From contig JAOBAU010000432.1 of assembly GCA_025463165.1 (NCBI GenBank), positions 1 to 35,765 on the forward strand: DNA of 35,765 bases. Reading direction: 5' to 3'. The position numbers were made by a program, and so were the translations under genes. Below, in pieces: positions 1 to 35,765 of this stretch (positions are counted from its first letter, which is position 1; the number at the start of each line of letters is the position of its first letter). The notes under the pieces are model-generated. The model was not told the DNA's origin. It ran no database searches and saw nothing but the letters and a program-made list of their open reading frames with translations. The stretch comes from Acidobacteriota bacterium (lineage in GTDB: Bacteria > Acidobacteriota > Thermoanaerobaculia > Gp7-AA8).

Positions 1-1
1 C

Positions 2-2017
2 ACCGCCACGCTTTCGGAAGAGATCACCGTCCGCGGCATGCGTCCGATTCCGACGCGCAGCGCGACCGCCACGAAAACCGATACGCCGCTGCGCGATGTG
101 CCGCAGGCCGTCACCGTCATCTCGAGCGAAGTGATGGCGCAACAGACGATGCGCAGCATCGGCGACGTCGTCCGCTACGTTCCCGGCATCGGCATCGCGC
201 AGGGCGAGGGAAACCGCGACACTCCCGTCTTTCGCGGAAACAGCTCCACCTCCGATTTCTTCGTCGATGGCGTTCGGGATGACGTGCAGTACTTCCGCGA
301 CATCTACAACGTGGAGCGCGTCGAAGCGTTGAAGGGTCCGAACGCGATGATTTTCGGACGCGGCGGCGCCGGCGGCGTGCTCAATCGCGTGACGCGCCAG
401 GCGGAGTGGAAGCCGGTGCGCGAGCTGACGCTGCAGGGAGCGTCATGGAATGACCGACGCCTGACCGGCGACTTCAATCAGACCATCGGAGACGACATTG
501 CGGCGCGTGTGACCGCGCTGTACGAGAAGTCCGATTCATACCGCGACGGCGTGACGCTGGAGCGGCAGGGAATCAATCCGACGTTTGCATTCGCGATCGG
601 ACCGAACACAATGTTGCGGGCCGGATACGAATATTTTCACGACGATCGGACGGCCGATCGCGGCATCACGTCATTTGCCGGAAAACCGGTCGCGACCGAT
701 GCGTCGACGTTCTTCGGGAATTCGGACCTCAGCAATGCACGCGCGACGGTCAACACATGGTCGACCTCGCTCGATCACAGCTTCAATGACCGCGTCTCGC
801 TGCGCAGCCGGCTCTTCTACGGCCACTACGACAAGTTCTATCAGAACGTTTTTCCCGGCCTCGTCGACACGACCGGCCGCGACGTCAGCATCTCTGCCTA
901 CAACAACGCCACGCGGCGGCAGAATCTGTTCAGTCAGACGGAGCTCGTCGCGTCGAAACAGACAGGCAGCATCGCGCATACGATCCTCGCCGGCGTCGAG
1001 ATCGGCAGACAGGTCACCGACAACTTCCGCAACACCGGCTTCTTCACCTCGGCCGGTGCAAACGTGACGAGCGTTCTCGCGCCGCTGAGCGATCCGACGA
1101 CGAATCTTCCGGTGACGTTCCGGCAGAACGTGACCGATGCCGACAACCACGGCATTGCGCGCATCGCATCGATCTACGTGCAGGATCAGCTCACGCTCTC
1201 CACGCATCTGCAGGCAATTGCCGGACTTCGTTACGACAGCTTCCGCGTCGACTTCCTGAACCACCGGAGCAACGCCACGTTCAACAGCAATGACGGCATG
1301 CTCTCGCCGCGGCTCGGTCTCGTTTACAAACCGGTCGAGCCGGTGTCGGTTTACGCGAGCTACAGTCTTTCGTATCAGCCGCGCGCGGGCGAACAGCTCT
1401 CGTCGCTCACTCTGTCGAACGCCGCGCTCGAGCCGGAGACGTTTCGCAATTACGAAGTCGGCGTGAAGTGGGAGATCGCGCGGGTGCTGGAGGTGAGCGC
1501 CGCCGCCTATCGTCTCGATCGCGGCAACGTCGCCGTTCCCGATCCCGTCAATCCGTCGCTGACGACGCTCGTCGACGGACAGCGGACGCGCGGCATCGAG
1601 CTCAGTGCCTCCGGAAACTTCTCGCGCGCGTGGAGCGTGATCGGCGCGTACGCATATCAGGATGGGGAGATCACACGCTCCATTTCTCCCACCGCGCTGG
1701 CCGGCGCGCGGCTGGCGCAACTTCCCGAGCATTCGTTCTCTCTCTGGAACAAATACGACGTTTCGCCGTCGTGGGGAGTCGGTGCCGGCGTCATTCATCG
1801 CGGCGAGCTGTTCACGTCGACCGACAACACGGTGACGCTGCCGGGGTTCACGCGCGTCGACGCCGCGATCTTTTACACGATCAACGAGCGCCTGCACGCG
1901 CAGTTGAACGTCGAGAATCTGCTCAATACGAATTACTACGTGTCGGCGAACAGCAACACGAACATTACCCCTGGCTCGCCGCGCACGATTCGTTTGAGCT
2001 GGACGACGCGCTTCTAA
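2..2017 (+). CDS. TonB-dependent siderophore-type receptor, 5' end missing
   Basis: Outer-membrane receptor for TonB-driven uptake, most like ferric-siderophore receptors. The track starts at an internal ATG (38), but the frame is open to the window edge and reads EEITVRG just before it. That is a typical start of the mature plug region, so the gene begins upstream and its signal peptide is not visible. The plug domain fills about the first 140 residues (VPQAVTVISSEVM, FVDGVRDD, VEALKGPNAMIFGRGGAGG). The rest is a long beta-barrel with repeated aromatic strands, a TonB-box-like end motif (FTRVDAAIFYTINERL, VENLLNTNYY) and a terminal Phe (SWTTRF), the usual barrel assembly signal. It converges with the CheB gene, and the two stop codons overlap by 4 bp. 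The substrate cannot be read from sequence. Confidence 0.93.
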   Translation, partial: TATLSEEITVRGMRPIPTRSATATKTDTPLRDVPQAVTVISSEVMAQQTMRSIGDVVRYVPGIGIAQGEGNRDTPVFRGNSSTSDFFVDGVRDDVQYFRDIYNVERVEALKGPNAMIFGRGGAGGVLNRVTRQAEWKPVRELTLQGASWNDRRLTGDFNQTIGDDIAARVTALYEKSDSYRDGVTLERQGINPTFAFAIGPNTMLRAGYEYFHDDRTADRGITSFAGKPVATDASTFFGNSDLSNARATVNTWSTSLDHSFNDRVSLRSRLFYGHYDKFYQNVFPGLVDTTGRDVSISAYNNATRRQNLFSQTELVASKQTGSIAHTILAGVEIGRQVTDNFRNTGFFTSAGANVTSVLAPLSDPTTNLPVTFRQNVTDADNHGIARIASIYVQDQLTLSTHLQAIAGLRYDSFRVDFLNHRSNATFNSNDGMLSPRLGLVYKPVEPVSVYASYSLSYQPRAGEQLSSLTLSNAALEPETFRNYEVGVKWEIARVLEVSAAAYRLDRGNVAVPDPVNPSLTTLVDGQRTRGIELSASGNFSRAWSVIGAYAYQDGEITRSISPTALAGARLAQLPEHSFSLWNKYDVSPSWGVGAGVIHRGELFTSTDNTVTLPGFTRVDAAIFYTINERLHAQLNVENLLNTNYYVSANSNTNITPGSPRTIRLSWTTRF

Positions 2018-3048
2018 GCATTCACATCGGCGTCCGCGTGCTCGTCATGGATCGGCACGTCTGTCCGCGACGAGGAGAGAAAGCGGCGGATGACGTCGGC
2101 CTGTTTGCGCGCCTCCGCTTCCTGATCTTCGAAGCGGCGCGCCATCCAGGTGTGTCCGCGCTCGCGCTCGGCGGCGCCGAGGCGGTGGGAGAGACGGGAG
2201 CGTTCGTCGAGAGTCTTGAGGGCCGTCCAGAGTGCTTCCTCGACCTTCTCATCCTGCGCGCCGAGCAGCCACTCCGGCGACAGCGCGTGGCCGACGCGGC
2301 AGCGATAACGTACGTAGCCTTCGTGCGAAAGCTCCCACAGGACGCCGCCGCAATCGGGACAGGAATAGGGCGACGGCGTTCCCGGACGTTCGTCGACGGC
2401 CATCGCTTCGCGGTCCATTGAGGCAATCCGTTTTTCCATTTCGAGATCCGCGTCATGCGGTGAAGCGCGGCGTTCCGGCAGAGGCCTCGCCACCGCGGCG
2501 GCGATTGCGGCGGCGATATTCGAGAGCGGCACGATGGCGTCCGCTTCGACGTGCTCGACGGCGCTGCGGGGCATCGACGGATAGATGGCATCGTCGGGAT
2601 CCTGCACGATGGCGATGCCGCCGCGCTGCTTGATGGCCTGCAATCCGGCGGTACCGTCGTCGAGGCTGCCGGTCAATACGACACCGATCGCGCCCGAGCC
2701 ATAAGCGAGCGCGGCGCTGCGAAAGAGCACGTCGACGGCCGGCCGATGCCGATTCTCCCGCGGTCCGCGCGCGAGCCGGATCACACCATCCTCAACGATG
2801 AGATGGCGATCGGGCTGCGCGACGTAAATCATGCCGGGCTTGATCTTCACGCCGTCCGTCGCCGCGACGACCTCTAGCGAAGTGCGGCGGGCGAGAATGA
2901 CCGGCAGCATGCTCGGCGAATCGGGCGGAACGTGCAGCACGATACAGACGGGAGCGGCGAGCGTTTCCGGCAGGTCGCGGACGACGGCCGACAGCGCTTC
3001 GACTCCACCGGCCGAGGCACCGATGACGACGATTCTTTCTGATTTCAA
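2014..3048 (-). CDS. Stand-alone CheB-type protein-glutamate methylesterase with C-terminal zinc-ribbon-like tail
   Basis: The N-terminal ~185 residues form a CheB methylesterase domain that would hydrolyse glutamyl methyl esters. The triad is intact: Ser12 (GASAGG), His39 (VLHVPP) and Asp131 (LTGSLDDG). There is no receiver domain, so it is not the classical phospho-regulated CheB. The C-terminal part carries Cys230-X2-Cys233 and Cys250-X3-His254, which look like a zinc ribbon, followed by a charged helical segment. The track start (3201) adds 51 low-complexity residues. I prefer the TTG at 3048, which has GGAG seven bases upstream and leads directly into the first beta-strand. That gives 344 residues. 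The gene is divergent from the CheB-CheR fusion. No MCP or CheA is present, so its substrate is unknown. Confidence 0.87.
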   Translation of the reverse strand: MKSERIVVIGASAGGVEALSAVVRDLPETLAAPVCIVLHVPPDSPSMLPVILARRTSLEVVAATDGVKIKPGMIYVAQPDRHLIVEDGVIRLARGPRENRHRPAVDVLFRSAALAYGSGAIGVVLTGSLDDGTAGLQAIKQRGGIAIVQDPDDAIYPSMPRSAVEHVEADAIVPLSNIAAAIAAAVARPLPERRASPHDADLEMEKRIASMDREAMAVDERPGTPSPYSCPDCGGVLWELSHEGYVRYRCRVGHALSPEWLLGAQDEKVEEALWTALKTLDERSRLSHRLGAAERERGHTWMARRFEDQEAEARKQADVIRRFLSSSRTDVPIHDEHADADVNA

Positions 3049-3110
3049 GACATTACTCCGCGGTTGGCAAAGCAAGACTATTGCCGAGCCGCTACAATGC
3101 GCGAAACCCC
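3049..3110. promoter_or_regulatory. Divergent intergenic region between two CheB-domain genes
   Basis: This 62-bp gap separates the divergently transcribed CheB and CheB-CheR genes and must hold at least part of both promoters. A TACAAT box lies at 3093-3098 on the plus strand, but there is no good -35 element 17 bp upstream of it, and a start from it would leave a very short leader. The minus-strand GGAG that fixes the CheB start is also here. Confidence 0.35.
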
Positions 3111-5684
3111 ATGCCCCGGACGGACAAACGGACGCGGACAAAAGCCGCGAAAACGCCGCAGCACGAAGCATCGCCCGCAAAGGCACCAGCCAGATTCCCA
3201 ACTGTCGGCGTCGGCGCCTCGGCCGGCGGCATCGAAGCCTTCACCGCGCTGCTTCGAGCCGTTCCCGACGATCCCGGCTTTTCGATCATTTTCGTGCTGC
3301 ACCAGAATCCGCGCCGCGCCGGCGCGCTCGTCCCGATCCTGGCGCGCGCCACGACGATGCCGGTGGCGCTCGCGGCCGCCGGTGAGCAACTCGCCGTCAA
3401 TCGGATCTATGTCGCGCCGGCCGATTCCGAAGTGACCATCGTCGACGGCGTGATTCACCTTTCGCCGGTTCGCGCGCAGGAAGGCTCGCCGATCGACGTC
3501 CTCTTCAGTTCACTGGCGAGCGACAGCGGCAGCCGAGCCATCGGCGTCATCCTTTCCGGTGCGCTTTCCGACGGCGCGCTCGGCGCACAGACCATCGCCT
3601 CGGCCGGCGGAATCGTCTTCGCCCAGGACCAGAGCGCCAGCTTCGACAGCATGCCGCGCAGCGCCGGCACTCCCGACTTCATCCTTCCGCCGGCCGAGAT
3701 CGCGCGCGAGCTCGTCCGCATCGCCCGTCACGCCTACATGACGGAGACGGATGAAGGCGTGCCGCAATTCACCGATCGCGATCTTCAGCAGGTCTTCGCG
3801 CTCGTCGACGCCGGACACGATCTCGATTTCAGCCATTACAAAGCGACGACCGTCGAGCGGCGCATCCGCCGCCGTATGGCATTGCACAAAGTCGATTCGC
3901 TTTCCGCGTACATCGAATTGCTGCGGACCAACGCGAAGGAGGTCGAGCTCCTTTACAGCGACATCCTCATTCGCGTGACGAGCTTCTTTCGCGATCCGGA
4001 AGTGTTCGACACGTTGAAGCACGATCTGCTGCCGGCGTTGTTGAAATCGCACGCGGACGGCAATCCGGTTCGCGTCTGGGTGCCGGGTTGCGCCACCGGC
4101 GAGGAAGCGTATTCGTTCGCCATTGCGCTGCTCGAAGTGGCCGGCGACTCCGGCGTGCAATGCGGCATGCAGATCTTCGGCACCGACGTCAGTGAAGCGG
4201 CCATCGACTTCGCGCGCGGCGGAACATATCCGGAGAGCATCGCCGAAGAGATGTCGCCCGAGCGGCTGCGGCGTTTCTTCACGAAAGTCGAAGGCGGCTA
4301 TCGCGTCGTGCGAGCGGTGCGCGACTGCTGCATTTTCGCGCGGCAGAACCTCACCAAAGATCCGCCGTTCTCGCGGCTCGATCTCGTCAGCTGCCGCAAC
4401 GTCATGATCTACCTCGGCGCGGTGCTGCAGCGAAAGGCGATGGCGATCTTCCACTACTCGCTGCGGCCTGAAGGCTATCTGCTCCTCGGCAACTCGGAGA
4501 CGGTCGGCACGCACGCGGAGCTCTTCGCCGTCATCGACCGGCGCCACAAGATCTATCAAAAAAAATCGTCGTTCGCACGCGTACCGGTCGACTTCACGCC
4601 GGCCGCCACGCGCGAACCGGCGGAGACACGACCAATGGACGAAGATTCGACAGCCGCGGCGAACAGCCTTCTTCGCGATGCCGACAAGGCGCTGCTCGCC
4701 CGCTACTCGCCGCCCGGTGTATTGATCAACGACTCGATGGAGATTCTTCAGTTCCGCGGCCGCACCAGCGAGTTCCTTTCGCCCGCGCCCGGACGTCCCA
4801 GCTTCAATCTGATGAAGATGGTGCGCGAAGGGCTCTTCGCCGATCTCCGCGCCGCCATCAATGAAGCGCGCAAACGCGACGCCGCGGTGCGGCGGCCGTC
4901 CGTACACGTCACGAACGATGCCGGCTCGACCATCGTCGACATCGAAGTCGTCCCGTTCGCGTCAGGGACGCAGGAGCGCTTCTTCCTCGTGCTGTTCGAT
5001 GACGCGCGGCAGGATCCGCTCGCGATACCGGCGAAAGGAAAGGCGAGCACAAAAGCGGCGAAGGAGAAGGAACGTCCCTCCGATCCGCGGCAGGTGGCGC
5101 GGCTCAAGCGCGAGCTCGATGCCACTCGCGAGTATCTGCAATCGATCATCGAAGAACAGGAAGCGATGAACGAGGAGCTCCGCTCGGCGAATGAAGAGAT
5201 TCAGTCGAGCAACGAGGAGTTGCAGAGCACCATCGAGGAAGTGGAGACGGCGAAGGAAGAGCTGCAGTCGACGAACGAAGAGCTGACGACGTTGAACGAA
5301 GAGCTGGCGTCGAGCAACGTCGAGCTGGCAGAGGTGAACAACGATCTGCAGAATCTGCTCGCGTCGGTCGACGTCCCGATCGTGATGCTGAGCGGCGAGC
5401 GGCGCATCCGCCGTTTCAGTCCCGGCGCGCAACGGCTGCTGAATCTGATGCCGTCGGATGCCGGCCGTCTGATGAGCGAGGTGCGTACGAGCATCGATCT
5501 GCGATCGCTCGACGCGGTGATCACCTCCGTCGTCGAGTCGCTCGAAATGCAGCAGGTCGAGGTGAACGATCGCGACGGCCGTCCGTGGCTCTTGCGCGTT
5601 CGCCCGTATCGGACGATCGACAACAGGATCGATGGAGCGGTGCTTGCGCTGACGCCCGCCGCACCGGTGAAGAAGAAACGCTGA
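3111..5684 (+). CDS. CheB-CheR-PAS fusion (methylesterase/methyltransferase signalling protein)
   Basis: An 857-residue fusion. Residues ~27-215 are a CheB methylesterase with Ser37, His64 and Asp154 in place (GVGASAGG, VLHQNP, ALSDGALG). Residues ~230-500 are a CheR SAM-dependent methyltransferase (ERRIRRRM, TSFFRDPEVF, PGCATGEEAYSFAI, GTDVSEAA, SCRNVMIYL). A PAS-like segment follows near 540-630. Next comes a long heptad coiled coil (~665-745; repeated NEELQS/NEEL units), then a final PAS domain (LLASVDVPIVMLSGERRIRRF). Unlike the fusion at 27586 there is no kinase. The start is the ATG at 3111; the upstream TTG (3081) would add ten unlikely residues. The architecture matches the known CheB/CheR/PAS family of non-canonical chemosensory proteins. 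The output partner is not visible, though a histidine-kinase run lies nearby. Confidence 0.92.
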   Translation: MPRTDKRTRTKAAKTPQHEASPAKAPARFPTVGVGASAGGIEAFTALLRAVPDDPGFSIIFVLHQNPRRAGALVPILARATTMPVALAAAGEQLAVNRIYVAPADSEVTIVDGVIHLSPVRAQEGSPIDVLFSSLASDSGSRAIGVILSGALSDGALGAQTIASAGGIVFAQDQSASFDSMPRSAGTPDFILPPAEIARELVRIARHAYMTETDEGVPQFTDRDLQQVFALVDAGHDLDFSHYKATTVERRIRRRMALHKVDSLSAYIELLRTNAKEVELLYSDILIRVTSFFRDPEVFDTLKHDLLPALLKSHADGNPVRVWVPGCATGEEAYSFAIALLEVAGDSGVQCGMQIFGTDVSEAAIDFARGGTYPESIAEEMSPERLRRFFTKVEGGYRVVRAVRDCCIFARQNLTKDPPFSRLDLVSCRNVMIYLGAVLQRKAMAIFHYSLRPEGYLLLGNSETVGTHAELFAVIDRRHKIYQKKSSFARVPVDFTPAATREPAETRPMDEDSTAAANSLLRDADKALLARYSPPGVLINDSMEILQFRGRTSEFLSPAPGRPSFNLMKMVREGLFADLRAAINEARKRDAAVRRPSVHVTNDAGSTIVDIEVVPFASGTQERFFLVLFDDARQDPLAIPAKGKASTKAAKEKERPSDPRQVARLKRELDATREYLQSIIEEQEAMNEELRSANEEIQSSNEELQSTIEEVETAKEELQSTNEELTTLNEELASSNVELAEVNNDLQNLLASVDVPIVMLSGERRIRRFSPGAQRLLNLMPSDAGRLMSEVRTSIDLRSLDAVITSVVESLEMQQVEVNDRDGRPWLLRVRPYRTIDNRIDGAVLALTPAAPVKKKR

Positions 5685-5687
5685 CGC

Positions 5688-6110
5688 TCAGCGTTGTCTG
5701 ACGCGCATTCGTCCGCGCATCGAGTCGATCTCATCGCGGATGAAGTCGACCTGCGCGAGCAGCTCTTCGATGTCCTGCGCCAAGTCGCGCGTACGCACTT
5801 TGACTCCGGCGTTGCGTCGCGATGCCGCGAGCTCGCGCCAGAGCTGCGTCCGTTTCGTTGCGCCGAGTGAACCGATGCGCAGCACCAGCTCATCGTCGGA
5901 ACCGTGGCCTTTGTCCGCGTCCGCGAGCAATTCGTCGGGCGCCTTGCGCAACGTTTTAGCGATCAGTAGAAACAAACTGACGTCGAGTGATTGCTTGCCG
6001 TTCTCAATCCGCGAGAGCGTAGCCGCGCTGACGTCCAGTTGGTCGGAAAGGACGGTGAGGGAAAGGTGCTGTTCCGTCCGCGCCTCGCGAATTCTTTCGC
6101 CGATGGTCAT
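5688..6110 (-). CDS. Cro/C1 (XRE) family HTH regulator with C-terminal helical tail
   Basis: A 140-residue protein with an N-terminal helix-turn-helix domain of the Cro/C1 type (IGERIREARTEQHLSLTVLS, VSAATLSRIENGKQSLDV), residues ~1-65. The C-terminal half is a charged helix (AQDIEELLAQVDFIRDEID) likely used for dimerisation. The ATG at 6110 is chosen; a TTG two codons upstream is the alternative, and neither has a clear ribosome site. It lies 24 bp behind the response regulator on the same strand and ends 3 bp from the stop of the convergent CheB-CheR gene. It is probably the last gene of the kinase/regulator run. Its overall plan resembles the regulator at 31545, but the two are different proteins. 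Confidence 0.86.
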   Translation of the reverse strand: MTIGERIREARTEQHLSLTVLSDQLDVSAATLSRIENGKQSLDVSLFLLIAKTLRKAPDELLADADKGHGSDDELVLRIGSLGATKRTQLWRELAASRRNAGVKVRTRDLAQDIEELLAQVDFIRDEIDSMRGRMRVRQR

Positions 6111-6134
6111 CGACAAATGGTACCAGAGAAGGGC

Positions 6135-6554
6135 TCAGGACCGCGATGCGCAGCTCCTGGCGGCCGCGACGAACTCATCGATATCGAACGGCTTTCGCAC
6201 GACCGCATGCACTCCGAAGTCGCCTGCACGGCTGACTGTTTGCGTATCGGCGCCGGTGGCGATGATGATGCGCCGGAGCATGCGCGGCTCGATTCCGCGG
6301 ATTCGCTCGAGCAGCTCGAGACCGCCGAGGCGCGGCATCATCAGGTCGAGCACGATGACGGCATAGTCGCCGTTCGCGAGCCGGTCCAGCGCATCTTCGC
6401 CATCGACCGCGAAGTCGACCTGGAAGCCGGCGCGGGCGAGCATTCTGTCGAACAGACCGCGCACCGGTTTGTCGTCGTCGACGACGAGCAGACGTCGTCG
6501 CGAGTTCTGGACGCGCGTCCGCGGCGGCAGGCTTGAATGAGGCAGGGCGCTCAT
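6135..6554 (-). CDS. Single-domain response regulator (receiver only)
   Basis: A CheY-like receiver domain with no output domain. The acidic pair is in LLVVDDD, the phospho-acceptor Asp in VIVLDLMMP, and the conserved Lys in VRKPFDID. Residues before the first strand are a short polar leader. The ATG at 6554 (139 residues) is preferred; a TTG at 6590 would add twelve residues. No output domain implies action by protein-protein contact or in a phosphorelay. Its position downstream of the hybrid kinase and the 54-residue coiled-coil ORF makes that kinase the natural phospho-donor, which is inference from context. Confidence 0.9.
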   Translation of the reverse strand: MSALPHSSLPPRTRVQNSRRRLLVVDDDKPVRGLFDRMLARAGFQVDFAVDGEDALDRLANGDYAVIVLDLMMPRLGGLELLERIRGIEPRMLRRIIIATGADTQTVSRAGDFGVHAVVRKPFDIDEFVAAARSCASRS

Positions 6555-6614
6555 CAGTGTGAGCGACACGATACGTTGCGGCTGGCGCAAACGTCGGTAC
6601 GGCGGCGTACATCT

Positions 6615-6779
6615 CTACGGCAGTTTTTCCTGCGACCGCTCGACACGCCGCCGCAGCTTCTCGATGTTCTCGAGCAGCCGCGAGTTTTCATCCTGCCGGC
6701 TTGACGTGCTTTCGAGATCGTCTTCGAGGTCTTTTCGCTGCCGCCGCAGTGCTTCCGCGATTGTCTTCAGCTCAGCCAT
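6615..6779 (-). CDS. Small (54-residue) coiled-coil protein, unrecognised
   Basis: Not in the supplied ORF track because of its size. On the minus strand, ATG (6779) to TAG (6615) encodes a highly charged, Gly- and Cys-free helix. It begins MAELKTIAEALRRQRKDLED, continues with LLENIEKLRRRVERSQ and ends EKLP. Leu/Ile positions recur at heptad spacing, so a parallel coiled coil is likely. It sits 45 bp after the hybrid kinase stop and ends shortly before the response regulator, in the same direction, so co-transcription is likely. Helical amphipathicity across its full length argues for a real gene. The ribosome site is weak (GGAA). Function is unknown; a docking or adaptor peptide for the kinase or regulator is speculation. 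Confidence 0.6.
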   Translation of the reverse strand: MAELKTIAEALRRQRKDLEDDLESTSSRQDENSRLLENIEKLRRRVERSQEKLP

Positions 6780-6824
6780 CGTGATTCTGTTTCCGATGAA
6801 GCAAGTGCGTTGCCAGTCGCGGAT

Positions 6825-8825
6825 TCAGCGCGACAAGACCGCTGCGATCGCTTCCACGAGCGTGAAGGGATCGATCGGTTTCAGCAGCCGGCTGTCGAAG
6901 TGCGTGCTCTCGGCCGAGCCAGCCTCCATCGGAAACGCGCTCAACGCCACGATTTTCGTATTCTTCAGGCTCGGCCGTCGCCGCAGCTCGCGAGCGAGCG
7001 CGTATCCATCCATGACCGGCATGGCGATGTCGGTGATGACGACGTCCGGCTCGTTGCCATCGAGCCACGCCAGTGCCGCGGCCGCCGATTCGAATGCGAT
7101 GGCCGTCGCGCCCGATCGAGCGAGCGTCGCGCGAATGAGCATGCGGCCGTCCGGATCGTCTTCAACCAGCACAATGCTGACGCCGGCAAGCCGTTTCGAA
7201 TCCATCGACGGCGCCGGCATCTCCGTTTCGTGCCGCTCCGGAATCGCTTCCACCGGCACGACCGCCGCAATCGGCAACGTCACCGTGAACTGCGAGCCGC
7301 GTCCGCGGCCGGAGCTGCTCGCCTCGATCGTCCCCCCGTGCGCTTCAACGATGTATCGGACGATCGACAATCCCAGTCCGAGGCCGCCGTGCGTTCGCGT
7401 GCGTGCACTCTCCGCCTGGCGGAACGGTTCGAAGACGTGCTGCAGAAAATCGACGTCGATCCCTTCGCCGGTATCGCTCACGGTGATCCGTACTTCACTC
7501 GACGTTCGCATCGCCACGACGTGTACGGCGCCGCCGGCCGGCGTGAACTTCACCGCATTCGTGAGCAGGTTCCAGACGACCTGCTGGATGCGGGTGGAGT
7601 CGACGAACGCGCTGCCGAGCGACGAAGCGAATGAGGTGTTGATCGAGATCGATTTTGCGTCGGCACTCTGGCGGACCGATTCGATCGCTCCCTCGAGCAC
7701 GCTCGCGAGATCGACGTGCTCGGGACGAAGACGCAGTTTGCCGGAGACGATGCGCGAGACGTCGAGCACGTCGTCGATGAGTCGCGCCTGCAACTCGGCG
7801 CTGCGCGCGATAGCGTTAATAGCGTCCGCGACGAGGACGTCGTCGCTCTTCAACGTCGGCAGGAGCCGCGACCAGCCGAGGATCGCGGTCATCGGCGTGC
7901 GCAACTCGTGGGAGAGCGTCATCAGAAATTCGTCTTTGGCGCGGTTCGCTTCCGATGCGACACGGAACGATGCCTCAGCGTGCCGTTTTTCTTCTTCGGC
8001 CTGCTGCCGCGCGGCGCGTTGCTCGAGCAGCGCACGTTGCATCTCCTCGGCGCGTTTGCGGTCGGTGATGTCGCGCAGCACTTTCGCGAATCCACGCAGT
8101 TCGCCGTGCGGTCCGCGCACCGCGGTCAACACCGCGTTCGCCCAGAAGCGCGTGCCGTCTTTGCGAACGCGCCACCCTTCATCTTCGACGCTTCCGCGCT
8201 CGCGCGCCATCGCCAGCTCGCGCTCAGGTTTGCCATCGCGCACGTCTTCCTCGGGGAAGAACCTTGCGAACGGCTCGCCGATGATCTCGGCCGGCTCGTA
8301 GCCCTTGATGCGCTGCGCGCCGGCGTTCCACGTCGTGACGTGGCCTGTCGGGTCGAGCATAAAGATCGCGTAGTCGCGTACCGATTCGACGAGCAGCCGG
8401 AACAGCTCCTCGCTTTGCCGCAGCCGCTCTTCCGCTTCGCGGCGCTCGGTCAGATCGCGCGTCACTTTCGCGAAGCCGCGCACCGAGCCGTCGCGATTGC
8501 GCAGCGCGGTGATGACGGTGTTGACCCAGAAGCGATCGCCGTTTCTGCGGCGCCGCCATCCTTCATCTTCGATGCGGCCGGTTGCCGCCGCGACGAGCAG
8601 TTCGTTCTGCGGCTTTTGCGCGGCAATGTCGACGTCGAGATAAACCGTCGCGAACGAGCGGCCGATTGCTTCTTCGGCGGTGTAGCCGAAGATGCGCCCG
8701 GCGCCGGCGTTCCACGAACGGATCTCGCCCTTCGGACCGAGAAGAAAAATCGCGTAGTCCTGCACGTTCTCGACGAGGAGCGCGATCTCCTCGGCGTCCA
8801 TCGTTACGGAAGGGTCGTTCGCCAT
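6825..8825 (-). CDS. Hybrid sensor histidine kinase (PAS-PAS-HisKA-HATPase-REC)
   Basis: A cytoplasmic hybrid kinase of 666 residues without membrane segments. Two similar PAS domains lie at ~11-130 and ~145-260 (DYAIFLLGPKGEIRSWNAGA and DYAIFMLDPTGHVTTWNAGA), each ending in a C-cap motif (RDLTERREAEE, RDITDRKRAEE). Next come a coiled coil, the dimerisation helix with phospho-acceptor His306 (LSHELRTPM), the ATPase domain (WNLLTNAVKF, DTGEGI, GGLGLGLSIV) and a C-terminal receiver with Asp599 (VVITDIAMP) and a Lys in RLLKPID. The two PAS copies look like a recent tandem duplication. The ATG at 8825 is preferred over the TTG at 8861. It heads a run with the small coiled-coil ORF and the receiver protein. 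Confidence 0.93.
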   Translation of the reverse strand: MANDPSVTMDAEEIALLVENVQDYAIFLLGPKGEIRSWNAGAGRIFGYTAEEAIGRSFATVYLDVDIAAQKPQNELLVAAATGRIEDEGWRRRRNGDRFWVNTVITALRNRDGSVRGFAKVTRDLTERREAEERLRQSEELFRLLVESVRDYAIFMLDPTGHVTTWNAGAQRIKGYEPAEIIGEPFARFFPEEDVRDGKPERELAMARERGSVEDEGWRVRKDGTRFWANAVLTAVRGPHGELRGFAKVLRDITDRKRAEEMQRALLEQRAARQQAEEEKRHAEASFRVASEANRAKDEFLMTLSHELRTPMTAILGWSRLLPTLKSDDVLVADAINAIARSAELQARLIDDVLDVSRIVSGKLRLRPEHVDLASVLEGAIESVRQSADAKSISINTSFASSLGSAFVDSTRIQQVVWNLLTNAVKFTPAGGAVHVVAMRTSSEVRITVSDTGEGIDVDFLQHVFEPFRQAESARTRTHGGLGLGLSIVRYIVEAHGGTIEASSSGRGRGSQFTVTLPIAAVVPVEAIPERHETEMPAPSMDSKRLAGVSIVLVEDDPDGRMLIRATLARSGATAIAFESAAAALAWLDGNEPDVVITDIAMPVMDGYALARELRRRPSLKNTKIVALSAFPMEAGSAESTHFDSRLLKPIDPFTLVEAIAAVLSR

Positions 8826-8875
8826 CGGCCGCCAATAAGATAACTCGTTCCGCCGGAGCAATGAAGTGATTGCTT

Positions 8876-8898
8876 TTCCTGACGCCGCGCGTCAGGAA
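8876..8898. repeat. Perfect 9-bp inverted repeat in divergent promoter region
   Basis: TTCCTGACG (8876-8884) and its exact reverse complement CGTCAGGAA (8890-8898) flank the 5-bp spacer CCGCG. It lies between the start of the hybrid kinase (8825, minus) and the GT-C gene (plus). It could be an operator for a dimeric regulator or form a hairpin in either transcript. Its presence also argues that the GT-C coding region starts downstream of it. Confidence 0.7.
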
Positions 8899-8998
8899 TC
8901 CCGGACATCATTCGACAGCGGCTTCAGCAATTCCTCTCGCAAGACCGCGCGAGCGCGTCTTTCGCGGCACGGTACCGCCATTGCGCTTACAGCGCGGC

Positions 8999-10633
8999 GT
9001 GAATCGATTATTCCGAACTGCCTCCGTCACTTCCAGTGATCAAACACTCCGCACATTTACTCCGGCAGTCGCGGCCGTCGAACGCGAAGTTGCCGTTGCT
9101 TCGCTGCTGCTCGCACTGCTCAGCTTCGTGCGCGTGCTCTGCGTGTTTCTCTATCGGATCGATTCCGATGAGCCGCAACATCTGCACGTCGTGTGGGGAT
9201 GGGCGGCGGGACTTCGTCCTTATCGTGACGTTTTCGATAATCATCTGCCGCTGTTCCATTTCGTCACCGCGCCGCTGTTCCGGCTGCTGCCGCAATCGGC
9301 GCAGATTCTCACCGCCGCGCGGCTGGCGATGCTGCCGATCGGCTTCGCATCGATCGCGCTCACCGCGGTACTCGGCTGGCAGGTGGCGGGACGAAAAGGA
9401 TTCGCGTGGGCGGCGGTGCTCGCCAGCGCCTGTCCGCCGCTCGTGCTGAAGACGCTGGAGTTTCGCAACGACACGTTGTGGTGCGCACTGCTGCTCGCCG
9501 CGATGGCGTTGCTGCTCGCGCGGCAATCGCGCTGGCGAAGCTTCGCGATCGGCGTGCTCTCCGCGCTCGCGCTGCTGACGTCGGTGAAGACGGTCGTGAT
9601 CGCGCTCGCGGTGCTGCTCGCGCTGGCGACGGAACGTCTGCGTCGCGGCGGCGTGGTGAAGCGGCGCGAAGTTGCCTTGTTTGCGTGCGCGATCGCCGGC
9701 GGTTTGCTGCCGCTCGTCATCACCACGATCCTGCTCGCGCGCTCCGGCATCCTCGGCGATTTCGTGTACGGTGCGTTTGGCTACAACTTCCTCTTTCGCG
9801 TGCACGCGGCGCGGCGAATCGCCGGACTCGTTTTGCTGCCGCTGCTCGCGCTGTTCATCGGGCGCAACGCGTATCGGCTCGACGATCGCTCGCGTCCATT
9901 TCGCCTCGTCGCGCTGACGATCGCTTACTTCGTGATCGTTCTCCTTTGTCTATGGCCGGTGATTACGACGCGCGACTTCCTGCCGATCTTTCCGCTGCTG
10001 GCGGTCATCGCCGCGGTCTGGTTCACGGAGTCACGCTCGCGTTTCGAGTTGCTGCCGGCGGTCGCGATCGCCGGCATGCTGGCGACGTTGTTTCACGGCG
10101 ATCTGTGGCGTCCGCGATCCGCCGAACCGCAGCGCATCATCGCCGACGTGCTTCGACTGACGTCGCCGACCGATTACGTGATGGACCTGAAAGGCGAAAC
10201 GATTTTCCGCCGCCGTCCGGTGCCGATCATTCTCGAAGTCGTCGGCCGCGATCTGCTGCGCCGCGGAGTCATCAAAGACACGATTGCCGCGGAAATGATC
10301 CGTACGCGCACGTGCGTCGCCGTCCGCGATCTCGGTGCGTTCCCGCCCAACGCGTCCCGATTTCTGCGCGAGAACTTCGTTGACGCGGGAAGCGTTCGCG
10401 TCTGCGGAAAGCATCTCTCGCGCGTCGCCGCCGGAACCGACGTGACGTTCACGCTCGCGATCCCCGCGCGCTACGCGCTGCGCAGTCGTGAGCCGGCAAA
10501 CGGCGCGATGCTCGATGGTCGTCCGTTCACGGAGCCGCGATGGCTCGACGCGGGCACGCATACGTTCCGCGTCGCCGGCGATGCGGATGACGTCACGATC
10601 ATCTGGGAGAAGGCGCTGGCGCTCGATTCATGA
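8999..10633 (+). CDS. GT-C fold membrane glycosyltransferase (GT39/ArnT-like)
   Basis: A multi-pass membrane protein of ~544 residues. The first membrane helix (VAVASLLLALLSFVRVLCVF) is followed by an acidic loop (YRIDSDEPQH) and a DVFDNHLPLFHF stretch. This is the arrangement of GT-C transferases, where the first external loop carries the catalytic acidic residue and the donor is a polyprenyl-phosphate sugar. About ten hydrophobic segments follow, then a soluble C-terminal domain of ~160 residues. The track start is a TTG at 8870 inside the inverted-repeat region. No in-frame ATG precedes the first helix, so I chose the GTG at 8999; a TTG at 8981 is also possible. The acceptor is unknown. 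It converges with the sigma-54 activator with a 6-bp overlap. Confidence 0.78.
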   Translation: MNRLFRTASVTSSDQTLRTFTPAVAAVEREVAVASLLLALLSFVRVLCVFLYRIDSDEPQHLHVVWGWAAGLRPYRDVFDNHLPLFHFVTAPLFRLLPQSAQILTAARLAMLPIGFASIALTAVLGWQVAGRKGFAWAAVLASACPPLVLKTLEFRNDTLWCALLLAAMALLLARQSRWRSFAIGVLSALALLTSVKTVVIALAVLLALATERLRRGGVVKRREVALFACAIAGGLLPLVITTILLARSGILGDFVYGAFGYNFLFRVHAARRIAGLVLLPLLALFIGRNAYRLDDRSRPFRLVALTIAYFVIVLLCLWPVITTRDFLPIFPLLAVIAAVWFTESRSRFELLPAVAIAGMLATLFHGDLWRPRSAEPQRIIADVLRLTSPTDYVMDLKGETIFRRRPVPIILEVVGRDLLRRGVIKDTIAAEMIRTRTCVAVRDLGAFPPNASRFLRENFVDAGSVRVCGKHLSRVAAGTDVTFTLAIPARYALRSREPANGAMLDGRPFTEPRWLDAGTHTFRVAGDADDVTIIWEKALALDS

Positions 10634-11992
10634 GCGGCGCGAGATGCCGAGCATCGACAGCTTTTCGTGCAGGTACGTGCGCTGGATGCCGAGGAGCTCG
10701 GCGGCGCGGCTGACGTTCCAGTTCGTGCGGCGCAGTGCGGTTTCGATGTACTCCTTTTCGCACTGCGTGCGGAACTCGCGCAGCGGCATCAGCTGCGCGG
10801 TCTCCGGAATGCGAACGAGTCCGGCTTCGGTGAGGCCGGTGCCGCTGGCGATCGACGTCGGCAATTGTTCGACGGTGATCGGATCGGTGCCGAATACCGA
10901 CAACCATTCCGCGACGTTGCGCAGCTCGCGGACGTTGCCCGGCCACTGAAACGCGGAGAGCACGTTCAGCACTGCCGGCTCGACCGACAACGCACCGCGC
11001 TGATTGCGTCCGGAAAAGTGCTGGAGAAATGCGGTGAAGAGGAGCGGGACGTCTTCCGGCCGTTCGCGCAATGGCGGGACGACGATCGGCACGGTCGAGA
11101 TTCGGAAGAAAAGATCTTCGCGAAATCGTCCGTCCTTCGTGAACTCTTCGAGCGATTGATGCGTGGCGGCGAGCACGCGCACGTTCACCGGGCGATCGGC
11201 CGCTTCGCCGACGCGGCGCACTTTGCCGTCTTCGAGCACGCGCAGCAGACGCGTTTGCAGCGCGAGATCCATGTCTCCGATCTCATCGAGGAACAGCGTT
11301 CCGCCATGCGCTTCTTCGAACAGTCCGCGCTTCGCGGTCTTCGCGTCGGTGAAGGCGCCGCGCGCGTGGCCGAACAGCTCATCTTCGATGAGGTTCTGCG
11401 GAATGGCGGCGCAGTTGAGGCGGATGAACGGCTGTCGCGCGCGGCGGCTCAGCCGATGAATCGCGCTCGCCACGAGCTCTTTGCCCGTTCCGCTTTCGCC
11501 GCGAATGAGGACGCGTGCGTCGGTCGGCGCCACTTTCGCGATGACACCGCGAATCGTTTCGAGCGCCTGCGACCTGCCGATCATCTGCTGCTCGCGCGAC
11601 CGGAGGTCGAGCAGCTGGCGTCGCAGCGACGCATCGTCGAGACAGTTGCGCACCGACTTCAGCAACCGTTCGCGGCTGAATGGTTTGTCGATGAAGTCAC
11701 GCACGCCGAGGCGGAGCGCTTCGACCGTTTCTGCCATCGACGCTTCGCCGGAGATGACGATCGACGGCGGCATCGCTTCGCCGACCATGCGAATCAGATC
11801 GATGCCGCTCATCCCTGGCAAACGGACGTCGACGAGCGCCATGTCGGGCTCGATCTCGTGCGGATTGCGGAGATGCGCGAGCGCTTCTTCGGCGCTGCGG
11901 AACGCGACGACGCCGTAGCCTTCCTCGCGCAGCCGGAGCGCGACGTTCGCGACGATCTTCTCGTCATCTTCAACAAGGAGGATCAGTTCCAT
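10628..11992 (-). CDS. NtrC-type sigma-54 activator response regulator (REC-AAA+-Fis HTH) with GAFTDA loop
   Basis: A 454-residue activator of sigma-54 RNA polymerase. It has a receiver domain (1-120) with Asp55 (ALVDVRLPG) and Lys103 (DKPF). The AAA+ domain (~137-370) has Walker A GESGTGKE (165-172), Walker B GGTLFLDEIGD and ELFGHARGAFTDA. A Fis-type HTH closes the protein (NWNVSRAAELLGIQRTYLHE). The sigma-54 contact loop reads GAFTDA (212-217) rather than the canonical GAFTGA. The gene overlaps the end of the upstream histidine kinase by 10 bp, so the two form a cognate two-component pair. They are co-transcribed with an Omp85-like protein, suggesting envelope sensing. Targets are unknown. 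Confidence 0.95.
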   Translation of the reverse strand: MELILLVEDDEKIVANVALRLREEGYGVVAFRSAEEALAHLRNPHEIEPDMALVDVRLPGMSGIDLIRMVGEAMPPSIVISGEASMAETVEALRLGVRDFIDKPFSRERLLKSVRNCLDDASLRRQLLDLRSREQQMIGRSQALETIRGVIAKVAPTDARVLIRGESGTGKELVASAIHRLSRRARQPFIRLNCAAIPQNLIEDELFGHARGAFTDAKTAKRGLFEEAHGGTLFLDEIGDMDLALQTRLLRVLEDGKVRRVGEAADRPVNVRVLAATHQSLEEFTKDGRFREDLFFRISTVPIVVPPLRERPEDVPLLFTAFLQHFSGRNQRGALSVEPAVLNVLSAFQWPGNVRELRNVAEWLSVFGTDPITVEQLPTSIASGTGLTEAGLVRIPETAQLMPLREFRTQCEKEYIETALRRTNWNVSRAAELLGIQRTYLHEKLSMLGISRRS

Positions 11993-13029
11993 CGCCGGTC
12001 CGTTTCTCCGAACATCATCACGAACGTCGCACCGGCGCCGGCGGTGCGCAGCAGCTTCAGATCGCCGCCGTGATCGAGCATGATCTTGCGCGAGATCGCG
12101 AGCCCGAGACCTTCGTCCGCGGGGCGTGTCGTCACGTAAGGATCGAAGATGCGCTCGCTCAGCGCGGCCGGCACGCCGCGTCCGTCATCGCGCGCGCGAA
12201 CTTCGATTGATGAACTGCCATCGATCGTGAACGTCATCGACTGCGCGCCGGCGGCGGCGCTGTTCGAGCAGAGATTGACGAGCACCTGGCGCAGCATGTC
12301 GCGATCGATGGCCGCGCTGCGGTCGCGTCCTTCCACGGCCAGCGTCATGCCGGGCCAGGCACCGGCGAACGTCGTGCAGAATTCGTCGAGCATGGCGCGC
12401 AGCGATTCGTTGCGGAGCACCGGCTTCCCAAGTCCGCCGAGCGATGCGAAGCCGCGCGTGAATTTCGCCAGCCGCTCCAGCTCTTCCGCGACGCTTTGAT
12501 GCGCGGCCGCGATCTCGCTCGATGTCGCGGACGCGCGAACGAGATCGCCGCTCCGCTCCAGTTCGAGACGCGCCGCGGTCAGCGGTCCTTTGATCTCGTG
12601 CGCCTGACGACGCGCCGTTTCCTGCAGCGCCGCGATCCGTTCGGCGAATGTGCGGCGCTCGTACAACTCCGCTCGCCGCTGGCGCAGCAGAATGACGAAT
12701 GCGGCGGCCGCGGATGCGAGCGCGAAGACGAGCACGAGGATCGTTTCGAAGCGCCGCACCATCCGCTCTTCTCCGCGGCGCAGGATCTCGATACGTGACA
12801 GGAGATGCTGCGCGTTGTCGAAGCGGCGCCGGTACTCGACGCTGTTCGCGGGATCGATTCGGCGCAGCGCGAGTTGATCGCTGCGATGCTGTTCGAGTGC
12901 TTCGCGCAGTTCCGGGCGCAGCGCGAGACCGAGCCAGACGCCGGAGATCTGATGGATGGCCAGCCAGAAGAGCAGCGTCGCCGCGGCGACGGCGAACGTC
13001 GAGAAGACGATCGGACGAAACGCTCTCAT
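11983..13029 (-). CDS. Membrane sensor histidine kinase (NtrB/NtrY-like), partner of the sigma-54 activator
   Basis: A 348-residue kinase with two membrane helices (~8-26 and ~96-115) enclosing a periplasmic segment of ~70 residues. A short linker leads to the phospho-acceptor helix with His144 (RRQAHEIKGPLTAAR). The ATPase domain follows (LVNLCSNSAAAG, RDDGRGVP, GLGLAISRKIMLDHGG). The HEIKGPL box is of the NtrB/NtrY kind that pairs with sigma-54 activators. The track start at 13269 lies inside the neighbouring gene. The ATG at 13029 overlaps the upstream TGA as ATGA, implying translational coupling. The small periplasmic loop may read something delivered by the two exported products of the same operon; that is inference. 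Confidence 0.92.
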   Translation of the reverse strand: MRAFRPIVFSTFAVAAATLLFWLAIHQISGVWLGLALRPELREALEQHRSDQLALRRIDPANSVEYRRRFDNAQHLLSRIEILRRGEERMVRRFETILVLVFALASAAAAFVILLRQRRAELYERRTFAERIAALQETARRQAHEIKGPLTAARLELERSGDLVRASATSSEIAAAHQSVAEELERLAKFTRGFASLGGLGKPVLRNESLRAMLDEFCTTFAGAWPGMTLAVEGRDRSAAIDRDMLRQVLVNLCSNSAAAGAQSMTFTIDGSSSIEVRARDDGRGVPAALSERIFDPYVTTRPADEGLGLAISRKIMLDHGGDLKLLRTAGAGATFVMMFGETDRRWN

Positions 13030-13601
13030 CGGAGCGGATGCTCCACGGTCCATTGCCACGACATGATCGGCCGCGCGGCGATCGTCGTCCCGATCAGCGC
13101 GTCGACGAGACCGCTCGTGCGCGCCGAGGTGCCGACGCCGCCCGCTTTCGAGACCCACTGCCGCGTTTCTTTTTCTTCGTCGGCGGAGAAGGGGAGGACG
13201 AGCAGATCGAGATCGAACTTCGCCGGCGACGTCGTCGTGGCGAAGAGACGCAGCGGCGTGCGCCACCACGTTTCGAGCGCGGCGCGCGACGGAAGCCGCT
13301 GGCGCTCGCCCGTTTTTCCCGCTTCGACGCGGCGGACCAGCCAGACTTCATCCCACAGGTCGTAACGAATCTCGAGCCGCGCCACGATCACCGCGGATTG
13401 CTGCCGCTGATGGATTTGCACGACGAACGTCGTCGTCAATCCGCTGCCGAGCTGTCTCGTGACTTTCGCGTCGCTGAGAATCGTCAGCGGCAATTCGGCG
13501 GCGATGATGTTTCCTGCCTGTGTGGTGAACGACGGTCGCGATTCCGCTGCCGCGAACGTTGCGGCGAGTGACAGCAGGACGACCGCTGCCGCGCGAATCA
13601 C
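13026..13601 (-). CDS. Secreted DUF4390-like protein
   Basis: A 191-residue protein with a signal peptide (AAAVVLLSLAATFAAAES; cleavage probably after AAA). The mature domain is beta-rich (LGSGLTTTFVVQIH, ARLEIRYDLWDEVWLVRR, LPFSADEEKETRQWV). Size, export and position beside an NtrY-like kinase recall DUF4390 proteins, but the family match is tentative. The real start is a GTG at 13601, overlapping the stop of the Omp85-like gene as GTGA; a second GTG lies one codon upstream. Its own stop overlaps the kinase ATG as ATGA. It is therefore locked between an outer-membrane protein and a sensor kinase and is a candidate periplasmic link between them. Confidence 0.8.
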   Translation of the reverse strand: MIRAAAVVLLSLAATFAAAESRPSFTTQAGNIIAAELPLTILSDAKVTRQLGSGLTTTFVVQIHQRQQSAVIVARLEIRYDLWDEVWLVRRVEAGKTGERQRLPSRAALETWWRTPLRLFATTTSPAKFDLDLLVLPFSADEEKETRQWVSKAGGVGTSARTSGLVDALIGTTIAARPIMSWQWTVEHPLR

Positions 13602-14881
13602 CACGCGTAGCCGACTCCCAGCCGCAACGTTCCCCACGCGTTGCGCCGCACCCAGCTCGTGCTGATCTGCGCGATCCGATCGTTCCGTTTGTGCAGCGGA
13701 AAGTTCCCCGGATCGTCGACGCTTTCCGAGATCGTGGTGTATCTCGCGCTGCACTCCAGACGCGAGTCGCCATCTTCGGCGCGTGCCGGTGCGAAGAGGC
13801 TTCGCGAAAATCCGGCCTCGATGCTCGCCTGCGTCGCGTGTCCGTCGCTCGTGCCGAGACCCGGATTCTTCCAGTCGATCACCGAGTCTCCGAGCACGAC
13901 CCTGGCGGAAACAGAGTTGCGGCTGGAGAGCTCGCGGTAATGCGCAGCGTCGATCGTCGCCGAGTAGATGCGGCTGTCGAGCGTCTGTTCCGTCGGGGTG
14001 CCGGACGGCGTGAACGTCGAGCGGACGTGACGATCGCCCCATGCGGTGCTCGGCGTAACGCTGATCACCGTTCCACGCGTCGGGAGGAACGGTTGGTTCG
14101 TCGTGTTGTACGACCACGTGACGCTGGCGAGGCGCTGGCGTTCTTCGCTGCGAATCGTTTCGAGCGTGAACGTGCCGTGGTCGAAGACGCCGGAATGTCC
14201 GGTCGAGCCGAGCGTCGTCTTCGCCACCTGAAACGTCAGCGTCTGATTCGCGGTGAGCGGAATGCCGGCCACGAGCTCCGGCGAGATGTCGTTCGTGCCG
14301 CGCTGGCCGACGGTGCGCCGCAGATTGATCGTCGCGAATGCGGAGGTGCCGAACAGATCGTATTGCGTGTATCCGACGTCGATGGTCGAGTAGTTGTCGA
14401 AGAAGTCGCGATCGAGATCGGAGCTCGACACCGCGATGTGTACCGCGCCGCGGCGGCTGACGAAATGTCGCAGGCCGGCCGTCCCGTAATTCGGTCCCAT
14501 GCTGATGCGATCGCTGTAGTCGGCGCGCAAGCCGGGATCGTTCAGCAGCGGCCGCGCATCGATGGAAAAGAAGAATGGTTTCGTCTCGCCGACCGTGATC
14601 ACGAGGACGTGTCGTCCGCGCTCCGATCCTTTCTCGAGCGCGAAGTCGGCGGAGAGAAGAAACGGCAGGCGAGTCAGCCGCGCCGCGGCGTCGCGCAGTT
14701 CGCGCTCGCTGTACGAGTTGCCCGCGTGCAGGCGCGACTCGGCGATCACGACTTCAGCGGAGACGCGATGCGCGTTCCGCACTTCGATCCGCTCGATGAG
14801 ATAGCTCGGCGAGCTCGCATCGTCGGCCACGGCGGCGGTGGCAGCGAGCAGGAGCAGTAAAGAAATGAGTGTCCGTTTCAT
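13598..14881 (-). CDS. Omp85-family outer-membrane protein (single POTRA plus barrel)
   Basis: A 427-residue protein with a signal peptide (MKRTLISLLLLLAATAAVA). One POTRA domain spans ~26-102 (YLIERIEVRNAHRVSAEVV, SERELRDAAARLTRLPFL, VLVITVGE). A ~320-residue beta-barrel follows, with alternating aromatic strands, ending in GVGYAW; a terminal aromatic residue is the usual barrel signal. BamA and TamA have several POTRA domains, so this is a short Omp85 relative whose client is unknown. The ATG at 14881 has a strong AGGAGG site; the track start adds 44 residues with no site. It is the first gene of the operon with the DUF4390-like protein, kinase and sigma-54 activator. Confidence 0.87.
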   Translation of the reverse strand: MKRTLISLLLLLAATAAVADDASSPSYLIERIEVRNAHRVSAEVVIAESRLHAGNSYSERELRDAAARLTRLPFLLSADFALEKGSERGRHVLVITVGETKPFFFSIDARPLLNDPGLRADYSDRISMGPNYGTAGLRHFVSRRGAVHIAVSSSDLDRDFFDNYSTIDVGYTQYDLFGTSAFATINLRRTVGQRGTNDISPELVAGIPLTANQTLTFQVAKTTLGSTGHSGVFDHGTFTLETIRSEERQRLASVTWSYNTTNQPFLPTRGTVISVTPSTAWGDRHVRSTFTPSGTPTEQTLDSRIYSATIDAAHYRELSSRNSVSARVVLGDSVIDWKNPGLGTSDGHATQASIEAGFSRSLFAPARAEDGDSRLECSARYTTISESVDDPGNFPLHKRNDRIAQISTSWVRRNAWGTLRLGVGYAW

Positions 14882-14885
14882 TGAG

Positions 14886-14891
14886 CCTCCT
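14886..14891 (-). promoter_or_regulatory. Ribosome binding site fixing the Omp85-like start
   Basis: AGGAGG on the minus strand, four bases upstream of the ATG at 14881. It is one of the few full consensus sites in the window and selects the start that opens with a signal peptide. Confidence 0.75.
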
Positions 14892-15058
14892 GCCGCCAGA
14901 CAGCGCGAGCAGTGTGCCACGGACGAGTCGGCCTTCAGTTGTGCAATTGCGCTTCTTAAACTACTGATATCAAGCAACTTGCAGGCGGTAGCCCGCGCAA
15001 GTCCCATGATCAAACTGTTCGGAATTCCTGACAGTCGACGTCCGTCAATCCTGCCACT

Positions 15059-18000
15059 TCAGCTTCCGATTCGTCCGACCGCTTCCGCCACGCTCCGCGT
15101 CAGATCCGACGGATCGAGCGGCTTCATGAGATAGCGCTGAAACCCTGCAGCGAGAATTCGGACGCGATCTTCCGTTCGTCCGAATGCCGTCACGGCGATG
15201 GCCGGCATCTGTTGCTCGCTGATGCGCAGCACGTTCCGAATGTCTTCGATGAGCGAGAAGCCGTCGCGGTCCGGCATGGCGATGTCGCTGATGAGCAGCC
15301 GCGGACGCGCGCGGCGAATCGCACCGAGCGCTTCATCGGCGGTGCTGACCGCGCGCACCGTTGCGCCGGCCTGTTCGAGCACGACCGTCAGCAGCCGTTG
15401 CGCCTGGCGCTCATCATCGACGACGAGAATGTCGATGCCGCTGAGATCGGGGAGATCGGCGCGCGGAAGAACGAGCTCCGGCATCGGCGCTTCGGGCGCG
15501 GCGGCGTTTTGCGCGGCGATCGGAATGACGACGGTGAACGTCGCGCCGCGGCCGAGTCCTTCGCTGGTGACGGTGACGCGTCCGCCGTGCAGCTCCGAGA
15601 TCTGTTTCACGATGGCGAGGCCGAGACCGAGTCCGCCGAACCGGCGCGTCGTCGTGCTGTCCGCCTGGCGGAAGCGCTCGAAGATGTACGGCAGGAACTC
15701 GGCGGCGATTCCTTCGCCGCTGTCGACGACCTGCACGGTTGCTTCGACCGCATTTCGTCCGGTGATGACGCGCACCGTTCCGCCGGCGCTCGTGAACTTC
15801 ACGGCGTTGTTGACGAGGTTCCAGACCACCTGCTGCAGCCGGTTCGGATCGCCGTTCACGATGAGCGCGTCGCGCAGCAGTTCCGTTTCGACGGCGACGC
15901 TTTTCGCGTTCGCCGCCGGCCGCACCGCTTCGACGGCGTTCGCCACGATCTCGTTGAGGTTGAGCTGCTCGATGGCCAGCCGCAGTTTGCCGAGCGTGAT
16001 GCGCGAGACGTCGAGGATGTCGTCGATCAGCTGTGCCTGGGCGCGCGAGCTGCGCTCGATGGCGTTGATCGCTTCGCCGATCATCGTGTCATCGAGTCCG
16101 CCGAGGCGGAGCATGCGCGCCCAGCCGAGGATGGAAGTCATTGGAGTACGTAACTCGTGAGAGAGCGTGGCGAGGAACTCGTCCTTGGCGCGGTTCGCCG
16201 CCTGCGCTTCCATGTAGAGCCGCGCGTTTTGTACGGCGACGCCGACGCGCGCGGCGATGTCCTCGATGAGCGGCAGATCGCGCTCGCTGAAGCGGCGGCC
16301 TGATGACGCGTGGACGAGCGTGATCGCGCCGAACACCTGACCGGCGGCGACGATCGGCACGACGATCAGCGAGCGCGGCTCGAGTTGCCGCGTCAGCGCG
16401 CGATGCTCTTCGTCGCCGGCCATCGTATCGAGCAGTTCCGGCGTGAGCTCTTCGATGATGCTCGGCCGTCCGCTGCTCATGACTTCGACGACCGGATCGT
16501 GTTCTGCCGGGATGCGATGATCGCGATGCAGCTCGGCGACGATCTCCGCTTTGTCGCCGTCCGCGAACGCGTGCACGAGTCGCCGATACGGCTCCTCTTC
16601 CTGCTTCACATCGATCACGCACCAGTCGGCGAGCCGCGGCACCGCGAGATGCGCGAGCCGCGTCAGAATCGTTTCCGGATCGAGCGATGACGTCAGCAGC
16701 ACCGACGCGTCGGCGAGGAACGCGGTCGCTTCTTCGGAACGCCGGCGATCGTCGATGTCGCTCGCGGCGCCGATCCATTCGCGTACCTGACCGTCCTCAT
16801 CGCGAAGCGCATAGCCGCGCGCGGCGAACCAGCGATACGCGCCGTTGCTGCTGCGCACGCGATATTCACCATTGAATGGCGAGCCGCTGCGCACCGACTC
16901 CTGCCACGCGTCGCGCACGCGATCGCGATCGTCGGGATGGACGGCGTCGAGCCAGCCGAACCCGCTCTGCTCCGCGGCGCTCTGTCCGGTCAGCTCCGAC
17001 CACGCCGGCACTTCCGCGGTGAACGCGCCGTCCGGCGCCGCGCTCCAGACGATTTGCGATGTGGCGGTAACGAGTGTGCGATAACGTTCTTCTTCGCGCC
17101 GCACGCGCTCCGCCGACTGTGTGGCATCGACGATCAGCCGCGCGTTGTCGATCGCGATCGCCGCCTGCGCCGCCACCCCCGCCACCAGCCTCTCGCTCTC
17201 CTCCGTAAACTTTCCCGCCTCGGCGTGACCGAAGAAAAGCCCGCCGATGACCGTGCCGCGCTTCGAGATCACCGGAACCGCGAGGTAGCTGACGACCGGC
17301 AGATGTCCGGCCGGCATGCCGTGATACGGCTCGTTTTTTCCGTAGCGCGGATCGTTGCGGATGTCCTCGCTGCGAACGATGCCCGCGCCGGAAAACGTCG
17401 GCGCGAAGATGGCCGTGTTGCGCGGCATCGGAAACTTCGAGAACGCTTCGCGCGGCACGCCGGAGATCGTGTAGAGCATGTACGACTCGCCGTTCTTGTC
17501 GACGACGTTGTAGAAGAACGCGCCGAACTGCGCGCCGGCCAGCTGCGTCGCGGCGTCGGTGATGAACTGCACGAGCTTGTTGACGTCGAGCTCCGCTGAC
17601 ATCACTTCGCTGACGTCGAGCAGCGTCTGCAAGAGGACGTTCTGCTGTTGCAGGACGGTCTCGCGCTCCGACAACTCGCCCTGCGCGCGCTTCAGCTCTT
17701 CGACGTCGGTACAGGTGCCGTACCAGCGGACGATCGCGCCGTTCGCGTCGCGCGCCGGGAGCGCGCGGCAAAGGTGCCAGCAATACGCGCCGGAGCGGTC
17801 GCGAAAACGGTATTCGATGTCGTACGGCTGGCCCGATTCGAGCGACGCTTTCCACATCGTGCGCGTCCGCTCGGCGTCATCCGGATGAAGGATGGGATCC
17901 CATCCGCTCGGCGTCCCGCGCGCGAAGCCGGTGAAGTCGTACCAGCGATCGTTGAAGTAATCGAAGGTGCCGTCGGGGCGCGCGCTCCAGACGATCTGCG

Positions 18001-18829
18001 GCATCGCGTTGGCGAGGTCGCGGTAACGGCGCTCCGATTCCGCGACGGCCGCGGCGAAGCGCTGCCGCTCGCTGGCGTCGATGACGACGCTGAGCCAGCC
18101 GAGGATCGAGCCGTCGTCGGCCACGAGCGACGAGCGCTCGATGGTGACCGGAAAGCGCTCGCCGTTTCGTCGCTGCAGTGTCAGCTCGATCCGCGCTTCG
18201 AGCTTTCCGGTTTTCGCCTCTTCGAAGAGCGCCTCGATATCGGCGAGATCTTCCGGCGGCCAGAATGGATACGGAGGCTCGGCCGCGCGCAACTCGTCTT
18301 CCGACCAGCCGACCATTTTCGAGAAGCTCGGACTGGCGTAGGTGATACGCCCGGTATTGCTGATGGCGACGATTCCGGCCGCCATCGAGCGCTCGATCGC
18401 GCCGCGAAAGCGAAGCTGATCGCGGAGCTCTCGCTCGGCGGTCGTGCGGATGGTGATGTCGCGCGAGATGACGATGGTGCCGGTGGAGTTCCCTTCGTCA
18501 TCGCAAAGCGGCGAGATGACGAAGTCGAAGGTGCGCTCGCCGTCCGGCAGCGGAAAGGTCACTTCGCGACGATTGGCTTTGCCGCTGGCCATGACCGCTT
18601 CACGCTCGGCGGCGAATTCCTGCTCGCGCTCGATGGCCAATCCGACTTCGCGATAGGTCCGTCCGAGCATCTCGGCGGGTGTCAGATTGAGCGCACGCGC
18701 TCCGGCATCGCTGACGAACGTATAGCGTCCGCCGCGATCCATCGCGTAGATGAGATCGGGCGTCGCGACGCCGAGCGTGCGCAGCACCAGCGTCGAGTCA
18801 ATCACCTGGAGAATTGCCGGGTCCGTCAC
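15059..18829 (-). CDS. Large hybrid sensor histidine kinase (PAS x3-GAF-PAS-GAF-HisKA-HATPase-REC)
   Basis: A 1256-residue soluble kinase. PAS domains lie at ~20-130, ~140-255 and ~265-380, a GAF at ~405-570, a fourth PAS at ~585-695 and a second GAF at ~705-870. The phospho-acceptor is His891 (LSHELRTPM). The ATPase domain has [18 protein letters not shown] and [12 protein letters not shown]-terminal receiver has ILVVDDE and ISDIAMP. PAS 3 and 4 are the PAS_3 type ([23 protein letters not shown]). The second GAF ([11 protein letters not shown]) is of the same kind as the GAF in the kinase at 27586. The start is a GTG at 18829 without a clear ribosome site. Signal unknown. It is likely transcribed with, or just after, the CPXCG gene 33 bp upstream. 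Confidence 0.93.
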
Positions 18830-18862
18830 TGTTGCCGCGAGGGCGATGCAGAAACGCTGCCC

Positions 18863-19051
18863 TTACTCGTCGCCGGTGCGCAGCGTCGCGTTCCAGTCGC
18901 CGTCGCGGTCGCGCGTCACCTCGACCTGCCACGGCTGGCAACAGACCGGACAATCCTGCACGTAGTGCTGGCGGCTGGCGCCGCTGTCTTCGACGTCGAG
19001 GTCGGCCGGCTCGCCGCAATACGGACAGGTGACAGCGATGTAGTCGGTCAT
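18863..19051 (-). CDS. CPXCG motif-containing cysteine-rich protein
   Basis: A 62-residue protein (MTDYIAVTCPYCGEPADLDV) with two Cys pairs, CPYCGE near the N-terminus and CPVCCQPW in the second half. It matches the CPXCG cysteine-rich family and probably binds one zinc ion. Function is not established for the family. The track ORF starts at 19255, but the ATG at 19051 overlaps the upstream stop as ATGA and gives the usual family length. It is coupled to the HEXXH membrane protein gene. Confidence 0.88.
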   Translation of the reverse strand: MTDYIAVTCPYCGEPADLDVEDSGASRQHYVQDCPVCCQPWQVEVTRDRDGDWNATLRTGDE

Positions 19052-19476
19052 CGAAGTGCGAACAGCAGAGTAATGTCCGAGAAGCATTCCAGGAGAAAAA
19101 AGAGTCCCCACAGAAGCAGCAGTCCGTTGTTGATGAGGAGTGCGGCGACGATCGGCGCAAGCGCCAGCAGGAGCAACGGAAGCGCGAGGCTGACGCGGTG
19201 CGCGGTGATCGACATGGAAGGATTCATCTGCGCGCCGAATCCCATCCCGCTCCACGTCAGGCGAAGCGGCCGCCTCCAGACGATGACGTGCAGCAGCTCA
19301 TGAATGATCGCGCTGCCGAGCACGATGGCGATTGCCGCCGGCCACCCGCCGCGATGGCGATCGAGGTCGTCGAACGCGCTGCGATGGTGGAGTAGCTGGA
19401 AGAGGAAAAGCGACACGAGTATCACCGCGAAGATTGCGACGCCGCTGGCGATTCGATGACGATTGCTCGCCGCCAT
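19048..19476 (-). CDS. DUF3267-like membrane protein with HEXXH motif
   Basis: A 142-residue protein with about four membrane helices (~12-29, 48-66, 93-115, 120-140). The second helix contains HELLH at residues 59-63, an HEXXH zinc-metallopeptidase signature embedded in the membrane as in DUF3267 proteins. A late SDIT motif (CFSDITLL) matches the place where that family has a conserved Asp. Proteolytic activity is predicted from the motif and not shown. It lies 39 bp downstream of the GH130 gene, across a strong hairpin, and overlaps the CPXCG gene by 4 bp. Confidence 0.83.
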   Translation of the reverse strand: MAASNRHRIASGVAIFAVILVSLFLFQLLHHRSAFDDLDRHRGGWPAAIAIVLGSAIIHELLHVIVWRRPLRLTWSGMGFGAQMNPSMSITAHRVSLALPLLLLALAPIVAALLINNGLLLLWGLFFLLECFSDITLLFALR

Positions 19477-19489
19477 CCGCAGAGTGTAA

Positions 19490-19514
19490 ATCCTTCTCCC
19501 GGAGGGAGAAGGAT
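19490..19514. terminator. Perfect 11-bp stem, 3-nt loop hairpin between GH130 and DUF3267 genes
   Basis: ATCCTTCTCCC (19490-19500) and GGGAGAAGGAT (19504-19514) are exact reverse complements around GGA. On the minus strand the hairpin begins one base after the GH130 TGA and is followed by TTTACAC, too short a U-tract for an ideal intrinsic terminator. It could be a partial terminator, an mRNA 3' stabiliser or a copy of a dispersed palindromic repeat. I see no second copy in the window. Confidence 0.6.
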
Positions 19515-19515
19515 G

Positions 19516-20466
19516 TCAGGAGCTGTGGCGGTCGAGCCAGTCCAGGATTTCGCGAATGCTTCCCGTCGCCAGCGCGATGCACGTATCGGCGGCGCCGTAG
19601 TAGAGATTCAGCGTGTCGCCGTCGGGTCCGATCGTGTAGCCGCAGGGGAACGTGACGTTCGCGACGTCGCCTTTCGTTTCGTACGGCTCTTCCGGTCCGA
19701 AGATCCATTCGTCGCCGCGCAGCAGCAGTTCGGCGGGATCGTTGCGATCGAAGAGTGCGACGCCGAGCCGATAGAGACTGCCGGCGGCATTGGAACGAAC
19801 GCCGTGATAGAGCATCAGCCAGCCACGCTCCGTTTCGATGAGCGGAGGGGAGAGTCCGACTTTGTTCGCGTCCCACCAGCCGCCGCGTCTGGCCTGCAGC
19901 ATCATCCGGTGACCGCCCCAGCTGCGCAGGTCGGGCGAATAGGAGATCCAGACGTGCGCGCCCGAATCGGCGATCGGACGATGAACGAGCGCGTACATTC
20001 CGTCGATGCGGCGCGGCAGCAGCGCGGCATCCTTGTCGTCCGGCTGCATGACCAGACCGCAGCGCTCGAACGTAATGAAATCTTCAGTCAATGCGAGCGA
20101 GACTCCCGGCCCGCCTTTGCCGAATGCGGTGTATGCAATCGCGTAGCGGCCGAGGTCGGGTACGAATGTAATGCGCGGATCTTCCACACCCCAGAGCTCT
20201 TCGGGATGATTCTCGGGATCGGAAGAAAGCGTCGGCTGCCGATCGATGATCCAGCCGCCGATTCCGTCCTTCGATCGCGCGGCGCAGAGATGCGAGAGCC
20301 CGGTACGATCTTCGACTCTGCACAGCAGCAGCGTCGTCCCGTCGGGAAGCGTCGTCGCGCCGGCGTTGAAGACCGTATGTACGGGATAAGGCCAGTCGGA
20401 GGCGCTGAGAATCGGATTGCTGCCGACGCGGCGGAACAGAGTTTCGTACTGCGTTGCTGCGGTCAT
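19516..20466 (-). CDS. GH130 family glycoside phosphorylase/hydrolase
   Basis: A 316-residue five-bladed propeller enzyme of the GH130 type, a family acting on beta-mannosides by phosphorolysis or hydrolysis. Supporting motifs are FNAGATTLPDGTTLLLCRVE, the hallmark GVEDPR (93-98, with the catalytic Asp), AYTAFGKGGPGVSLA, SPPLIETERGWLMLYHG and FPCG near the end. There is no signal peptide, so it is cytoplasmic. Its ATG overlaps the stop of the GT4-toroid gene as ATGA, so the two are translated together and probably share one glycan. Substrate and the phosphorylase/hydrolase choice cannot be decided here. Confidence 0.9.
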   Translation of the reverse strand: MTAATQYETLFRRVGSNPILSASDWPYPVHTVFNAGATTLPDGTTLLLCRVEDRTGLSHLCAARSKDGIGGWIIDRQPTLSSDPENHPEELWGVEDPRITFVPDLGRYAIAYTAFGKGGPGVSLALTEDFITFERCGLVMQPDDKDAALLPRRIDGMYALVHRPIADSGAHVWISYSPDLRSWGGHRMMLQARRGGWWDANKVGLSPPLIETERGWLMLYHGVRSNAAGSLYRLGVALFDRNDPAELLLRGDEWIFGPEEPYETKGDVANVTFPCGYTIGPDGDTLNLYYGAADTCIALATGSIREILDWLDRHSS

Positions 20467-22766
20467 TGAGCTCCAGCTGCGACCAGTTCCCTGACCGGCA
20501 TCGCAATCTGCGTCGCGTTACGGCGAACTTCATTGGCGCGCATGTCCATCAGCGCAAGGAGAAACGAGAGGGTCGATTCAGCGCCTTCATTGTCGTTCAT
20601 TCGGTCGGCATGCAATGCGTCGCGACAACCGCCCGAAAGCGGGTCGTACAGTGACTGCTGTAATTGATTTTGTCCAAGAAACCAGGTGAATGCGCGGCGC
20701 GCGTGCTCGGCCCAGCGATGATCGCCGGTGGCACGAAACGCGTGCATGCAGGCAGAGACGGTGGCGCACGCGTCGACCGGCTGCTGATCGAAGATCGCGG
20801 CGGTCATTCCGCGCTCGAAGAACCCATTCGTTCCGATCGGCGCGAAATATCCGTCGGGCGTCTTCTGAATCGTCATCAGCCATTCGAGCGAACGAAGACC
20901 GGTCTCAGTCATCCCGTCGTCGCCGAGCCACGCGCCGGCCGACACGAGTGCCTGCGGCAGCCGCGCGTTGCAATACGTCACGCTGTTCTCGAACCACGGC
21001 CAGTCGGGTCGATCGCTGCGGCGAAACAGCGCCAGCAGGCGATCGGCAATTGCCCTGCCGGAGGCCTGCACTTCGCGGTCGCCTTCGAAAGCGCGCAGAT
21101 ATTGTTCGATTCCGAGCAGTGCAAACGCCCACGCGCGCGGGCTCGTAAAGCCGGCCACGGCCGGCAGCGCATCGTGAAACAGCGCTCCGGCGAGACTGTA
21201 GCGGCCGGGATCGGCCGAGAATCCGACCACCGTTCCGAGTGCCCAGAGCGATCGTCCGTGACTGTCTTCGGAGCCCTGCTCTTCCGTCCAGTTGCGCGAG
21301 TGCGACATGAAGTTTCGAAACCGGCCGGCGGAACGATTGAACGCGTGACTGACGAACGCCAGATAGCGCGAGGCGAGCGTGCGAACCAGTTTCGGATCTT
21401 CGGTCCCGGCGTCTTCAATGAGCGTCATCAGCATCAGCGCGCGCGCGTTGTCGTCGACGCAATAGCCTTCGTCGTAACGCGGAATGTTATAGGTCGCGTG
21501 CTGCAGGATTCCGGTGTCATCGGTCATGACGACGACGTGATCGAGATTGATGAGCGGCAGGTCCGCGGGGCGCATGGCCAGCGTGCTGGCGCGGAACGCC
21601 GTCTGTCTGCGCAGTGAATGTGCCGAGCGGGCGTGCTCGAACGTCTGCAGATACGACTCGGCGACCGCCGGCCAGAGCATCGCTTCGCCATGTGCGGCGG
21701 CGCGTTGCCGCAGTGCGAGACGTTTCGCGGGATCATCGAGCAGGCCGGTGATCTCGGTGGCGATTGCTTCCGCGTCTTTCCAGGGGACGAGAATTCCGCG
21801 TCCTTCAGCGAGCAGTTCCCGCGCATAGCGGTACGGCGTCGAGATCACCGCTTTTCCGGCGCCGAGTGCGTACGCGAGCGTGCCGGAAGTGATCTGCTCG
21901 GGATTCAAATAGGGGGTGATGTAGATGTCGGCCGCGGCGAGAAATTCGGAGAGCTCGGCCTGACTGACGAATCGATTGTGAAAGATCACGCTGCCGTCGA
22001 CGCCGAGTCGTTTGGCGCGTTCCTCGAGCATGAGGCGATAGGTCTCGCCATGGCGCTCGATGATGTGCGGATGGGTGGCGCCGAGGACGATGTAAACGGC
22101 GTCGGGGTGGTGCAGGAGGATTGAGGGGAGCGCGTCGATGACGTGCTCGATTCCTTTGTCAGGCGAGAGCAGGCCGAACGTGAGAATCAGCGGACGATCC
22201 TCGACGCCGAGGCGGCTCTTGCTGCCGGCGAATGGAACCTTCGGGATGCCGTGAGGGATCACGTCGATCTTCTCTCTGTCGACGCCGTGTACTTCGTGGA
22301 GCAGATCCGCGCCGCCGGCGGTCATGACGACGAGACGATCGGACAGCGCCGTCAGTTCGTCCATGACTCGGCGCTGCTGCGAATTCGGGGAGGCAAGGAT
22401 CGTGTGCAGTGTCGTAACGATCGGCATGCGAAGCTCGCGCAGCAGCGTCAGCACATGAGCGCCTGCTTTTCCGCCGAAAATCCCGTATTCGTGCTGAACC
22501 GAGATTACGTCGACCGCGTTGACGTTCAGGAAATCGGCGCCGCGCGTATAGGCGCCGGTGTCATTGTCGGCCAGCTCGAAACGGACGCGGCCGGGATAAG
22601 CGTACTGGTGGCGGCCGTCGTTCATCGCCAGCACGAAACAATCGAGCTCGGGATCGGCGGCGGCGATTGCGTCGCTCAGGTCGGTGGTAAAGGTCGCGAT
22701 GCCGCAGCGGCGCGGCAGGTGATTGCCGAGCATTGCCACTCGGCGAATACTTCTTTCATCAGGCAT
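20463..22766 (-). CDS. GT4 glycosyltransferase fused to a C-terminal alpha-toroid-like domain
   Basis: A 767-residue cytoplasmic protein. Residues ~8-385 are a GT-B fold GT4 transferase (RRCGIATFTTDLSDAI, ISVQHEYGIFGG, VIPHGIP, LTFGLLSPDKGIEHVIDALP, NPEQITSGTLAYALGAGKAV). The usual EX7E motif is altered, since only the first Glu (NPEQ) is clear. Residues ~400-745 form an all-helical domain with repeated signatures (YCVDDNARALML, SEDSHGRSLWALG, VDACATVSACMHAF), read as a six-hairpin toroid typical of carbohydrate-active domains. The start ATG has CGGAG four bases upstream. It is coupled to GH130, so the pair may build and trim, or recycle, a mannose-type glycan; this is inference. Confidence 0.9.
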   Translation of the reverse strand: MPDERSIRRVAMLGNHLPRRCGIATFTTDLSDAIAAADPELDCFVLAMNDGRHQYAYPGRVRFELADNDTGAYTRGADFLNVNAVDVISVQHEYGIFGGKAGAHVLTLLRELRMPIVTTLHTILASPNSQQRRVMDELTALSDRLVVMTAGGADLLHEVHGVDREKIDVIPHGIPKVPFAGSKSRLGVEDRPLILTFGLLSPDKGIEHVIDALPSILLHHPDAVYIVLGATHPHIIERHGETYRLMLEERAKRLGVDGSVIFHNRFVSQAELSEFLAAADIYITPYLNPEQITSGTLAYALGAGKAVISTPYRYARELLAEGRGILVPWKDAEAIATEITGLLDDPAKRLALRQRAAAHGEAMLWPAVAESYLQTFEHARSAHSLRRQTAFRASTLAMRPADLPLINLDHVVVMTDDTGILQHATYNIPRYDEGYCVDDNARALMLMTLIEDAGTEDPKLVRTLASRYLAFVSHAFNRSAGRFRNFMSHSRNWTEEQGSEDSHGRSLWALGTVVGFSADPGRYSLAGALFHDALPAVAGFTSPRAWAFALLGIEQYLRAFEGDREVQASGRAIADRLLALFRRSDRPDWPWFENSVTYCNARLPQALVSAGAWLGDDGMTETGLRSLEWLMTIQKTPDGYFAPIGTNGFFERGMTAAIFDQQPVDACATVSACMHAFRATGDHRWAEHARRAFTWFLGQNQLQQSLYDPLSGGCRDALHADRMNDNEGAESTLSFLLALMDMRANEVRRNATQIAMPVRELVAAGAQ

Positions 22767-22781
22767 GCGTCTCCGTTGGTT

Positions 22782-23009
22782 TTAGAAGCGTTTTTTCAGA
22801 ATGGCCGAAGCCCGGCGCTCGAGCTCATCGCAGCAGGTCGTCCACATCGTGTCGTACCAGCCGTTTTCGCGGCCGTGAATCGACACCGCCACGACCGGCC
22901 CGCCGTGTTCGGCGCAGCGCAATTGCGTCGTGTCGTGCAGCCTTTCGCGCAGGCGATTGCGCAATTGTTCGCGCAGGGTATGCTCACGGCCTTCGATTGT
23001 GATTCTCAC
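22782..23009 (-). CDS. Small conserved-looking protein of unknown function (75 residues)
   Basis: A 75-residue soluble protein starting at GTG and overlapping the stop of the upstream gene as GTGA. It has an amphipathic N-terminal helix (REHTLREQLRNRLRERL), a central CAEHGGPVVAVSIHGRENG segment and a Trp/Cys-rich patch (WYDTMWTTCCDEL). Three Cys and two His residues could bind a metal. I do not recognise the family. It ends 15 bp before the GT4 start, so it belongs to the same transcript. Confidence 0.72.
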   Translation of the reverse strand: MRITIEGREHTLREQLRNRLRERLHDTTQLRCAEHGGPVVAVSIHGRENGWYDTMWTTCCDELERRASAILKKRF

Positions 23010-23467
23010 GTCGCGGCCACGACCTGCGGGATGAGCGTGGTGCCGTCCGGCGAGCTGACCGGTGGCTCCTTTTCGCGCCGCGGCGGCAGCATCATGTGCC
23101 AGCGCGCAACGAATTCATTGGGAATGATGAATTCGAACGTCTGACTATGACAACGAAGCCGTAATACCTTTCCGCCGGCGACGACGGTGCCGGTGGCCAG
23201 CTCATTGTCGTATTCGATTTCCTGGACCCATTGCAGATCGAGCGACGCCTGCATGTCGGAATTCTCATAATAGAAAGCCGACTGCGTCACAGCCAGTGCG
23301 ACGTCGAGATGCCGGTTTCCGTCGACGAATTCACCGCGGCTGACCATGCGTGACGTGGCGCGGCGACGCTCATTGAAGGCTGCAATACGATCGGTCGCGA
23401 ACCGGCGATAGAGATTTCTTCCGAGAAATACCACTGCAACCAATGCCACCAGCGACAGTACGATCAT
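23006..23467 (-). CDS. Membrane-anchored hypothetical protein (153 residues)
   Basis: One N-terminal membrane helix (VLSLVALVAVVFLGRNLY) is followed by a basic stretch and a soluble beta-rich domain (VDGNRHLDVALAVTQSAFYY, LQWVQEIEYDNE, GKVLRLRCHSQTFEFIIP). The domain is reminiscent of a small PH-like sandwich, but no family is claimed. The positive charges after the helix suggest the domain stays in the cytoplasm. It is the first gene of the minus-strand run leading to the GT4 and GH130 genes and overlaps the 75-residue gene by 4 bp (GTGA). Confidence 0.78.
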   Translation of the reverse strand: MIVLSLVALVAVVFLGRNLYRRFATDRIAAFNERRRATSRMVSRGEFVDGNRHLDVALAVTQSAFYYENSDMQASLDLQWVQEIEYDNELATGTVVAGGKVLRLRCHSQTFEFIIPNEFVARWHMMLPPRREKEPPVSSPDGTTLIPQVVAAT

Positions 23468-23830
23468 ATGAGGTTCCCCCGCAAACGGCTCGCAGAGCTG
23501 CGCAAAAAGGAAAAGCTAAGGGGGGTGAGTCCAGAGGTTCTGACTTAGTTCAGAAGGACTGAAGGGGCGAGGATGTTTCCTCGACAGACATCCACCATAC
23601 GCTCTCCGGGCGTGAATGTCACTTCGGGGCGTTCGTCCGTGCGAGATCGCGGCACTCCCTGCGGCCGAGTACGCTTCAGTTCAGCACGCGGTGCAAAAGG
23701 CGGCGAAGTCCCCTCACGCCCGATGCAAAATCGGCCTGAAATGACCGGAAAAATCCTTTTCGGCAACGCGATACGGCCTGTATCCTGCCGGTTGCCGATC
23801 AGACATCCACCCTCGGACTGGAGACGACCG
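23468..23830. promoter_or_regulatory. 363-bp divergent intergenic region upstream of the desaturase
   Basis: This is the only gap over 300 bp. It lies between the minus-strand GT4/GH130 run and the plus-strand desaturase and should carry both promoters. It contains the dyad TTCTGA-6-TCAGAA (23538-23555), the partly overlapping dyad TTCAG-AAGGA-CTGAA (23549-23563), the tandem TTCAGTTCAG (23675-23684), and a 12-bp direct repeat reported separately. GGAG seven bases before the desaturase ATG is its ribosome site. Track ORFs across it (23573, 23545) look like read-through, not genes. No convincing -35/-10 pair was found. Confidence 0.5.
23585..23811. repeat. 12-bp direct repeat CAGACATCCACC, copies 215 bp apart
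   Basis: CAGACATCCACC occurs at 23585-23596 and again at 23800-23811, just upstream of the desaturase ribosome site. A chance 12-mer repeat in a gap this size is unlikely. The 203 bp between the copies show no terminal inverted repeats, so a transposed element is not supported. Paired regulator sites or an old duplication remain possible. Confidence 0.6.
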
Positions 23831-24961
23831 ATGAGCGAAGCGGCTTCAAACCCCGACCGCGATGTGCGCGCCAAAGGCATCGACTACATCACGATGTCGT
23901 TCCTCATCCTGACGCCGGTCATCGGCATCGTCGGGACAGCGCTTTATACCTGGCTCCATGGTTTTCATCTCTGGATGGCGCTTCTCGCGCTCGGTATGTA
24001 TACGGCCGTCGGTCTGTCGATCTGCGCCGGCTACCATCGTTTTTTCTCGCACAAGAGCTATGAGGCGTCGGCTCCCCTGCAGCTCTTCTTCGCATTTTTC
24101 GGCGCGATGGCGGCACAGAACTCGATCCTCTGGTGGTCGTCGAGCCATCGCAATCATCATCAGTACGTCGATCGCGACTGGGATCCGTACAACATCCGCC
24201 GCGGTTTCTGGTGGGCGCACATCCTCTGGATTTTCTATCGCCACGACGCGCCCGACGCGGAAGCGAATGCGCCCGATCTCGTGCGCAATCCAATCGTGCA
24301 GTGGCAGAAAAAGTGGTATCGCGCAATCCTGATCGCCGGCGGTTTCGGATTGCCGACGCTGATCGGCGCGCTCTTCGGCGATGCGCTGGCCGGCCTCTTA
24401 TGGGGCGGTTTTCTGCGGCTGGTCGTGATTCATCACACGACGTTCTTCGTGAATTCGCTCGCGCATTACGTCGGTGAGCCGACGTACAACGCGGAAGTTT
24501 CCGCGCGCGACAACTGGGGCGTGGCGCTGCTGACGCTCGGCGAGGGCTACCACAGCTTCCATCACCGTTTTCCGGCGGACTTCCGCAACGGCATTCGCTG
24601 GTATCACTGGGATCCGGCGAAATGGTTCATTGCGACGATGCGAATGCTCGGCCTGGCCGGCGAGCTCCGCTCCGCAACGCCGCCGCAGATCGAACAGGCG
24701 CGAATGCAGGCGGAGTTGCGCGGACTCGAAACGAAGCTCGCCGCATCGCAGACCGAGCTTCCCGATGACGTGCATCGCCTGATTGCCGACGCGCGCCAGC
24801 ATCTCGACGACGCCCTGACGCTCTGGCGTCAGCACATCGAAGAGCGCGCTCGCGACGCGTCGAGTGCGTGGCGGCGGAAACGCGCGGCCGCGCATCAGCA
24901 CATGCGCGAAGCGCGGCGCCGCTGGCGGGCGGCGCGGAGCATGGCGCTGACGATGGGCTGA
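23831..24961 (+). CDS. Acyl-CoA/fatty acid desaturase (delta-9 type) with C-terminal helical extension
   Basis: A membrane di-iron desaturase of 376 residues that introduces a double bond into a saturated acyl chain. All three histidine boxes are present: HRFFSH (69-74), HRNHH (106-110) and HSFHH (241-245). They follow the usual helix pattern, and the SCD-like stretches WDPYNIRRGFWWAHILWIF and HWDPAKW are present. The last ~90 residues are a charged coiled coil (MQAELRGLETKLAAS, IADARQHLDDALTLWRQHIE) beyond the normal catalytic core. The track start (23573) adds 86 residues; the ATG at 23831 has GGAG seven bases upstream and starts the protein normally. The lipoprotein gene follows 32 bp downstream. 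Confidence 0.94.
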   Translation: MSEAASNPDRDVRAKGIDYITMSFLILTPVIGIVGTALYTWLHGFHLWMALLALGMYTAVGLSICAGYHRFFSHKSYEASAPLQLFFAFFGAMAAQNSILWWSSSHRNHHQYVDRDWDPYNIRRGFWWAHILWIFYRHDAPDAEANAPDLVRNPIVQWQKKWYRAILIAGGFGLPTLIGALFGDALAGLLWGGFLRLVVIHHTTFFVNSLAHYVGEPTYNAEVSARDNWGVALLTLGEGYHSFHHRFPADFRNGIRWYHWDPAKWFIATMRMLGLAGELRSATPPQIEQARMQAELRGLETKLAASQTELPDDVHRLIADARQHLDDALTLWRQHIEERARDASSAWRRKRAAAHQHMREARRRWRAARSMALTMG

Positions 24962-24993
24962 GCCCGGCATTGATCGCGCCCGCCAATTGCCCG

Positions 24994-26028
24994 ATGATGT
25001 CCGCAGTGCGTCGAACTGTCCTTCCGGCCGTCCTACTCATGATGCTCGCCGCATGCGGCGGCGATGGCGACAGCGATCAGTTGTCGGCGGCGCGCCACCA
25101 CCTTCGTTCGGCGCCGTGCGGTAATTCTCCCGCCGTCACCGGCGTGGCCGGAGTCAACACCGATCCGCATCAGGTTTTCCTCGGCGACTGGATCATCGTC
25201 TCGGTCTGTCACCTCGATCAGGTCCTGAAAGCGGCCGACGCCGCGCAGGCGCCGATCACGCTCTTCATTGAAGGAATCGACAGCGGCAACGAGCCGGTCG
25301 GCGTCGACGTCGAATCGGGAACGATCACGTTCGTGCTCGATCGCACGCCGCAGAATCGAAAACTCTGGACGCCGTTTCTCTACAATCCGTTGTTCGATCC
25401 CGAAGTGGCGATGCACCTCAGCGTCGGAATTCGCGGCGAGCGTCCGTTGCCGCGCGCGCCCGGCGCGAACCTCACCGTACGGCTGAAGAAAATCTATGTC
25501 GACTGGACGACGTGGGTCTGGCTCGCGCTGCTGACGCTCGTCACGGCCGTCATCGCGTTGTCCGCGGCGTATACCGACATGCTGCGCGAAGGTCCCGACG
25601 TCGACGGCGTCCGTCAGCCTTACAGCCTCGGCCGCACGCAAATGGCCTGGTGGTTTTTCCTCATCGTGCTGAGTTACAGCTTCATCTGGCTCGTCACCGG
25701 CGATCGCGACACGATCCAGCCGTCGCTCCTCGGATTAATGGGAATCAGCGCCGCCACCGCGCTCGCGGCGGCCGCCATTGCAAAGACCGCCGCGCGTGCG
25801 TCGCACGGCTTATGGCGCGATCTCGTGGCCGACGAACGCGGTTCCGTGGTCGCGCTCGATCGATTGCAGATCGTCGTCTGGACCGTCGTCCTGAGCGGCG
25901 TGTTTCTGACGTCGGTGATCTGGGATCTGACGATGCCGGAATTCAACGCCACGCTGCTCGCGCTGATGGGCATCAGCTCCGGCACGTACATCGGCTTCAA
26001 GCTGCCGGCGAAAAATCAACCTGAATAG
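24994..26028 (+). CDS. Multi-pass lipoprotein/membrane protein with internal duplication, unrecognised
   Basis: A 344-residue protein starting with a lipoprotein signal (LLMMLAACGG; lipid-accepting Cys21). Residues ~40-168 are a beta-rich exported domain with further Cys residues (SAPCGNSP, VSVCHLDQ). Five hydrophobic segments follow. Two ~44-residue units align without gaps: RTQMAWW...LLGLMGIS at 214-257 and RLQIVVW...LLALMGIS at 290-333, each with 35 residues from the Arg to the Met of the LMGIS motif. The ATG at 24994 is chosen (24997 is equivalent); the track start lies within the desaturase. I do not recognise the family. It follows the desaturase directly and converges with the RsbRD_N kinase with a 13-bp overlap. 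Confidence 0.82.
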   Translation: MMSAVRRTVLPAVLLMMLAACGGDGDSDQLSAARHHLRSAPCGNSPAVTGVAGVNTDPHQVFLGDWIIVSVCHLDQVLKAADAAQAPITLFIEGIDSGNEPVGVDVESGTITFVLDRTPQNRKLWTPFLYNPLFDPEVAMHLSVGIRGERPLPRAPGANLTVRLKKIYVDWTTWVWLALLTLVTAVIALSAAYTDMLREGPDVDGVRQPYSLGRTQMAWWFFLIVLSYSFIWLVTGDRDTIQPSLLGLMGISAATALAAAAIAKTAARASHGLWRDLVADERGSVVALDRLQIVVWTVVLSGVFLTSVIWDLTMPEFNATLLALMGISSGTYIGFKLPAKNQPE

Positions 26029-27332
26029 TTGCGCGGCAGGATTACGCGAAACGTCGTTCCCTGTCCCGGCTGCGTCGCCAGTTCCAGTCCGGCGTCGAGC
26101 AGCTCGCACAATCGTTTGACGATCGTCAGGCCGACGCCTTCGCCCGGCTGCTGATTTTCCGGCAGTTGCGCTGAAGCGGAAGGGAGCGTCGCCGCCGGCA
26201 CGATGTCGCGCCGCCGATCGGTGCTCGCTTCACGCGCGTCATTGGCGACCTCGGTGGCGTTGTGGATCTCCTGCGCAAGCGGTGCCGCCGGATTGTCGTC
26301 GATGCCGGGGCCGGTATCCTGGACAGAAAATGTCCAGCGGTCGGTACCGCGCGTCTCGTCGATTCCCCACGTGACGGAAACGCCGCCGTGCGTCGTGTAC
26401 TTGATCGCATTCAGCAGGAGGTTTTGCAGGATGCGCCGGATCTTCGCTTTGTCGCCTTCGACCGCCAGCTCGCTCGGGCCATCCATCTTCAGAAACAGAC
26501 CTCTCTCGGCAGCGGTCCCTTTCGACGCGTGACAGAAATCGCGCAGCAGCAGCGCGGCATCGAACGTCGAAAGCTCGCGCTGTTCGTGGCCGGCTTCGAG
26601 ACGCGCGAGGCTCAGCAGATCGTTCAGCATTTCGTGCAGCGACGAAACGCTGCTGCTGAGAATCTCGCCCACTTCGCGGCGATCGGGATCCGACATCGGG
26701 ATGCCGGTATCGCGCAGCAGCGTCGTCGCTCCCTTCACCACGGTTACGCTGCCGCGCAGATCGTGCGCGGCGGCGCGCCACGCTTCCGCGCGCGACTGCT
26801 CGATCGAGTGCAACGCGGAAAGCGCCTGCTCGAGATCGTTGACATGACCGGCCGATTCCGCCTGGTGCAGTCGCCAGTACTGCGTCGCACTTTCGGTTAC
26901 ACCGTCAGCACAAAGCTCCGCCCACGCGCGGCGGGCGGTCCGCATGACGCCGGCTTGCAGTTCCGGGTGGCTGACCGCGTAACGTTCCAGCTCATCGGCG
27001 ACACTCAGCTGCAGATGTCCCCATTCGCGAATCAGCTCGCGCAATTGATAACCCTGTTGCCAGCGCTGCAGACCGTGCTCGCAGACTCGCGCCGTTCGAT
27101 TGAGGTCGGCGGCCGGATCGCGATCGTCAGGCCATTCGCGAATGGTGTGCGCCAGACAATCGAGCACGGCGGGGATGTGATCGTTGAACTGCGCGCGCGA
27201 CAGCGACGACGCGATGCTCCGCTCGGCCGTCTGCTCTCCCGCGTTTCGCCAGGCCGCGAGAATCGCCTGGCGCCGCGCCAGCAGAGCGTCGGCAAGCTCG
27301 TTCAGTTGCGAGATGTCGACGACCGTGCTCAG
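26016..27332 (-). CDS. RsbRD_N-type sensor histidine kinase, apparent CTG start
   Basis: About 438 residues. The N-terminal ~165 residues resemble the RsbR N-terminal (RsbRD_N) domain (LADALLARRQAILAAWR, WQQGYQLRELIREWGHL). A dimerisation helix follows with His190 (AAAHDLRGSVTVV) and an ATPase domain (QNLLLNAIKYTTHGG, DTGPGIDD, GEGVGLTIVKRL). About 60 residues rich in Ala/Asp/Arg separate the DTGPGI and GEGVGL boxes, an unusually long ATP lid. No in-frame ATG exists near the start. The track uses a GTG (27377) lacking a ribosome site, whereas a CTG at 27332 overlaps the upstream TGA as CTGA with AGGAGG seven bases before it. I prefer CTG. It is the last gene of the CheB-CheR kinase cassette. 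Confidence 0.87.
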   Translation of the reverse strand: MSTVVDISQLNELADALLARRQAILAAWRNAGEQTAERSIASSLSRAQFNDHIPAVLDCLAHTIREWPDDRDPAADLNRTARVCEHGLQRWQQGYQLRELIREWGHLQLSVADELERYAVSHPELQAGVMRTARRAWAELCADGVTESATQYWRLHQAESAGHVNDLEQALSALHSIEQSRAEAWRAAAHDLRGSVTVVKGATTLLRDTGIPMSDPDRREVGEILSSSVSSLHEMLNDLLSLARLEAGHEQRELSTFDAALLLRDFCHASKGTAAERGLFLKMDGPSELAVEGDKAKIRRILQNLLLNAIKYTTHGGVSVTWGIDETRGTDRWTFSVQDTGPGIDDNPAAPLAQEIHNATEVANDAREASTDRRRDIVPAATLPSASAQLPENQQPGEGVGLTIVKRLCELLDAGLELATQPGQGTTFRVILPRNYSG

Positions 27333-27589
27333 AAACGTACCTCCTGGCTTGCCGCGCGCACGTCGCACGCTTCGCACAGCCAGCCGTGAGAGGTGAGCTT
27401 GAACGGCGCTTCGTTCTCGTCGCGAAAGAGCGTGCGTGTTTCATGACACCAGTCGCAGCGGACGACGTGCGGATTTCCAAATGTCGGATTCGCACGAAGA
27501 ATGTCGGTGGCCGCTTGTTTCTCGCCGTCGACCAGATCATCACTGCGAAGCATCTTTCCTGCGGTTGTTCGAACGGCTTGTCTGGTCAC
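27329..27589 (-). CDS. Small double-CXXC (zinc-ribbon-like) protein between two kinases
   Basis: An 86-residue protein with VVRCDWCHETRTLF and HGWLCEACDVRA, two CXXC knuckles ~30 residues apart, fitting one zinc ribbon. The N-terminal ~40 residues are polar and helical. The start is GTG at 27589 with GGAG five bases upstream; it overlaps the stop of the large kinase as GTGA. Its own stop overlaps the CTG start of the next kinase. No family recognised. Being locked between two kinases, it may be an adaptor or a redox or metal-sensing part of the pathway; that is speculation. Confidence 0.82.
   Translation of the reverse strand: MTRQAVRTTAGKMLRSDDLVDGEKQAATDILRANPTFGNPHVVRCDWCHETRTLFRDENEAPFKLTSHGWLCEACDVRAASQEVRF
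27340..27345 (-). promoter_or_regulatory. Consensus ribosome site pointing to a CTG start
   Basis: AGGAGG (minus strand) is seven bases upstream of the CTG at 27332 and sits inside the end of the upstream reading frame. No ATG, GTG or TTG lies in frame at a usable distance downstream of it. It decides the start call of the RsbRD_N kinase. Confidence 0.65.
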
Positions 27590-30500
27590 GAAGTCTCCTT
27601 TTGCTGATGCGGATCCCGAAGCGGCAGCGTGATGCTGAACGTCGATCCCTGGCCGGGGCCGGCACTTTCTGCGCGCGCCGTACCGCCATGAAGTTTCATG
27701 ATCTGCGCAACGATCGAGAGTCCGATCCCGAGACCGGGCATGTGACCGGGCTCGACGGTTCCCTGCCGATAAAGCTCGAAGACGTGCGGGACGAAGTTCG
27801 CGTGGATTCCGATTCCCGTATCGATAACCGAGAGCCGTGCATCGTTGTTCTCGTTCTCCACGCGAACGTCGATCGAGCCTCCCGCGGAGGTGAACTTGAT
27901 CGCATTGCTGAGCAGATTCCAGACCACCTGGAGCAACCGAACCGGATCGCCGCGCACCGGCGCGGGATCGAGTGACGGCAGCAGCCGGATCGGAATGCCG
28001 AGATCGCTTGCACTGAGGGCGGTAATGTCGAGCGCGGAACGGACGATCGACATCAAGTCGATCTCTTCGAGCTGCACGCTGAGCTTCTGCTCGCGGATGC
28101 GGGTGACGTCGAGGAGGTCCTCGACGAACATCCGCAGCAGGTTGGCGCTCTCATCGACCCGCATCAACGCCTCGGCGTTGATCTGCGGATTGATTTTCGC
28201 GAGCTGCAGCCAGCCGAGGATCGACGTCAGCGGCGTGCGCAGTTCGTGAGCGACGGTGCCGAGGAAGGCGTCCTTGTAGCGGTTTGCACTCTGCGCCTCG
28301 CGGAACAGCATGGCCGTATCGATCGCAACCGCGGCGCGTTGCGACAACTCTTCGGCCAGTTTCAGATCGACCGGTCCGTAGCGGCGGCGCGATGAAGAGA
28401 ACGTCGTCGTCCCGAGGACTTTTTCGCGAACGATCAGCGGCACGCTGATCAATGAGCGCACTCCGAGCGCGCCGATCAGCTGCGTGATCTTCGCCTCCGG
28501 CGGGAGACCGCTGAGTTGCGCCTCGGCGATGTCGTTGAGCAGCACCGACGTCCGCAGCCGCAACGCCTGCGGCGCACCGGGTGCGTGTTCCGGCTCGTTG
28601 AACGCCGCTTCCTGGAACTGCTGCGCGAGATCGCGCAGGACCGGATTCGCGTGCGAGACGGTGAGGTGGCGGATCGAGCCATCTTCGTTGACGAGATCGA
28701 CCGAGCACCAGTCGGCGAACGCCGCCGTCGAGAGTTGCGCGAGGGAGCCGAGGGTTGTTTCGTAGTCGAGCGATGCCGCCAGCAACGCGCTGGCCTGCGA
28801 CAACATGGTCGCGGCGCGCGTTGCTTCTTCGGCGCGCAGCACACTCCGCTTGAGTGCATTGATGTCGAGCACGGCGACGATGGCGCCGTCGATTTTTCCT
28901 TCGCTCGTTCGATATGCGCGGATGCGCAACAGCCGCCAGTCGCCGCTGTTGTCCTGCACCTCGACGTCGGCAGCGGTCGATGTTTCGATCACCGCGCCGA
29001 CGAGCTTTTCGAGCTGCCATACATCGAGCGTCGACTTCACGTCGGCCAGCGGCCGTCCGCCGGCGTCGGGCGGAAGGTTGAGCAGCAGTCCGGCGGTGAC
29101 GTTGAATCGCCGCACCGTCAGGTCGATGCCGACGAAGAGGATCGGGATCTCGACGGCGCCGAGCAGATTCTCAATGTCGTCGTTCATCCGCACCAGCGCG
29201 GTGTTGCGGAGGCGCAACTCATCGTTCAGCGTGCTGAGCTCTTCGTTCGAAGACTGCAGTTCTTCCTTCGCGGTCTCGAGCTCCTCGTTCGTGCTGCGCA
29301 GCTCTTCGTCGCTCGACTGCGCTTCTTCCGCGGCCGCCGCGGCTTCGTCGGCGAGCCGCTCGCGATCGTCGATCGCGGCCGAGAGCGCCTCTCGCAGACT
29401 GTCGCTTTCCGATCGATCGGCGGCCTCCTGCTCGTTTCGTTTTGAGGGCGCCGGGATGCGGTGAAAGATGATCCACGCGCGGTCGTGAGCCTGCGACGCG
29501 TTGCCATACGGGATCACTTCGAAGCTGATGCTGTGCCGATCGTCGCCGTCGATGACGAGGATGTCTTCGCCCGCGACGCTGATCTGTTCGCGGAAGGCGC
29601 GGCGCACTGCCGGCCGAAGCACGGCAAGAACTTCGTGATGCCGGATCAGGCCGAAGAGATTGAATGACGCTTCTCCCGCCTCCAGCGAAATGAACGGCGC
29701 GACGTCACCGCGAATGCGGGTGATCTCCATCTGTTCATTGATGAGCAGACCGCACGGCGCAAGCCGGGCGGCGAGGAACGCATCGTCTTCGTCCCGCGCG
29801 TTTCCCGCCGTGCGAGGGACGGCCCGCACCGCCGGCGCCGCACGGACGATCTGTGGTGAATGCGGCGCGACGTCGAAGATCTGCAGCGCGCCAGGCAGCG
29901 GCCGTCTGCGATAGATCAGCGGATTCATCGATACGGCGGTGAGCTGATTCGTGACGCCGCGGAGATTCTCGGATCCGCCGAGCATCAGAAATCCGGTCGG
30001 TGCGACCGCGTACTCGAGCAGCGCCACCGCTTTCTTCTGCAGCTCCGGATTGAAGTAGATCAGCACGTTGCAGCAGGTCAGCAGGTCGATCCGCGAATAC
30101 GGCGGATCGCGCGTGACGTCATGCGCGGCAAACACGCAGAGTTCGCGCACCGCCTTCGCGATCTTGTAGCCGCCAGGCGAGACCGTGAAGAATTTCGCGA
30201 GCCGTTCCGGTGAGACGTCGCTCACCGCATCCTCCGAATAGAACGCGGCGCGTGCCTTCGTGAGCGACTTCTCGTTGATGTCGGTTCCGTAGATCGAGAT
30301 TCGCGGCGCATCGGAGCCGTCGAGGAACTCGAGCAGCGTGATGGCGAGCGAGTAGACCTCTTCGCCCGTCGAGCAGCCGGCGACCCAGATGCGGATGCCT
30401 CCTTCGACGTTGCGGTCTTCCAGGATCGCCGGGAAGACGACGGTCTTGAGCGCTTCGAACCGTTCGGGCTCGCGGAAGAACGACGTCACGCCGATCAGCA

Positions 30501-31341
30501 GATCCTGGTAAAGCGTTTCGAGCGCGGTCCTGTCTTTTCGCAGCGCGGACGCGTAGTCGCGCAGACTGTCGTGGTTGCCGAGGACGACACGGCGGAGGAT
30601 GCGCCGCTCGACGCTGCCACGTTTGAAGTGATTGAAGTCGACCGGGTGATGTTCGCGAAGCAGATCGAGGATGCCGTCGAAGGCAGCGCCGGACGGCCGG
30701 TCGGTGCCGGAACGATCGCGGCCGGCGACGGACGCGAGGCGTTCGGCGATGCCCGCCGGCGGCAATATGAAGTCGGCCGCGGAGGCCGCTGCGCGCGGCA
30801 TGACCGCGAACTTCGCACTTTCGGTGTCCTGCGCGAACGTGATTCCGCCGGCGTCGCGGATGAGCTTCAGTCCCGCGGCACCGTCGGCGTCGTTGCCGGA
30901 GAGCACGATGCCGATGGCGTCATTCTTCCGGTCGAGTGCGAGTGAGGTGAAGAACGTGTCGAGCGGCCGATGCGGCACCTTCGGCCTGCGCGGTGCGAGC
31001 CGCAGAATGTCGTCGTGAATCGTCATCTCGGTATCGGGCGGAATCACGTAGACGTGATCGGCCTCGATCAGCATCTCGTCGATCACTTCGTGCACCGGCA
31101 TCGCGGTGGCGCCGGAGAGGATTTCGACGAGCATGCTTTCGTGACGCGGATCGAGATGCTGGATGAGCACGAAGGCGAGTCCGCTGTGGGGCGGAATCGC
31201 GGAGACCAGCTCGATGAATGCGTCGAGCCCCCCGGCGGATGCACCAATGCCTGCGACGCGTACGGCTGTGCCGGACGGCATCGTGAGCGTTTTTCGCGCT
31301 GTGTTGCGAGCCTTCCGGGGAAGTGGAGCGCGCGGAGACAT
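27586..31341 (-). CDS. CheB-CheR-PAS-PAS-GAF sensor histidine kinase fusion
   Basis: A 1251-residue protein combining methylation enzymes with a kinase. CheB spans ~28-205 (Ser35 in GIGASAGG, His62 in LIQHLDP, Asp153 in SGNDADGAAG). CheR spans ~220-480 (ERRILRRV, TSFFREPERF, AGCSTGEEVYSLAI, GTDINEKSL). A PAS-like part lies at ~520-630 and a heptad coiled coil at ~660-725 (repeated NEEL). PAS follows at ~728-830 and GAF at ~845-1010. The kinase core has His1032 (VAHELRTPL), WNLLSNAIKF and DTGIGI, with no receiver. The ATG at 31341 has AAGGA eight bases upstream; the ATG at 31350 and the track start are less good. It leads a three-gene overlapping cassette. Methyl substrate unknown, with no MCP nearby. 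Confidence 0.93.
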   Translation of the reverse strand: MSPRAPLPRKARNTARKTLTMPSGTAVRVAGIGASAGGLDAFIELVSAIPPHSGLAFVLIQHLDPRHESMLVEILSGATAMPVHEVIDEMLIEADHVYVIPPDTEMTIHDDILRLAPRRPKVPHRPLDTFFTSLALDRKNDAIGIVLSGNDADGAAGLKLIRDAGGITFAQDTESAKFAVMPRAAASAADFILPPAGIAERLASVAGRDRSGTDRPSGAAFDGILDLLREHHPVDFNHFKRGSVERRILRRVVLGNHDSLRDYASALRKDRTALETLYQDLLIGVTSFFREPERFEALKTVVFPAILEDRNVEGGIRIWVAGCSTGEEVYSLAITLLEFLDGSDAPRISIYGTDINEKSLTKARAAFYSEDAVSDVSPERLAKFFTVSPGGYKIAKAVRELCVFAAHDVTRDPPYSRIDLLTCCNVLIYFNPELQKKAVALLEYAVAPTGFLMLGGSENLRGVTNQLTAVSMNPLIYRRRPLPGALQIFDVAPHSPQIVRAAPAVRAVPRTAGNARDEDDAFLAARLAPCGLLINEQMEITRIRGDVAPFISLEAGEASFNLFGLIRHHEVLAVLRPAVRRAFREQISVAGEDILVIDGDDRHSISFEVIPYGNASQAHDRAWIIFHRIPAPSKRNEQEAADRSESDSLREALSAAIDDRERLADEAAAAAEEAQSSDEELRSTNEELETAKEELQSSNEELSTLNDELRLRNTALVRMNDDIENLLGAVEIPILFVGIDLTVRRFNVTAGLLLNLPPDAGGRPLADVKSTLDVWQLEKLVGAVIETSTAADVEVQDNSGDWRLLRIRAYRTSEGKIDGAIVAVLDINALKRSVLRAEEATRAATMLSQASALLAASLDYETTLGSLAQLSTAAFADWCSVDLVNEDGSIRHLTVSHANPVLRDLAQQFQEAAFNEPEHAPGAPQALRLRTSVLLNDIAEAQLSGLPPEAKITQLIGALGVRSLISVPLIVREKVLGTTTFSSSRRRYGPVDLKLAEELSQRAAVAIDTAMLFREAQSANRYKDAFLGTVAHELRTPLTSILGWLQLAKINPQINAEALMRVDESANLLRMFVEDLLDVTRIREQKLSVQLEEIDLMSIVRSALDITALSASDLGIPIRLLPSLDPAPVRGDPVRLLQVVWNLLSNAIKFTSAGGSIDVRVENENNDARLSVIDTGIGIHANFVPHVFELYRQGTVEPGHMPGLGIGLSIVAQIMKLHGGTARAESAGPGQGSTFSITLPLRDPHQQKETS

Positions 31342-31468
31342 TCGGGCCATCCTTTCGAAATCGTCTGAGGATGGAGACAGTTGCGGAGCGCGCAAACGGA
31401 CCGTCGAAGTGGCGGCCCGGACGGTGCGCGCCTGTCGCGACCGGCTGGATCAGGCGTGTGACTGCTGA

Positions 31469-31539
31469 TTGAACGATTTCACTGTCGTCCGGTATTTCCA
31501 TTTCGGCAACGTTTGCGCAATGCGTTGCCAGATTGGCAG
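31469..31539 (+). promoter_or_regulatory. Candidate promoter and dyad operator upstream of XRE gene
   Basis: A possible promoter is TTGAAC (31469-31474), an 18-bp spacer, then TATTTC (31493-31498). Just downstream, GGCAACG (31505-31511) and CGTTGCC (31523-31529) are exact inverted arms. They enclose the smaller palindrome TTGCGCAA (31513-31520), almost on the same centre. A third dyad, TGCCA-GAT-TGGCA, follows at 31527-31539, touching the gene start. The placement over the start site fits self-repression by the XRE protein encoded next to it. The promoter boxes are weak; the dyads are plain in the sequence. Confidence 0.5.
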
Positions 31540-31544
31540 CCGGT

Positions 31545-31913
31545 ATGCAGGAGACGAAAATCGTGTACGGCCGTGTGCTCAGGCAACTCCGCGAATCCAG
31601 GGGACGCAGTCAGGCCGAAGTGGCGCGGAGCGTGGGGATTTCCCCGGCGCAACTGGCAAGACTCGAAGCGAATCAGCGCGGTCTTCACGTCGAGGATTTC
31701 GTCAGCATTGCAGAAGCGCTCGGAGAAAAACCGGGCAATTTGCTGCCGAATGACATCGGCGACATCGGCCATTTGAAGCCGCTCATCGACAGGCTGGCGT
31801 CCATCAAGCCTGAATTTCTCCCGCGTATCGCCGCGATCATCGAACACATCGTGCTGCTCTCGGAAGACGTGGCAGCAATCAACGCTCCGGCGCTGCGCAA
31901 AGTGCGCCGATAA
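31545..31913 (+). CDS. Cro/C1 (XRE) family HTH regulator
   Basis: A 122-residue protein with an N-terminal HTH (VLRQLRESRGRSQAEVARSV, ISPAQLARLEANQRGLHV) and a second half of predicted helices (LKPLIDRLASI, LPRIAAIIEHIVLLSED) probably for dimerisation. The ATG at 31545 is chosen; the track TTG (31533) lies inside a dyad. There is no clear ribosome site. It is divergent from the CheB-CheR kinase cassette and precedes the GlsB-type gene by 43 bp. It is a good candidate regulator of both sides through the upstream dyads, which is inference. Confidence 0.86.
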   Translation: MQETKIVYGRVLRQLRESRGRSQAEVARSVGISPAQLARLEANQRGLHVEDFVSIAEALGEKPGNLLPNDIGDIGHLKPLIDRLASIKPEFLPRIAAIIEHIVLLSEDVAAINAPALRKVRR

Positions 31914-31956
31914 CCTCACTCTTCGCCGTCATCCGACAATAGAAAGAAGGATTCAA

Positions 31957-32214
31957 ATGGAACTCATCTGGTTTCTCATCGTGGGCGCAATCGCCGGCTG
32001 GCTGGCCGGACAATTCATGAAGGGGAGCGGCTTCGGTCTCCTCGGCGACATCGTGGTCGGCGTCATTGGCGCATTCCTCGGCGGATATCTCTTCCGGCTG
32101 GCCGGCGTGAACCTCGGTGGCGGGCTCATCGGTGCGATCGTCGTCGCATTTATCGGCGCCATTGTTCTCCTGTTTCTCGTCCGCCTCATTTCGGGCCGAC
32201 GCGGCCGGCGTTGA
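31957..32214 (+). CDS. GlsB/YeaQ/YmgE family stress-response membrane protein
   Basis: An 85-residue, three-helix, glycine-rich membrane protein (LIVGAIAGWLAGQFMKGSG, GLLGDIVVGVIGAFLGGYLF, LIGAIVVAFIGAIVLLFLV), the standard pattern and length of the family once called transglycosylase-associated. Members are often induced by envelope or general stress. Their biochemical role is not settled. A good ribosome site (AAGGA) precedes the ATG. It follows the XRE gene on the same strand. Confidence 0.93.
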   Translation: MELIWFLIVGAIAGWLAGQFMKGSGFGLLGDIVVGVIGAFLGGYLFRLAGVNLGGGLIGAIVVAFIGAIVLLFLVRLISGRRGRR

Positions 32215-32374
32215 CCGGGAAATGCGCGGGACGCAAATTCGGTACCTGGGATCTTTCCGTTAATGAAAACGGCCGTAAGTCTTCCCTTCGGAGCCTTGTT
32301 ACCTGTATCGTCGCAACGGAAATGATGCAGCTAACCAACGGCCCTGTTGGCCTTCACAGAAAAGCGAGACCGCA
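32215..32374 (+). promoter_or_regulatory. 160-bp leader of the ice-binding-like gene, possible structured RNA
   Basis: It holds GGGACGCAAA (32228-32237), a string typical of class I cyclic-di-GMP riboswitches, and GAGCCTTGTTACC (32291-32303), which resembles their 3' strand. However, the GGCAAACC partner upstream is absent and would fall inside the preceding gene. Two small hairpins are visible: CCGTT/AACGG at about 32257-32272, and CCAAC/GTTGG at 32335-32350. I treat a riboswitch as a weak possibility only. GAGA precedes the ATG at 32375. Confidence 0.25.
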
Positions 32375-33178
32375 ATGAAACAAACGCACGCGACGGTGTT
32401 GATCCTCTTCGTCCTTATCGCAATCCCTTTCAGTGCAGTCGCACAGGTTCCCCTCGGCACCGCGCAGAATTTCGGCGTGCTTGCGGGCTCGACCGCCACA
32501 AATACCGGCCCGACGGTCGTGACCGGCCAGGTGGGCGTTTCTCCAGGCTCGGCGGTCACCGGTTTTCCTCCCGGCGTGGTCGTCGGTGGTTCGATTCATT
32601 CGAACGATTCGGTGGCCATGCTGGCGCAGAACGACCTGACGATCGCATACAACGCCGCCGCGGGCTTGCCGTGCGGTACCGATTTGACCGGACAGAACCT
32701 CGGCGGCATGACTCTGACCCCGGGCGTCTACTGTTTTGCCAGCTCCGCGTTCCTCACCGGCGGGCTGACGCTGAACATGCAGGGCAATCCGAACGCACTT
32801 TTCGTCTTCCAGATCGGCAGCACGCTCACGACGGCCAGCGGCTCGACCGTGCTGCTGATCAACAATGCCGGCGTGTGTCCGACGAACGTGTTCTGGCAGG
32901 TCGGCAGTTCCGCGACGCTCGGCACCACCTCGTCGTTGCAGGGAGACATTCTGGCTCTGACCAGTATTACGCTGACGACCGGCGCCACAACGTCCGGCAG
33001 AACGCTGGCGCGCAACGGCGCGGTGACGCTCGACTCGAATACGGTCGGCTCGTGTTCTCTGGTGCCAGGCGGCGGTGCGCCGGCAGGCGGCCCGACGCTC
33101 GACTGGATCGGACTGGCGGCATTGACGATCCTGCTGGCCGTGGCCGGACTGTTCGTCATGAATCGATCGTCGATCTGA
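32375..33178 (+). CDS. Ice-binding-like (DUF3494) secreted protein with IPTL-type C-terminal sorting signal
   Basis: A 267-residue exported protein with signal peptide (VLILFVLIAIPFSAVAQ). It carries a DUF3494 ice-binding-type beta-solenoid domain (LGTAQNFGVLAGSTATNTGP, VVTGQVGVSPGSAVTGFPPG, MTLTPGVYCFASSAFLTGGL, FVFQIGSTLTTASGSTVLL, VFWQVGSSATLGTTSSLQGD). The domain occurs in many adhesins and need not bind ice. After a Gly/Pro linker the protein ends with PTLDWIGLAALTILLAVAGL and a short basic tail. This is the plan of the IPTLxxWG-CTERM sorting signal, with WIG in place of WG. The exosortase H gene starts 3 bp after its stop, so the substrate/enzyme relation is strongly implied. Confidence 0.9.
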   Translation: MKQTHATVLILFVLIAIPFSAVAQVPLGTAQNFGVLAGSTATNTGPTVVTGQVGVSPGSAVTGFPPGVVVGGSIHSNDSVAMLAQNDLTIAYNAAAGLPCGTDLTGQNLGGMTLTPGVYCFASSAFLTGGLTLNMQGNPNALFVFQIGSTLTTASGSTVLLINNAGVCPTNVFWQVGSSATLGTTSSLQGDILALTSITLTTGATTSGRTLARNGAVTLDSNTVGSCSLVPGGGAPAGGPTLDWIGLAALTILLAVAGLFVMNRSSI

Positions 33179-33181
33179 CGC

Positions 33182-33721
33182 GTGAAATCCCGAAGGACCA
33201 CAGCGGAAGCACGGCCACCACTCAGGCCGCGACTCGTCTTCATCGCCAAATTCGTCGCGGGAATGGTCGTGCTCTACGCGGTAGTGGCGCTCAATGCGGT
33301 GAACGATCACGTCATCGTGCCGTTCACCGCATTGGTCGCTCGCTGTGCAGCCGCACTCCTGGCGGGAATCGAGAGCGGCATTGTCGTGACCGGAACGGTG
33401 ATGCGCTCGCCTTCGTTCGCGCTCGACGTCCACAATGGCTGTAATGGGATCGAGGCGGCGATCTTGCTGATCGCCGCGATCCTCGCATTTCCGGCGTCAT
33501 TGCGTTCCCGGCTGATCGGAATCGCCGCGTCCGCTGTCGCCATCGAATTACTGAACCTCGTGCGCCTCAGCTCGTTGTTCTGGCTCGGCGAGCATCACCG
33601 CCAGGTATTCGATTTCTTTCACGTGGCCGTCTGGCAGTCGTTGATCATCCTTGCGGCAATCTCGCTGTTCATTCTCTGGAGCCTGAAGTTTGCTGAAAGA
33701 CCTCCGCTCGAATCTCGCTAA
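33182..33721 (+). CDS. xrtH: Exosortase H (IPTLxxWG-CTERM-specific exosortase)
   Basis: A 179-residue integral membrane cysteine transpeptidase-like enzyme that recognises and cleaves a C-terminal sorting signal during export. The exosortase triad is visible: Cys in DVHNGCNGIEA, Arg in LLNLVRLSSLFW and His in VFDFFHVAVWQ, set among about five membrane helices. The short length, without extra domains, matches exosortase H. The start is GTG at 33182, three bases after the stop of the ice-binding-like gene; no strong ribosome site is seen, so re-initiation is plausible. The next gene starts inside its 3' end. It most likely processes its upstream neighbour and perhaps other IPTL-type proteins outside the window. 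Confidence 0.9.
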   Translation: MKSRRTTAEARPPLRPRLVFIAKFVAGMVVLYAVVALNAVNDHVIVPFTALVARCAAALLAGIESGIVVTGTVMRSPSFALDVHNGCNGIEAAILLIAAILAFPASLRSRLIGIAASAVAIELLNLVRLSSLFWLGEHHRQVFDFFHVAVWQSLIILAAISLFILWSLKFAERPPLESR

Positions 33722-34238
33722 GGGAGCGGCGGGATTCATTTTCGGCCTCGCCCTCTGGTGGGCGCTGTCCGCTCCGTATGCACGAGCTCTGGCCGCACTG
33801 AGCGAGCCGTTGATCCGAATGTGGGAACGGCCGGCCGTGACGCGGATCATCGCCGCCGGCACAGAACTGACGATCGATCGCGCTGATTTTCCTCCGCAAT
33901 CGCCGCGGCCCGGCCTGACGTTGATGGATCTGACGGCGAACGTCGTTCTGTTGACGACGCTCTTCGCCGTGAGCCGCCGCCCGTTACATGACCGGAACAT
34001 CCGCGCGTGGCTGCTGGCGACCGTGCTGCTCGTGCCGGTCCACGTCGCGGCGATCGTCATGAACGTGCAGTCGATCTACGCGCTCCGGCTCGGGCCGTGG
34101 AGCCGCGTTCACTATGGCGCCGCCGCCGCCAACTTCTGGGGAGCGGGAGCGCACTTCTACTCGCTGATCGGCGAGTTCGGCGCCGCCTTCGCGCTCTGGT
34201 GGCTTTTCCGCCCGACGCCGGACCAATTTAAGGGGTGA
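33690..34238 (+). CDS. Exosortase H-associated membrane protein
   Basis: A 182-residue protein with about four membrane helices (GAAGFIFGLALWWALSAPYA, LTLMDLTANVVLLTTLFAVS, AWLLATVLLVPVHVAAIVMN, FYSLIGEFGAAFALWWLFR) and one exported loop. It overlaps the exosortase gene by 32 bp. The TTG start has GGAG eight bases upstream. Size, topology and position match the membrane protein that regularly follows exosortase H genes. Its role is not established; it may hold or hand over the sorting substrate. Confidence 0.8.
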   Translation: MLKDLRSNLAKGAAGFIFGLALWWALSAPYARALAALSEPLIRMWERPAVTRIIAAGTELTIDRADFPPQSPRPGLTLMDLTANVVLLTTLFAVSRRPLHDRNIRAWLLATVLLVPVHVAAIVMNVQSIYALRLGPWSRVHYGAAAANFWGAGAHFYSLIGEFGAAFALWWLFRPTPDQFKG

Positions 34239-34263
34239 TATCGGGCAGGCAGTCCGTTATGAT
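34235..34263 (+). promoter_or_regulatory. Candidate sigma-70-type promoter for the terminal gene
   Basis: GTGATA (34235-34240), a 17-bp spacer, then TATGAT (34258-34263), which has one mismatch to the -10 consensus. Transcription would start near 34270, before the GAAAGGAGAT ribosome site of the gene at 34300. This would make that gene a separate unit from the exosortase locus. Confidence 0.4.
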
Positions 34264-34299
34264 CGGTGGAGGTCACTCCCGAAAGGAGATCTCCCACAA

Positions 34300-35765
34300 A
34301 TGAGCCTGTTCGATTTTCCGCGGATCAACATTAAAGGTACGCTCCAGCTCACTCCCGGCACCGCCAATAATGACGATTACGCCGGCTCGTGGAACCTGCC
34401 GGCGAGCTGGGGACCGTTCGCCGGCCAGACCGTGGCGCTGGTCGACTCGAAAATGGTCGAGGCGCGGACCTACGGGATGTCGGACGATCAGTTCATCGCC
34501 TGGGTGCAGAAGGCGCAGCCGCTGACGTCGGCGACGAATCCCTGCAAAACGAAAGAATTCATCCCGGCGGAGTGGAATTACTACGGCGACATGGCGTCGA
34601 AAGTGTTGTCAGCCAGCGTGATCGGCGTGCAGACAGCGCCCGATACGATTTATTCGGCGGCCGACAGCAAAGTGCCGCTGACGTCGATGATCGGGTCGTC
34701 GCTGACATACAGCGGCGGGATCACGGACGTGAATTCCGAGGGCTCGCCGCCTGCGACGCAGTTCTTCATCGATCAGCTGACGCTGATGAACGGCAGCGCG
34801 ACCGCGATCCAGGGACGGCCGTCGAAAGGCGCCTGCCAGTGGCTGAATTTCTATCGGAATATCAATCTGACGGCCGACGGCGGCGCCGGCGGTTACGTCT
34901 ATCACGTGATGCTGCGCGGTTCCGGCAACATCATCAACATTCCTGAATTTCAGGACCCGAAGATTGCCGGGATCATCTTTCGCTATTACCTCTACCGGCC
35001 GATGCAGAAGATCGGCGGGAACGATGCAATCGAGCAGCTTTACAAAGAGAAGGGGATGAACGCTTCGACGCTCGAATTCATCGCCACGATTGCGCCGCTG
35101 TATGCGGACGAGAAGATCGTGACCGGGCCGACCGGCCGGCTGCTGATTTCGAATACCGCCGCCATTCCGACGCCGGTCGGGACGGGCAACAACGGCAATA
35201 ACGGGTTGATCGCGCTCGCGCCGGCGGTGATGCAGCGCTTCGGCAACAGACTGTCGGCTGATTTCTCCGCGACGTTTCCCGACTATTACAAGGGAACGAG
35301 CAACGACAAGTACGATTTTGGTCCGGTCGCGCTCCTCGCGACCGACAGCAGCGGTAAATCCGCGACGATCGGCGCGATCAATTACGCTGATACAGGCGCC
35401 GGCGATCGTGCGGGATGGCTTTTCGATTTCGATATTTCTCAGAACGCGGACGCGCAGGCCGTGTTGCAGGATGCCAATGCGTCATTCCAGCTCGTTCATC
35501 CGATCTGGGGGACGGTGCTCGGCGAGACCGATTTCTATTTCGTCACGAATCAGCAGGCCATTTATGCGGAGCAGCACGGCGCGGGCGACCGTTTCCTCAA
35601 TCAGGGAACGGAAGAGCCGGCGACCGTCTCCGTTTACCGCCGCGGACAGTTGCTGACCGGTAAAGACGCTCCGCCAATTACTGTCTGGCAATATCGCTCG
35701 GTTCCGCTGCAGTCGCCCGGCAATGCCACGGTGCTCACCGCGAATTTGCGTCCCGGCGAGCCGAT
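34300..35765 (+). CDS. Large unrecognised protein, 3' end outside window
   Basis: Missing from the ORF track because no stop occurs before the window edge. ATG at 34300 follows GAAAGGAGAT and the frame stays open for 488 codons. It begins MSLFDFPRINIKGTLQLTPG, without a signal peptide or membrane helix. The composition is Gly/Asn/Ala/Thr-rich with many aromatic residues, as in beta-rich structural or extracellular-type proteins. Readable stretches include TANNDDYAGSWNLPASWGPF, GSGNIINIPEFQDPKIAGI, TPVGTGNNGNNGLIALAPAV and GWLFDFDISQNADAQAVLQD. Codon use is less GC-biased than in its neighbours (more AAT, ATT, TAT, AAA), hinting at a different origin. I know no function and assign none. Confidence 0.85.
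   Translation, partial: MSLFDFPRINIKGTLQLTPGTANNDDYAGSWNLPASWGPFAGQTVALVDSKMVEARTYGMSDDQFIAWVQKAQPLTSATNPCKTKEFIPAEWNYYGDMASKVLSASVIGVQTAPDTIYSAADSKVPLTSMIGSSLTYSGGITDVNSEGSPPATQFFIDQLTLMNGSATAIQGRPSKGACQWLNFYRNINLTADGGAGGYVYHVMLRGSGNIINIPEFQDPKIAGIIFRYYLYRPMQKIGGNDAIEQLYKEKGMNASTLEFIATIAPLYADEKIVTGPTGRLLISNTAAIPTPVGTGNNGNNGLIALAPAVMQRFGNRLSADFSATFPDYYKGTSNDKYDFGPVALLATDSSGKSATIGAINYADTGAGDRAGWLFDFDISQNADAQAVLQDANASFQLVHPIWGTVLGETDFYFVTNQQAIYAEQHGAGDRFLNQGTEEPATVSVYRRGQLLTGKDAPPITVWQYRSVPLQSPGNATVLTANLRPGEP

Follow-up and report, generated by a model that had tools for sequence, protein, structure and literature searches.

The window analysed here, a stretch of 35,765 nucleotides, carries on its minus strand three consecutive genes, encoding a CheB-CheR sensor kinase, a small protein with two CxxC motifs and an RsbRD_N-like sensor histidine kinase (Table 1). 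The initial annotation had described these genes, the sizes of 1251 and 86 residues for the first two products and 4-bp overlaps at both junctions, and all of this is confirmed: the stop of the first kinase gene shares GTGA with the GTG start of the small gene, and the end of the small gene shares CTGA with the third gene. This second overlap exists because CTG is taken as the start of the RsbRD_N-like kinase gene, a likely choice from the sequence, with AGGAGG 7 nt upstream and no ATG, GTG or TTG close downstream. An alternative in-frame GTG at 27377 is open and would give a possible longer form, and six homologues of this kinase elsewhere start at their own ATG, further upstream than the window CTG. 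Overlaps of 4 bp are the most frequent type of gene overlap in bacteria, so the two junctions are ordinary ones, and the "translational locking" previously emphasized for this arrangement is a weak sign of special partnership.

Table 1. Positions of the genes and elements discussed in the text
Feature	Positions	Strand	Remarks
CheB-CheR-coiled coil-PAS-GAF-HisKA-HATPase orphan kinase	31341-27586	-	1251 aa, ATG start; Pfam matches far over cut-offs
Glu-Glu heptad coil of this kinase	29176..29361	-	residues 661-722, STNEELETAKEELQSSNEELSTLN; candidate methyl-acceptor/signalling helix
CxxC-x23-CxxC protein	27589-27329	-	86 aa, GTG start; lineage-specific, zinc-ribbon-like
RsbRD_N-like sensor histidine kinase	27332-26016	-	438 aa from CTG; Pfam
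Conserved leader, 5' UTR candidate	31346..31478	-	about 130 nt; CATCCT..AGGATG over ribosome-binding site
Conserved promoter	31470..31511	-	operator-like TTGCC-N5-GGAAA over -35
Second TGCC/GGCA-type near-palindrome	31489-31560	-	
Divergent XRE-type regulator	31533..31913	+	Pfam HTH_31/HTH_3; candidate operator reader
Ice-binding-like protein (PF11999)	32375..33178	+	E 1.4e-61
Single-helix membrane protein	23006-23467	-	150 aa, no Pfam family; repeatedly near small gene or glycosyltransferase-GH130 pair
Glycosyltransferase and GH130 phosphorylase pair	19516..22766	-	mutual 4-bp overlap; orthologues coupled to small gene in G013 and G011
NtrC-type regulator	10628-11992		
Partner kinase of NtrC-type regulator	11983-13269		
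Second CheB-CheR-PAS protein	3081-5684	+	no kinase
Lone CheB-domain protein	2014-3201	-	

The two kinases

In the first kinase Pfam recognizes CheB (E 5e-49), CheR (E 5e-50), PAS_10, GAF, HisKA and HATPase_c domains. Orthologues that are 68-75% identical were found in five other genomes of the same GTDB family, and the GASAGG and QH motifs of CheB and the AGCSTGEE and TSFFR motifs of CheR are present in all six proteins, while the DG motif of CheB was read directly in the window protein. By domain match and catalytic motifs, the chain contains a CheB methylesterase and a CheR methyltransferase. Its domain order, its intact-looking CheB and CheR motifs and its kinase H and N boxes are those of CheB-CheR fusions with PAS and histidine kinase domains, from which it stands out only by a recurring small downstream partner and a conserved leader. 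Genes for CheA, CheW or a receptor were found neither in the cassette nor among the scanned open reading frames of the window, so the locus does not represent a chemosensory pathway. The earlier statement that receptor, CheA and separate receiver are all missing holds for the cassette; concerning the receiver, however, it does not hold for the window, which also encodes an NtrC-type regulator with its partner kinase and two hybrid kinases with receivers. Elsewhere in the window, a second CheB-CheR-PAS gene is overlapped on the opposite strand by a gene for a lone CheB-domain protein.

Among the regions of the kinase scored in the six orthologues, the most conserved is a Glu-rich coil preceding the PAS domain, with 87% invariant columns, compared with 51-68% for the CheB, CheR, PAS, GAF and kinase domains. 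The same Glu-Glu heptad motif is found in the second CheB-CheR-PAS protein of the window, a paralogue. Glu-Glu pairs spaced seven residues apart resemble the methylation helices of receptors. In Bacillus cereus, where RsbK, RsbM and RsbY act in the stress response, RsbM is a methyltransferase whose target is the signalling helix of the sensor kinase RsbK, and this methylation restrains the response (PMC4574943). The conserved Glu-Glu heptads, together with this precedent, suggest that the window kinase may methylate itself on the coil, in cis. The two systems differ in that RsbM is a separate protein, whereas here methyltransferase and methylesterase lie within the kinase chain; moreover, neither a sigma-B module nor a PP2C regulator of the RsbY type was seen adjoining the window kinase. 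If the methylation idea is true, it would explain how CheB-CheR-kinase fusions can work in the absence of chemoreceptors, and the candidate self-methylated segment would be the very part of the protein that has changed least. Conservation of the coil could also reflect dimer signalling alone.

The domains previously assigned to both kinases are supported by Pfam, although for RsbRD_N (PF14361) the support is marginal: the N-terminal match of the third gene product (E 2.9e-4) scores 21.9 bits with hmmscan and 26.2 bits in the genome search, straddling the Pfam cut-off of 24.3. RsbRD_N stressosome proteins end in a STAS domain, which the third gene product lacks, having HisKA and HATPase_c domains (Pfam) there instead. 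Its AlphaFold model is poor (pLDDT 53). Relatives sharing 65-74% identity occur in five other genomes, where they are free-standing, and this is the normal state of the gene.

A lineage-specific small protein

The small protein has ten homologues of 84-86 residues, which can be aligned nearly without gaps and share 35 invariant positions, all four cysteines (n = 10) being among them. Compared with the window copy, pN is about 0.11-0.22 and pS 0.58-0.74 (pN/pS 0.16-0.34); since pN is far below pS, the gene is real and subject to purifying selection. The AlphaFold model, for which the alignment of homologues was used as input, has a pLDDT of 92.7 and shows a pair of helices at the N terminus and a core of five strands, on which the CxxC knuckles sit. 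Four invariant cysteines, two knuckles and a beta core are what is found in a zinc ribbon, as the initial annotation had proposed, and the protein probably binds zinc.

No known family could be assigned at a significant score. The protein matches no Pfam family over the cut-off and no NCBIfam family, there is no convincing match among PDB sequences, and a Foldseek search of PDB folds returned nothing significant, the best weak matches being zinc ribbons of the eS27 type (E 0.12, TM-scores <0.4). With these the model shares the two CxxC knuckles and a small beta-rich core, but it has in addition the N-terminal helix pair. Of the 18 genomes in one GTDB family, 10 encode the protein, as against none of 131 other genomes of the class, and a search of the phylum gave only partial matches, at E about 1e-3, in three genomes. 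We regard it as a new lineage-specific family, zinc-ribbon-like and under strong selection.

Promoter and leader of the CheB-CheR kinase

The promoter of the CheB-CheR kinase is conserved, with the operator-like TTGCC-N5-GGAAA site at the same distance in all six kinase promoters; the -10 element is TATRCT-like in most of them and weak in the window. In G003, G008, G007 and G010, relatives of the divergent XRE-type regulator are encoded close to the small gene or to the ice-binding gene, and the promoter may be under XRE control. In several genomes the second near-palindrome listed in Table 1 lies upstream of the operator-like site, in the interval that separates the kinase from the XRE gene.

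Downstream of the promoter, the leader, which the initial annotation had passed over, contains invariant blocks ending CATCCTCAGACG...GAAAGGATG ahead of the kinase start codon in six genomes. With a covariance model (R1) it was detected ahead of all six kinase orthologues, of the G003 ice-binding gene (E 6e-13; L026:19169-19297, minus strand) and of a PAS hybrid kinase (PAS-kinase-receiver) in G018, a genome of a sister family (E 3e-15; L066:6276-6406, minus strand). In a sample of 396 genomes from the phylum no other match at E <0.001 was obtained. One conserved leader thus stands before several sensor kinase genes and one ice-binding gene among acidobacteria of soil and permafrost. No Rfam family matched the window at the gathering threshold and the leader itself gave chance-level matches only, so a known riboswitch was rejected as its identity.

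Concerning the level at which the leader acts, 88-92% of cells pair, compared with 31-49% in slid controls, and compensatory pairs number 2-3, not clearly above shuffles. So small a number of compensatory changes does not establish an RNA structure, and the leader may act either as RNA or at the DNA level. A simple melting RNA thermometer is not supported, since at every temperature tried between 4 and 45 C the ribosome-binding site is predicted to be masked by pairing, its accessibility being <=0.25 with no opening on warming. It is quite unlikely, in our judgement, that the leader is an undescribed RNA switch in which CAUCCU:AGGAUG pairing masks the ribosome-binding site, controlling a stress kinase that methylates itself, together with the zinc-ribbon partner of this kinase and, in certain relatives, also ice-binding proteins; were it so, the same cue would be tied to sensing and to freeze protection.

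Gene neighbourhoods and their interpretation

The flanks of the small gene were read in all ten genomes that carry it, and the CheB-CheR kinase was found directly upstream in five, a count to be read with the fact that many of the compared genomes are draft MAGs, where an absent neighbour may be an assembly break. Kinase and small gene share a 4-bp overlap in the window, G007 and G010 and are separated by 43 bp in G003 and by 48 bp in G008. In G013 and G011, which represent two other genera and are 98-100% complete, the gene directly upstream encodes a GH130 protein, again with a 4-bp overlap and itself preceded by a glycosyltransferase (Pfam). The upstream neighbours in G001, G014 and G016 are other small genes, among them relatives or a fragment of the 150-residue membrane protein, whose gene also lies 5' of the glycosyltransferase-GH130 pair elsewhere. 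G016 has the CheB-CheR kinase on a different contig, while G013, G011, G001 and G014 have no orthologue of it at the cut-off used. Hence the small gene is present in 6/6 kinase-bearing genomes and adjacent to the kinase in five, and the kinase is found in none of the eight genomes of the GTDB family that lack the small gene (hypergeometric C(10,6)/C(18,6), about 0.011, uncorrected for phylogeny). These data support a meaningful association, and the pair recurs in related soil and permafrost acidobacteria. Two genera have two genomes each with the small gene, and in both genera both states are seen (G003 versus G013; G008 versus G016).

The RsbRD_N-like kinase behaves differently from the first one: only in the window genome does it lie 3' of the small gene. 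It adjoins the CheB-CheR kinase on the upstream side in G003, lies about 9 kb away in G011 and about 44 kb away in G010, is on a separate contig in G007 and was not found in G008, G013 and G016, while G004 (contigs L068 and L069) has two copies and no small protein. Only two of the ten genomes, the window genome and G003, have both kinases at a distance of less than 6 kb from the small gene. That the complete order should not be unique to one strain had been set as a test beforehand; it was seen in the window genome only, and the three-gene cassette is consequently strain-specific. A conserved cassette is rejected by the neighbours in the ten genomes, and the consistent neighbours expected for homologues of the small protein proved to be the CheB-CheR kinase in half of them and a 3' RsbRD_N-like kinase in one.

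Ice-binding genes lie close by in G003, G008 and G007, in the last of which the order is kinase, small gene, ice-binding gene. Besides the XRE regulator and the glycosyltransferase-GH130 pair, further neighbours encode a YeaQ-like membrane protein (Transgly_assoc) and a fatty acid desaturase, and G016 has an RRM protein gene on the upstream side of the small gene. From these neighbours, and from the titles of some related MAGs, the neighbourhood would seem to be a shuffling cold/stress island. The stress theme of the initial annotation fits these genes, but the three-part pathway built on it does not find support.

The reading that we prefer, with a probability of about 0.6, is that the cassette is a local arrangement in a reshuffling cold/stress neighbourhood, that its stable core is the kinase with the small gene, that the kinase works by methylation in cis, and that the small protein is an accessory. 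The core would be a two-gene unit, in which the zinc-ribbon-like protein comes after an orphan, cytosolic CheB-CheR-PAS-GAF kinase; it would be transcribed from the conserved promoter with its leader and may be controlled by cold or stress. The RsbRD_N-like kinase would have been joined to it downstream in the window lineage only. A cue would be sensed by the PAS and GAF domains, CheR and CheB would add and remove methyl groups on the Glu-Glu heptad coil and so set the gain of the kinase, by analogy with RsbM and RsbK, and phosphate would pass to a receiver whose gene lies elsewhere. The small protein would be a folded, metal-binding accessory co-produced with whichever stress gene precedes it; because it is made with varied stress genes, a general stress-island protein is likelier than a dedicated adaptor of two kinases.

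It is possible, if on the unlikely side, that the CheB-CheR kinase alone is the partner to which the small protein is dedicated, as a scaffold, say, or as a subunit sensing metal or redox state, and that the copies adjoining GH130 are displaced and act in trans. The adjacency in five of six kinase genomes and the lack of any kinase where the small gene is missing argue for this, and given the 6/6 co-occurrence the partnership could be closer than an accessory role implies; the conserved small gene nevertheless persists without a kinase orthologue in four genomes, two of them nearly complete. We consider it unlikely that the small protein is a zinc ribbon that binds nucleic acid and works on RNA or ribosomes during cold or stress, without being linked directly to the kinases: the fold, the eS27-type matches and the RRM gene of G016 point in this direction, but the structural matches, none of them significant, are leads only. 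Finally, a single dedicated pathway, with the zinc-ribbon protein as adaptor or metal/redox sensor between both kinases, as first proposed, is very improbable, since the perfect overlaps in the window and the adjoining kinases of G003 are outweighed by an order seen in one genome of ten, by an RsbRD_N-like kinase that is distant, on another contig or not found in six genomes and that G004 has although it lacks the small protein, and by the coupling of the small gene to GH130 in two. A tempting three-protein pathway thus gives way to pieces that can be tested separately. In G014 another Cys-rich small open reading frame (L034:7780-8062, plus strand) directly precedes the small gene.

Follow-up and report, generated by a model that had tools for sequence, protein, structure and literature searches.

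A candidate dedicated exosortase H cassette for an ice-binding-like DUF3494 protein in an Acidobacteriota genome

Here, we describe three genes on the forward strand at positions 32375-34238 of the window, the whole 35,765-nucleotide stretch of DNA that was analysed, which is contig 416 of a 5.1-Mb Acidobacteriota MAG (96% complete, 4% contaminated). They encode a tailed DUF3494 protein, referred to below as the cargo (32375-33178, + strand, 267 aa, ATG start), an exosortase H of the lineage that we call XrtH-A (33182-33721, + strand, 179 aa, GTG start) and an XrtH-associated membrane partner (33690-34238, + strand, 182 aa, TTG start). Cargo and exosortase are separated by 3 bp, and exosortase and partner overlap by 32 bp, confirming the arrangement reported in the first-pass annotation of this DNA. 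G+C content is equal in the locus (0.634) and the window (0.636).

The cargo begins with a predicted signal peptide (MKQTHATVLILFVLIAIPFSAVAQ, 32375..32446, + strand, from the translation, with a hydrophobic peak at residues 7-25), for which cleavage is expected after AVA or AVAQ. It is followed by a DUF3494 beta-solenoid domain (32477..33046, + strand) that covers positions 1-207 of PF11999 (DUF3494/Ice_binding) and scores 208 bits, over the cut-off of 28.7. The best solved relatives by sequence are ice-binding proteins, including 6EIO from an Antarctic consortium (50% identity, E 1.7e-53) and a protein of Antarctomyces psychrotrophicus (44% identity to the cargo, TM 0.93). The fold predicted for the cargo, a beta-solenoid, matches 6EIO (E 4.3e-18, TM 0.86 by target). 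By sequence and model, the cargo is an ice-binding-like protein that may bind ice.

The C-terminus of the cargo is a putative sorting tail of residues 239-267 (33089..33175, + strand; full tail GGPTLDWIGLAALTILLAVAGLFVMNRSSI), delimited by the model helix and a tail alignment and composed of GPTLDWIG, a membrane helix (residues 244-265 in the predicted structure) and NRSSI. The earlier description of an IPTL-like tail holds for PTLDWIG and the hydrophobic helix; the 'basic end' that it also listed is weak, with one Arg as the lone basic residue near the end. The tail gave no match to the IPTL-CTERM models TIGR04174 and PF18203 at E up to 1, and was absent from the IPTL-CTERM profile scan of its own genome at E up to 10.

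XrtH-A scores 122 bits against TIGR04177 (cut-off 86) and has the Cys, Arg and His expected of an exosortase H in place, as the first reading had it. By alignment these are the putative nucleophile Cys87 in NGCNG (33440..33442, + strand) and the putative catalytic residues Arg128 in NLVR (33563..33565, + strand) and His147 in FFHVAVW (33620..33622, + strand), all three invariant throughout the XrtH-A lineage alignment. A sequence search found no relative of the exosortase with a solved structure. The partner scores 19 bits against NF041730, below the cut-off of 35; this model matches two of eight partner homologues at E up to 0.05 and misses most of the family's partners. We identify the partner by position, shared alignment and conservation instead, as in most of the loci inspected a homologue overlaps XrtH or lies close behind it, and 30 homologues align. 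The partner is predicted with very high confidence (pLDDT 95.7) to be a helical membrane protein in which residues 51-77 form a small strand region; a fold search against solved structures (PDB) gave no match at E ≤ 0.001.

Profile searches of 197 relatives matched XrtH in 105 and DUF3494 in 27. Seven genomes of the window's family hold two XrtH each, and one copy per genome forms the XrtH-A lineage (support 93/90). DUF3494 lies directly upstream and the partner directly downstream of XrtH-A in six of the seven (G000, G001, G003, G008, G011 and G013), and since these six belong to five genera a chance arrangement is excluded; the seventh, G017, keeps XrtH-A and partner with no adjoining DUF3494. 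The genes flanking the cassette differ between genomes. The tail is present on each of the six adjacent DUF3494 proteins, so the untailed homologues beside the same exosortase that would have spoken against the unit were not encountered. Holders of XrtH-A are Thermoanaerobaculia and Acidobacteriota MAGs, and three of eight loci are titled 'Chersky' isolates, a name linked with Siberian permafrost. In a pattern scan of one genome per species (84,980 species), XrtH-A was confined to this group apart from a single match in Pragia fontium that was short and weak, the scan being based on two short motifs by which divergent members can be missed.

The DUF3494 domains in the cassette slot form two separate lineages, one that includes G001, G011 and a DUF3494 of another family and one of G000, G003, G008 and G013, with at least three changes forced by well-supported branches. 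Two domain lineages in the same slot imply either a change of domain with tail and slot retained, or two separate assemblies of the cassette. Away from the locus, G003 and G013 encode further DUF3494 proteins whose tails are WG-type (GGPTLSGWG), which indicates that the tail follows the locus and not simply the domain. A second DUF3494 of G003, also away from the locus, carries a lineage-type tail, so the cassette is not strictly tied to one substrate.

The adjacent tails share the pattern [PS][TA]L[DN]xxG(L/M)xxLxxLLAxAGxFxxxR. The three positions before the Gly vary among lineage tails (DWI, NIA, NFV, DAF, DFV, DSV), and PTL tails without Trp are present elsewhere in the class, including in other families alongside ordinary XrtH; a simple 'DWIG motif' was rejected as a signature for the former reason, and the WIG variant to which the first-pass annotation drew attention is no signature in itself. 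A lineage tail model trained on the six adjacent tails gave 63-80 bits for seven proteins across the 197 genomes, namely the six training tails and the second DUF3494 in G003, with the next best at 38.7. The window tail scores 75.6 bits when trained on and 58.5 when held out. Five of the six tails, when held out, score 48.3-62.5 bits compared with 38.4 or less for any other tail, in a comparison set of about 34 tails that is a subset of those in the genomes; the held-out G001 tail scores 35.0, below an unrelated tail at 42.6, and is not separable. None of the six adjacent tails matches IPTL_CTERM at a threshold as loose as E 0.2, which other tails from most of these genomes attain. One further relative, G007, has a DUF3494 protein with a similar tail (GAPTLDGFALAILIALVTGAGLFAMKRF) and ordinary XrtH only, with no XrtH-A. 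Another, G009 (86% complete), has 17 IPTL-like tails and no XrtH match, possibly through an assembly gap.

The window genome holds two exosortase-family matches, XrtH-A and a second XrtH with its own partner on contig 225 (L012 1790-2798); a PTL-tailed gene was not detected in the surrounding 9 kb of the second locus. Two IPTL-CTERM tails are over the cut-off (contigs 258 and 426, that on contig 258 reading VPALSEWG) and two to three are weaker (contigs 298, 21 and 325), all off the window contig. One protein in this genome has the lineage tail; its second DUF3494 protein, on contig 8, ends in GGPTLSFWLLVVLG. The window cassette is accordingly not the sole such system in its genome, and the many canonical IPTLxxWG proteins that were earlier named as an argument against a dedicated unit are present in part, as a second XrtH, two tails over the cut-off and two to three weaker ones. 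These canonical IPTL tails can be assigned to the second XrtH.

Linkage of DUF3494 to exosortases extends beyond the window's family. Among 396 Acidobacteriota genomes, 17 have both a DUF3494 and an exosortase match, and in 11 of these 17 the DUF3494 gene has an exosortase-family gene no more than 3 kb away, where uniform placement predicts 0.044; the count is inflated by kinship within families, of which seven remain.

At the level of sequence we see the gene order, the tail, the catalytic residues, a conserved unit, and a second enzyme alongside the other tails. From these we infer that the tail is cleaved, that the protein is transferred to another molecule and located at the surface, and that the enzyme is specific, as follows. 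The DUF3494 beta-solenoid would cross the inner membrane via Sec and be retained there by its C-terminal helix. XrtH-A would then cut at or near the PTL motif using Cys87, Arg128 and His147, with help from the partner, and the mature solenoid would be handed to the outer surface or matrix, while the genome's other exosortase H would handle ordinary IPTL-type proteins. This scheme is modelled by analogy on the working model for cyanoexosortase B (PMC12188702). We give a probability of roughly 0.62 to the reading that the three genes are a dedicated export-and-sorting cassette and that the second exosortase H serves ordinary IPTL-type proteins. Conservation of the pairing across related genera, and its return in other forms elsewhere in the phylum, suggest that these proteins have a dedicated route to display on the cell surface. 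The dedicated exosortase H-cargo unit proposed from the first inspection of the locus is well supported by conservation, by two domain lineages in one slot and by a distinct tail; its strict one-substrate form is weakened by the second tailed DUF3494 in G003, and a 'self-contained' unit, as first described, would be a further step. A private exosortase-cargo cassette is likely from these comparisons, and strict exclusivity goes beyond them.

The two XrtH could instead be interchangeable, with XrtH-A beside DUF3494 for co-regulation, both enzymes processing all IPTL-like tails and the tail differences reflecting drift. Such a reading would account for G007, where a similar DUF3494 tail occurs with ordinary XrtH only, for the coexistence of W-less tails with ordinary XrtH in other families, and for the failure to separate the G001 tail when held out. 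It fits less well with a tail type that tracks the locus even across differing domain lineages, and with the failure of every adjacent tail to reach IPTL_CTERM at an E value that others in most of the same genomes attain, and we regard it as unlikely. That the tail is a mere membrane anchor of a periplasmic DUF3494 protein, with no sorting and incidental neighbours, would suit its single basic residue and its place below both IPTL-CTERM models. Conservation in six genomes with changed flanks and the 11 of 17 adjacencies across the phylum make incidental linkage very unlikely, however, and we hold the anchor explanation to be highly improbable. A different matter, compatible with the cassette, is whether the cargo acts on ice or is a surface adhesin for minerals, polysaccharide or cells. 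DUF3494 by itself does not prove ice binding, and relatives have putative Ig repeats between the DUF3494 domain and the tail (G380; consensus), like stalked surface proteins; on the other side, the nearest solved structures (44-50% identity) are ice-binding proteins, some relatives with XrtH-A are titled Chersky isolates, and no adhesin domain was found in the cargo. We lean somewhat against the adhesin role while taking it as a serious contender.

Returning to the dedicated cassette, adjacency of DUF3494 and exosortase takes several forms in the phylum. In G380 an XrtH lies beside a VPTLSEWG-tailed DUF3494 protein, and in G406 an EpsH-type exosortase lies beside a DUF3494 protein with a PEP-like tail. 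In the G380 protein (L182:3991-6192), VPTLSEWG occurs about 100 residues before the end and is followed by further membrane-like segments. In six genomes (G210, G279, G354, G368, G403 and G464) the neighbour of DUF3494 is a double exosortase of 440-570 aa (L183:2325-3764, L184:4658-6127, L185:3683-5008, L186:4536-6257, L187:5442-6794 and L188:3576-5081; further loci L215-L244). Its two modules match the XrtH set at 99.6% and 95.6% by hhalign (reversed controls below 1%), and Cys, Arg and His are present in both modules in all 12 proteins examined. No specific NCBIfam exosortase cut-off was reached, the generic exo_archaeo signature being the only one found. The C-terminal part may resemble the partner, an indication that is suggestive only, as hhalign gave 86% with six sequences and 29% with twelve (shuffled columns far lower). 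In the class of G279, the double exosortase is found in 29 of 193 genomes, with DUF3494 within about 1.5 kb in 13 of the 29 (seven families). A constant association with DUF3494 was rejected, as family f16 genomes with the double exosortase have no DUF3494 match and family f57 has none within 1.5-kb flanks; in f57 the enzyme probably has another cargo. We think it tentatively possible, at odds just short of even, that DUF3494 is a recurrent private exosortase cargo across the phylum that arose more than once, with the window XrtH, the G380 XrtH, the G406 EpsH-type enzyme and the double exosortase as instances. If so, the solenoid may depend for its display on an enzyme kept apart from general sorting, and an exosortase with two sites may carry out two consecutive steps.

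The XrtH/IPTL-CTERM system (TIGR04177, TIGR04174, NF041730), DUF3494 with PEP-CTERM and dedicated sorting pairs are all known already. The window locus is like the first in an enzyme over the cut-off, its catalytic residues, a downstream partner and a PTL-type tail with helix, and differs in that its enzyme is a second, cargo-linked copy, its tail reaches no IPTL-CTERM model and its partner falls below the model's cut-off. Nostoc sp. HG1 has an ice-binding DUF3494 protein with PEP-CTERM, whose recombinant form structures ice, along with 20 other PEP-CTERM proteins and, within a polysaccharide locus, a homologue of EpsH (PMC7783341). That protein shares the domain and an exosortase-type C-terminal signal with the cargo, but its tail is PEP rather than PTL and the enzyme there is not cargo-linked (PMC7783341). 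DUF3494 with PEP-CTERM has also been counted in Arctic Ocean metagenomes (PMC9957290). Rhombosortase, like XrtH-A, is encoded beside a putative single target, bearing GlyGly-CTERM, but has another enzyme fold, and adjacency there accompanies just one target in each genome, unlike the window genome with its other XrtH and tails (PMC3237569). Cyanoexosortase B, whose deletion alters exoproteome, motility and biofilm, likewise has an associated protein encoded immediately downstream, but is the single enzyme for 35 PEP-CTERM proteins in that genome (PMC12188702). Among the open-access papers searched, which do not include the main exosortase-family paper, none names both DUF3494 and exosortase. 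Three features appear to be new: a second XrtH tied to a cargo that has a tail type of its own, the recurring adjacency of DUF3494 and exosortases, and the double exosortase, which with two Cys/Arg/His modules per chain is apparently undescribed.

Exosortase specificity and products are little known. Here a small enzyme-cargo pair, its one cargo having a known fold, shares a genome with another XrtH, and specificity can be tested directly. The repeated pairing suggests attachment to the cell, rather than release as free antifreeze, for many environmental DUF3494 proteins, which changes their possible roles, and the double exosortase gives mechanistic studies a new architecture to examine.

Downstream of the cassette, a protein of at least 488 aa runs off the contig (window 34300-35763); neither Pfam nor NCBIfam gave a match to it at E up to 1. 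A c-di-GMP riboswitch suspected upstream was rejected, as Rfam matches for an RNA element were at chance level only. The upstream genes (window 27586-32214) read as a large CheB/CheR-like kinase, an XRE regulator and a transglycosylase-associated protein; similar genes flank the cassette in G003 and partly in G008, and a Crp-like regulator flanks it in G001, G011 and G013. The kinase and Crp-like names are readings of the sequences, and regulation of the cassette by these neighbours is possible.
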